Assembly (NCBI RefSeq): GCF_018446385.1
Contig: NC_055991.1
Span: 67,584,123-67,648,122 of the forward strand
Reading direction: 5' to 3'
From: Zingiber officinale
Lineage: Eukaryota > Streptophyta > Magnoliopsida > Zingiberales > Zingiberaceae
DNA length: 64,000 nucleotides
Position numbers and translations under genes: made by a program. Below the pieces are notes generated by a model that made no database searches, was not told where the DNA came from, and saw only the letters and a list, made by a program, of their open reading frames with translations. Positions 1 to 64,000 of this stretch are shown here, piece after piece (position 1 is the first letter of the stretch; the number at the start of each line of letters is the position of its first letter).

Positions 1-2890
1 TTGCAGTGGGAGATGTTTATCCTCTTATAGGAATAAAATATGGATTTTCATAAATTATCTTTATGTACTAAGTTTAGAAAGAACCTGATTTTAGTTTCTA
101 AAACTATTAAAGAATAGATATTGTGTCAATTTTGATAACAAAGTTGTTATCAAGAAAAATAGGAAAATTATCTATTCTGGTACATTGGTTGACAATTTAT
201 AAATCCAATAACTCCCACGATGCAATAAATAGAAATTAATAACACATCTTCTAACTATTAAGAGAAAGCAACCTTCAAAAATGAACCAATTATATCTTTG
301 GCATCAAAGGCTAGGTTATTTTAACTTAAGTAGGATTCATTGGTAGCTGATGAACTTTTGGGTTCATTGGTAGTGAAAATCTTTCCAACCTGAGAGTCTT
401 ACTTGGAAGGAAAAACTAACTGAGAAGCTTTTAAGTCTAAGGGGTATGGAGCCAAAGATATAATGGAATTGGTTCATTCTGATTTGTGTGGTCCTATAAC
501 TATCCAGACAAGAGGTAGTTTCGAATATTTCGTCTATGTTATAGACAACTATTCGAGACACTGATAGATTTACTTGATACACCGCAAGTCTAAGTACTTT
601 GATTAGTTCAAAGAGTACGAAGCTGATGCGGAAAAATGTCAAAGTAAAAATATCGAGACACTACGGTGAGATCGTAGTAACAAGTACCTCTTAGGAGAGT
701 TTAGAAGTCACTTATCAGAAGTCAGGATTCAATCCCAACTAACTGCACCTGGTACACCCCAACAGAATGGTGTAGTAGAAAGAAAGTATAAGGCTCTTAT
801 GGAATAATTAGATCAATGATGAGTTATTCAGAAAATTACCAAATTCATTTTAAGGATATACTCTGAAAATGAAAGTGAACATAGTACCTTCCAAATCAGA
901 ACTCTCTACTCATATAGAATTGCTGAATAGGTGTAAGCCTATTTTGAAGCATATTCGGATTCGGGTAGTCCAGCATATATGTTGAAGAGAGACAATGATA
1001 AGTTGGACAAGAGTTCACTTGTTTATGGGTTATCCTAGATAAACGAAAGTAGGTTTATAGTCTTAAAAATCAGAAGGTCATTATTAGCATCAATGACCGA
1101 TTTTCAGAAGAGGACTATATAATGAACCACAAGCCCATAAGTAAATTTGTTCTTAAGAAAATAATAAAGGACACGTCTAATCTAGTACCAACTGTACAAG
1201 ATGAAATATCACAAGAAACTACAACACGTATCACAAATGATACACAATTGCAGAAAGTGTCTCGTTATAGTGGGAGGGTTGTTAGGCAACCTAAAAGATT
1301 CATGCTTTGGGAGAGTCTTTGGACTTGATCCCTGGTAGACGTGAACCTGATATCCGGACATATGACGAAGCACTCCAAGATAAAGAGGAAGTATCTTTGC
1401 AAAGAGAAATAAATACAGAATTAAAATATATGTATTCTAATAGATTCTGGGAGCTTATAGAATCACCAAATAGGTGTAAAAGCCATTGGGTGAAAATAAG
1501 TCTACAATAGAAAAAAGGGATAGATGGGAAAGTGGAAATTTTCAAAGCAAGGCTTGTTGAAAAAGGAAAACCTTTTATCGGTAGTCATGCTTAAGTCTAT
1601 CCAGATTCTTTTATCTATTGCTGCTCATATAGACTATGAGATTAGGTAAATGGATGTCAAGACAACTTTCCTTTATGGAAATCTTGAAGAATGCATCCAT
1701 ATAAAGCAACTAGAGAGGTTCATTGCAAAGGGCAAAGAGCATCTAGTATATAAGCTCAATCAGTTTATGGACTGAAGTAAAGCTTCAAGGTCTTGGAACA
1801 TTCAATTTAATAAAGTGATTCGGACCTATGAATTTATTTAATAATCAAATGAGTCTTGTGTATACAAGCAGTGTGATGGAAACGTGGTGGTATTTCTTGT
1901 ACTATACGTAGATAACATTTTTGGTAGTTGGAAATAATATCAAAGTATTGTCAGAAGTAAGAGTATGGTTGTCCAAACAATTCGATATGAAGAACTTAGG
2001 AGAATGTGCACACATTCTTGGGATCAAAGACATAAGGGATCGCAAGAAAAGAATGTTGTGCTTATCCCGAGCTTCATACAATCCTTGCTCGTTTAGCATG
2101 CAGAACTCCAAGAAAGGTTTCTTACCTTTTAGGCATGGAGTAGCTTTATCTAAAGAGATGTCTTTGAAGACATCAAAGGAGATAAAGGACATGAAGGCAG
2201 TTCATTATGCTACGGCTGTGGGAAGCCTAATGTATGCAATGCTGTGTACGAGACTGAATATCTGTTTTACCGTGGGCATGGTTAGCAGACATCAAAGTAA
2301 CCCTGGACAAGGACATTGGTCTGCGGTAAAGCATATATTGAAGTACCTTAGAGGCACAAGAGATTATATGCTAGCTTACAAGGCAGATGATTTGATCCCT
2401 GTGGGTAACAAGGATTTTGACTTCTAATCAGAGAGGGACAGTAGTAAGTCAACCTTGGGGTTTTGTGTTTACTTTAGGAGGTAAAGCCATAACTATGGAG
2501 GAGTATTAAGCATAGGTGCTTTTCAGATTCCACTATGGAAGTTAAGTATGTGGCAGCCTTAGAGGCAGCCATAGAAGCTGAGTGACTCAATAACCTCAAG
2601 ATGGACTTAGATATGATTTCTGATTTGTCCAAAAATTATTATAATTTATTGTAATAATAATGGTGCAGTAGCAAACTCGAAGAAAACATGAGTCCATAAG
2701 GCAAGTGAACAGAAAAGAGCGCAAGTACTACCCAATACGAGAAAACGTATAAACGAGGAGAAGTTGTTGCCGCCTAGATTGCATCAAATGATGACCTATA
2801 GATCCTTTCACTAAGGCCCTTAAGGCAAGAGCTTTTGATGGGCATGTTGAATGGATGGGAATCAGATGTATGGCAGCATTTATGGCAGCA
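1..2890 (+). pseudogene. Decayed copia pol (integrase, reverse transcriptase, RNase H)
   Basis: Many stops and frameshifts break this pol, but its domain order can be read. A pre-integrase WHxRLG-like motif is near 297-340. Integrase follows: LVHSDLCGP near 468-500, a broken RSDRGGEYL near 665-690 and the PGTPQQNGV motif near 748-775. RT comes next, with a YVDN/I-type relic of YVDD near 1900-1925 and the NSKKGFLPFRHG stretch near 2105-2140. RNase H remains are near 2520-2680, with a DNNGA-like relic. The longest open piece (1921-2427, 168 aa) covers the RT thumb and connection. It matches the better kept pol of Copia-C (39827-42834) throughout, so the family assignment is safe. It is non-functional and clearly older than Copia-C. 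Confidence 0.88.
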
Positions 2891-4847
2891 TAGTCTTTTA
2901 GTATAAGTGGGAGATTATTGGAGTGTATACTAAAAGCCTAGCTTTTGTATAAACATTTATAAGAATCACATTGGTCAAGTGTCTACATTTATATATACCA
3001 AATGCAGATGTTCAATTAATTTATATTGTAGATAACATAGTGTGTGGTGTCACACATAGAAGATCGTGTTATCGGTTCTTTATAAATTAAAAACAGTAGC
3101 TCACGACCAAGATGGAAAGGAACAAACCATTGGAAGGCCGTAGTGTAATTAGGTATTAGTTTATCTTAACTATATAATTACACTAGTACACTTAGAGTGT
3201 ATTGAGCAAGACCATTTAGAGGTCGTTTCTTTTATACTGACTTTATAAAGGAACAAAGACCTCAGTTATTAAGGAAGTATGTGCTCTTAATCCTAATATA
3301 ATAACAAGCACATATATTTGATATTTATTTCTTTAATTTATCAATGGGTGATATTTAGTTCGATAAATCAATAAGCCTGATAAGTTGGAAAATGATATCA
3401 CTTATAGTGTGTGTTGTTGATTATAGAAGGAAACTGTGTCCTAGTGATCTAGGTTGATAATGTCCCCAAGAGGAGCTCATAAGGATTGTCATATTAAACC
3501 CTGCAGGTGGACTTAGTCCGACATGACGATAAGGTTGAGTGGTACTACTCTTGGACTAAGATATTAATTAAATGAGTTGTCAGTAACTCACTTAATTAGT
3601 GGACATTCGACATCTTAAACACAGGGAGACTAACACACTCATAATAAGAAGGAGCCCAAAAATGTAATTTGGGATTGGTGCGATAGTTCAATAATAGTTC
3701 TTTAGTGGAATGAATTATTATTGATGGAATTAAGTTGTGTGTTCGGGGCAAACACGGGAAGCTTAATTTCATCTGGAGACCAAAACCAATTCCTCCTCTC
3801 GGTCCCTATCGTAACCTCTTGTATATAGAGATTTATACCCACCACATACCCACCTTCTTACACAACCTATAGGGGCCGGCCAAACTAACTTGGAACCCAA
3901 GCTAGGGTCGGCCAAGACCCAAAGGTTGAGCCAAGTTGGTGGCCGACCAATGCTTGGAGTTCAAGCATGATGTGGTCGGCCACATCATATTGAAAAGGAT
4001 TTTATTTATAAATTTTTTCTTATGTGGATTCCATGGTTTTAAAAGAGAGTTTAAAATTTAAATCTTTCCTTTTATAGATTACTACAAAAGTTTAAGAAAA
4101 GATTTAAAATCTTTCCTTATTTGTAGATTAAAAGGTGGATTTTAAATTTTAAGAAAACTTTCCTTTTTAACCATGTTCATGATTTAAAAGAGAGTTTAAA
4201 AATTAAATATTCTATTTTATAAGTTTCTACAAAAGATTAAGAAAAGATTTGATATCTTTCCTTATTTGTAGATTGAAAGAAATTTTAATTTTTTAGAGAT
4301 AACTTTCTTTTTATCCACATGTTTAAAAGAAAGTTTTAATTTATAAAATTTCCTTTTTATAATCCACCATGAAGGGAAAAATTATTGGAGAAATTTTTTA
4401 TAAAATTTCCGGAAACAAATTAGGAAGTTTTAATTCTTGTGTGAATTAAAATTTCCTTGATTTGGGGATTGTAGGTGGTCGGCCATTGATATTAATAAAA
4501 GAAAATTATTTTTAATTAAATAATTTTTTCTTTTTCATGGCAAAAGAATTAAGGAAGTTTTTATTAAAATTTCCTTATTTGCCAAGACCAAGGATGGGGG
4601 TAGAGGTGCCTTCGTGGTTAACGACTCTATTCTTTTTCTTCCTCGCTTTTCTTCCATGGTGTGGCCGGCCCTAGGGTCTCCTATTCTCCTTCTTTTCTCT
4701 TCCTCCTTTGTGGCCGGCGGTGTAACGCCCGAAAATTCTCAAAACTATTTTAGGAATATTCTATGATTTTTCTGAAATTTTTAGATATTTTTCCGGAATT
4801 TTCCGAGTAGCGGAAGTAGCAAAAATAATTAGAAGAATAAAAAGGCT

Positions 4848-4925
4848 TAAGCGGGAATCGAACCCGGGACCTCTCGGGTGTGCTAAACCTTTAGTTAGCC
4901 TTAGTAACCGGTGAACCCAGCAGGG
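4848..4925 (-). other. tRNA-like (B-box) block inside the solo LTR
   Basis: Read on the minus strand, this stretch contains GGGTTCGATTCCC, a very good Pol III B-box (consensus GGTTCGANNCC), preceded by CGAGAGGTCCC. It cannot be a functional tRNA as written because no acceptor stem closes it. A related block (TTCGAACTCTA...CTCCAGGCTTAAG) occurs in every unit of the palindromic composite at 10684-13916, so it may be a shared LTR ingredient. Confidence 0.4.
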
Positions 4926-6559
4926 CCGTGCTAAAAGAAAGGAGAACCAATTATATTTATATTAGGGTTGGATCGGGTTACCCACTTAATATAAATAGGA
5001 AAAAACTTAAGTGTGGGTTTGGTTTTTAATTTGGTTCGGCAGCCCTCTCCTCACAAACCTCACGCCACTTTTCTCCAAACCCTCACCGACGCCAACCTCT
5101 CTTCCTCCTCTTTCTCTCGGCGCACCAAGGCTAGGCCCCCAAAGACATCTTCCGGCAGCGGCTCCGACACGAGGACGCTTCCCTTCGCGAGAGGAACGTG
5201 TTGGCGCAAGAAAACTATCGAAAGGATCATCTTCTCCGGAAACCTAGCGACTAGAACCGTAAGGAAACTAGCGTACGAGGTAAGAAACCCCTCACCTGCA
5301 GTATAATAGCTTCCGTTTGAGTTTTTATGCTTTAGTTAGGATGTATGCAGATTTTTATCGATATCTAGGGTGTATTTAACTCTCTTCGCATATTAGGGAT
5401 TTAGTTGAGCACCTCTAGATGGGCCAGGCATGTTTTCCCTCTTCAGATAGGAGGTTAGACGTTGTCGATTGCCTAGAGGTGGTCTCCCTAATAGGGAGAA
5501 GAGTTAGAGCATCCTAGGTGCTCGATTAAAGGTCTAGCTCAGTAATAGACAGTTTAATTAACTTATTAAATGCACTAGAAGCATTTAAAACAGCAAGTTA
5601 GTTTTATTTCAACTTATGTAGGACTACAGTCCAATGGGTGGGCTCCCACAGTAGCCTCTAGGTTCAGACAACCTAGTTCTAGGTTCAGATAACCGAGATT
5701 CAACAAAATAAGTATATAGTATTCAGTATTTTACTTTCAGCAGTGGCACTGTACTGGATTAGATATCCACTGGGCTGGACTCCCATAGTCGTCCCTAGGT
5801 TTAGCTAACCTAGTAAACCCTACTAGATTCGGAACTTGCAATCTCGGGTTTAGATAGGGATGCGCGCACAGCAAGTACAGTTGCCAGGGCCCCTCAGCAG
5901 CATGTTTAGTATTTTCACCTATTATATATATAGTTCTCTTTAAACTCTCATAAGTCAGTTAGGTGAACTTAACATCAGCTTAGTTTCAGCTTCAGTTTAG
6001 CTCTTCCTTGTTGATACATTATGATAGCTTATGTTCAGTTCTTGATTGCTATGCTTGTATGATCACATGCCATGCCATGTTTAGCCTAGTCAGTATATTT
6101 CAAATAGCATGTTTTAAAAATCATATCTGCATCGTATGCATGTTTTTGTGAGGTAGATGGTTTCTTACTAAGCTTTTTAGCTTACAGATGCTACTTTTCT
6201 TATACTGCAGATACAGGTAAAAGAAAAGTGGACTAGTGGAGGCTGGAGGGCAATGCAGATCAAGATGTGTGTGGAAGGAACCTGGAATAAAGATCTTAGG
6301 GATCTAGCAAGTTTATCTTATGTTTTAGAATATTTAGCAAGTTAACTGCCTTACAACTTTAGAGAGTTAACTATTAGAACATTGTTAGTTGTTTTTCCGC
6401 ACTTAGCGTGGTTACTTGTCATGAAGTAATGAATCATATCTCTCATCATGTTTAGTATGTTAGCCATTACCTAGTAGAATGTTCATTTAGCTTTTATAGT
6501 GTTGTATAATGATTTTGGAACGCATCAGTGCTGATATCAGGGCTTCTGATACGAAATCA

Positions 6560-6935
6560 GAAACCCCTGATCGGTCAGCAGATCGATCAGGGGGTCTCGG
6601 ATCGGTCGGTAGACCGATCAGGGGGCTGGTTTCGGCAGTCCTAACTCTCTATTCGCAGCTGGATCGTTCGGCAGATCGATCCAGCCGCGAACAGAAAGAA
6701 TCCCGATAGTTGGATCGCGAACAGCACACCACTGATCGGTCAGCTAACCGATCAGTGAGCCACTGGATCGGTCAGTCCGACCGATCAGTGAGGTCCTGGA
6801 TCGGTCAGCAGACCGATCCAGGTGCGTACAGAAACTCTAGTGAATCATGGATCGGTCAGTCGACCGATCCAAAGGTTCTTCCCCGTGCCAGTGTCAGTGG
6901 ACCGGTCCGTGGACCTATCAGAAGTCCGATATCAG
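6560..6935. repeat. Array of GATCGGTC/GACCGATC inverted repeats
   Basis: At least six hairpins of 10-12 bp lie in the 3' third of the solo LTR. Examples are CCCCTGATCG (6564-6573) with CGATCAGGGG (6584-6593), ACTGATCGGT (6731-6740) with ACCGATCAGT (6747-6756), and CCTGGATCGGTC (6795-6806) with GACCGATCCAGG (6811-6822). The outer bases differ between hairpins while their partners change to match. Confidence 0.85.
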
Positions 6936-7920
6936 TGGTAAATACCTCCCCTAGCATGTGTACAATTATTAGGTACATGTAGAACATTCAGTTTCAGCGT
7001 TCCCAGCAATTAGATTAGCAAAATTTTAATTAGCCCAACTTTCCGCACAGTATAGTTTAGCATAATTGTAGCGACCGGCCTTACAACCAGTACCTAGAAG
7101 GCGGGTCGTTACAGGCGGCATCAACTTAAGGGAAGTCCATGGTGGCCAGTTCTAGCAAGGAGAAGAAGGAGAGAAAGAAGACTTCGTTTCTAGCATCCCT
7201 TGGAGCTTAGTGGTGGTGGCTGGATCTTTACTTCTCATGGAGAATTAATGGTGGCCGAATCTAGCTTGGAGAAGAAGGAGCTTGGTAGTTATCGTCTTGG
7301 AAGATCGTTTCCCACACAACGTCCGAGATAAGAAGAGGAATAGGGTAGAAGATCAAGAGGTTATTTTTGCTTACAAAGAAAGGTATAACTAGTAATTGTT
7401 TTCCGCATCATACTAGTTTTCTTTGTATAGTTATTTATGGAAATACCAAACACAAGAGGCATATGATTCTAGAGTTTTCAAAATAGTTTTTTCAAGTTTG
7501 TGTTTTCCTCTTTTTCAAATTTGTGATTCGATTGTTCTTTTTTTGTTAACCTAGAGTTATTTAAGGAAATAAATATTAGCTTTCCTTAAAAGGCTTTGCC
7601 TAGGCGGTGGTGGTTTCTCCCATATCCAAGAATGTCATGTGCCTCACCATGTAGTCCTAGAAGCCAATTTTGAAAATTAATATTTATGAAATTAATAACT
7701 TAGGTAGATTTGAATCAATAGTGTTAAGTTCTGCTTGCGATTCAAATCTAAACCATTAAGAACAGATAAGTTAAATTTGGAATCAATGATGTTAAGTTCC
7801 GTCTGCGATTCCTAATTTAACTTCTAAAAAACACAATAGGTTATTTAAGGAAAGGTTCGACACTTGTACAAAAAAATTTTGTACAGTGGAACCGGTACGT
7901 TTTCCTAGGACTAACCAACA

Positions 7921-8500
7921 GCAACGTGGGACGACTCATCTTCGGAAGAATCGGAGGACGAAGATCAGAAGAACCAGAGTTACCTCGCGCTGATGGCCCG
8001 CGAAGCAGAGTCGGAGGATGAATCGGAAGACGGGTCCGAACCCGAATCAAGCCACGAATCCGTACTCGTTTCCGAAGGTTCTGAAGAGGTATACTTTAAT
8101 TTGAACAAAAAGTTTTTAAAAATTATTTCGTGTTTAAATAATAAAGTAATGAAAATCAAAAAAGAAAATAAATTGCACCTTGAAAAAAATCAAAACCTTA
8201 AGGAACAAATCACAAATAACAAACCAACTCAAGATCTAACACTTGAGGAGGAGAATTCATCATTAAAATTAGAAATTAACAATTTAAAAAGTATATTAGA
8301 AAAATTTACTACAAGATCAAAAAATTTAGACTTAATCTTAAATAATCAAAAAGCAAGTTACAACAAAACCGGACTTGACTATAAGTCAAGTTCAAATAAA
8401 ACATTTAATTCATTAATAACCCAACACAAACAAACAAGAAAAGCTTGGGTTCCGAAAATGTGCTTAACCACGCAAGTAGGACTTAACCAATATTAGATAC
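7921..8500 (+). pseudogene. SIRE-type gag, C-terminal part
   Basis: The frame that resumes right at the Copia-A border (TWDDSSSEESEDE...) reads through to a stop near 8496. It has an acidic Ser/Glu/Asp-rich stretch, then a long Lys/Asn/Leu coiled coil (LEEENSSLKLEINNLKS), then the motif NLDLILNNQKASYNKTGLDY, and ends near KAWVPK. The NLDxLLxxQ...YxKxGLxY motif after a coiled coil is characteristic of SIRE-like gag. A Lys-rich tail of similar character continues in other frames to about 8674, suggesting small frameshifts. The N-terminal half and zinc knuckles lie outside the window. The SIRE-B gag (36217-37404) is a relative with the same WVP-type ending. Confidence 0.75.
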
Positions 8501-9184
8501 CTAAAAAATAAAATATATTATGTAAAGTCAAATAAACTAAATCAAAAACCACAATACAAACCTAAACCAAAAAACTCAAAATCTAAATATTCTAAAACTC
8601 ACCAAAACTTAGACAATCATCAAGTAAATTATAACTATAAAAGAAATAGACATAAATCTAGAACGAAAAATTAAAAAGGCCAATAATTCAGGGGAGGCTC
8701 CAGAATAGCCGGCACCTCCAAAACTAACCTACCCGGAATGGTAATCCAAACTAATCTACCCGGCAGGGTACTCAAAGACTAATTAGAAAGGGATTCAAGT
8801 TTAACTTGAAAATTAGTACTGGTGAAATTTTGGATGATAGTACATTAGGAAATCTTAGTCTATGCATGCCTAGGAAGATATGACTTCGACCTGGTGCATT
8901 TGGCTAAGTGGAACTGACCGAAACTACCCTTTATGGATTCTAACCAGTTAGACCAAGGTTTTGTACTAAGTCCAGTGGATAGGACTATTTGGAAAACCTC
9001 GAAGGCATGGTTACTCTAATGATGTCCAAGTGACTCACCATAGCCCAGAAGTTTATCCAGAGAATGTCTATCTGTTGAACCCAAAGCTAAACCTGAATCT
9101 AACACAAGTTAAAACCAACCCCTAAAATTTAACCTAACTCATCTCACAAAATTATAGGATTCCCTGATTGAAACATAGATCGGG
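8501..9184 (+). other. Decayed post-gag region of SIRE-A
   Basis: No intact frame is present. The first 170 bases read as a Lys/Asn/Gln-rich gag tail with frameshifts. The rest includes GGAGGCTCCAGAATAGCC and GTGGAACTGACCG-type stretches, where a pol-bearing element would have its protease, but I can find no DTG/DSG protease motif. Confidence 0.4.
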
Positions 9185-10015
9185 TTAGATGACTAAGGAA
9201 TTAAATTAAAATTAAATTAAAAGTAAATTAAATTAAATTAAAGTTAACATTAAATTAAATTAAAATTAAATTAACTTTAAAATTAAATTAAAATTAAATT
9301 AAATTAAATTAAAATTAAAATTAAATTAAAATTAAATTAAAATTAAGTTAAAATTAAAAGAAATTAAAACTAAAATTAAAATTAAATTAAATTAAAATCA
9401 AATTAAATAAAATTTAAATTTAAATTAAATTTAAATTTATATTTAAATTAAAATTAAATTAAAATTAAATCAAAATTAAATTAAAAATAATTAAATTAAA
9501 ATTAAATTAAAATTAAATTAAAATAAAATTAAATTAAAATTAAAATTAAAATTAAATTAAAATTAAAATTGAAATTAAAATAAAAATATATTAAATCAAA
9601 ATTAAAACTTAAATTAAATTAAAATTAAATTAAAATTAAAATTAAATAAAAAGGAAATTAAAATTAAATTAAAATTAAAATTAAAATTAAAATTAAATTA
9701 AATTAAATTAAAATTAAATTAAATTAAGTTAAATTAAATTAAAATAAATTAAAATTAAATTAAATTGAATTAAATTAAATTAAGATTAAATTAAAATTAA
9801 AATTGAATTAAATTAAATTAAAATTAAATATATTTTAAAAATTAAACTTTAAAAGAAAATTTAAAAAATTGATTTTAAAAAATTAAACTTAAAAATTTAT
9901 TTTAAAAATTAAACTTAAAAAATAAATTTTAAAAATTAAACCTAAAAATGTATTGTAAACTTAAATATATTTTAAAAAATTAAACTTAAAAATTTATTTA
10001 AAAAAAAATCCAAAG
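9185..10015. repeat. AATTAAATTAAA low-complexity block
   Basis: Roughly 650 bases are almost pure interspersed AATTAAA and AAATTAAAATTAAA words with hardly any C or G. Then come about 170 bases of a longer period built on TTTTAAAAATTAAACTTAAAAA. The block sits between the gag and the internal promoter of SIRE-A. It encodes nothing. Such A/T tracts can act as matrix-attachment or nucleosome-poor DNA; that role is not shown. Confidence 0.85.
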
Positions 10016-10039
10016 TCAAAAACCAAGGACCGGTGCCCC

Positions 10040-10300
10040 TGGTATTCCCTTCCGGGGCGCCCGGAAGGGACTTCGGGCGCCCCGCCCCAGCCAACCCCGG
10101 GCGCCAGGGAACGGTCCGAGCGCCCGGAGCCCCTATAAATAGGGGGAAGGGGCGCCCTCAGCTTTTGCACCACTTCTCTTCTCTGTTGTTAAGGCTCGTT
10201 TTGAGCTTTACCGCGAGAGTGATCAAATTTAAAATTTTATTCCAAGGTTATTTCATTGCTGCGAATCAACCGGGGTCGTCATCTCTAAAAATTCTTGTCA
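10040..10300 (+). promoter_or_regulatory. Probable internal promoter upstream of the SIRE-A accessory ORF
   Basis: A GC-rich cluster of GCGCCCGG/CGGGCGCC words (10045-10135) is followed by TATAAATA (10134-10141) inside the inverted repeat CCCCTA-taaa-TAGGGG. A 240-base leader-like stretch leads to the accessory ORF start at 10382. The same layout, GCGCCC words followed by TATATAAG, is found in the SIRE-A LTR (16720-16904), which must contain the element's main promoter. By analogy I infer a second promoter. Confidence 0.55.
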
Positions 10301-12846
10301 CGATGCCTCGGTAAAACCTTTCCTCCTAAGCTTTTAAATATTTCGTTTAGTTATGCTTATTATATTTCCCTCTTAATTATTATGATAGAAAATGTTCTAG
10401 ATCTGGTGCTGGGCCCTCGACTACCAGTAGACCCTAGGTTCCCCATTGATGAACTTAGGGTTAAGTTTGAGTCAATCATTTACGTAGCTATTAGAACTAA
10501 GTGTCTAGATAGAGCGTTCTTCTTACGTTCTTATGTTCCAGTTATAGAGGTTATTAGTCACTATAACTTACGGAACCTTGTTTACTGCACCAATTCAGTA
10601 AACATAGATTTATGTGCTGAATTCTATAATAACTTAGTTAGGGTAGATGATCTCACTTATGTTACTAGGGTAGCTGGTACAGATGTAACGACCCGACCCT
10701 TTTGGGCCCTTTGGGCGGCCCATTTGGCGACCTCTATGTCGTCGACCGGCCCCTTGGGTGGCCCAGCCGGCGGCCCATTTGGCGACTTCTCATGTCGTCG
10801 ACTGCCGGCCCTTATGGCCGTGTTGTTACTCACTAGGACTTTCCACCCCTGGCCAGTGGATTTTTGCCTCCCCCAGGATTCGAACTCTAAACCTCCAGGC
10901 TTAAGTATTAGAGTTTATGAATTCTGGTAACCAAGTGAGATATTGTAACAACCCAATTTTCCCTATTCTGAGTTTCAAATGTCCATAAAGATATTTGCGA
11001 AAAGGCCGACGGTCGTCGACCGTCGGTCGTGTCGTTACTCACTAGGACTTTCCACCCCTGGCTAGTGGATTTTTGCCTCCCCCAGGATTCGAACTCTAGA
11101 CCTCCAGTCTTAAGTACTAGAGTTTATGAATCCTGGTAACCAAGTGAGATGATCTCACTTGGTTACCAGGATTCATAAACTCTAGTACTTAAGACTGGAG
11201 GTCTAGAGTTCGAATCCTGGGGGAGGCAAAAATCTACTAGCCAGGGGTGGAAAGTCCTAGTGAGTAACGGCACGACCGACTGTCGACGGTCAACGACCCA
11301 AGGGTCGCCAAATGGGTCGAGTCGTTACAATAAAAAGGCGCCTTTTTATTAACCAAGTGAGATCATCTCACTTGGTTACCATGATTCATAAACTCTAATA
11401 CGTAAGCCTGGAGGTTTAGAGCGAATCCTGGAGTTGGGTCGCCACAAGGGCCGCCCAAGAGGCCAAAGGGCCGGGTCGTTACTATAAAAGGCGCCTTTTA
11501 TTGTAACGACCCGGCCCTTTGGCCTCTTGGGTGGCCCTTGTGGCGGCCCAACTAGCGGCTCTTATGTCGTCGGCCCATTTGGTGACCTCTCATGTCATCG
11601 ACCGACGACCCTTGGCCGTGCCGTTACTCACTAGGACTTTCCCCCCCTGGCCAGTGGATTTTTGCCTCCCCCAGGATTCGAACTCTAAACCTCCAGGCTT
11701 AAGTATTAGAGTTTATGAATCCTGGTAACCAAGTGAGATGATCTCACTTGGTTACCAGGATTCATAAACTCTAATACTTAAGCCTGGAGGTTTAGAGTTG
11801 GAATCCTGGGGGAGGCAAAAATCCACTGGCCAGGGGTGGAAAGTTTTAGTGAGTAACGGCACGACCAAAGCGTCGTCGGTCGACCAAATGGGCCGAATGG
11901 GCCGGGTCGTTACAATAAAAGGCGCCTTTTATTGTAACGACCCAACCCATTTGGCGACCCTCGGGTCGTCGACCGTCGGCCGTGCCGTTACTCTCTAGGA
12001 CTTTCCACCCCTGGCAGTGGATTTTTGCCTCCCCCAGGATTCGAACTCTAAACCTCCAGGCTTAAGTATTAGAGTTTATGAATCCTGGTAACCAAGTGAG
12101 ATCTCACTTGGTTACCAGGATTCATAAACTCTAATACTTAAGCCTGGAGGTTTAGAGTTCGAATCCTGGGGGAGGCAAAAATCCACTGCCAGGGGTGGAA
12201 AGTCCTAGAGAGTAACGGCACGGCCGACGGTCGACGGTCGACGACCCGAGGGTCGCCAAATGGGCCGCCAAATGGGTTGGGTCGTTACAATAAAAAGGCG
12301 CCTTTTTATTGTAACGACCCGGCCCTCTTGGCCCATTTGGCGGCCCATTTGGCGACCTCTCATGTCGTCGACCGACGACCCTTGGCCGTGCCGTTACTCA
12401 CTAGGTCTTCCCACCCCTGGCCAGTGGATTTTTGTCTACCCCAGGATTCAAACTCTAAACCTCCAGGCTTAAGTATTAGAGTTTATGAATCCTGGTAATC
12501 AAGTGAGATCTAGAGTTTACTCACTTGGCTACCGGGATTCATAAACTCTAGTACTTCAGCCTGGAGATCTAGAGTTCGAATCCTGAGGGAGGCAAAAATC
12601 CAGCGGCACGACCGACGGTCGATGGTCGACGACCCGAGGGTCGCCAAATTGACCGCCAAATGGGTTGGGTCGTTACAATAAAAAGGCGCCTTTTTATTGT
12701 AACGACCCGACCCATTTGGCGGCCCATTTGGCGACCCTCGGGTCATCGACCGTCGACCGTCGGTCGTGCTGTTACTCACTAGGACTTTCCACACCTGGCC
12801 AATGGATTTTTGCCTCCCCCAGGATTCGAACTCTAGACCTCCTTAT

Positions 12847-13179
12847 TGTAACGACCCGACCCTTTGGCCTCTTGGGCGGCTCTTGCAGCGGCCCACTGGT
12901 GGCCCCTTATGTCGTCGGCCCATTTGGCGACCTCTAATGTCGTCGACCGACGACCCTTGGCCATGCCATTACTCACTAGGACTTTCCACCCCTGGCAGTG
13001 GATTTTTGTCTTCCCCAGGATTCGAACTCTAGACCTCCAGGCTAAGTAGTAGAGTTTATGAATCCTGGTAGCCAAGAGGCCTTTTGGGGAGAGCCCAAGA
13101 GCAAAATCATGAGGGTTTAGGCCCAAAGTAGACAATATCATGCAATTGTAGAGATATCTAAATTCTTTTCGATCCTACA
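12847..13179 (+). repeat. Short LTR (TRIM-like) within the composite
   Basis: This 333-bp segment begins TGTAACGACCCG and ends CCTACA. One base later comes TTGGTATCAGAGC (13181-13193), the initiator-Met tRNA primer-binding site. Its first 230 bases are the module repeated throughout the composite; its last 100 bases (AGGCCTTTTGGGGAGAGCCC onward) occur only here. This strongly suggests that the composite's modules are 5' ends of the LTR of a small retroelement. The sequence 13194-13430 would be its untranslated internal leader. Confidence 0.65.
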
Positions 13180-13180
13180 A

Positions 13181-13193
13181 TTGGTATCAGAGC
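13181..13193 (+). other. tRNA-iMet primer-binding site
   Basis: TTGGTATCAGAGC matches the complement of the plant initiator methionine tRNA 3' end and directly follows a segment ending in CA, as in LTR retroelements. Confidence 0.7.
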
Positions 13194-14801
13194 ACGGACT
13201 GCCAGAAGGTTTAACCGCCGACTGTGCACAAGAGCTATGATCTAATTGAGCCATGTGGGTACAATATTGACCTCGAACAAAGAAAGTGGGGGCTCCTATG
13301 ATCGGATCAAGAGGATCAGACACTAGGCAGGAAGTCCTAGTTGTGACTAGGCAAGGAAGTCCTAGTAGGTCAGGTGGACCGAGGGACAGGAAGACCTGGT
13401 GGGTCGAGGATCGTACGTGGGAAGCCTATGGTATAAAAAGGCGCATTTTTATTATAACGACTCGGCCCTTCGGCCTCTTGGGCACCCTTGGGCGGCCCCG
13501 CTGGCGGCCCCTTATGTTGTCGGCCCATTTGGCGACTTCTCATGTCGTCGACCGATGACCATCGGCTCTACCGATACTCACTAGGACTTTCCACCCCTGG
13601 CCAGTGGATTTTTGCCTTCCCCAGGATTCGAACTCTAGACCTCCAGGCTTAAGTACTAGAGTTTATGAATCCTGGTAGCCAAGTGAGCGCCGCTCACTTG
13701 GCTACCAGGATTCATAAACTCTACTACTTAGCCTGGAGGTCTAGAGTTCGAATCCTGGGGAAGGCAAAAATCCACTGCCAGGGGTGGAAAGTCCTAGTGA
13801 GTAACGGCACGGCCAAGGGTCGTCAGTCGACGATATTAGAGGTCGTCAAATGGGCCGACGACATAAGGGGCCGTGCGCAAGGGCCGCCCAAGAGGCCAAA
13901 GGGTCGGGTCGTTACAACAGATATGACACTATCCCCTACCATGATCTAGGACTTTTTAGGACTACGACCATCTACATGTCATTTTCAGTGTTACCCCCCT
14001 AGGGATCTACCATTTGGTGATCCCTACTCACACATCACCCTAGATACGATTTATTCGTATTTTTTCGGAGGAGAGCATATACCCACCGTCACTATGTTTA
14101 GGTCAGTTGGCCTTCGAGTTCATGATTATGCACTCTATAGGGTCTTAGTTTACTGCATTTTACCACTATCCACTCGGGACATAGCGATGATGTGTCCATT
14201 CCACTCCTTTCTTTTGTATGCACTTTCCCATAGATTAGATATAGATATTAGTCTACATATATTTCAGACCATTATCTACGCAGCTGGATATGTCACCAAC
14301 GCTCGAGTTCATATGCCATATTGTCATATTTTGACGGCATATTTTGTTCACCGACAGATTAACGTCACTCGAGGTAATGTTCGGGCCATGACTGAGTTCG
14401 ACATCATAGGATCTAGGAGTTTCTCATTAGCGGGTGTCCACGTAGATGAGGATGACGGCGTCATGTCTTGGCGGAGGGGGCCACAACACCAGCCAGACCC
14501 AGATGCCCAGGAGGCAGCAGAGCATGATGAGTTTATGGTTGCACTATTCAACGACGACGCTCCAACTCCGGCACTAGCTCCACCTCTAGACCGAGCACCC
14601 CGTCCTGCACATCGCACCCTAGGCGATCGAGTTACTGGACTCGAGCTATCCATGACGAGTCTTCGCTAGGAGGTTTCGGACCTGAGACGAGATGTATCCA
14701 GTTCCCGAGAGGATGCCCGGACACGTCACGGTGAGTTGATCAAGATGTTTCGTTCCCTCGGAGCTAGACCACCCGGATCACACCCCTCCTCCTCATCCTG
14801 A

Positions 14802-16156
14802 CAGACATCCCTACCACAATGTACATGTTATCATGACTATTGTACCTTGACTTTCATATTGAGTTATGACATTCTGAACTACATCCACTTAAGTATACGG
14901 TAACTTTGGAAGTTAGAGATGTGCCTAATAGATTAGGAATTTTAAAACTGTTTTAAAAAAACATTTTCAAATTCTAAGATAAAATACTTGTATGTTTTCA
15001 AAATCTCTTATTTTTAGAATTTCAAAAATAGTTTTAGCCTTAGACTAGAAAAAAAAAATTCTAGAAATCATGTTCCCCTAGGTCTAGTATTTGAGCATCT
15101 CACCAACACCCTAGGACTACTTTGCTTGTGCATAACAAACATAGAAAGGGGTGAGATGCATAGGTAGATTGTCTGGACTTAAGATGCTTATTTCAGTGCA
15201 TCGACATAAGTCGGGCGTTAAATACCAAACAGATATTAATCAAATTAAGTCATTCAGTGTAGTCAAACACTAACTAATACTTAGACTTAACTTGACTAAC
15301 CAAGTGAAAGCTGCTATCCTCTGAATAGTCAGTAAGTAACTAATTGGTTAGACAGATTTTGTATATCAGGTTCAGGGGGAGAAACTAATTTAAAAAAAAA
15401 ATCTTATAAAAATATTTTTAAAACCAACTTTTACAAAACTTAGCTCGTTTTTTTAATCTTAAAAGTTAGTTTTAAATTGAAAATAGAGTTTACTTAATAT
15501 TGACAATTTGGTTTAAAAGCTAAAATTTTACAAAGTTATTTTTTAAAAATCTTTTAAATTAGATTTTTCAAAACCTGAGTTTACTTAGTTGGATATTTTA
15601 GTTTAAATTTACAAACTATTTTTTCCTTCAAAATACCTTTCATTAAAACTAGAATCGTGTCAACCTACAAAATTATTTTTTTGATAAAACTCATGTTTTA
15701 AAAAGTTTTGAAAATTTTGTTAGCTTTTTAAATTTTATCCTTTAAAAAATATATATTATAAAAAGTTACTAAATTATCTTTTTAACTTAACCATTTTTTT
15801 CAACTCTAGCTATTTTGAAAAGCTTGTTAAAAGTTATTCCCTCACAGCGATTTTTCTAACTTAACATTTTTTAGCTATTTTTGAAAAGGCTAAGAGATAC
15901 TTTTAGAGTAAAACATTTAATTAAACTCCCCTGAGTCAATCTGATTTGTGTTTGCATCCTTGTTGCAAAATTTTTGCATTTATGTTTATTTGATCTATGT
16001 TTACATTTGATGAATGCCAAAGGGGGAGGGTTAGGTGGTTAAGTTAGCTAAAACAAATTGAAAATGAAAACTAACTTAAAAACCTGTTAATACTTGTTTT
16101 AACTTGCATTTTACACTAACTTAACCAAGTTGACATTCCATCAAAAAAAGGGAGAT
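14802..16156 (+). other. 3' untranslated internal region and polypurine tract of SIRE-A
   Basis: This is non-coding and AT-rich, with many runs such as TTTTAAAAA. It ends in the polypurine tract AAAAAAAGGGAGAT (about 16143-16156), which primes plus-strand synthesis at the LTR border. A GGGGGAGGGTTAGG purine stretch near 16022-16035 precedes it. Confidence 0.6.
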
Positions 16157-17265
16157 TGTTGGTGCGGTTAGCACTAACGGTCTAACCCAGGTTTTGATGA
16201 ATGACAAAATAGGTTAAGTTAGTTTTGCTGTTAATTTAACACTCTGACCGAGTGTGCAGGAGAAGCCCAGACAGGTCGACGGGTTGACCGGATGTCTGGC
16301 ACGAAGCCCAGCTAGGTCAACGGGTTGACCGGATAGCTGGCACGAAGTCCAAACGGGTCGACGGGCTGACCAGACGTTTGGCACGAAGTCCAGCTAGGTC
16401 AACAGACTGACCGGATAGCTGGCGTGAAGTCCAGACGGGTCGAAGGGTTGACCGGACGTTTGGCAGGTAAGTAAAGGTAAGTCACTGGAGTTGAGTGACT
16501 GGGAGGACGCGTTCCCGGGAAGGGAACTTAGGCGCCGATCCGACTTAGAACCATTTCAGAACTCTAAGTCGAGATCGTGACTAGATTCCGGTCTCGAAAA
16601 GACGGAATCTAAGTCTACTCTTTTTCTGTTAAACTATGAATTGTGCTAATAATCTGTTTTGCAGGGTATAATTGCCTCGGACTAACGTGTTTCTTGTAGA
16701 AAGGAGTTTGCTGGAAAACTTGGGTGCGGGCGCCCGGGAGGTTCCCAGGCGCCCGGAGGTCCAGGCGCCCGAGAGGTACCGAGCGCCCGGAGGCAAAGTT
16801 TTATCCCCTTCGCATCAACACCACATGGAGGCTCCTGGTTGGGTCAACTACGTCACACCGGGGCGCCCTGAAGGTTCCAGGCGCCCCCGAACCTCCTATA
16901 TAAGGAGGGTCAAGGCTGAAGCTCCACACACAACTAAGAATTCGCTCTTCTGTGCTCCTGCGACGCTACGAAGCTCTCCGACAACGCGCTTTCCTTTTCA
17001 GTTCTTACTTTCTGTCGGTATTTTTTTTTAATAATTCCTGTACTCAATTCTTGTAATCATTTTCCGAATTATTAATGAATTGTCCATCGAAAGCACGCTT
17101 GTGTGTGGGCCTTGGAGTAGGAGTCGTCAAAGGCTCCGAACCAAGTAAAAAGAACTTGTGTTAGCCTTGCAATTATTTTCCTTATTCTTTTCCGCTGCTT
17201 AACTCGCTTTGAAATTTTTGTTATCGATATTCACCCCCCATCTATCGATTCTTCACGATCCAACA
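16157..17265 (+). repeat. 3' LTR of SIRE-A
   Basis: The LTR starts TGTTGGTGCGG right after the polypurine tract and ends GATCCAACA, 1109 bp. It contains five exact 41-bp hairpin repeats (16262-16466), a GCGCCC-rich cluster (16720-16890), a TATA box TATATAAG (16897-16904) set in the inverted repeat CCTCCT-atata-AGGAGG, and a T-rich stretch near 17020 that may mark polyadenylation. The sequence differs from the SIRE-B LTR, so the two are separate families. The 3' flank is ATAGT. Confidence 0.82.
16262..16466. repeat. Five 41-bp hairpin repeats with compensatory arms
   Basis: The period is exactly 41. The outer arms are CCAGACA/TGTCTGG (16267 and 16293), CCAGCTA/TAGCTGG (16308 and 16334), CCAAACG/CGTTTGG (16349 and 16375), CCAGCTA/TAGCTGG (16390 and 16416) and CCAGACG/CGTTTGG (16431 and 16457, one G-T pair). 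The inner core is GGTC(A/G)A...TGACC. Confidence 0.93.
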
Positions 17266-18714
17266 ATAGTATCCTATAGACGATCAAATTATAATGAGAA
17301 TTACTATTTTGTGATTGTGCATTATATAAATCAAATTACTCTTTTTTCTTATCAATCTTGTTATTTTATTTATAACTATTAGAATGTATAAAAGGTTTCA
17401 AATGTACAATTGCTTCAGTGATAGATCAATAATGATGTGAGATCATTTTAAAGCACGCTCACAGAGTTTCCATCAACCAAGTCTTTGCAAACTCCATGGT
17501 AAAAACTAACTTAAAATCCTTTGTCAAACATATTAATACATATTAGTCGAAGACAACCACTTGGAGCATGATTGAATTGAGATATATATTAAGGTTAGGT
17601 TTAACAAATGAGTTTAAACTTTTTTACTATATTGTTAATGGAAGTTATATCTATAGAATTTAGCTAGAGGAATATGCTTTATGGTCAATATGTTAGGTGG
17701 AGATAAGTAATAGCTATGAGATTTAGGACTAATGTAGATTAATTAGGAGTGCAATTGACTACTTGGAGAAATGTCGAACTCCCAAGATGAGTTTAGTGTT
17801 GCTGAGGTGGACTTCCTAACTAAGTTGATCTTGTGAGTTGTGATAGATCTCTCCCCATCGAAGAGAAAAGGATTTCCTTCCCTATTATCCAAAGCCATAT
17901 TTATAGGCTTTGGAATAGATGTCACATGCCTTAGTTGATGTCAGCTAAGAAATGCTCTAACATAATGAGAGGGTAGTAAGCATGGTCTTAGTTGAGTTGG
18001 AGAAAAGTGAGAGGTGTGAGAAGTAGATCCATTGAACTGCAACACTTTTCAAAGCTAAATAGGAGTTCAGAAATCATTTGAGTACTATATTCTTTAGAAG
18101 AATGAAGGAAAGCAACATTTCCTCATTATCAGTGAGGGAGACTTAAGTTGTGGATGATCTTGGAACCCTTCCTGGGTCATTTATCTTCCTTGATTAGGAC
18201 TTATACTCATATTGAAAATCAGTTCATCTCCCTATTCAGAAGAGAATGGAGAAGATTTCAACAGTCAATCTTCACAATTCATAAAAATGTAGGTTTTTGA
18301 AGCTATGCAGAGCTCAAGTAAACAAAGAAAGAAAGTTTGGGAAATATAGGTAATCTATCTTTTTGATGAATTCTATGGAGGTCCGTCTAAGAAACCTTCT
18401 CAGCTTTGTGTACTTATAGTCATTCATCATTATACTCAATGGCATGCTCATCAAAAGCAGCAAAATATAATTAATTCCTTAACAACTTCAGTTTTTATTA
18501 TTTACAAATATCACAATATGTAATACAACCAAAACAATTCAATTACTAGGATTTTATATTCCTTTCACTAATAATATATTAAGTAACATGAAATTCTGAC
18601 AGTCTTTGGATCTTTCTTCCGGAACAAATTTGGTTTCCTATAATATGTTGCAACTCAAAGATGAGATTGTTTATACGTGCAACTCCTAGCAGAATGGAAA
18701 TTCCTATTTTCTTC
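17266..18714. other. Intergenic, 3' side of the receptor kinase gene
   Basis: I recognise no gene. The segment is low-copy looking, with no long frame. A minus-strand TATAAATATGG sits near 17895-17907. The 3' untranslated region of the receptor kinase presumably occupies the last few hundred bases; I cannot fix its end. Confidence 0.4.
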
Positions 18715-21700
18715 TCATTTTTGATAGTTAGTTAACTTACTGATAGTGATTGTTCTGAATGGTTCACTGAGATATGCCTGAGTTCGAGCTGATATCTCCT
18801 GAGCCACAGATCGCATGGAAGGTCGAGACTCAGGATCAGTTCGGACACATGCAAATGCCACCTTCACCAGGAAGACCACCTCCTCAGCTAACTGCCCTGT
18901 AGGGGAAGGCAAGCATTGATCAAGTACATCTTTCAAGAACAAATCACCCTCTGGCAATGATGAAAGGGAAGCCAACGAAGAGATGAGGTCTCCTGGATGT
19001 TTTCCCATCATGACTTCAAGTGCTACCACTCCAAAGCTATACACATCGCATTTCTCAGTGATTCTCATTGTGTATGCCAATTCTGAAAAGTAGCAGCAAC
19101 AAACTGTCATACTAACAAAATAGAAATTATGAATTATGAACGAAGTTTATGTAGAACTGATTAATCCGTTCAAAATCAAACTAAACTTTTAAATTTGATT
19201 GATTCTATGAATTAATTTGGTTTAATCGATCTTTTACTTTTCCTCACCCCTAAGTTTACCGTAGAAGTGTTGATACCTGGGGCCATGTAGCCGTAAGATC
19301 CAGCAACGCCGGTCCAATTGGAAGAATCAGGATACAGCAATTTGGCAGTCCCGAAGTCAGCTATTCGAGGCTCGAAATCAAACTCCAACAAGATGTTGTT
19401 CACTGAGATATCCCTGTGCGCGATCGGCGGCGACCGGTCATGGTGCAAGTAGGCCAAAGCATGAGCTACCCCTTGCAAAACCTTCACCCTCTTCACCCAA
19501 TCGAACTGGCTATTCCTTTCCTCCCCATACAGCGCTTTCCCCAGGCTGCCTCTTTCCAAGTACTCGTACACCAAGTACATGCATCCGCTCCTCATGCAGA
19601 AACCATACAGCTTCACTATGTTCCTGTGCCTCACCTCTGTCAGAGCGCTGATCTCATTCTCGAAGCTCTTACGGTTGATCTCCGGCACATCTCCGACGCC
19701 AGCAACATGCATTCTCTTCACGGCCACCACTTCTCCGGTCGACAGCTTGGCTCTGAAGACACTCCCGAAGCCGCCTTTCCCGATGCAGAACACCTCGTTG
19801 AAGTTGTCCGTGGCATTCACTATGTCGAGGAAGGTGAACTTCGCTTCCTTTTCCCATATCAAAGATTCGGATTTCGCCCAATGGCCAGAGCTCACTGTCT
19901 CACTCTTCTCTTCCTCCTTTCTGCAAGCCAGCAAGACCAGCAGAAGAGCGATGGTCAAGATCGGAACTCCTAGCACCGGCACAATAATGGCAATTAGGAG
20001 CCTCTTTTTGTGGCCCTTGTGAGAACTGCCACTAGAAGAGTTACTACAAGAAAGTAAACCCGCCACATCGCCGCAAAGCCCTGCGTTGCCGGCATATGCC
20101 CCAGAGGTGGCGTTCATGAAAGCAGTCCCAGTTGGAACTGGCCCTGTCAGATTGTTGTAAGAGAAGTCAATGGATTCCAAACTGAACATGCCGGACAAAG
20201 CTGATGGAATTGAATCAGAGAGATAGTTGTGGGAGACATTGAGCTTTTGCAGCTTTGTGAGTTTGCCAAGATTGGAAGGTATAGCTCCTGACAAAGAGTT
20301 GCTGCTCAAATCTAGCAGGATCTGCAAGGAGTTCAAGTTGCCGAGCTCATTTGGTATCTCTCCAGACAGCTGATTCTTGCTTAGATCCAGAAAGAGAAGC
20401 CTTTGCAGATTGCCGAGCTCGGAAGGCACTCGACCAGTGAAGTCGTTAGCTGACAGATCGACTTCTTCGAGATGAGATATAGCTCCCAGCTGCAGAGGAA
20501 TGGAACCTGATAAAAGATTGTTGCTCAGATTGAGCTTATACAATGAATATAAGCTCCCAAGTTGGGGTGGGATATATCCATCAAAATAGTTGGAGGCCAA
20601 GCCAAGTTCCTCTAGTTTGGTCATGTTGCCAATTTCTGGCGGGATTTTGCCGGTGATACTATTGCCGGTGACATAGAAGTGACTCAGACTCTTGCACTGC
20701 CCCCACTCCGGTGACAGCGTACCGGTCAGGTTATTGTCGCTGAGGTCCAAGAAGACCAGCTCAGGATGCACCCCAAATGCTTTCGAAATGTCCCCGCTGA
20801 AGTTGTTCACCTCAAACCGGGCTCGAGAAAGCATGCTGCAATTGCGCAAGCAAGCTGGCAGCTCGCCGGAGAAGTTGTTGTTGTTCACCGTGATCACCTC
20901 GAGGATGAAACCTCTACATAACTCGCGTGGCAATTCTCCAGACATGAAGTTGTTGGAGAACCTGGCTATGCTAATCAGACCATGCCAACCTAGTTCCTCC
21001 GGTATGCTGCCCCTGAGATTGTTGTCGAAGACGGAGATGAATTGGAGGTTAGGAAGGTGTGCGATGCTGCGGGGGAGCTCTCCCTCCAATTGGTTGGTGT
21101 TAATATCCAGTATTTCCAATGCCGTCATGTTCCCGAGCTCCGGGGGGATTCCGCCGGAGAGATTGTTGGAGAATAGAGACAAGGAGGTTAGTTGATGGAG
21201 ATTGCCAATCGTTGTTGGCATAGGACCTGTCAATAAATTAACCGACAGATCCAACTGGATCAAATTAACCAGGTTCCCAATCTCTGGTGGAATTTGACCA
21301 GAAATGTTGTTGGTGAAGAGATACAAGTGCGTCAAATTGGTGGCGAATCCAACCTCCGGCGGAATCTGCCCTGTTATGGTGTTGTTCTGAATCTGAAATG
21401 ATAAGAGATTAGGCCAACTAGAGAAGAAGCTCGGTACAATCTCCCCAGAAAGAAAGTTGCTGGAGATACCAAACTCCCTCATCTCGGATAATTTGGTGAA
21501 TGACTGTGGCAATCCTCCGGTGAGTTGATTGTACGACAGGTCAATGTAGTTGAGATGAGTACAATTTCCCAGCTCAGGAGGAATTGTAGAATTCAATCCT
21601 GCAAACTTCAAGTCGAGGTGTTCGAGGAATGAAAGCTGACCTAGAGAAGAAGGAATTCGGCCGCCCAACGAGTTATTGTATAACTCAAGAATTCGAAGAC

Positions 21701-22547
21701 CCGAGATGGTTCCAAGGACGGGTGGTATCTCTCCGGTGAACTTGTTTGCCCCAAGATGAAGGTCTCGGAGCCATCTCAGCTTAGCCAGGGAATCAGGAAC
21801 AGGACCAAGAAAGGAATTGATTGTGAGATTGAGGAACTGAAGGTTCTCCAAGTTTGTGAACAAAGATTCGGGTATTGAACCTGTGAAATTGTTCTGCGAC
21901 AGGTCAAGGTAGACTAATTGGGTGCAATTCAGAATGAAGGAGGGAAATTGCTGGTCGAGGCTGTTAAGGCTCAGCGAGAGGTACGTCAGTGCAGGCATGG
22001 GAGAGAACTCGGAGTAGTCCGGCGTCTCCAAGTAATTGGATTGAAGGTCAAAGTGCCGCAACTTACGCAGATGGCTCAGCTGGTACGGGATCTGACCGCC
22101 AATGTTGTTGTTGTAGAGACGGAGGTCGAGGAGATGCTGCAGCTGCCCGATCTCCGGCGGAATGGAGTCATTGAAGAAGTTGCTGCTGAGGTCCAAAGAG
22201 GTGATATTGGAGAGAGCGGTGATTTCGGCCGGAATGCGTCCGACAAGGAGGTTGTTACTGAGGTCGAGGCGGTTGAGGTGGGACAGTGAAGGGAAGTCGA
22301 AGTGGTCGAGGGTGCCATTGAGGCTGGCGCCCGGCAGGCTCAGCTCAACCACTCGATCGCCTTCGTGGCCGCAGCGGATACCATGCCACCGGCAGGGGGT
22401 GCTGGAGTTGAGGGACCAGGAGGCGAGGGAGTCGGGCTGAGACAAGCTGGATTTCCAGTCGAGTAGGGCCTGCGCTTCCGTCGCTGCTGTTGTTGCTGTG
22501 GGAGGATAGAAGAAGTTGAGGAGGAGGAGAAGGATCAACGTCGTCAT
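18715..22547 (-). CDS. MIK2-like leucine-rich-repeat receptor kinase
   Basis: An intact two-exon gene encodes about 1212 aa (exon 1 22547-19277, exon 2 19082-18715). I choose the Met at 22547, not the in-frame Met at 22622, because a typical signal peptide ([13 protein letters not shown]) follows it. Then come an LRR N-cap (ALLDWKSSL...WHGIRC), a long plant-type LRR array (LxxNxLxGxIP, residues about 80-810), a membrane span (about 850-873) and a kinase domain. Lys944 (VAVKRM), His-Arg-Asp1046 ([12 protein letters not shown]) and Asp1064-Phe-Gly are all present, so it should be an active RD-class Ser/Thr kinase at the plasma membrane. The closest family I know is MDIS1-interacting receptor-like kinase 2 (At4g08850/At1g35710 group), which acts in peptide perception and immunity. 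Its ligand here is unknown. Confidence 0.92.
19083..19276 (-). other. Intron of the receptor kinase gene
   Basis: A 194-bp phase-1 intron has the donor G|GTATCAAC (first intron base 19276) and the acceptor TTTTCAG|AATTGG (last intron base 19083). Splicing joins ...GYMAP to ELAYTMR, restoring the conserved APE-like P-E of the activation segment. Without splicing the frame runs into a stop at 19212. Confidence 0.93.
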
Positions 22548-22693
22548 GCTCGGAGGAGAGGAGGAAGGAAGGAAGGAAGTTTGGCTTCGATCACACACAG
22601 CTGGCTCCACTGAAGGAGCCACTGCCTCCGCTGTTGAATTTAATGTGCTTTGGATATCGTTGGCTTTGATCGAGAGTAAAGAAAGATTTTTGT

Positions 22694-22752
22694 AAAATAA
22701 ATAAATAAATAAATAATAATAATAAATAAATAAATAAATAATAATATAATAA
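22694..22752. repeat. AAAT/AAT microsatellite upstream of the receptor kinase
   Basis: Compound (AAAT)n(AAT)n repeat about 150-205 bases upstream of the chosen start codon, in the promoter or 5' untranslated region. It is also the only TATA-like stretch near the gene. Confidence 0.9.
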
Positions 22753-22850
22753 AGAAAACTTCAAGTTTAACTTCATGGTTTCAGATAGGGCGGTAAATAA
22801 GCTGGGCTCCAACAACTCGACTCAATTTATACTCGAGCTCACAGTAGGAA

Positions 22851-22892
22851 ATATTTTTTTTTTAAAAAAAAAAAATAATAATAATAATAATA
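22851..22892. repeat. Poly-T/poly-A and (AAT)n tract
   Basis: A T run and an A run meet head to head, followed by (ATA)n. Simple sequence, 300-345 bases upstream of the gene start. Confidence 0.9.
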
Positions 22893-23999
22893 TAAAGAGT
22901 ACTAATCAAATTTGACTATAATGGCATCCTTTCCTTGGCGCGTACTGTATCATTAATCAACGTTGCCTTTGAGGCTTGGACAGTGCCTCAAAGAAAGACC
23001 AATCTGAAGTCAAATTTGGTGGCTGCATAATTAAGTTAGATTCTTTGTTGACCGAGATTCAATTGTACCCGGGACTCTCCGGCTAATGACAACGTTATAA
23101 GATATCTCGTAAGATAAAAAATAAAAAAGATATCTCGTAAGAATAGAAAATTTCATGGAAAAATAAAAAATAAAAAATAAAAAAGGCATTCAAAATTATA
23201 TAAACTTCAATGGTTTTTTTAAAAAAACAATTAAAAGATATCTCGTAAGATATTTTATTCCCAAAATACATTTTATCCCATATTATTTTTTAAAATATAT
23301 ATCATCAAAATATACTAATTAGTGTAAGGATTGATGTTCATTTGTAATGAAGTATTAAATTTGAGTAGATATTTAAAGTAACGATGACAATTTTTTCTGA
23401 ATTTAATGGAGAAGAGTATGGATGAACTATTGATATCTGATATCCGAATATATTCTTTTCTCAAAATCTATTAACTATTTTTGTTGATATTATGAGTATA
23501 TTATATAGATGTTTAATCTTTTTTTTTTTAATTTTATATGATATTAATTCTAATATATTTTTTTGAATGATGATAGTTGAATGGAAAGAAAAAAATTATT
23601 AATATAAAAGATATATGATCCTTTAATAGGTATGTGGATAAGGATAGATATATGATACTTGATGGGTATTAGGATGAATGATATGGAATCTGACCCGGAC
23701 CAACTTATTGTCATCCCTAATTCAAAGGAATACATGTATGTGTACCGTCATAAATACCATATACTCTCATGTATAGCATCCTTGTAGCTAATGAGTTATT
23801 ATCAACCAACCTGACTAAATACAATGAACCAAACATATGTTAATCCCTATGCAAGCTAGGTGTAATATTTGTGCAGAGGTAATCCTCCATAAAGTTATCT
23901 ATTATATTTGAGAGGTGTCCTAAGGTAATCATCTTATAATTTATACTATTTATTGGATAAATAAATATTCACTATTTGAGTGCACATTCTATATGTGTT
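22893..23999. other. AT-rich intergenic sequence
   Basis: No gene is seen. The motif GATATCTCGTAAGA occurs three times (near 23100, 23130 and 23236) with A-rich spacers. The rest is low-complexity AT. Confidence 0.5.
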
Positions 24000-24014
24000 T
24001 GATTGAATCTTAAA

Positions 24015-24225
24015 CTTGGTCCCCTCGGGGCAATGCGGTGGTCGAGACATGGGGTGTTGCCACATGAGATCTTGGGGTTGAAACTTGGCGCGTCCGAGAA
24101 TGCCTTCCCATATACCTTGGCTACCTACACTAATGGCTAGTAGCCACCCGTAATTTACCTCCTCTGTGTTGGTCTATGGATGGGTTGGCGGAGGCTCTGG
24201 GGTGAGCGAATCACCTTTTACCTCA
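24015..24225 (+). mobile_element. tRNA-derived SINE with 15-bp target duplication
   Basis: A 211-bp element has a 5' tRNA-like head (TGCGGTGGTCGAGAC as A-box, GGTTGAAACTTGG as B-box) and a body with GTAATTTACCTCCTCTGTGTTGG. It ends near TCACCTTTTACCTCA. It is flanked by TGATTGAATCTTAAA (24000-24014) and TGATTGGATCTTAAA (24226-24240), a 15-bp duplication with one mismatch, as expected for LINE-driven insertion. A diverged relative lies at 61320-61500. Confidence 0.82.
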
Positions 24226-24240
24226 TGATTGGATCTTAAA

Positions 24241-24630
24241 TTCACTTACTGAATGCCCGTAATATGATTCATAACATGAGAGAACTTGTGATTGGATCAC
24301 GACTAATAAGTATCTATACATGTGTAATTATGAATGTATTAAACTGATTAATATGTGTATTGTGCATGCACATCATTACACATATCTACGGGTTTTGTTC
24401 CTTGATCTAACCAAGCAGTTTGCCCAAACACCAAAACACATGGTCGCACGGACCATTGGGATTGCTCCAACAATCTCCCACTTTTTGATGTTTGGAAGTA
24501 TGTTTAAGATAGTGAAAAAAAATAGCAAATAAACATGCTAAAAACAATGGACTTATGTTGCCAAGGCTACACACTTGGACTTACACCGCCGAATGGACTT
24601 ACGTTGCCAAGGCTACACACTTGGACCTAT
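24241..24630 (-). mobile_element. Retroelement fragment: LTR start and polypurine tract
   Basis: On the minus strand a polypurine tract (CAAAAAGTGGGAGAT, 24473-24488) abuts TGTTGGAGCAATCCCAATGG, an LTR start at 24472 that runs leftward. To the right are two copies of TTGCCAAGGCTACACACTTGG (24559-24581 and 24604-24626). This is an older element into which Copia-B seems to have inserted; its other end is not identified. Confidence 0.5.
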
Positions 24631-26425
24631 TAGGTTTTCGGGCCGCGAAAACCCCGAAACCCCCGCCACTGGATCCGTGCGAAGAAAAATAAAAACAAAA
24701 TACGAGTACGAGTTTCTAAAGTCTAGATCTACACTAGATAAGAGCGTTACCATCGATGCGATGCCCTTCGCTATCCCGCTAGTTTGCCGGATCTCAAGAT
24801 TGTCAAAGTAGACAACCCTCTAGAAGTATCCACATGAACAAAATTAGGTGGAGGGGACCAAACAAAGGTGTGCTAGCACCTATGGTGTTCGGCCAAGAAA
24901 GGAGAGGGAGAGCTTGAGGAAGAAGATGATGGAATGACACTTGAAAAAATGAATTTTTCATCAACACACAAAAGTGGCCGGCCACCATAAGATGTGTAAC
25001 CCCCCTTCACATTAATCACAATTAATGTGGAGGTCATTAAAGTGAAGAATTGTAACCTCCATGAGGTGGCATCTCACTTAAGTAACCATGATGATGTGGA
25101 GCATCATCATTGGTCCACATCTTGCCAACTCACTTATGATGTGGCATAAAGTCAAGTCAAACTTGACTTTTCCTCTTCCTCTCAAGTCAAGTCAAACTTG
25201 ACTTAATCTCTCTCATGGTTGATCTAAACCGACCATTTAATTCAAGTCAATTTAATATAATGAATCTAATTCATTTAATTAAATTGATTCAATGAGTCAT
25301 AATCTAAATTAGACTCATTGAACACATGAATCAACTTGAGTTCAACTCAAGTAGCCCAATTAGGATTACTCTTAATCCAATTTGATTCATCAAATGAATC
25401 TAATCCTCTTGGTTCATCATATGAGCCTAATCTCCATCTAATTGTCCTTAGTGTGTGACCCTATAGGTTCTTGTAACGTTGGTGATGCCCCTAAATGCAT
25501 TTAGGAGCATAAGTAATGAGCGGTATCTAGCAACACATCATTACTACCCAAGTTACAAGAATGTTGAGATCTAACATCACCTTGTGACTACTAATTGTGA
25601 CTCCTCACAATATATGACAAGTGTCCTTCTATCCTAGACATCTAAATTGATCAATGTGAGGCATAGACCGTGTCATCCTCTGACCAATCTAAATCTTGAA
25701 CTCCAAGTAGACTCACTAAATCAAATGAGCTCAATATCTCATATTGACTCATTTGGGCATGGTCATGCACTTCGTGGTCTCACTCTATCAAGAATATCGA
25801 TGTCTCTCCCGTCATATAAGAGGGATAGATCCCATCTACATCACTCACATCCCTCCGCATAATTTGTTACATACCCAGTAATCGCCTTTATAGTCCACCC
25901 AGTTACGGGTGACGTTTGACGAAACCAAAGTACATAACTCCTTATGTAGGAAACCATGGTGACTTCAGGTCTAAGGACTAGTAGTCATACTAATAGCCAC
26001 ATGAGAAAGTATATGACACTCATATAACGATCCATGATACTTTCTCATGGCGGGTCATTCAGTATACATTCTCTAATGCATACCCATGTGTCAACTTCAT
26101 ATCTCTATATTCATGACTTGTGAGATCAAGTCATCGAGTTGACCTACATGCTAGTCTTATTGCATTAACATTGTCCCTGAATGTTAATACTCGACTAGGA
26201 ATGATTAAGAGTAGTGTTTCCTATATCATCTCACTATCGATTCAACCAATCGATTGACATAGGTAAGAACCTTCTACTCAAGGACATTATTATACTTAGT
26301 TTATTTGGCACCAATACAAGTAAGTATAATAACCAAAAACCAAATACCTTTATTTATATAAGAATATGATACAATAAGTCCATAATACAATCATCAAATG
26401 ATTGGTTCTAGGGCTCTAACTAACA
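24631..26425 (-). repeat. 3' LTR of Copia-B
   Basis: On the minus strand it starts TGTTAGTTAGAGCCC after the polypurine tract and ends near CGAAAACCTAA. It aligns along its outer 1250 bases with 31886-33167, including the duplicated CAAGTCAAACTTGACTT stretch near 25160-25205. The right copy has an extra GCTTTTTCGCGTCGCG block near its end. Confidence 0.87.
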
Positions 26426-29400
26426 ATCTCCCACTAGCACTAGTGCCAATCAGTGTAGGCTCTAAGCCCCAATGACCTAGTGTGACCATCATGCTTTCTC
26501 TGTGCCAAAGCCTTGGTCAAGGGATCTGCGATGTTAGCCTCTGTAGGTACTCTGCAAATCATCACATCTCCTCTCTCGATAATCTCTCAAATGAGATGGA
26601 AGCGCCGTAGTATGTGTTTGGTCCGCTGGTGCGAGCGAGGTTCCTTCGCCTGTGCTATACCTCCATTATTGTCACAATAGAGCTCAATAGGGTCAACGAT
26701 ACTGGGAACCACCCCAAGTTCAGTGATGAACTTGCGGATCCAAACTGCCTCCTTTGCTGCCTCTGAAGCAGCAATGTACTCGGCCTCTGTCGTAGAATCA
26801 ACTACTGTGTTCTGCTTCGAACTCTTCCAGCTCACAGCACCACCATTTATGCTAAATACGAACCCTGACTGCGATCGATAATCATCCTGATCGGTCTGAA
26901 AGCTGGCATCACTGTAACCCTTTATAGCTAGCTCATCATTGCCTCCATATATCAAGAAATATTCTTTAGTCCTTTTTAAGTACTTAAGAATATTCTTGAC
27001 CGCTATCCAGTGACTTTCACCTGGATCTGACTGGTACCTGCTCGTCATGCTCAAAGCATACGAGACATCAGGTTGAGTACATAACATGGCGTACATGATA
27101 GATCCTATGGCTGAGGCATAAGGGATCTGATCCATGCGCTCTCTCTCCTCTCTAGAAGAGGGACCTTGAATCTTCGAAAGACTCACGCCATGTGACATCG
27201 ACAGAAATCCCTTTTTGGAGTTCTGCATGGAAAACTGAAGGAGTACCTTGTCAATGTATGTACTCTGACTTAGGCCAAGCAATCTCTTAGATCTATCTCT
27301 ATAGATCTGTATCCCTAGAATGCGGGATGCCTCACCTAAGTCCTTCATTGAGAAGCAACTCCCTAGCCAGGTCTTGACAGACTGAAGTAAAGGGATATCC
27401 TTCCCAATGAGTAGTATGTCATCCACATATAATATGAGGAAGACAACTATATCCCCTACAACCTTCTTGTAGACACAAGGCTCATCTTCGTTCTTGATGA
27501 AACCAAACTGTTTGATTGCATCATCGAATCGAAGATTCCAGCTCCGAGAAGCTTGCTTTAGTCCATAACTTGTATACTCTGCTAGTATGCTGTGGATCTA
27601 CAAAACCCTCAGGTTGTGTCATGTACATATCCTCGAGTAGGTTTCCATTCAGAAACGCGATTTTGACATCCATCTGCCATATCTCATAGTCATGGTAAGC
27701 TGCAATAGCAAGCATGATCCGAATGGACTTAAACATCGCTACTGGAGAAAATGTTTCATCATAGTCAATACCATGAATCTGCTTGAAACCTTTAGCTACC
27801 AAGCGACCCTTATAGATAAGTCCATCCATGTCAGTCTTTCTCTTAAAGACCCACTTACACCCAATGGGTTTTACCCCTTCAGGTGGATCAACCAAAGTCC
27901 ATACTTGGTTGGTGTACATGGATTCCATCTCGGATCTCATGGCCTCTAGCCATTTCTCAGAATCTGGTCTCATCACAGCTTCCTGATAGGTGGTAGGCTC
28001 ATCCTCTATGAGCACAACGTCATCATGGTCAAACAAGAGAAATGAGTAACTCTCAGGCTGACGACGTACCCTATCAGACCTGCGAAGAGGTATGTCTACT
28101 TGAACTGGTTGTTGTTCCTCAACTCCTTGTGGAACAACATCATCCACAACACTTTGTAGTTCCAGTTCAACTTCCATCGAGGCTTCAGTGCTATTGTTCA
28201 CATCTTGAACTTCTTCAAGATCGAACGTGCTCCCACTAGTCTTTCTAGAAATAAAGTCCCTTTCTAGAAAGACCCCAGTCTTTGCCACAACTACCTTGTG
28301 CTGACTGGGAATGTAGATGTAATACCCCTTAGTCTCCTTGGGATATCTAATAAAGTAGCACTTGTCGGATTTGGGTCCTAACTTGTCTGAGACTTGACGT
28401 CGAACGTAAGCATCACAACCCCAAATCCTCATGAAAGACACCTAGGCATCTCTCCCAATCCATATCCTATATGGTGTCTTTATCACGGCCTTGGATGGAA
28501 CTCGGTTGAGTATAAAAGCTGCCGTGTCTAGAGCATAGTCCCAAAGGTATGTCGGAAGATCTATGTGACTCATCATAGATCGTACCATATCTAATAGGGT
28601 ACGATTCCTCCTTTCGGATACACCATTCCACTATGGTGTTCCAGGAGGAGTGAGTTGGGATAGAATCCCACACTCAGCTAGGTAGTCACGAAACTCATGG
28701 CTAAGGTATTCTCCACCTCGATCTGATCGAAGTATCTTAATACTCTTGCCAAGCTGGTTCTGTACTTCATTCTTAAATTCTTTGAACTTTTCAAAGGATT
28801 CAGACTTATGTGTAATTAAGTACACATAACCATATATACTGAAGTCATCAGTAAATGTGATGAAGTACCGATAACCGCCTCTAGCAGCGACATTGAAAGG
28901 GCCACATACATCACTATGTATAAGAACTAACAAGTCAGTCGCTCTCTCACTGTGCCCACTAAAGGGAGTCTTGGTCATCTTCCCTAGTAGCCATGACTCG
29001 CACGTCTCATAAGATTCAAAATCAAATGAGTCCAGCAGACCATCCTTATGGAGCTGGGATAAGCGCTTGTCATTTATATGACCTAAACGACAGTGTCAGA
29101 GATAGGTTTGATTCAAGTCATTTGACTTGAACCTCTTGGTATTTATGTTATAGATAGGGCTTTCAAGGTCTAGAATGTAAAGTCTGTTCATCAGAGGTGC
29201 ACTACAATAGAACATATCTTTTAAATAAACAGAACAACATTTATCCTTAATAATAAAAGAGAAACCTTTCTTGTCCAAACAAGAAACTGAAATTATGTTC
29301 TTAGTTAATACAGGCACATAACAACAATCATCCAACTCTAATACAAGCCCAGAGGGCAGAGATAGAAAATAAGTCCCTACAGTAACAGCAGCAACCCGTG

Positions 29401-29440
29401 CTCCATTGCCTACGCGTAGGTCCACCTCGTCCTTCACCAA
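26426..29440 (-). pseudogene. Copia-B pol remnant
   Basis: In several frames on the minus strand: GAG-pre-integrase (about 29440-29000), integrase (28978-28450) with HSDVCGPF and RSDRGGEYLS, a TAG in place of Gln in PGTPQWNG at about 28631, an integrase C-terminus with an RPES linker, and RT (27950-27420) with WxMDVKIAFLNG and an intact YVDDILLIG at about 27432-27405. RNase H (26980-26590) follows, with SDASFQ, EAEYIAASEA and DNNGG. Frameshifts near 28460 and 27500 separate the pieces. It is inactive, but every catalytic motif can still be recognised. Confidence 0.87.
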
Positions 29441-29461
29441 TGCCTTGCTATTTCTTAGCGC

Positions 29462-30381
29462 CTACACATTAGTACAAATGTGAGATGCACATCCGGTATC
29501 TAATACCCAAGATGAAGAAATAGATAGATTGACTTCTATAACATATATACCTGAAGTGGAAGTCTCACTTCGCTTCTTCTTAAGATCTTCCAAGTACACC
29601 TTGCAGTTCCTCTTCCAGTGCCCGGTCTGACCGCAGTGGAAGCAGGTAGCATCCTTGGCGACCCCTCCTTTAGGCTTCAGTGCCTTGCCTTTTCCCTTGG
29701 CTTGGGACTTTCCTTTGCCTTTGGGCTTGCCCTTGCCCTTGTGTTTCTGAACCATCAGAATAGAGTGGGGCTTTGCCTTCTTAAGGTTCAGCTCAACAGT
29801 TCTTAACATGCTAAGCAGCTTGGGCAGTGGCTTGTCAATTCGTTCATATTATAGTTTACAACGAACTGACTATAACTATCCAGCAAGGATTGCAAGATCA
29901 GGTCAGTGGCCAGCTCTTGGCCAAGCGGGAATCCCAACCTCTGTAGGTTTTCTATGTACCCAATCATTTTGAGTACATATGGGCCTACGGGAGCCCCATC
30001 TGACATCTTGCACTGAAACAGTGCCCTTGAGATCTCAAATCTCTCATGCCACGCTTGTCCTTGATACAGTTGACGAAGATGTTCAACCATATCGTAAGCG
30101 CCCATCAACTCGTGTTGCTTCTGAAGCTCAGAGTTCATGGTCGCGAGCATTAGACAGGACACATCTAATGCGTCATCTTGATGCTTCTTATAAGCATCTT
30201 TGTCAGCTCGCGGGGCATTGGCAGGAGGAGCCTCCGGAATGGGCTGCTCCAGAACGTACAGTTTACGTTCCTGGGTGAGAACTATTCTCAAGTTCCTGTA
30301 CCAGTCCAAGAAATTTGCTCCGTTGAGCTTGTCCTTCTCAAGGACAGAACGCAGAGAGAAGGTGTTCGTATTCGACGTCAT
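29462..30381 (-). pseudogene. Copia-B gag and protease start
   Basis: The gag begins at the Met at 30381 (MTSNTNTFSLRSVLEKDKL) and shows the copia UBN2-type core (NFLDWYRNLRIVL, then the MGAYDMVEHLRQLYQGQ region). It changes frame near 29805. The C-terminal piece has a Lys-rich basic stretch, a CCHC zinc knuckle (CFHCGQTGHWKRNC) for RNA packaging, and the aspartic protease motif LDTGCASHIC, where the frame ends at 29462. It encodes capsid/nucleocapsid and the start of the protease, and is broken by at least one frameshift. Confidence 0.85.
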
Positions 30382-31870
30382 GGTTATCTACAACAGAAAA
30401 ATACAGAAAATAAATATCATATTCTTTTAAATTATTTAATTAGGTCTTTAACTAAATAATGCTCCCACTGAATTCTATAATTCATGTGGGACAAGATCCA
30501 CATCATACTAACCCTTGAGTTAGCTTTGGCTAATACGACCAAGATTTTAGTATGATCGGTAGGTAACGATTTACCAATTTCATCTCTATGCAACTCTTGT
30601 TTATAGGATCATTCTCCGCAGTTATATTAAAACTTGAGTTAGCTTTGGCTAATACGCCCAAGAATTAATATAAATGTGATTTATGTACTATCTTTCCAAC
30701 CATTGGAAGAATGCCTATAGTTATACTCGATCCAAACGAGTTAACTAGGAATACTCAATCTAATTGAGTTTGTATTCGCCCATGCGTTGATAAGCGGGAC
30801 CAAGATTGTCCCTCCGTACCCTACCAAGATAATATGTGTTGCTCTACTTTGGCAGATTCAACAACACATGTGATCGAGGTAGTGATAGGTACCACGACAC
30901 GGTAGGCATTAGAGTTGACGCGATTTAGATCTAATCTAATCGTCGATGTGTATCAAATACGCGACAGATCTAATCTAATCGAAAGGGTGCATCTTGTACA
31001 CGATTTAGATCTAATCTAATCGTTAGACACTAATTAATTACTAATCATGCATCACATACACACAAGAAATTAATTAAATTAATTTGTGATTAGTCATGGC
31101 CCTACTACGATCTTATCAAGCCAATGAGAAGATCGGATGGTCAACCTATGGTCAACAGCTTCTCAAGCTCCTCCCTTTGACCACCTTGTGTTGCTCGCGC
31201 CCTCCTCGTAACTCCGTCTCGAGTGGACCTTCCACGGCTCCAATTTTGTACATTACAATTTTGAAACTCGAGTTACATTCGAGTCTAAACTAATTTACAA
31301 CAAGAATAAATAGAAAAAAGCATGACGCGCAGGTCGCGTATCAAAAATACAGCACACACAATCACATGACGGCACGCAGGCCGTATTATGAATTACAACA
31401 CAAAATATACCAATCCAATTGGGTCTTTTTGGGCCATGACTATCACAAATTATACATAATTCTAAATTATCTATTTTCTATAATTTTCTGCAATTTTAAT
31501 ACCAATTTTTATAATTTTTACGAGTAAAAATTCCCGGTGGTTCCGTTTAGCGATTTTCGGGCGCAATCGCGGAACAAATCCCCTTACGGGGCCAGGGGCA
31601 GCGCCCCTACCCATGATCTAACCATCGCGAGGGTTCCTTAGCGATCCTACAGCGCCTTAGTCCGCTGTCCCAAAAATTTTTGGGGTGAAACCTTGCCGTT
31701 TCGGAAAAAGCTTCTCGGTAGTCGAAGCCTACAAGTGTCGAAACACTTGTGCTTCGCTTCTACGAGAAAATTACTCATAAAAATCCATAAAAACTTAAAT
31801 TTACAGAAAAATACAGAAGCTATATTTTTCATAAAAATCAAACTAAACTCGTACAAGTCTTCGCACGTGG
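30382..31870 (-). other. Long untranslated leader of Copia-B
   Basis: About 1.5 kb lies between the primer-binding site and gag. It has no believable frame. It holds three copies of a CGATTTAGATCTAATCTAATCG-like motif (30918-31022), two of AACTTGAGTTAGCTTTGGC type (30508-30655), and GGGGCCAGGGGCAGCGCCCC near 31598. Confidence 0.55.
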
Positions 31871-31884
31871 CTCTGATACCACTA
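31871..31884 (-). other. Copia-B tRNA-iMet primer-binding site
   Basis: The minus strand reads TAGTGGTATCAGAG(C), complementary to initiator-Met tRNA, directly after the LTR end at 31886. Confidence 0.85.
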
Positions 31885-31885
31885 T

Positions 31886-33167
31886 TGGGTTTTTCGGATC
31901 GCGAAAACCGCTTTTTCGCGTCGCGGAAACCCCGAAACCCCCGCCACCGGATCCGTGCGAAGAAAAATAAAAATAAAATACGAGTACGAGTTTCTAAAGT
32001 CTAGATCTACACTATATAAGATCGTTACCCTCGATGCGATGCCCTTCGCTATCCCGCTAGTCCAACGGTTTGCCGGATCTCAAGATTGTCAAAGTAGACA
32101 ACCCTCAAGAAGTATCCACATGAACAAAATTAGGTGGAGGGGACCAAACAAAGGTGTGCTAGCACCTATGGTGTTCGGCCAAGAAAGGAGAGGGAGAGCT
32201 TGAGGAAGAAGATGATGGAATGACACTTGAAAAAAATGAATTTTTCATCAACACACAAAAGTGGCCGGCCACCATAAGATGTGTAACCCCCCTTCACATT
32301 AATCACAATTAATGTGGAGGCCATTAAAGTGAAGAATTGTAACCTCCATGAGGTGGCATCTCACTTGAGTAACCATGATAATGTGGAGCATCATCATTGG
32401 TCCACATCTTGCCAACTCACTTATGATGTGGCATAAAGTCAAGTCAAACTTGACTTTTCCTCTTCCTCTCAAGTCAAGTCAAACTTGACTAAATCTCTCT
32501 CATGGTTGATCTAAACCAACCATTTAATTCAAGCCAATTTAATATAATGAATCTAATTCATTTAATTAAATTGATTCAATGAGTCATAATCTAAATTAGA
32601 CTCATTGAACACATGAATCAACTTGAGTCCAACTCAATTAGCCCAATTAGGATTACTCTTAATCCAATTTGATTCATCAAATGAATCTAATCCTCTTGGT
32701 TCATCATATGAACCTAATCTCCATCTAATTGTCCTTAGTGTGTGACCATATAGGTTCTTGTAACGTTGGCAATGCCCCTAAACCCATTTAGGAGCATAAG
32801 TAATGAGCGGTATCTAGCAACACATCATTACTACCCAAGTTACAAGAATGTTGAGATCCAACATCACCTTGTGACAACTAATTGTGACTCCTCACAATAT
32901 ATGATAAGTGTCCTTCTATCCTAGACATCTAGATTGATCAATGTGAGGCATAGACCGTGTCATCCTCTGACCAATCTAAATCTTGAACTCCAAGTAGACT
33001 CACTAAATCAAATGAGCTCAATATCTCATATTGACTCATTTGGGCATGACCATGCACTTTGTGGTCTCACTCTATCAAGAATATCGATGTCTCTCCCGTC
33101 ATATAGGAGGGATAGATCCTATCTACATCACTCACATCCCTCCGCATAATTTGTTACATACCCAGTA
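31886..33167 (-). repeat. 5' LTR of Copia-B, truncated
   Basis: It matches the 3' LTR from its inner end up to CATACCCAGTAA, then stops abruptly at the SIRE-B LTR. About 545 bp of the outer end, including the TGTTAG terminus, are missing. Confidence 0.87.
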
Positions 33168-34033
33168 AACCAACATCTGGTCAACCATGACCTGTTGGTA
33201 CATCATGCCTAGCATCCGGTCACCCTTGACCTGCCAGGACTCCCTTACCAAGTGTCTGGTCAATCCCTTTAACCCACTTGGACTTTTCTCCTCGTGCCAA
33301 GTGTCCGGTCATCCATATCCCACTTGGACTTCCACCAGATGTCTGGTCAACCTTGACCCATCTAGATTTCCTGTGTCTAGCTTCACTCACCAGGACTTCC
33401 CTTCTGCCTAGCTTCACTCACTAGGACTTCTCCTTTGCCTGGCTTCACTCACCAGGACTTTCCTTACTGCCTAGCTTCACTCACTAGGACTTTCACCTAG
33501 CTTCACTCACCAGCATTTTATTCTGCCTAGCTTCACTTACTAAGTCTTTCACCTGGTTTCACTCACTAGGATTTTCTTCTGCCTAGCTTCACTCACTAGG
33601 ACTTTCCACCTTGCTTCACTCACCAGGATTTTCTTCTGCCTAGCTTCACTCACTCGGACTTTCCACCTGGCTTCACTCATCAGGATTTTCTAGTGTGCCT
33701 AACCTTCCAGTAGGACTTTCACCTGGCTTCACTCACCAAGATTTTCCATAACTGTCTGGCTTCACTCACCAGGACTTTCTAGTCTGCCTAACCTCCCAGT
33801 TAGGACTTTCACCTGGCTTCTCTCACCAGGATTTTCCAGTCAAGTATCCAGTCAACCTTGACCTACTTGACTCTTCTTCATAATCTCCCCACATGAACAA
33901 TTGCACCTGCAATCTCCATGTCTTGTCTCCATGTATTGTCAAACATCGAAATCCAAACATCAAGACTCGAGCTTGACCTAATTCAAGCTCAGTCAACTAG
34001 GTCAACCTTGACCTAGGGCATATTGCACCAAAA
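33168..34033 (-). repeat. 3' LTR of SIRE-B, truncated
   Basis: It matches 58057-58919 of the intact LTR. The remaining 880 bases (the equivalent of 57177-58056) are absent. It carries the same hairpin array. The terminal TG is mutated (TTTTGGTGCAAT instead of TGTTGGTGCAAT), next to the polypurine tract AAAAAGGGGAAGAT. Confidence 0.87.
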
Positions 34034-36216
34034 ATCTTCCCCTTTTTGATGTTTGACAATACCTCCTTTAAGTTAGGCTAATCTCATAGCCTCAACTTTC
34101 TTCATGCCAATGTATGAATGAGGGTTTCCTTCATTCTCCCCCTTTCCTAGAGGGCAAACTCTCTCTTTAGGTAATGAAGGCCTAACTTAACCACACATTC
34201 TCCCCCTATTGGTACACATCAAAAACTCTCCCCTTGAAGAGTTACCTAACATTGTTTACAACTTCACTTGTTGTTCACAACACAATAACGAAGGTCCCAT
34301 ACCCTTCATTATTATTAACGCTCATCCTTGAGCATATATCACTTGAATAATGAAGATATCCACTCTCCATTATATTTAAATGCCCAACCTTGAGTATTTT
34401 CACTTAAGAAGGTTAACCACCTTCCAAGGTGTATGAAAAATAGATTTTCATGTCCTTAAAGAGTAACTCCCTCTGAAGACATGCACGTAACTTCTGTTAT
34501 TGCACCAACAATGACTTGGAATCCCTAAACCTTTAGGAAACCCAAATTTTAAAGTTTTGAGGTTCAAAAATTCAATATTGAAACCAAACCTCAACCTAAA
34601 CCTCTACTTAGTCTTCCTTGACCAATCCATACTTGTTTTCATCATGAAAACTCCCCCTAAATGTATACAAATATGTTTTGAGGGGTAAGGGATGGTTACA
34701 GAGACTAAAAATGCTGAAATCTAGCTCACCCAGCCAAAAACAGCATCCCCAATCGATTGGAGTTGGGTCTCAATTGATTAAACCTGCTTGAATCGATCCA
34801 CTGATCGATTCAAGGGTTGTGGATCGATTGGCTGATCGATCCAGTGAGCTTCTGCTCGCGGGACAACTCCTCTCAATCGATCGCCCGATCGATTGAGGTG
34901 CTCCAATCGATCGGGGGATCGATTGGAACTCTGAAAAACTGAAAACTTATTTCAGTGAATTTCAGAAACTCCCCTAAAATTCTAAAAAATTTAAAAAATC
35001 ATGAAAATTCATGTAGACACTATTTAGGATATATATTATCAAGGAAAAATAGTTTTCTATGAAAATACTTTCTATTTTCCAAGATTGACACAAACTTGAA
35101 AACTTGTAAAAAGTTTAGTGTTTTCTTCCAAGTTTGTTCTCAACTATTCAATGATGATTACTATCAAAAGATAGCCTTCATCAAGGTTTTCCAAAGCATA
35201 TTTAAAATCATTTTCAAAACCAATATCCAACCATATTCTTTGGGCTCAATGCACATGACTTGTACATTAGCTTTCCCAATGATTGGAAAACACATAACTA
35301 TATGTTTTGATGAATTTAAAACTCAAAAGAATGCTAAATCAACATCTTGAGTTTTGTTCATCATCCTAACATCTCACTTGTATTTAATGTGTACGAAACC
35401 ACATACAAGTCACCTTATAGTTCTTAGTGAGATGTAAACTTTGGTTTTGCCCTAATCTAGGGATCATGCATGTCTATCTAGGTATTTTAAGGTTAGGAAC
35501 ATCCACCAAGGATGTTACTTGTTAATGAATGTCATTTGTCCTTAGTTTTCAAGGAATTAAAAATAATGCATGATGTGTTATGGCATACATCAAAGATAAA
35601 TAATTTTCAAAAGAAAATTTCCTATGACTACATGATGTGTGTATGACATGACATGATATTTTTGTGTTTTTCATAATAAAACATGAATGCAAAATATGAT
35701 GTCATGGCATATGATGGGCAAACAACGCATGGTAAATTAGCATAAATGAGATACCTAGACTATCTATCTAAGTATCTTTAATCCTTAGCTAAATTAAAAT
35801 TTAAAACCTAGATTGCCCACTATTTCCCAAGAAAATGCCAAAATTCAATTTTGACATTTCTTTTGATTTTCCTAATTTTGTGCTAATTTAAATTAAGCAA
35901 ATTGCTCAATTTTTTTTTTGGCGCAAATTACTCTTTTAAAGAGTAACAAATTAAGTTAAGGCTTAAGTTGCCTTTAATTCCTAAGAACATACCACAATCC
36001 CAACTTGGTAGTTCTTATGATTTTCCTAAATGTGCCAATTTAATTTTAAAATCAAATTTCTCACATTATGCCACATCTTACCCTTTCCAAGAGTAACTTA
36101 GTTATCCATTTCATTTTCAAAGGTTAATAATAACCCTGAAAATGCTCTCCGAGTGTCAACTTCATCAAAGTTAGGTTAACTACCCTTCTAATCGGAGTTG
36201 ACACTCTCTAACCCAT
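34034..36216 (-). other. Non-coding internal region of SIRE-B
   Basis: This occupies the place of pol but has no frame resembling protease, integrase, RT or RNase H. It is AT-rich with many CTCCCC/TTCTCCCCCT pyrimidine runs (34125-34250) and an ATCGAT palindrome array (34747-34935). Confidence 0.6.
34747..34935. repeat. Internal array of ATCGAT inverted repeats
   Basis: The pairs are TTGAATCGATC (34788-34798) with GATCGATTCAA (34803-34813), CTCAATCGATCG with CGATCGATTGAG (near 34872-34897), and CCAATCGATC with GATCGATTGG (near 34903-34926). The outer arms differ but stay complementary. It resembles the array in the SIRE-B LTR at 57690-58020. Confidence 0.8.
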
Positions 36217-37404
36217 CTAAGGGATAGAGAAAATGCTCCTAGGAACCCAACACCTATTAGTGCTCCCTGGATGCTCTAGGTACTCACTAGGAATAGCCTC
36301 CCTAGATACCTTCCTAGTAACCTTGTTAGACTTCTTAGGGGCCTTGGTCACATTTTCTAGGTCAACTCTAGGGATTGCTTCCCTTGTGACCTTCTTAGTG
36401 ACTTTCTTAGACTTCTTAGAAGTCTTGGTTACGTTTGGTGTTGCAAAAATACTTCTAGGGATAACTCCCCTTGTATTTTTGGCTTGATCACTAGGCCTAG
36501 GGTTGGTTCCATAACTATATGGAACTCTATGGTAAGAAGGCACATCCTTTTTGGTTTTAGGTTTGTATCCCAAACCTCTATGACCCTTGGATGACCCTTG
36601 TTGTGCTAAACTTAGATTTTGCTCATTTTGCCCTTTTAGGATATTCTCCATCCTTTTTAGGGTCTTTTCTAATTTATCAAGTCTTGACCTTAAGACTCGA
36701 TTTTCACTCATTAAATCCTTAGTTTTTGATTTTTCATTTAATCCTTGAGCAATTTTATTTTTAGTCTTGTAACTAAAATCCTTAGAATTCTTGCCTAAAT
36801 TTTTATCTACCTTCCTAGACCTAGGTGTGGTAGTTTTAGCATGAAGAGCTACATGTTTTTCCTTAATGCTATCATGCTTCCTATTTATATGGTAAATAGC
36901 ATTAAAATGATATAAATTAGAACTAATATGCTTTTTACCATTATTTAAAGGGGTAGACTCAGTAAATGATACCTTGCGTTTTACCTTGGAGACTCCCCCT
37001 TGAGTTGTGTTTCCTCCTTGAGCCTTGACCACTTTCTTCCCCTTAGGACATTGACTTCTATAGTGTCCCTTTTGATTGCAAGAGAAGCACACAATGTGCT
37101 CCATCCTCTTCTTTGTTCCGGGAGCAGTCTCTTTGGGCTTCTCCTTGCCCTTTGATGCCACTTGACCCTTTTTCTTGGCCAATTTAGGGCACTTGCTTTT
37201 GTAGTGCACATGCCCCCTACATTCAAAACATATGATATGATCTTTATTTTTAGATGAAATATTTATACCTTCACATGTAGGGATGACACTTGATCCTCCA
37301 TTTGATGTCTCTTGATTTTTAGAGGATACATCATCTTTTTCTCCTTTTGACCCAAATGTAGAAGCTTCTCCTTCTTCTTGATCCGATGTCAGTAAAAGTC
37401 GCTC
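36217..37404 (-). pseudogene. SIRE-B gag, C-terminal part
   Basis: The frame enters from the Copia-C border at 37399 and is open to the stop at 36217. It has two CCHC zinc knuckles: CFECRGHVHYKSKC (near 37230-37190) and CFSCNQKGHYRSQC (near 37095-37055). A coiled coil follows (SENRVLRSRLDKLEKTLKRME), then a very basic tail with two related copies of a unit of about 27 aa (KKSKKVTKKVTREAIP and KKSNKVTRKVSREAIP), ending STNRCWVPRSIF. Two knuckles and a coiled coil fit a SIRE nucleocapsid. The basic repeats are unusual and could add nucleic-acid binding. The N-terminal part lies at 56499-57158. Confidence 0.8.
37400..37404. repeat. Target-site duplication of Copia-C (left copy)
   Basis: CGCTC here is repeated exactly at 56499-56503, on the other side of Copia-C. 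Confidence 0.95.
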
Positions 37405-39805
37405 TGTTGGTTGCTACTCGGAAAACCTAACGGTTCCACTGTACAAAAATTTTGTACAAAGGTCTGAACCTTTTCCTAGCTACCATGTGTTCTTTTAAAT
37501 TAAACTTGGATCGCCTGCGGAACTTAACACGTTTGATCCAAAGTTTAATTTATTTGTTATTTTAGGTTTAGATTTGGATCTCCTGCGAAACTTAACACGT
37601 TCGATCCAAATCACCTAGGTTATTAATTTCATTAAATATTAATTTTCAAAATTGGCTTCCAGGACTGCATGGCGAGGCACATGACCTTCTTAGATATGGG
37701 AACAACCACCACCGCCTAGACAAAGCCTTTTAAGGAAAGCTAATATTTAATTTCCTTAAATAACTTTAGGTCAACCAAAAAGAACAATCAAATCACAAGG
37801 AAAAGAAAAATAAAAGAACACTATATCGAAAACTAATTCGAAATACTAGAATCGCATGCCTCTTGTATTTGGTATTTTTACAAAGAAATAAAACTAGTAT
37901 GATGCGGAAATTAAATACTAGTATACCTTTTTCTTTTGCAAGCAAAAACCTCTAGGTCTTCTACCGTATTGCTCTTCTAATCTCGGACGTTGTGTGGGCA
38001 ACGATCTTCCGAGATGAGATATCACCAAAGCACCTTCTTCTTCTCCTTGCAAGGTTCGGCCACAACAAGAGCACCTCCAAGGATGAAGAGATTCAACCAA
38101 CCAAGCTCCAAGGAATGCAAGCTTTCTCTCCTTCTTCTCCAATCTAAAATTCGGCCACCACTTGATCTCCAAGGAGGATGAAAGGTTCGGCCACAAAGAT
38201 GGAGAGAAGAGAAAGGGAAGAGGCCGGCCACACCAAGGAAGAAAAGAGGGAGAAAATAATAGAGGGTGTTCACCTTGAAGGCACCCAAAACCCCCTCTTT
38301 TATAATCCTTAGCATTGGCAAATAAGGAAATTTAATTACAATAAAATTTCCTTAACTTTCCTTGATATAAATTAATTAAGAAAAATTAAATAAAATTTCC
38401 TAATAGATCATGTCATGGTCGGCCACCTCATGGAGAGCAAACAAGACAATTTTCAATCAACAATTAAAATTCCTTATTTGTCTTCGGAAATTTTAAAAAT
38501 AAAATTTCCCTTTAAAATCCTTTCATGGTTGATAAAAAGAAATTTCTATAATTTTAATTTTTCAACATGTGAATAATTTACAAAGAATAAAAATAAAATA
38601 TCTTTCCAATCTACAAATAAGGAAAGAGATCTAATCTCTTTCTTTAATCTTTTGTAGAAACTTATAAAAGAGATATTTTAATTTTTAATCTCTCCAATAA
38701 ATTATATCTTCCACATAAGAAAATTTTAAAATTAAAATTCTTTTCTAATTTAATAGGGCCGACCACCTAAGCTTGGGTTCAAGCTAGGGTCGGCCACCCA
38801 TGGATCAAGGCTTTGCCGGCCCTAGCTTGGTCCTCAAGCTAGCTTGGCTGGCCCCTACAACATGGGTATGAAGGTGAGTATAGGTGGGTATAGTACTCTA
38901 TAAATAAGAGGCTACGATAGGGACCGAGAGGAGGAATTGGTTTTGGTCTCCCGATAAAATTAAGCATCCCGTGTTCGCCCCGAACACACAACTTAATTTT
39001 ATCAATAATAATTCATTCCACTAGAGAACTATTATTGAACTACCGCACCAATCCCAAATTACATTTTTGGGCTCCTTATTATGAGTGTGTTAGTCTCCCT
39101 GTGTTTAAGATATCGAATGTCCACTAATTAAGTGAGTTACTGACAAATCATTTAATTAATATCTTAGTCCAAGAGTAATACCACTTAACCTTATCGTCAT
39201 GTCGGACTAAGTCCACCTGCAGGGTTTAACATGACAATCCTTATGAGCTCCTCTTGGGGACATTATCAACCTAGATCACTAGGACACAATTTCCTTCTAT
39301 AATCAACAACACACACTATAAGTGATATCAGTTCCCAACTTATCGGGCTTATTGATTTATCGAACTAAATCTCACCCATTGATAAATTAAAGAAATAAAT
39401 ATCAAATATATGTGCTTGTTATTATATTATGATTAAGAGCACACACTTCCATAATAACTGATGTCTTGTTCCTTTATAAAGTCAGTATAAAAGAAACGAC
39501 CTCTGATGGTCCTACTCAATACACTCTAAGTGTACTAGTGTAATTATATAGTTAAGATAAATTAATATCTAATTACACTACGACCTTCCAATGGTTTGTT
39601 CCTTTCCATTTTGGTCGTGAGCTACTGTTTATAATTCATAAGGTACTGATAACATTATGTTCTGTATGTGACACCACATACTATGTTATCTACAATATAA
39701 ATTAATTGAACAACTATAAACAAATGTAGATAATTTGACCAAATGTGATTCTTTATTCAAAATAAATGTTTACAAAAGCTTAGGCTTTCAGTATACACTC
39801 TAACA
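37405..39805 (-). repeat. 3' LTR of Copia-C
   Basis: 2401 bp. On the minus strand it runs from TGTTAGAGTGTATACTG to AGCAACCAACA. The promoter region carries TATTTATAGAG inside CTCT...AGAG (38896-38910). It is the same family as 2916-7920 and 62719-64000. Confidence 0.96.
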
Positions 39806-39822
39806 ATCTCCCACTTATACTA
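39806..39822 (-). other. Polypurine tract of Copia-C
   Basis: The minus strand reads AGTATAAGTGGGAGAT immediately before the 3' LTR; it primes plus-strand synthesis. Confidence 0.88.
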
Positions 39823-39826
39823 ATGA

Positions 39827-41545
39827 CTAAGCTGCCATATTTGCTGCCATACATCTGATTCCCATCCCCTCCACATGCCGATCAAAAGCTTTTGCTAGAA
39901 GGGCCTTAGTGAAAGGATCTGCCAGGTTATCTGCTGATGCAATCTTGGCGATGACAACTTCTCCTCGCTTCACGATATCTCGTATCAGGTGGTACTTGCG
40001 CTCTATATGTTTACTTGCCTTATGGGCTCGTGGTTCCTTCAAGTTTGCAATTGCACCACTATTATCACAATAAATTGTGGTGATTTTGGGCAAACCAGGA
40101 ATCACATCTAAGTCCATCAGAAAGTTCCTGAGCCATATTGCTTCTTTAGCTGCCTCAGAGGCTGCCACATAGTCAGCTTCCATGGTTGAGTCTGAAATGC
40201 ATTTCTGCTTACCACTCCTCCATGCAATGGCTCCACCTCCTAAAGTAAACACATAGCCTGATTTAGACTTACTGTTGTCCCTATCCGATTGGAAATCTGA
40301 ATCCGTATAACCCATAGGGAGCAAATCTTCTGCTTGGTAAACTAGCATATAATCTCTAGTCGTTCTCAGGTACTTTAATATATGCTTTACCGCAGTCCAA
40401 TGTCCTTGTCCAGGGTTACTCTGATATCTGCTAACCATGCCCACGGCAAAACAGATATCAGGTCTCGTACACAGCATTGCATACATAAGGCTTCCTACAG
40501 CCGAAGCATAAGGAATTCCTTTCATGTCCTCTATCTCCTTTGATGTCTTCGGAGACATCTCTTTAGATAGAGCTACTCCATGCCTGAAAGGTAAGAAACC
40601 TTTCTTGGAATTCTGCATGCTAAAACGAGCAAGCATTGTATCTATATATGAAGCTTGGGACAGACACAATATTCTTTTCTTGCGATCCCTTATAACTTTG
40701 ATCCCAAGAATGTGTGCACAATCTCCTAAGTCCTTCATATCAAATTGTTTGGACAACCATACCCTTACGTCCGATAATACCTTGACATTGTTGCCAATTA
40801 ACAAAATATCATCTACGTATAGTACAAGAAATACCACCACGTTTCCGTTACATTTCTTGTATACACAAGACTCATCCGAACACTGAATAAATCCATATGA
40901 CTGGATTACTTCATTAAACCGGATGTTCCAAGACCTTGAAGCTTGCTTCAGTCCATAAATGGACCGATTGAGCTTGCACAATAGATGCTCTTTGCCTTTT
41001 TCAATGAACCCTTTTGGTTGCTTCATATGGATGTTTTCTTCAAGACTTCCATTAAGGAAAGCTGTCTTGACATCCATTTGCCAAATCTCATAATCCATAT
41101 GAGCGACAATGGATAAGAGTATCCGGATAGACTTAAGCATGTCTACCGGTGAAAAGGTCTCCTCATAATCGATTCCCTCTTTCTGAGTGTACCCTTTCGC
41201 AACAAACCTAGCTTTGAAGGTTTCTACCTTCCCGTCTGTCCCTCTTTTCCTTTTGTAGATCCACTTGCATCCAACGGATTTTACACCATCAGGTGGTTCT
41301 ACAAACTCCCAGACTTTATTAGAGTACATAGACTCTATTTCAAAATTCATTGCCTTTTGCCAAGATGCTGCATCTATATCTTGGAGTGCTTCGTCATATG
41401 TTCGGGGATCAGGTTCATGTTTACTTGGGATCAAGTCCGAAGACTCTCCCAAAAACATGAATCTCTCAGGTTCCCTCACAACTCTCCCACTACGACGAGG
41501 CACCGTCTGTGGTTGTGTATCATGTGTGACACGTGTTGCAGTCTC
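39827..41545 (-). pseudogene. Copia-C reverse transcriptase and RNase H
   Basis: Open from 41545 to the stop at 39827. After the RRSGR linker come RT (about residues 80-330), with WQMDVKTAFLNG and the catalytic YVDDILLIG, the conserved NSKKGFLPFRHG stretch, and RNase H, with YTDSDFQSD, STMEADYVAASEA and YCDNSGAI. It ends with IRCMAANMAA. It is in frame with the upstream integrase except for one TAA at 41544-41546, where Copia-A has CAA, a C-to-T change. Apart from that stop and the Athila insertion, the enzyme looks whole. TNT1-like/Tork-Angela affinity is my impression. Confidence 0.9.
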
Positions 41546-42834
41546 TTATGGTACTTCATCTTGTACTATTGGTACTAAAGTAGACGTGTCCTCTCTAAGT
41601 TCTTCTAGAACAACTTTGCTACTGGGCTTGTGATCCATTATATAGTCTTCTTCTAAAAACTGGGTATTGGTGCTAACAATGACCTTCTGGTCTTTAGGAC
41701 TATAAAATAAACCACCTTTTGTTCCTCTGGGATAACCCACAAACACGCGAACTTCTGTACGAGATTCTAACTTATCAGCATCTAGTTTCAGCACATGTGT
41801 TGGACTACCCCAAATTCGAATATGTCTTAGACTGGGTTTTCGCCCATTCCACAATTCTGTGGGAGTAGAAGATACTGTTTTAGAAGGTACTAAGTTCAGA
41901 ATGTGCGCTGCCGTTTCCAGAGCATATCCCAAAAATGAATTTGGTAATTCTGAATAACTCATCATCGATCTAACCATCTCCATAAGAGTCCTATTCCTTC
42001 GTTCTGCCACACCATTCTGTTGGGGTGTACCAGGTGCAGGCAATTGGGATTGAATCCCGACCTCTGATAAGTAATTCCTAAACTCTCCTAAGAGGTATTC
42101 ACCACCACGATCAGATCGTAGTGTCTTGATACTTTTACCTAGTCGTTTCTCCACATCAGCCTTGTACTCTTTGAACTTATCAAAGCACTCAGACTTGCGG
42201 TGCATTAGGTAAATGTATTCGTATCTTGAATAATCGTCTATAAAAGAGACAAAATATTCAAAACCACCTCTCGCCTGGATAGACATAGGACCACACAAAT
42301 CAAAATGAACCAATTCTAACACTTCTTTGGCTCTATACCCCTTGGCCTTAAAAGGCCTCTTGGTCATTTTACCTTCTAAGCAAGATTCACAAGTTGGAAA
42401 ATTTTCCAACTCTAATGAACCCAAGAGTCCATCGGCTATAAGCCTTTGAATCCTACTTAAGTTAATATGACCAAGCCTTAGATGCCAAAGATATGTTTGG
42501 TTTATTTCCGAAGGTTGTTTTCTCTTATTAGTGTTAGAAGATGTGTTATAAATTTCCATATTTTGCTTTGTGGAAGAAATTAGATTTAAAGTATATAAAT
42601 TGCCAACTAATGCACCAGAACAGATAATCACTTTATTTCTCTTTATAACTATATTGTTATTAAAAGAAACAGAATATCCATCCAAATACAGTTTAGAAAC
42701 TGAAATTAAATTCTTTCTAAAACTGGGTACATAAAGATAATTTCTTAAAACCAATTTTCTATTTCTATCAAAAGATAAGTAGATGTCTCCCACTGCAACA
42801 GTTGCCACCTTAGTAGCATTGCCCATGTAGATGG
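41546..42834 (-). pseudogene. Copia-C integrase region
   Basis: The frame runs leftward from the Athila insertion point (ITIYMGNATK...). It has a GAG-pre-integrase HHCC zinc domain (WHLRLGHINL...CESCLEGK) and an integrase core with HFDLCGP, FIDDYSRY, LRSDRGGEYLLGEF and TPQQNGVAERRNRTL, so the D, D and E catalytic residues are visible. A C-terminal domain follows (RIWGSPTHV...GYPRGTKGG). It ends at a single TAA before the RT. It would cut and join the cDNA into the host chromosome. Confidence 0.9.
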
Positions 42835-42839
42835 TTATC
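42835..42839. repeat. Target-site duplication of the Athila-like element (left copy)
   Basis: TTATC here is repeated exactly at 52010-52014. Without the insertion the Copia-C frame is continuous (KGEI followed by TIYMG). Confidence 0.95.
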
Positions 42840-44535
42840 TGTTCGCTCTTCGCAAGTGTACGGAAATATCGCAAGTAATATAAAAGATTATCGTATCCAC
42901 AGGGACTGGAATAAGTACTAGAAATGTCTCAATGCGAATTAGCCAAACAACTATCCAATCGTTTCAAAAGCAAAGTAAGGTAAACAAATCTAATCTTAAA
43001 GATCAACAAACAAGAGTTTAGTGTTTTGGGTTATGATAAAGGAAGATTCTAGGAGTTTCGGTTTCTTTGTAGGATTTCTCGAATGTAAATGGTTCACCAA
43101 TTCTTATCCCTCAATTGCCAAACATGTAGAAAGTTGCCGATTCTCTCTTGCAATAGACAACCGGCTAAGGACTGAGAAATGTATCTAAATAGGATTAATT
43201 AGACATGAACCTATGTTGTCCTTACACAGAAGTGCACCTATTACTATGCCTTCCTCGGATATCAACGTAGAAGCCCACGACTTATCAATCTATCAAGATA
43301 CAAGAAACTAATCACAAAATCCATCCTACTCTCTTGAATATTCCAATTTCCTCTTCAAGATTGTCTCTCAAACGTCCTTACACGGGCTTGCACCTGTCAC
43401 GTGGATCCCTCGGATGATCGAGTGAGAGTTTATCTTTACAAAGTCCATAAGAAATTCAAACAATTAATCAAGAATGAGAATTAAGCACGAATCATCTTTA
43501 ATCGTTCAAGATCTAATTGATACAAGCAAGATAATGTCATTGAAACAAGAGAATGACAAATCCATAAGAGATTACATCAATCCATCATACAAATACTCCC
43601 TTCATCCTAGAATACAAGATCTACTCCATGAATCGAGGAAGAAAACCCGAAGAAATAGAGAATACAAGCATTCCTTAAATCCCCAATCCAAGAAACCAAG
43701 AAAAGGGGGAAAGAGAAAACTTATCTACGAAGAAACTTCGTCTTCGGATCCAATCCTCGCTCCGGAGCCGGAATCGCCAAGAACTCCCCTTGAATCGCCC
43801 AGAAATCCTCCCAAGAATGGGAGGAAACCACCAAATCTTGCCTTCTCCCAAAGGGGGAGAGATCCCCTTTCAATTCATGAAGGAGGGTTTAAATAGAGGA
43901 GGGAATCGGGCGCCACACGGCCCCGTGACACGGCCGTGTGAGATTCACACGGCCATGTCCAGTTCCTTCTCTACCAAAACTGCACGGCCGTGTGGTGCAC
44001 ACGGCCACAGCCTGCTTAGTCTCTGGAAATGCTATACGGCCGTGTGGTGCACATGGCCACAGCCTGCTTAGTCTCTGGAAGCGCTACACGGCCTTGTGGT
44101 GCACATGGCCACAACCTGCTTCGTCTCTGGAAACCTCACACAGCCGTGTAGATCCACATGGCCATGTAGGGCTTCTGCTCTGGTTGGCTTCAAATCTTGA
44201 CACGGCCGTGTGAAGTTCACACGGCTATGTCATTCTCCACTTCTGTTGGTGCCAAACTCCACACGGCCCGAGCTCCATACCAGTGCAGGGTCGTGTAAGG
44301 TATACGGCCCGGTGCTTTCTCCCTTTGTTTCCTCCAATGCTTGCCCAAGGATGTAGATTCTTCACCAAATCGACTCCTGTGTACAGAAAATGCACAAAAA
44401 GCAGATCTCCGAACTGAAAGAGTAAATATGCTAAAAGGAAAGCTGGAAGTATAAAAATGCATAGATCAAGCATGCTCAAAGTATGTAAATGTGCGTAAAA
44501 ACATGCATAAAAGAGTATATAATCTATGCACATCA
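42840..44535 (-). repeat. 3' LTR of the Athila-like element
   Basis: 1696 bp, TGTTCGCTC...GCACATCA in + reading. It carries the CACGGCCGTG palindrome array (43910-44310) with one 52-bp unit more than the other LTR. More CpG sites have become TpG or CpA here than in the 5' LTR (for example ATACGGCC and CACATGGCC). The minus-strand promoter region has TATTTAAAC near 43886. Confidence 0.95.
43910..44310. repeat. CACGGCCGTG palindrome array (3' LTR copy)
   Basis: This GC-rich block is built from CACGGCCGTG. Larger hairpins are visible, such as GACACGGCCGTGTG (43927-43940) with CACACGGCCATGTC (43946-43959). Units are separated by the spacer AGCCTGCTTAGTCTCTGGAA. Confidence 0.9.
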
Positions 44536-45586
44536 CACCCCCAGACTTAAACCTTTGCTTGTCCTCAAGCAAAATGCCGCAGTCTAAATTCATATGTTCT
44601 ACAACACATTCATAAAACCTAGTGCACTTTCCTAACTCTATCAAAAAGTTTCATTAGAAAGCATGATCATAGAAACAAGTAAAGTATGGTTCAAACATAA
44701 GAATCTTGTGCACAGTGTAAAAGTAACTCAACACTCTTCAAGTTTCAATCCATGTCCTAGTCAAGTCGTCATCAAATTTGAATTCCTAGTGTTTCCAGTG
44801 AAAGACAAGTAACCAGTGATAGGCACTTACTCACCATTCACTTGGTTCATATTTCTCAACTAACCCAAGGTCTCAAAGGTGTGCTCAATATCAAGAGAAG
44901 CTAAACAGTCATTTCCCCAGTAACCTAACTCGGTCTCAAAGGGGTGACTTGCTAGATTCCACTCATGACAACTGTTTTTTATATCCCTTATTTTTTTTTA
45001 TAAGTGTTTGCATTGTGCAAAACTTATTCACAAATGTAATTTTTAGCACACATGTTGGGATATTTTGATTTTTCCAAATGAGCTTTAATGATTTGAGCCT
45101 CATCCAGTAACCAAAATGAAAGTTGAGAAATCACCATGGAAACCAAGTACTAAGCAAACAAGATGAATCATGACTATTTCAATGACATCAACTATTCAAG
45201 CATCAAGCACAAGTGTAGTGAAGATAAAATCCTTAAGGTTGAACCAAAACTAAAACTCATCACCATAAGATTCTTAGCTTGTTTCATGCTACCCAAGATA
45301 GAGAAAAGAAGTACATAAAGTTTACTACTAGCATCATTCGAACATCATGAATCAAGACAATAATCGTGCTAACATTTCACTTGAATCCAAGAAAGCATAT
45401 AAGTGAAGATTTGATGTTCTCAAATTTTTTTTGCCATGATTATTTCAAAAACAAGCAAAATAAAGCAACAAACAATGAAAATAAGAACCAACATGAAAAA
45501 CTAACAAAAACAAAAAGAAACTGAAAACCAAACTAAACAGTACATAACACCCCCCCAGACTTAAACTTTTCATCATCTCGATGAAA
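44536..45586 (-). other. 3' untranslated region of the Athila-like element with two polypurine tracts
   Basis: The minus strand has TTTAAGTCTGGGGGTG next to the 3' LTR (44536-44551). An almost identical tract with a longer G run (AGTTTAAGTCTGGGGGGG) lies at 45550-45567, just after the accessory ORF stop. The rest is A/T-rich and non-coding. Confidence 0.7.
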
Positions 45587-47096
45587 TTAATATGGTGGAG
45601 GAGGTGGAGGTGGACGAGGGAAAGGAGGTCTACGACGTGGTTGGCCAATAGGAAAACTAGGAAAACCTGGAATCTCACCCAAAGATCTATGATACTCATA
45701 TAAAGCATCTACTTGTTGGCTAGTAAGCATCATGCTCTACATAAAATCTCTCATCCTAGCCTGATCAGTATCATAATCCTGCACAAACTCAGCCACTTGA
45801 CCTTGGAAATTCCTCGTAAACTGAAAATGATTTTGTACCTCCCTAAACTGATCATCAGATAAAGAGAAGTGCCCCTCCAACATTTTTCGTTGGGAATCTT
45901 GCTTCTCATGAAGTGATTCTAGAGACGTACGAAAATCTAAAAAATCAAACCTAGAAGATCCCGTGACATATGCAAAAGAATGCCTAGCGGGCTCCATAAA
46001 ACTAGAAGGCTGCGGGTGTCCATATGACGAGGGCTCATGATGTGACTCAGTGTCTCCAGGTATAGAAGGGTTATCCTCAGAATCTAACTCAGAAATTACC
46101 CAATTAGCCGGGTTACGAATAGTAGTTCGTTCAGGAAAAGGAAGGGGTAGAGGAGAACCACTCCTCCTAGGAAACGCAAAACCATTCTCATCCCGAACAA
46201 TCATTTTCATAGCAAGACATGCATCAATGTCAATCATGTCATTACCATGAATTATTTCCAACCCATCAACATCAAGATTTAAATTACAAGCTATTTGGGT
46301 AATCAAACCACCAAAAACAATTGATCCTGATGATGCCCTAGCAGATCTTAATAAGGTTTGAACAAAATGAAAACCAGAATCAAATTCAACCTTATAAAGC
46401 ATAGCCCATAAAGCATAAAGCTCTATCTTTTTAACCACCCCATCACTCTCTCCCCTACCAAAAATAGTTTTACCCATAACTCTATGTAGATACCTAAAAA
46501 TGGGGTTTTGCATATGGGAGGCCTTAGCTCTTGAAGGCTCATAAGGTTGATCTAACCCAGTTATTGCATTCCAAAAATGATTCCAATTAAACCTTGGATC
46601 AAACCTACGAGGGCTACCGGTGGTTAATCCAAAACAAGAATTGAAGTCACTAAATGCCCATAGAAATTCTTGATTCATTAGTCTAAAAGAGATTTTTTCC
46701 AAAATAATCATCCTCATTAGTAAAATGGACATCCAATGAACTCAAAAATTCCAAAACAAGACGAGGATATGTAGGCAAATGGGTGTACATAATATCACCC
46801 CAATCTAAAAACCCAATCATCAAATCTACATCTTCCCTAATTCCAAGCATATCAATAACAGTTGGGTCCATATATCTAGTACACACTATCTTTCTATTGA
46901 CAAGAATTGCAAATCTAGTTACTTGATCATCATTTCTAAACACAATATTGAATTCATTGTCATTACCTTCGTTGCGTGAAGTCCTTTTGCCTTTGCCCTT
47001 CACTGGTTGCTTTCCTTTGTCCCTTGATGGCTCCCTCTCTTTGTCTCCACTAGATCCACCACCTCCTTTGCGAAGTCTCTTCAAAATATTGGACAT
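45587..47096 (-). pseudogene. Athila-like accessory ORF (ATHILA ORF-1 / plant transposon protein type)
   Basis: It starts at the Met at 47096 (MSNILKRLRKGGGG) with a Lys/Arg/Gly-rich basic N-terminus. The core follows: TRFAILVNRKIVCTRYMD, then YPRLVLEFLSSLDV, then (after a frameshift between about 46690 and 46730) FRLMNQEFLWAFSDFNSCFG and the hydrophobic block IELYALWAMLYKVEFDSGFHF...GSIVFGGLIT. A TAG at 45737 is followed in frame by a proline-rich tail (PPPPPPPY) and a stop at 45587. The YPRLVLEF and GSIVFGGLI motifs are those of the ATHILA ORF-1 / plant transposon protein families, whose role is unknown. SIRE-A carries a related-looking ORF in the same position. Confidence 0.7.
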
Positions 47097-47289
47097 CTTG
47101 ATGAGTTTAGATAGGGGAAGAATTATCTAGAGTTGTGGAACTCAAAGAACAAAACTTCAAAGAATAAAAGATCTTAGGTTAAGAGAACAAAAAGTCCAAG
47201 TCTTAGAGAGGAGGAGAATCGGATCTAAGAGATCTCGAGAGATTAGAGAGGAGTTTTTAAGAGATTGGGAGAGAAAGATATGTTTTGGA

Positions 47290-47600
47290 GAGCTGGGGGT
47301 GTGCGGAACACGACCAAGATCTGGCCGTGCGAGGTAGGAGGTAGACTTTAATAGTTCTCCTACACGGGCCGTGTAGATCTACACGGCCTCCCCCTCTTCC
47401 TTCTCTGGATTCCTCGCACGGCCGTGTCTGGGACACGGCCTCTCCATCTTTCCTCTCGGGATTCTTTACACGGCCGTGTCTAGGACACGGCCTATACCTT
47501 TTTCTCCTCGGGAGATCCCACACGGCCGTGTCTGGATGACACGGCCCAAGCACTTCCCTTCTCTGCAACCTTTGCCTGGCCGTGTATAGCACACGACCTG
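47290..47600. repeat. Internal CACGGCCGTG palindrome array
   Basis: Five or more CACGGCCGTGT/GACACGGCC units with CTCTGGATTCCTCG-like spacers lie between gag and the accessory ORF, outside the LTR. This is the same motif as in the LTRs. Confidence 0.85.
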
Positions 47601-47729
47601 ACTCTGTTTTGCACCTAACCTGAAAACAAAATCAAAAGAATGCATCAAACTAAAAGAAATTACAATACAAATCAAAACTAACTAAAAGAACCCTTGGGTT
47701 GCCTCCCAAGAAGCGCTTGTTTAAGGTCT

Positions 47730-50201
47730 TTAGCTCGACCAAACTTTATCATTCGCTTCTTTTCCTCGCCCTTGGAGGACAGATATACTTTTCATTTTTG
47801 TTGGGAGATCTTCTCCCAACATCTTCCACCACATTGTCTCATTCATTTGGTGGCCTTCCATGAGGATGGAAATTCCATTCCTCAAGTTTATAAATGTTTG
47901 TCCTGCTACAACATTTAAAAGAGACGAGACATGGTTAGAGATATTAGATAAATCATATTCCAACTTTTCCTTACCAATTACCAAAGAAAGCTTATGATTT
48001 TTGACATCAATTATAGCTCCAGCTGTAGCAAGGAAAGGTCTTCCTAATATGATAGGAATCCTAGGGTCCTCTTCCATGTCCAACACGACAAAGTCTGTGG
48101 GAATAACATTCCCATCCACCTCTACTGGCACATCCTCTATAATACCCAAAGGGTACCTGCAGGAATGATCGGCAAGTTGAAGTGCCATAGTAGTAAGTTT
48201 AATGTTTTTGAGACCTAATTTATTACAAATTGAATAGGGAATGAGGCTAACACTCGCCCCCAAATCACAAAAAGCTTTTTCAAAAAATCCTTTTCCTATG
48301 TTGCAAGGAATATAAAAGCTCCCTGGGTCCTTCAGTTTTGGAGAAGTGTTCTTCTCAAAAATAGCACTACATTCCTCACTAAGCGCAATGGTCTCGACCT
48401 CTCCTCTTCTTCTCTTATTTGACATGAGATCCTTCCGGAATTTGGCAAATCTAGGCATTTGTAGAATAGCATCAATAAGAGGTACCTCTACACAAATTTC
48501 CTTAACCTTTTCTAGAAACTTGCCAAATTCTTCATCCTTCTTGAGCATTGTAAGTCTCTGAGGAAAAGGGACAGCTTTGCTCTGATGGTTCAGTGGAAGA
48601 GTCTCTTCAACCTCAATGGTACTCTCCTCATTAGCTTGAATCTGATTTGGTATAGGAGGAGAGAGCTCTTCTTCTTTTTGTATCCCTTTTGAAGCAGTCA
48701 CTTGGGAGTCTCCCAATGTCCGTCCGCTCCTAAGCTCAATCCTATTGCAATGCTCCATAGGATTCACATCAGGTTTTCCTGGAAGCTGTCCTGGTGCTCT
48801 GGATGATGAGGAAGCTAGTTGGGCAATTTGACTATCCTGGATCCTTTGATGCTTATCAGAATTATCCATTCTTTGAATGAGCTTTGCTATATCTTGCTTC
48901 ATTTCATTCTGACTTGAGACAATTTCTTCAAGCATCTTTTCAACATTTGACTTTGGTAAGCCTTGAGAAGATAGATGTTGAAAATTTGGTCTTGCCCCCA
49001 TAGATGGTCCTTGATCTTGATTATTTCTGTAAGAAAAATTTGGATGACTCTTCCATCCAGGGTTATAAGTATTTGAGTATGGGTTGTTCTGCCTTTGATT
49101 GTAACTCATGATTGCATCACATTGTTCAAGTTGATTGATTTGTGCAGTGATAGCTCCCAATGGACATGAGTCATTTGAATGCTCTGAACTCCCACATACT
49201 TCACAAGATGTACTAATAGCATTGACCATATTAGCACTAGTCCCCATATTTTCAAATTTCTTTGTAAGAGCGTCCAATTTTGCAGACAAAAGAGTGACTG
49301 CATCTACATCAAACTTCCCTGATGCTTTAATTGTTGGGTTTACAGAGGAATAGCCACCACTTCTTTCATTTTCCCATTGATGATGATTCTGTGCTACACT
49401 TTCAATGATTTCTTCGGCTTCATCTAAGCTTTTGTTCATAAGTGCCCCTCCAGCAGCTGAATCAAGGGACACTTTGGTATGATAATTGATACCATTGTAA
49501 AAAGTGTGCAACACTAACCATCTTTCCAACCCATGATGTGGGCATTGTCTGAGAATACTATTATATCTATCCCATGCTTCAAAAAGAGATTCTGAGTCAG
49601 TTTGCTTGAAGCTCGCAATTAAATTCCTCATATGAGCTGTTTTGCTTGGTGGATAGAACTTATCAAGAAACTGTTGCTCACACTGCTCCCAAGTGGTGAT
49701 GCTATTAGGGGCTAAAGAATTCAGCCATTGCTTTGCCCTATCTCTTAGAGAAAACCCAAATAATAATAATCTAACTGCATCTGAAGGAACTCCATTCATT
49801 TTCATGGCCCCACATATTTCATAAAAGACCTCTAAGTGTTGATTGGGGTCTTCATGAGGTCCTCCACCAAATTGGTTCTGCTGCACCATAGATATGATTG
49901 CGGGTTTGATCTCAAAGTTGTTATCTTCCACTGAAGGTCTTGAAATACTAGATCGAAAACCTCTTGCATAAGGTGCTGCATAATCCTTAAGTGGTCTATT
50001 TGCCATGTTCAAATGTTCCTGTTCTTCAATTTGCCTTTGCAGAATTCTTCTTTTATGGAAGGTTCTATCAATCTCAGGGTCAAAAGGAAAGAATTCCCCT
50101 GCAGAGTTAGATCTTCGCATACACAAGAACAAGATAGCAAATGACAATTCAAAAAAAAAGAAAAATAAAAGAATCAAAAATGCAGAATTGAATTTGTACA
50201 A
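47730..50201 (-). CDS. Athila-like gag-protease polyprotein
   Basis: One open frame of up to 823 codons. I prefer the Met at residue 28 (MRRSNSAGEF) because the first 27 residues are a Phe-rich stretch unlike gag. The capsid core (residues about 120-290) has LLFGFSLRDRAKQWLNSL, FLDKFYPPSKT and CPHHGLERW. A CCHC knuckle (CEVCGSSEHSNDSC) is near residue 335, followed by a Gln/Ser-rich linker. The retropepsin (about 640-760) has the Athila-style DLGASVSLIP in place of DTG/DSG and IILGRPFLATAGA. The frame ends soon after the protease, where RT would start in a complete element. It is unbroken, so it could still make particles. Confidence 0.87.
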   Translation of the reverse strand: MYKFNSAFLILLFFFFFELSFAILFLCMRRSNSAGEFFPFDPEIDRTFHKRRILQRQIEEQEHLNMANRPLKDYAAPYARGFRSSISRPSVEDNNFEIKPAIISMVQQNQFGGGPHEDPNQHLEVFYEICGAMKMNGVPSDAVRLLLFGFSLRDRAKQWLNSLAPNSITTWEQCEQQFLDKFYPPSKTAHMRNLIASFKQTDSESLFEAWDRYNSILRQCPHHGLERWLVLHTFYNGINYHTKVSLDSAAGGALMNKSLDEAEEIIESVAQNHHQWENERSGGYSSVNPTIKASGKFDVDAVTLLSAKLDALTKKFENMGTSANMVNAISTSCEVCGSSEHSNDSCPLGAITAQINQLEQCDAIMSYNQRQNNPYSNTYNPGWKSHPNFSYRNNQDQGPSMGARPNFQHLSSQGLPKSNVEKMLEEIVSSQNEMKQDIAKLIQRMDNSDKHQRIQDSQIAQLASSSSRAPGQLPGKPDVNPMEHCNRIELRSGRTLGDSQVTASKGIQKEEELSPPIPNQIQANEESTIEVEETLPLNHQSKAVPFPQRLTMLKKDEEFGKFLEKVKEICVEVPLIDAILQMPRFAKFRKDLMSNKRRRGEVETIALSEECSAIFEKNTSPKLKDPGSFYIPCNIGKGFFEKAFCDLGASVSLIPYSICNKLGLKNIKLTTMALQLADHSCRYPLGIIEDVPVEVDGNVIPTDFVVLDMEEDPRIPIILGRPFLATAGAIIDVKNHKLSLVIGKEKLEYDLSNISNHVSSLLNVVAGQTFINLRNGISILMEGHQMNETMWWKMLGEDLPTKMKSISVLQGRGKEANDKVWSS

Positions 50202-50343
50202 AAAGAACTAACAAGAAGTGAAAGTTATACAAGAAAGTAAAAACAGAAATCTAATGATTAGTTACAACTATGCAATATGAAAGGAAAACAAATGTTATGT
50301 TTAGTCTAACTCAATTGATAATTCCTAATGTTATAGCGCAGTC

Positions 50344-50362
50344 CTCGGCAACGGCGCCAAAA
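50344..50362 (-). other. tRNA-Asp primer-binding site of the Athila-like element
   Basis: The + strand reads TCGGCAACGGCGCCA, the 3' end of plant tRNA-Asp(GUC), so the minus strand is its complement, TGGCGCCGTTGCCGA, three bases from the 5' LTR end. tRNA-Asp priming is known for Athila. Confidence 0.87.
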
Positions 50363-50365
50363 ACT

Positions 50366-52009
50366 TGTTCGCTCTCCGCAAGTGTACGAAAATGTCGCAA
50401 GTAATATAAAAGATTATCGTATCCACAGGGACTGGAATAAGCACTAGAAATGTCTCAATGCGAATTAGCCAAACAACTATCCAATCGTTTCAAAAGCAAA
50501 GTAAGGTAAACAAATCTAATCTTAAAGATCAACAAACAAGAGTTTAGTGTTTTGGGTTATGATAAAGGAAGATTCTAGGAGTTTCGATTTCTTTGTAGGA
50601 TTTCTCGAATGTAAATGGTTCACCAATTCTTATCCCTCAATTGCCAAACATGTAGAAAGTTGCCGGTTCTCTCTTGCAATAGACAACAGGCTAAGGACTG
50701 AGAAATGTATCTAAATAGGATTAATTAGACATGAACCTATGTTGTCCTTACACAGAAGTGCACCAATTACTATGCCTTCCTCGGATATCAACGTAGAAGC
50801 CCACGACTTATCAATCTATCAAGATACAAGAAACTAATCACAAAATCCATCCTACTCTCTTGAATATTCCTATTTCCTCTTCAAGATTGTCTCTCAAACG
50901 TCCTTACACGGGCTTGCACCTGTCACGTGGATCCCTCGGATGATCGAGTGAGAGTTTATCTTTACAAAGTCCATAAGAAATTCAAACAATTAATCAAGAA
51001 TGAGAATTAAGCACGAATCATCTTTAATCGTTCAAGATCTAATTGATACAAGCAAGATAATGTCATTGAAACAAGAGAATGGCAAATCCATAAGAGATTA
51101 CATCAATCCATCATACAAATACTCCCTTAATCCTAGAATACAAGATCTACTCCATGTATCGAGGAAGAATACCCGAAGAAATAAAGATTACAAGTATTTC
51201 TTAAATCCCCAATCCAAGAAACCAAGAAAAGGGGGAAAGAGAAAACTTATCTACGAAGAAGCCTCGTCTTCAGATCCAATCCTCGCTCCGGAGTCGGAAT
51301 CGTCAAGAACTCCCCTCGAATCGCCCAGAAATCCTCCCAAGAATGGGAGGAAACCACCAAATCTTACCTTCTCCCAAAGGGGGAGAGATCCCCTTTCAAT
51401 TCATGAAGGAGGGTTTAAATAGAGGAGGGAATCGGGCGCCACACGGCCCCGTGACACGGCCGTGTGAGATTCACACGGCCATGTCCAGTTCCTTCTCTGC
51501 CAAAACTGCACGGCCGTGTGGTGCACACGGCCACAGCCTGCTTAGTCTCTGGAAATGCTACACGGTCGTGTGGTGCACACGGCCACAGCCTGCTTAGTCT
51601 CTGGAAGCGCTACACGGCCGTGTAGATCCACACGGCCATGTAGGGCTTCTGCTCTGGTTGGCTTCAAATCTTGACACGGCCGTGTGAAGTTCACACGGCC
51701 ATGTCATTCTCCACTTCTGTTGGTGCCAAACTCCACACGGCCCGAGCTCCATACCAGTGTAGGGCCGTGTAAGGTACACGGCCCGGTGCTTTCTCCCTTT
51801 GTTTCCTCCAATGCTTGCCCAAGGATGTAGATTCTTCACCAAATCGACTCCTGTGTACAGAAAATGCACAAAAAGCAGATCTCCGAACCAAAAGAGTAAA
51901 TATGCTAAAAGGAAAGCTGGAAGTATAAAAATGCATAGATCAAGCATGCTCAAAGTATGTAAATGTGCGTAAAAACATGCATAAAAGAGTATATAATCTA
52001 CGCACATCA
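50366..52009 (-). repeat. 5' LTR of the Athila-like element
   Basis: 1644 bp, the same as 42840-44535 apart from scattered substitutions and the lack of one 52-bp palindrome unit. The palindrome array is at about 51436-51785. Confidence 0.95.
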
Positions 52010-52014
52010 TTATC

Positions 52015-52961
52015 TCCCCTTTATATAGTCGTCGGGTTTCCTGGAACCCCTGCAAAGAATTGCAGACATGATCAGTGGCTCCCGTATCTACACACTAGGT
52101 GCTGGTAGATAACACCGCTAAACATGTTTCAACAACCAGAGCATGAGATATACCTTTTTTATTTTGATTCCTACGAGGACAGTCCGCCTTCCAATGTCCT
52201 GACTTCTTGCAGATGAAGCACTTGCCCTTCGACTTCTTCACTCCAGCTTTAGCTCCTGTACTCTGAGATTTATTCACCTTCTTTGCTAAGCTAACTTGTT
52301 TCTTCTTCTTCTTTCCTTTCGGTTTAGAAGTAGAACCATTTTCAACATAGTAAATCTGAGAATTATGACGAAACAAACCTTCTGCTGCCTGAAGTTCTGT
52401 CAGTAGTTCCACCAATGAATATACCCTTTTATTCATATTGTAATTCAGGCGGAATTGCTCAAAACTTCTAGGTAGCGTTGGGAGGATCATATCGATCTGG
52501 GTTTCCCCATCAATTTCTCCTCCAAGGATTTGTATTTCATTTAGATAAGTCATCTTCTTTAGGATATGATCCCTCACGGGAGTACCCTCTTGCATGGTGG
52601 TTGTCATTATCTTTCTCATGGCTTCTTGCCTAGAGGCCCGATCCTGGTGACCAAAGAGTTCCTTGAGATTGTTCATAATATCATAGGCTATTAGTAAATC
52701 TTGATGTTTATGTTGCAATACATTTGACATTGAAGCTAAAATGTAAGACCGCGCCATCTCATCTGCTTTTACCCATTTCCTATGATACTCAATCTCCTCT
52801 TGGGTAGATTCACCATTGTGTGTATCAGGGCAAGGCTCAGTCAGTACAAACTTATAGCTTTCAGCAGTAAGAACAATATCCAGGTTCCTTTTCCAATCTA
52901 TGTAGTTAGGACTAGTAAGTCTGTTTTCTTTTAGTATGATGGCCAGTGGGTTGAAAGTCAT
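52015..52961 (-). pseudogene. Copia-C gag and protease start
   Basis: The gag most likely starts at the Met at 52961 (MTFNPLAIILKENRL). The UBN2-type core includes NYIDWKRNLDIVL, YDIMNNLKELFG and the EQFRLNYNMNK region. A Lys-rich stretch and the zinc knuckle CFICKKSGHWKADC follow near 52215-52170. The frame stops at a TAG (52095) where the normal pol sequence would be Trp before CVDTGATDHVC. That DTG protease motif is readable just downstream, up to the Athila insertion at 52014. It is broken by one G-to-A-type stop and by the insertion. Confidence 0.88.
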
Positions 52962-53024
52962 CCTAAGAATCACAAATAACTTTTTGGTCAGAACTCTAAA
53001 TTTAGAATAATATTGATTCCTCAA

Positions 53025-54061
53025 ACAATACTATTTTAAATTAACCAACACCTCAAAACACCGTGAATTTTGTATGCCACGATAGTGTGGACGTATACAA
53101 ATTCAACATTTGTAAAAGGAGGGTTTAACCCATTAATTTTATTATCTTGTCAACCTAACTTTTTGACAAATAAAATTAATAGTTGGTTTCCTTTGTTCAC
53201 ACGAATAATAGCAGTGACTCCGATGGGGAGGATACTATTAGACGTGCCTAAGTGTATACCATTACTTGACACTAACTCCATTAATAAAATTGTGCCCCTT
53301 CCGATGGGGAAGATCACACATTCTTAATTAACTTCCTATAGTCATCCACAATGGAAGTTTGTTCTAGTGATCCATAAACAAACTCATCCGATATGGAGGA
53401 AGGCACTCAGAGCCAACACGCAAGTTTGTTTGCATTACTTACAAACCAGTAATGGAGACCATGAGATTTATTTAAAATCCCTCTCCCACTTAGTTATTTA
53501 AAATGAGAAATTTTGACTATGCTAGCCTACTAAACATGTATACTAACATGCACACACAACACAGTATAAAAGCAATAAATAGAAAAACTAATTTTTAACT
53601 ATTATGGCTTTTATCTATTGTTGTCCTCCGTGTGTTGTCATCCCTAGCTGCTGCCATTTTTGGCCACCGCCACCGAGTCTAGTTGCCGCATCCATCTTGC
53701 TCCATGTTCCGCTGCGCCTCTGGTCCTCAAAAGGTTCCACGCCTTGCAAGATTCGATCCGCGACAAAAATAGAATATTACATTTTTTGATCTTATATTCC
53801 TCGAAGGAATGTACATGAATCTAGATCAAAAAATAAAATCCTAATAAAACTAAATACAACTCCTGCTGTATTTTATAATACAATCATGCACACACAATAA
53901 ATGCCCTTAACATGTCCAAGGGTCCAATCACACACATAATAACTATAAGCCATAATAGTTGGATCCTGCATCCACAAAGTAAGCATATCCTACTATTAAC
54001 CTGCCTAAATTATGTATGACATGTGCATAATTAAACTAATACCAAATACACAGAGGCAAAA
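53025..54061 (-). other. Untranslated leader of Copia-C
   Basis: About 1 kb between primer site and gag without a convincing frame. The motif GATGGGGAGGAT/GATGGGGAAGAT occurs twice (near 53222 and 53304). Confidence 0.5.
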
Positions 54062-54065
54062 CCCT

Positions 54066-54079
54066 AGCTCTAATACTAA
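54066..54079 (-). other. Copia-C tRNA-iMet primer-binding site, mutated
   Basis: The minus strand reads TTAGTATTAGAGC where TGGTATCAGAGC is expected. The differences are transitions, as expected of methylated, silenced DNA. Confidence 0.7.
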
Positions 54080-54080
54080 T

Positions 54081-56498
54081 TGTTGGTTGCTACTAAGAAA
54101 ACCTAACGGTTCCACTGTACAAAAATTTTATACAAAGGTCTGAACCTTTTCCTAGCTACCATGTATTCTTTTAATTAAACTTGGATCGCCTGCAGAACTT
54201 AACACGTTTGATCCAAAGTTTAATTTATTTGTTATTTTAGGTTTAGACTTGGATCTCCTGCGAAACTTAACACGTTCGATCCAAATCACCTAGGTTATTA
54301 ATTTCATTAAATATTAATTTCATTAAATATTAATTTCCAAAATTGGCTTTCAGGACTGCATGGCGAGGCACATGACCTTCTTGGATATGGGAACAACCAC
54401 CACCGCCTAGACAAAGCCTTTTAAGGAAAGCTAATATTTAATTTCCTTAAATAACTTTAGGTCAACCAAAAAGAACAATCAAATCACAAGGAAAAGAAAA
54501 ATAAAAGAACACTATATTGAAAACTAATTCGAAATACTAGAATCGCATGCCTCTTGTATTTGGTATTTTTACAAAGAAATAAAACTAGTATGATGCGGAA
54601 ATTAAATACTAGTATACCTTTTTATTTTGCAAGCAAAAACCTCTAGGTCTTCTACCGTATTCCTCTTCTAACCTCGGACGTTGTGTGGGCAACGATCTTC
54701 CGAGATGAGATATCACCAAAGCACCTTCTTCTTCTCCTTGCAAGGTTCGGCCACAACAAGAGCACCTCCAAGGATGAAGAGATTCAACCAACCAAGCTCC
54801 AAGGAATGCAAGCTTTCTCTCCTTCTTCTCCAAGCTAAAATCCGGCCACTACTTGATCTCCAAGGAGGATGAAAGGTTCGACCACAAAGATGGAGAGAAG
54901 AGAAAGGGAAGAGGCCGGCCACACCAAGGAAGAAAAGAGGGAGAAAATAATAGAGGTTGTTCACCTTGAAGGCACCAAAACCCTCTCTTTTATAATCCTT
55001 AGTTTTGGAAAATAAGGAAATTTAATTACAATAAAATTTCCTTAACTTTCCTTGACATGAATTAATTAAGAAAAATTAAATAAAATTTCCTAATAGATCA
55101 TGTCATGGCCGGCCACCTCATGGAGAGCAAACAAGACAATTTTCAATCAATAATTAAAATTCTTTATTTGTCTTCGGAAATTTTAAAAATAAAATTTCCC
55201 TTTAAAATCCCTTCATGGTTGATAAAAAGAAATTTCTATAATTTTAATTTTTTAACATGTGAATAATTTACAAAGAAGAAAAATAAAATATCCTTCCAAT
55301 CTACATATAAGGAAAGAGTTCTAATCTCTTTCTTTAATCTTTTGTAGAAAATTATAAAAGAGATATTTTAATTTTTAATCTCTCCAATAAATTATATCTT
55401 CCACATAAGAAAATTTTAAAATTAAAATTCTTTTCTAATTTAATAGGGCCGGCCACCTAAGCTTGGGTTCAAGCTAGGGCCGACCACCCATGGATCAAGG
55501 CTTGGCCGGCCTTAGCTTGGTCCTCAAGCTAGCTTGGCCAGCCCCTACAACATGGGTGTAAAGGTGGGTATAGGTGGGTATAGTATTCTATAAATAAGAG
55601 GCTACGATAGGGACCGAGAGGAGGAATTGATTTTCGTCTCCCGATAAAATTAAGCATCCCGTGTTCGCCCCGAACACACAACTTAATTTTATCAATAATA
55701 ATTCATTCCACTAGAGAACTATTATTGAACTATCACACCAATCCCAAATTATATTTTTGGGCTACTTCTTATTATGAGTGTGTTAGTCTCCCTGTGTTTA
55801 AGTTATCGAATGTCCACTAATTAAGTGAGTTACTGACAACTCATTTAATTAATATCTTAGTCCAAGAGTAGTACCACTTAACCTTATCGTCATGTCGGAC
55901 TAAGTCCACCTGCAGGGTTTAACATGACAATCCTTATGAGCTTCTCTTGGGGACATTATCAACCTAGATCACTAGGACACAATTTCCTTCTATAATCAAC
56001 AACACACACTATAAGTGATATCATTTCCCAACTTATCGGGCTTATTGATTTATCGAACTAAATCTCACCCATTGATAAATTAAAGAAATAAATATCAAAT
56101 ATATGTGCTTGTTATTATATTAGGATTAAGAGCATACACTTCCATAATAACTGAGGTCTTGTTTCTTTATAAAGTCAGTATAAAAGAAACGACCTCTGAT
56201 GGTCCTACTCAATACACTCTAAGTGTACTAGTGTAATTATATAGTTAAGATAAACTAATACCTAGTTACACTACGACCTTCCAATGGTTTGTTTCTTTCC
56301 ATTTTCGTCGTGAGCTACTGTTAATAATTTATAAGGTACTGATAACATTATCTTCTGTATGTGACACCACATATTATGTTATCTACAATATAAATTAATT
56401 GAAGAACTATAAACAAATGTAGATAATTTGACCAAATGTGATTCTTTATTCAAAATAAATGTTTACAAAAGCTTAGACTTTCAGTATACACTCTAACA
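54081..56498 (-). repeat. 5' LTR of Copia-C
   Basis: 2418 bp, matching 37405-39805 from end to end. It has a 19-bp direct duplication (TTTCATTAAATATTAAT) near 54301-54338 that the other LTR lacks, plus scattered substitutions. Confidence 0.96.
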
Positions 56499-57158
56499 CG
56501 CTCCCCCTCAATCTTAGAGGTGGAGGCTTCTTCATCTTACTCTTGTACATGGAACAAAGAGTATGCTCCCTCTTTACCCTTTTCATTGTATTCCTTTAAA
56601 GATGAAGCTTCTTGGACCTCTTCTTTGGGAGTTGAGCATCTCTCAACTTCGGAATCCTCTTCCTATTGATCTTGCTCCATTGAGTCACCCTCTTTGGATT
56701 TTTCTTGGATTGGTACAGTGGAGGTTCTTCATGAAGCTTGGCCAACTTGCTCCATAGCTCTTTGGCATCCTTGAATTTTCCAATTTGCTCCAAAATGTGG
56801 CTAGGCAATAGATTGATCAAAAGCTTGGTTACTTTATCATTTGCCTCGCTCCTTTGAATTTCTTCTTGGCTCCACTTGCTCCTCTTGAGAACTTTGCCAT
56901 TTGAACTTGTTGGAGCTTCGAAGCCTTCCATGAGAGAAAACCATTTCTCTATCTCCACCATAAAAAAATCCTTGATTTCCAAAGATCGAAGCTCATCATT
57001 GTGAACGGTGGAGGCACCCTTGTATCGAATCCAAGTCTATCTTGGAATTCCATTTGAAGTTGAGCTTCTTGAATGAAGTCTTCGACTTGTAGAATCGCTC
57101 CAACTTCTTCAACCTTTAGCTTTTTGGCCCTTCCGGCGATGATTCCGATGAAGAGCAA
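56499..57158 (-). pseudogene. SIRE-B gag, N-terminal part
   Basis: It begins close to the primer site. The first frame carries VPPPFTMMSFDLWKSRIF, which resembles the copia gag N-terminal pattern (RPPxFxGxxFxxWKxRM). A frameshift near 56960-56980 leads to the next piece, with NDKVTKLLINLLPSHILEQI and KDAKELWSKLAKLHEE (the UBN2 core). After a TAG (near 56525) it runs to the Copia-C border at 56503 and continues at 37399 toward the zinc knuckles. It is inactive. Confidence 0.72.
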
Positions 57159-57162
57159 TCTT

Positions 57163-57176
57163 GCTCTGATACCACT
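57163..57176 (-). other. SIRE-B tRNA-iMet primer-binding site
   Basis: The minus strand reads AGTGGTATCAGAGC, directly adjoining the 5' LTR end (57177). Confidence 0.88.
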
Positions 57177-57689
57177 TGTTGGGACCGAAATGTAGCTAGA
57201 GGGGGGGGTGAATAGCTCGGCGAGATCTCATGCTCTTCGTTGCTTGTTTCTTGTGGTGAAATGCAGCGGAAAATACAAAGAAACAACACTCAACGCTAAC
57301 ACTAGGGATTTACTTGGTATCCACCTCAAGAAGAGGTGACTAATCCAAGGATCCACACACTCACGCACCCTCCACTATGTAAACACTCCTTTTCGGTAAC
57401 TACCCAAGGCGGAGAAGCCCTACAATACTCTCAATACAACAAGAGACAACGAGAAGCAAATACAAGGAAAAGCTTACACGATTTACATAATAAACCCTAA
57501 CCCTAGCTTCTTCTTCTTGCTATAGATTCGTCTCTTGACTTGGAAATGCTTCCAAGAACCATCAAGATCTGACATGAGAGTGACTGTGGAAAAGCTCTGT
57601 GGTCGCTGTTGTCGCTGGAGAAGAAAGCCGAGAGAGATCTGCAGAGAGAAACGCTCGCCAACAGCTAAATACGACGCCAACGGTCGAAT

Positions 57690-58020
57690 CCCAATCGATT
57701 GGATTGCTCCCAATTGATTGGGGAGGCTTTGGATCGATCGGCCGATCGATCCAGAGCGCCTCTGTGCTCTCGAGAATTGCCTGGATCAATCGGCCGATCG
57801 ATCCAGGGCTTATCGCACAGAATCGCGACTCCCAATTGATCGACCGATCGATTGGAGGCTCTGAATCGATCGACCGATCGATCCAGAGCCATTCTGTGCG
57901 ATCGCAAGCTTCTCCAAATCGACCCACTGATCGATTGGGAGGAGGCTTATTGCGGGGACTCACCCAATCGATCAGCCGATCGATTGGGCATGAGCTAATT
58001 GATCGGCTAATCGATCAAGC
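57690..58020. repeat. ATCGATCGG palindrome array in the SIRE-B LTR
   Basis: Six or more inverted repeats, such as CCTGGAT (57780-57786) with ATCCAGG (57801-57807) and CCAATTGATCG (57832-57842) with CGATCGATTGG (57845-57855). The arms switch between the CCTGGAT, CCAAT and CTGAAT types, and the partners follow with at most one mismatch. Confidence 0.87.
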
Positions 58021-58060
58021 TCAAGGTTTTTGCCCAAAACCAAGTCCAAAGTCCCCTAAA

Positions 58061-58760
58061 CCAACATCCGGTTAACCATGACCTGTTGGTACATCATGCC
58101 TAGCATCCGGTCACCCTTGACCTGCCAGGACTCCCTTACCAAGTGTTTGGTCAATCCTTTTGACCCACTTGGACTTTTCTCCACGTGCCAAGTGTCCGAT
58201 CATCCATGACCCACTTGGACTTCCACCAGATGTCTGGTCAACCTTCACCCATCTGGATTTCGTATGTCTGGCTTCACTCACCAGGACTTCCCTTCTGCCT
58301 AGCTTCACTCACTAGGACTTCTCCTCTGCCTAGCTTCACTCACCAGGACTTTCCTTACTGCCTAGCTTCACTCGCTAGGATTTTCACCTGGCTTCACTCA
58401 CCAGGATTTTCTTCTTCCTAGCTTCACTCATTAGGTCTTTCACCTGGCTTCACTCATCAGGATTTTCTTCTGCCTAGCTTCACTCACTAGGACTTTCCAC
58501 CTGGCTTCACTCATCAGGATTTTCTTCTGCCTAGCTTCACTCACTAGGACTTTCCACCTGGCTTCACTCACCAAGATTTTCTAGTCTACCTAACCTTCCA
58601 GTTAGGACTTTCACCTGGCTTCACTCACCAGGATTTTCCACAACTACCTGGCTTCACTCACCAGGACTTTCTAGTCTGCCTAACCTCCCAGTTAGGACTT
58701 TCACCTGGCTTCTCTCACTGATCCAGTCAAGTATCCAGTCAACCTTGACCTACTTGACTC
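58061..58760. repeat. Variable-arm hairpin array in the SIRE-B LTR
   Basis: Long hairpins: CCAACA/TGTTGG (58061, 58084), CCTAGCA/TGCCAGG (58099, 58123), CCAAGTG/CACTTGG (58139, 58166 and 58188, 58212), CCAGATG/CATCTGG (58226, 58250) and AGTCAAGTA/TACTTGACT (58725, 58751), most with a GGTCA...TGACC core. Between 58266 and 58715 there are about 16 short ones with loop CTTCACTCA and arms CCTGG/CCAGG, CCTAG/CTAGG or CCTAAC/GTTAGG. The truncated LTR repeats the array at 33170-33880. Confidence 0.92.
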
Positions 58761-58919
58761 TTCTTCATAATCTCCCACATGAACAATTGCACCTGCAATC
58801 TCCATGTCTTGTCTCCATGTATTGTCAAACATCGAAATCCAAACATCAAGACTCGAGCTTGACCCAATTCAAGCTCAGTCAACCAGGTCAACCTTGACCT
58901 AGGGAATATTACACCAACA

Positions 58920-59407
58920 ACAGTGATGCTTGCTTCCAAACTGACCAGGATGATTATAGATCGCAGTTTGAGTTCGTGTTTTGCTTGAATGGTGGTGCTA
59001 TGAGCTGGAAGAGTTCGAAGTAGGACACAGTTGTTGATTTTACAACAGAGACCGAGTATATTGCTGCAACAGAAGCAGCAAAGGAGGCAGTTTGGATCCG
59101 CAAGTTCATTATTGAGCTTGAGGTGGTTCCTAGCATAGCCGATCCTATAGAGCTCTATTGTGATAACAATGGAGCAATTGCGCAGGCTAAGGAACCTCGC
59201 TCACACCAGCGGACCAAACACATACTACGGTATTTCCATCTCCTTCGAAAGATCATCGATAGAGGAGATGTGAAAATTTGCAGAGTACCTACAGAGGCGA
59301 ACGTCGCTGATCCCTTGACCAAGGCTTTGGCATAGAGAAAGCATGATGGTTACACTAGGTCATTGGGCCTTAGAGCCTACACTGATTAACACTAGTGCTA
59401 GTGGAAG
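58920..59407 (+). pseudogene. Copia-D: RNase H end of a copia element
   Basis: The + strand reads the last part of copia RNase H: SDA at the SIRE-B border, a TAG in SSK*DT, TTETEYIAATEAAKEAVWIRKF, LYCDNNGAIAQ, HQRTKHI and ANVADPLTKALA followed by a stop at 59333. It matches Copia-B closely but is in the opposite orientation. The upstream part (gag to RT and 5' LTR) is missing from the window. The polypurine tract AGTGGAAGATTG precedes the LTR stub. Confidence 0.87.
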
Positions 59408-59450
59408 ATTGTTAGTAAGAACCCTAGAGTCAATCATGTGATGATTGTTG
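59408..59450 (+). repeat. Stub of the Copia-D 3' LTR
   Basis: TGTTAGTAAGAACCCTAGAG and CATGTGATGATTGTTG match the Copia-B LTR start, then similarity is lost, so the LTR is truncated or strongly diverged. Confidence 0.6.
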
Positions 59451-61319
59451 CAAGAGCTATACTTTGGTTTGTCCTCTGTAAATGGAAGTAAGGTAGGTCT
59501 GGTCAAAACAAAGTTAAAATCACATAAATTAAAGAAATTTGAAGAGTTAACGTCCATGAATTATACAGTTACATGGACTATTTTCAAGTTGTAGACCATG
59601 GTCAAATATACTTAAAAATTAGATGAAACACGACTGACCTACTCATGTTGCATTTCTTCAACAACTTAGCCTAAATATTCAAAGAATGAATGCACATGCT
59701 TCCTAATAAGCCATGTTCTTCCTAATGCACATGCAACACGAATTCAAATCACAACATCCTAAACCATCTTCTTCAACTGGAAACTTGAATTCATGTGTGA
59801 GGCAGGCAAACTCAATACCAACCACTCACGGCTAAAAAAAAGATATTTCTTTGACATTTCAATAACACAAGGCAACACGGTAGTTGAAATATAGAAAATA
59901 AATGAAAGAGAAAGGAATCAAAAAGGGTCCCGTGGCTAGCCTAGAGCCCCGCCCCACGATGAGGTTGCGGTCTGTCATGGTTGAGGCGGCGTCCATGAGG
60001 GCTACACCTTGCAGTGACTAGAGGGGAGAGGAGAGGAGAAGCAGAGAAGTATTGCTAAATTAATCACAAAATCATTAATCATGGAATTTAGTCCTAAATA
60101 TAGAATTTAACAATAAATTAGCCTAAATATGAAATTAAATCATAAATTAGTCCTATATATTGCCTTTAAATTTAGTGACCAATTTATATTTTGGTTGTTG
60201 AATTAGACTCCAAAATATTTGCTCAATTTATCTCCTAATTTAGCTATTCAAATTTAATTTTACCTCTAAATTAGTAATCGAAATATATTTTGATCGTTAA
60301 TTTATCAATCATTTTTTTATTTTGATTGTTAAATTAGTGATCGAAATATATTTTGATTATTAATTAACAACTGAAATATAATATCGTTAGTGTTCAAATG
60401 GGAATCTCCTTCCATCCATCTGTTTTTTATATTCATATTTCACACCATTTCATACTCGGCAAAAAGATTTTCAGATTATGATTATTTATTTATTTATTTA
60501 TTTAAAATAAATGTATTCTTTGATGATAATTATAATTTTATTTCATCAACTAAATCATATATATTTCAAGAAATATTCCCGTAAGAAATTAATAACAAAA
60601 GCACCTTTTATAATTAATTGAGACCATAGGAATGAGCATCTAACTTTTAGGCAAGTTTGATTTCTAATGCATGTCAATTTAGAAGTCGAAAAAGCAACAG
60701 CGACCGCTCTCTCGGTCGCTCGCTGGTGTGGTCCCCATTTAGTGTCTGCTCAAAACTTTTATCAGCAACGCTGATAGTTAGACTTGCACCGGGAGATTAT
60801 GGTGCTATAAAGTGCTTTTTAAATTTTGTTCATGTCTTGATCATTTATATTAATAATTATTTGTAATTTATTTTTTTCGTATTGATTTAAGGATGAATTA
60901 ACAAGAATATTAAGAGCAAATAAATCACCTTTTGTCACATGATAAAATGTTTTTTAAGCCACGGAGATTATAGTGCAGCTCTAAGGTATTTAGATGGCTA
61001 CTTAACTATCTACGGTTCAATTTAAGCTGGTGAATTTATTAGTATTTTTTCTTTAAATCGAGCCACATTTAAAGGATGATAAATTTTTTGATCGTTCGTC
61101 ATGAGTATTTTTCGATTTATCCTATGATTAATGAAAATTTTTTTAGGACTTGACAGGTCATCTTCAAATTAACTGGATTTATTTTTATTTTTTATTTTAA
61201 ATAAAGTACTGACATAGCTAATAGTATTTATGGATTGAGTATCAAATTATAGTGCATTACGAAAGTACTTTCATAGCTAATAGTATTTATGGATTGATTA
61301 TCAAATTATAGCGTGAGGT
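59451..61319. other. AT-rich intergenic remnants
   Basis: No gene is recognised. Loosely repeated AAATTAGTGATCGAAATATATTTTG words (60140-60370) and GCGACCGCTCTCTCGGTCGCT (60700-60720) recall subterminal repeats of DNA transposons, without clear ends. A 59-bp unit is tandemly duplicated at 61204-61262 and 61263-61312. Confidence 0.45.
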
Positions 61320-61500
61320 GTTTTCATCATGAAATTTAGGGATTTTAATCTCGGTAAAATTGAAGTAAATATTGATCTCGCTTATGTGTTAGTCATTATT
61401 TCAAAGGCTAATAGTCGTCTGTGATTTACCTCTTTCGTGTTGGCCTTGTGACGGATTAACGAGAATACTGGGGACGAACGTATTCGACTTTTGACATCAT
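61320..61500 (+). mobile_element. Diverged SINE-like copy
   Basis: GGCTAATAGTCG, GTGATTTACCTCTTTCGTGTTGGCC and ACTGGGGACGAACGTATTCG match the body of the SINE at 24015-24225 in the same order. The head is too diverged to show both Pol III boxes. Possible flanks CATCATGAAA/CATCATTATA are weak. Confidence 0.6.
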
Positions 61501-61929
61501 TATAAAATTAATTTTTTTATGATGAGATAATCTTAAAATATTAGACACATAACGATGATTCATTCGTGTTTCTCAATTTATCTTTATAATTGATAAAAAA
61601 TTTTATAGAATGAACTGTGCATAATCCTTCAAAGAATTTAATATCTAGATTATAAAAAAAAAATTATAATTTCAATTTACGCTGCATTTGATTCTGAGGA
61701 CACAATTATTTTCATTCGATGGGTTTTATATTTTAATTAAAAAATTTAAAAATATTTCATATGTTTAATAATATATTATTTTATTTCTTATAGGATAATA
61801 TGTTTGAAATATCTCTTGCGAAGAAACAGAAAAATGAAAAAGATTTAAGTTACATGCATGAAAAGTAAGCGCAAACACTAGTGATTAAATAAGGCTTAGT
61901 TTATATTGTGTTAATGTATTTATCAGTTG

Positions 61930-62620
61930 TTTCACAAACTTACACCAAAAAAAAAAACAGCACGTACAAAGCTAAGAAAAACAATTCGAGTAGGATAAAA
62001 TTATCCAAATGATCCTGTTCGGAGTCTGAGTCAGATGAAGGTTAGATGAAATGTCGAAGCATTGACGGAGAGAAGACTGTGATGTTGCGGTCGTACGGGC
62101 TTCGGAGAACGGACCCACCCCTACATGGTCTGGAAGAACTGCTGGGTTTGTGCCGGCAGTATCAGACCTCTGCACACGCTCAGACAAGCACACAGAACGT
62201 TAAAGACTAAGAATCAGGGGAAAAGTCCCCGGAGCCGGCCCTCCGACGCTCAAGTCAGGTACTTTTTCCCCAGAAGAACTGTGTACGAAAGAAGAAGAAA
62301 AGTAGAAAAGTAGACAAGTGTGTAAGTGAGCGTACCTGCGTAAAGGAGAGAACATCCCTTTTTATATGACCATACGTACCTTCTGGAAATTGACCTCTGT
62401 CAGAAGACGTCGGATGTTAGGACTTGTCGAGTGGTGGAGGACACGTGACCTTCTCCTATAGATTGGAGGAAGGTTCTATTGGCAGATGCTTCCAACCGTT
62501 GGAATATTCCCTGACATACAACAGATATTCTCCGACAGGTAGTTTCGATTCCCTGACCTATTGTCGCGTAGTGCCTTCTATCCTGCCCAGGTGCGATTGA
62601 AATAGCCCTGGTTGATTTGT
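61930..62620 (-). mobile_element. LTR-like fragment, unassigned
   Basis: This is GC-richer than its surroundings. A minus-strand TATAAAAAGGG lies near 62357-62367, and downstream of it is GCCGGCCCTCCGACGCTCAAGTC-type sequence (split by its own repeats), often seen in Tat/Ogre-like Ty3 LTRs. I find no ends or coding parts, so this is an impression. Confidence 0.3.
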
Positions 62621-62718
62621 TGAGTGATGATAAACCGACTGGTGATAAGTTTGAAGGGCCCCTTCTGCCGACCTTTATGATTTCGACCCTACCGAGGGTG
62701 ATAAGTTTGAAGGGCGCT

Positions 62719-64000
62719 TGAATTCCGTTCTGTTTAAATTTCCTTGTACAAAAATTGTACAAATACAGAACTATTCCTAGCAACCCGCATGTTCGATCAG
62801 ACATGTGTTTGATCAATTAAGCAAGTTCTTGAATGATCAAAGCACACCTTGATTGAAGTACAAGATCGCTGGCCTCTTGTGTTGGTATTCAAAATCGATA
62901 CGAAGAAAACAAACTAATTACGCAGCAGAATTAAAGAATTAGTTGTACCTTTTCTTTTGTAGTTAAAGACCTCTTGATCTTCTGCCGTATTCCTCTCCTC
63001 TTCTTGGACGTCGTGTGGGTGATGATCTACCAAGACAACGTCACCCTCCTTCTCTTCTCGATTTCTAAACCGCTGGCTACAAAAGGAGGCTCTAGGATAG
63101 GGCACATTCTAATCTTCTTCCTCTTCTTCAAGCCGCCGGCCACCAATGGATTGCTAGGAAGGGGCGCTGGCCCTAGCTAGGAGAGGAAGGGGGCGCCGAC
63201 CCTAAGCATGGAGAGGCGGGGGGTGAGGAAGGGGTGACCCTAGCAAGGTGAGGAGGGGCGGCCCTAGCAAGGTGAGGAGGGGTGCCGTCCACAAGGAGAG
63301 AAGAGGATTGTGGAGAATTAGAAAATTAGATTTTAGGAGTCACCACCTACTCTTTTTTATCGACTTGCCGTCGGTTACAAAGAAAGAAAAATAACAGAAT
63401 TCTGTTTAGAAAAAATCTCTTTTTCTATAACCGAATTTTGTTTAGAAAAAATCTCTCTTTCTATAACCAAGTTAAACTAAACCAAGTTAAGTTAAACCAA
63501 ACCAAGTTAAGTTAAACTAAACTAAGTTAAACCAAACCCAGTTAAACCAAACCAAGTTAAGGATGGGTGGATGCGATGCTTTATATAGAGGCTACAACAG
63601 AGACCTAGAGGAGGAATTGGTTTAGACCTCCTGATGGGCTTGGGCTTCCTGTGTTCGGCCCGAACACCCAACCCAAGTCCATCAATAATAATCCATACCA
63701 CTAAAGGGTTATTATTGAACTACCGCACCAATCCCATATGACAATATGAGCTCCTTCTTATCATGAGTGTGTTAATCTCCCCGTGTTTAAGATATCGTAT
63801 GCCCGTTATTTAAATGAGTTACTGACAACTCAATTAATTAACATTTGATTCCAAGAGTAGTACCACTCAACTTTATTATCATTCTAGACAAAGTTCACCC
63901 GTAAGGTTTACATGATAATCCTTATGAGCTCCTCAAGGGGGCTTCATCAGCCTAAATAATTAGGACACAGATTCCTTCTATAATCAACAACACACCATTA
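62719..64000 (-). repeat. Copia-E: LTR of the Copia-A/C family, running off the window
   Basis: The segment follows the Copia-C LTR in order: CTTGTACAAAAATTGTACAAA (62743-62763), the GCCTCTTGTGTTGGTATTC region (62872-62891), a TTCCTCTCCTCTTCTTGGACGT stretch, GAGGCTACAACAGAGACC...GGAGGAATTGG (63588-63620), TGTGTTCGGCCCGAACAC (63651-63668) and CACAATTCCTTCTATAATCAACAACACA at the end. It is diverged, with its own 63370-63560 AAACCAAGTTAA repeats. The start at 62719 is approximate. Confidence 0.75.
63470..63565. repeat. AAACCAAGTTAA short tandem repeat
   Basis: About eight copies of AAGTTAAACCAAACC-type units within the Copia-E LTR, absent from the Copia-A and Copia-C LTRs. Confidence 0.8.

Follow-up and report, generated by a model that had tools for sequence, protein, structure and literature searches.

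The palindrome array at 58061-58760 of the window, a 64,000-nucleotide stretch of Zingiber officinale DNA, is real, and we put at roughly 55% the probability that it represents a distal U3 cis-regulatory module of a Sirevirus-type long terminal repeat (LTR) in which a DNA-level process, possibly template switching, keeps the palindrome arms matched. The anatomy of the element, the excess of palindromes, the covariation of their arms, the excess of W-box-like motifs and the contrast in CpG content between neighbouring arrays are directly established.

In maize, LTR regions rich in palindromes have been connected with targeting by host small RNAs, and such regions are regarded as promoter elements. 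Variable-but-matched arms separate two questions that constant palindromes cannot, namely whether the core is retained (as a binding site) and whether the symmetry is retained (as a structure or as a mutational by-product), and many family copies in the host genome would make this distinction directly answerable.

Element anatomy and location of the array

The window contains nested plant LTR retrotransposons, the features of which that bear on the array are collected in Table 1. In Sireviruses, the junction between the 5′ LTR and the interior has been described as CA followed by ATTGG or AGTGG and TATCAGAGC, and the integrase signal as a C-rich stretch near the LTR 3′ end (PMC2829016). The minus strand at 57163-57178 reads CA/AGTGG/TATCAGAGC, the stretch ATTCACCCCCCCCTCTAGC agrees with the integrase signal by eye rather than by a profile, and a purine tract, AAAAAGGGGAAG-AT, lies ahead of the partial 3′ LTR in element orientation, this LTR starting with TT where TG is expected. 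Together with the LTR ends, the junction and the C-rich signal point to a Sirevirus-type Ty1/copia element as the host of the array, an assignment to which the purine tract may add. The LTRs at 57177-58919 and 33166-34031 probably belong to one element, because the primer binding site and the purine tract lie on their inner sides. The partial 3′ LTR stops at class-1 unit 1 (33166), where an element at 24635-33168 abuts; blastn with the whole 5′ LTR as query returned no other long match in the window for the missing part.

Ten of the 13 listed open reading frames (ORFs) were searched against Pfam. Among interior-piece ORFs of at least 180 aa, represented only by the gag-like ORF at 36217-37209, there is no reverse transcriptase of the Sirevirus-type element, and a similarity search with the gag-like ORF gave one match. 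The RVT_2 ORF at 39827-41503 belongs to a nested copia, not to the Sirevirus-type element. A second copia (37405-56498), with CGCTC at both flanks, interrupts the Sirevirus-type interior, and an Athila-like element (42840-52009, with bounds taken from its LTR pair) sits inside that copia.

In element orientation, the 5′ LTR carries the CpG-poor array at 160-859, a CpG-rich array at 900-1230 and the TATA-like box at about 1395. The CpG-poor array is probably located in U3; in the 5′ LTR it would then form part of the promoter, and the RNA would contain it only at the 3′ end.

Table 1. Positions of the array, its units and related features in the window
Feature	Position	Strand	Remarks
5′ LTR, 1743 bp, ends TGTTGG...CCAACA	57177..58919	-	Sirevirus-type Ty1/copia; interior junction agrees with PMC2829016
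Spacer AGTGG and primer binding site TATCAGAGC	57163..57176	-	junction as in PMC2829016
C-rich stretch ATTCACCCCCCCCTCTAGC	57195..57213	-	18 bp inside the LTR 3′ end; resembles the Sirevirus integrase signal (PMC2829016) in a by-eye comparison
TATA-like box CTATAGCAAG	57516..57525	-	motif match only; both arrays upstream in element orientation
Alternative TATA candidate TATTATG	start 57492		motif match
Partial 3′ LTR, same family, 94% identical	33166..34031	-	truncated beside class-1 unit 1
Gag-like ORF with CCHC zinc knuckle	36217..37209	-	zf-CCHC 23.3 bits, cut-off 20.8; element interior
CpG-rich array, CGATCGGCCGATCG type	57690..58020	-	some units with the CGG-CCG signature; lies between the CpG-poor array and the TATA-like box
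Linker palindromes, CGATCG type	34743..34930	-	about 0.7-0.9 kb before the 3′ LTR in element orientation
Five class-1 units, variable 7-nt arms, GGTCA..TGACC-like core	58060..58256	-	core-only selection; covariation
Class-1 unit 1, arms CCAACA/TGTTGG	58061-58089		
Class-1 unit, arms CCTAGCA/TGCCAGG	core 58109		6/7 pairs; absent from the preliminary description
Two class-1 units, arms CCAAGTG/CACTTGG	cores 58149 and 58198		
Class-1 unit, arms CCAGATG/CATCTGG	58226-58256		
16 short class-2 units, tandem	58267..58718	-	loop CTTCACTCA in 12/16; period about 30/57
Sixth class-1 unit, arms AGTCAAGTA/TACTTGACT	58725..58759	-	
U3-end palindrome GAGCTTGA..TCAAGCTC	58855-58876	-	
U3-end palindrome GGTCAACCTTGACC	58886-58899	-	class-1-style arm placement pairs only 2/7

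Palindrome excess and the tandem units

Against 100 dinucleotide shuffles of 58061-58760, perfect stems with arms of at least 5 number 15 compared with 6.05 ± 1.75 (0/100 shuffles reach 15), those with arms of at least 6 number 8 compared with 1.68 (0/100), and those with arms of at least 7 number 3 compared with 0.54 (2/100); the similar hairpin counts that the preliminary description had proposed to look for in shuffles of the LTR did not arise. The partial other LTR (33170-33870) is weaker, with 12 stems against 6.54 (1/100), 4 against 1.88 (9/100) and 2 against 0.50 (11/100) at the same arm lengths. All the stems named in that description occur at their positions, but a complete GGTCAA..TTGACC is found in just one of the six class-1 units (58149). 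Its estimate of about 16 short hairpins agrees with the 16 class-2 units, whereas the loop it called constant is exactly CTTCACTCA in only 12 of them; all five counted arm pairs form in 9/16, and both hairpins with CCTAAC/GTTAGG arms have other loops (CTTCCA, CTCCCA).

The class-2 units form a tandem repeat with periods of 30, 57 and 90 (11.7, 6.9 and 4.2 copies), so part of the stem excess reflects a single palindrome copied repeatedly. Their arms pair in 70/80 cases against 54.6 after swapping in the 5′ LTR (3/20000), a result that becomes weak when distinct arm pairs are taken once each (36/45 against 29.1; 663/20000); the corresponding values for the other copy are 67/80 against 56.4 (27/20000) and 52/65 against 43.2 (203/20000). 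Variant class-2 units (CATCAGG, CACCAAG) occupy different repeats in each LTR (58446-58635 and 33555-33745), as if shifted or exchanged within the array.

The tandem periods would suit a plain minisatellite, in which an accidentally palindromic unit was amplified and drifted without function, and so would the collapse of class-2 arms to a few amplified forms and the presence of inter-LTR substitutions in stems as well as spacers. This explanation is nevertheless unlikely: class-1 arms differ and yet match (4/40320 in the arm-swap test below), the same design recurs with other cores in separate arrays, and the location of the array is that of the repeats in published Sireviruses (PMC2829016).

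Matching of variable arms in class-1 units

Class-1 units consist of an arm of about 7 nt, three unpaired bases on one side, a GGTCA-like half, a short loop, a TGACC-like half and the partner arm. For the arm-swap test, units were chosen by core pattern alone and their right arms were permuted among units, core matches containing AGTTAGG being excluded (two from the 5′ LTR, one from the other copy). With eight cores in the 5′ LTR, own arms pair in 43/56 cases against a mean of 24.1 for swapped arms, which is equalled by 4 of 40320 arrangements, and own arms in the other LTR copy pair in 43/56 against 22.8 (2/40320), counts that include one false core per LTR (58725 and 33838). Omission of the U3-end unit from the 5′ LTR gives 41/49 against 24.6 (2/5040). 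The earlier observation of variable, mutually matching arms around a steadier core is thereby statistically real.

An alignment of six class-1 units gives a consistent picture across the whole structure, with 94.4% of cells paired against 80.4% in shuffles (0/500) and at most 40.9% for slid partners, 12 both-sided cells against 3.5 (0/500), and a covariation score of 0.544 against 0.222. The excess is less clear for pairs with a both-sided change (6 against 2.8; 5/500), and further pair types show none (9 against 8.1; 204/500). In the outer arms, six of the seven pairs have changed on both sides and one is invariant; one of 42 cells is a mismatch, and the 41 paired cells include no G-U, so that no pair is kept via a one-sided G-U change. 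The evidence base for arm covariation comprises one element, two LTRs and six class-1 units, and two of these units have identical arms, which lowers the number of independent events. The outer arms of unit 1 (58060-58090), CCAACA/TGTTGG, have the same letters as the LTR termini.

Covariation of this kind (a score of 0.544 and 94.4% of cells paired) could also indicate that the stems act as RNA, the hairpins being selected in the U3 portion that ends the genomic RNA on its 3′ side, where they would serve packaging, the control of polyadenylation or reverse transcription, with compensatory covariation. Folding of the element-sense strand does beat shuffles (z = -4.85), but so does that of the opposite strand (z = -3.84; 20 shuffles each), no Rfam family exceeds its gathering score in the LTR, and the array is probably missing from the RNA 5′ end because it lies upstream of the TATA-like box, all of which renders selection on RNA decidedly improbable. 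The lack of G-U pairs in the six units' outer arms likewise makes a DNA process fit better than RNA selection, although the counts involved are low and five G-U cells occur among the CGATCG-type units.

Comparison of the two LTRs

Among 149 stem pairs compared between the two LTRs, drawn from six class-1 units and from 15 of the 16 class-2 units with one pair dropped for a gap, 22 differ, every one of them on one side only. Since an element inserts with two identical LTRs, these one-sided differences represent later decay and are no test of function. Compensatory changes between the copies were considered on the same data (0/22 changed pairs both-sided) and judged uninformative. Independent mutation of the arms in other copies, which the preliminary description had proposed as a check, is indeed the pattern in all 22 changed pairs, but in the apparent LTR pair of one dead element it is expected whatever the function. 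Substitutions between the LTRs affect 1/84 positions in class-1 arms, 15/153 in class-2 arms, 3/117 in class-2 loops, 17/289 in the remainder of the array and 4/157 at 58761-58917; with 6/60 substituted, class-1 cores show no sign of protection between the two LTRs relative to the class-1 arms.

Core motifs and a proposed mode of action

The sequence TTGACY is the W-box, one of nine motifs counted. It occurs 8 times in the array against 1.21 expected (0/500 shuffles), where each palindrome counts twice, once per strand, and 13 times in both the whole LTR and the other copy, against 2.46 and 1.40, respectively (0/500 each). TGACC is also raised (8 against 1.80; 0/500), and the shorter core TGAC mildly so, with 11 against 6.59 in the array (26/500) and 20 against 15.4 in the whole LTR (70/500). 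CACGTG and ACGTG, with two occurrences each, are raised solely in the array of the 5′ LTR (9 and 14 of 500, respectively) and number 0 in the other copy. The DRE, GCC, HSE and TGACG motifs are absent in the nine-motif count, and the W-box occurs in 0 of the 16 class-2 units.

In a review, activation of the plant copia EVADE/ATCOPIA93 is attributed to WRKY factors that bind W-boxes within its LTR (PMC12786077). The array shares with it the presence of W-box sites within a plant copia LTR, but direct WRKY binding is reported for EVADE/ATCOPIA93, whereas the present evidence consists of motif counts, with the sites forming inverted pairs in palindromes.

If the array is a U3 regulatory module, the repeats would act as DNA in the 5′ LTR. 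Judged by their letters, the class-1 cores form inverted W-box-like pairs (GGTCAA/TTGACC) that could be read by WRKY factors, and such multi-site cores may constitute a stress-responsive enhancer. Binding of WRKY or other factors would account for the class-1 core, not for the matched variable arms. Tandem duplication would change the number of units, and the arm letters would drift while their match persists, most likely through a DNA-level process; template switching in a near-palindrome, during replication or reverse transcription, could copy one arm onto its partner, with selection presumably keeping the core. Only the 3′ U3 of the RNA would contain the array, whose stems might there supply small-RNA silencing by the host. 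Template switching has been reported to create and repair stems (PMC8794818), and the hairpins so described, which come from RNA genes, resemble the present ones in that arms change in parallel with pairing retained.

It is very improbable that the palindromes matter above all as hairpins from which the host makes small RNAs to silence the element, an idea put forward for Sireviruses of maize: excess small RNAs map to palindrome clusters in maize Sirevirus LTRs (PMC10760457, PMC5311732), and the adjoining CpG-rich array folds very strongly (z = -10.63 over 57640-58030), but such a role would be a cost to the element and leaves the retention of the repeats unexplained, and the perfect stems of the array measure 5-9 bp against the at least 21 nt required in the maize study. 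The small-RNA data belong to the maize side, where the motif is CACCGGACNNNGTCCGGTG, and the array here has a different core.

Returning to DNA-level arm matching, a wider generalization is conceivable though rather doubtful, namely that arm copying is the shared process by which palindromes build up in LTR control regions across several families of plant retrotransposons. The core would be kept as a factor-binding dyad, and template switching during replication or reverse transcription would rewrite one arm from its partner, giving matched palindromes with ever-changing arms without selection for RNA structure. If true, common arm-copying predicts multi-base arm changes in one step and few G-U intermediates.

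Relation to known repeats

A 2016 maize study in Genome Research reportedly found the palindromes of the LTR regulatory region to be complex, highly sequence-variable and capable of forming hairpins, and a description of variable arms may already exist in it. Palindromic repeated motifs (RMs) have been reported from 13 Sireviruses, where they form numerous copies within the LTR, ahead of the TATA box (PMC2829016, Bousios et al. 2010), which means that the kind is known and that the array is not undescribed in this sense, a possibility that had been raised from the sequence. The RMs have a CGG-CCG core in 12 of the 13 elements, mark CpG islands, and in envelope-bearing elements have additional copies in the linker (PMC2829016). 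Like these RM boxes, the palindromic units of the array are numerous and grouped in the LTR on the upstream side of a TATA-like box, itself a motif match, and some published RMs likewise have a GGTC..GACC core (Osr8, CGGTCAGACCG; Osr10, CGGTCTGACCG). The RM boxes are presented with one consensus per element, whereas here the arms vary between units; published RM unit identity goes down to 66.5%, and matched variable arms may therefore be hidden there too (PMC2829016).

With just 2 CGG and 3 CCG on the plus strand of 58061-58760, and a CpG observed/expected ratio of 0.17 compared with 1.31 over 57640-58030, the array has neither the CGG-CCG signature nor the CpG-island character of RM boxes. 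The CpG-rich array at 57690-58020 is of the classical Sirevirus RM type, and the CpG-poor array differs from the published type in its W-box-like cores and variable arms.

Matched variable arms as such were not found in the literature at the level of abstracts, nor was any paper found that prints the array unit sequence. A known RNA family was rejected as an identity, the seven weak Rfam matches all lying in the CpG-rich array and the best of them reaching 31.6 bits where the gathering score is 90. Neither an exact nor a degenerate 20-mer from the array unit matched any stretch in viral contigs (0 stretches), and two single matches of the degenerate 20-mer in bacterial genome contigs are taken as chance, with one match each where an array would give many.

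Other arrays and elements in the window

The architecture was said in the preliminary description to be shared by families with dissimilar sequence, and core-only arm tests bear this out in three further arrays with differing cores. With units taken by their inner 6 bp only, in place of units picked by symmetry, which is circular, own outer arms pair more often than swapped ones at 57690-58020 (38/84 against 23.0; 98/20000), at about 34743-34930 (28/42 against 14.0; 2/720) and at 6540-6900 (43/77 against 23.2; 12/20000). For CGATCG-type units picked by symmetry, both-sided cells (29 against 11.2) and the covariation score are raised (0/500 each), and there is no excess of pairs with a both-sided change (7 against 5.4; 71/500) or of further pair types (13 against 13.4; 383/500); their 94.1% pairing is not evidential, since symmetry was the basis of selection.

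The palindromes at 6540-6900 are of the GATCGGTCAGCAGACCGATC type with variable arms and lie within a 2.4-kb LTR-like sequence at 4721-7113 (TGTAACGCCC...GTCGTTACA), which has GGCGG at both flanks and is situated inside a copia copy. W-box-like AAGTCAAACTTGACTT palindromes occur twice (25154-25169 and 25189-25204) in one LTR of the copia at 24635-33168 and once more (32441-32456) in its other LTR. A long AT-rich tandem array of AAATTAAATTA-like units of about 11 bp extends over 9132-9850, and the region at 10773-13900 is dense in direct and inverted repeats, with a TGTAACGACCC...GGGTCGTTACA-like unit and long palindromes, and looks like nested or tandem miniature elements. The minus strand at 19212-22622 contains an uninterrupted ORF of 1136 aa encoding a leucine-rich-repeat receptor kinase, for which the highest identity among the 120 listed of 7923 matches is 58%, to Colocasia esculenta, with 96% covered.
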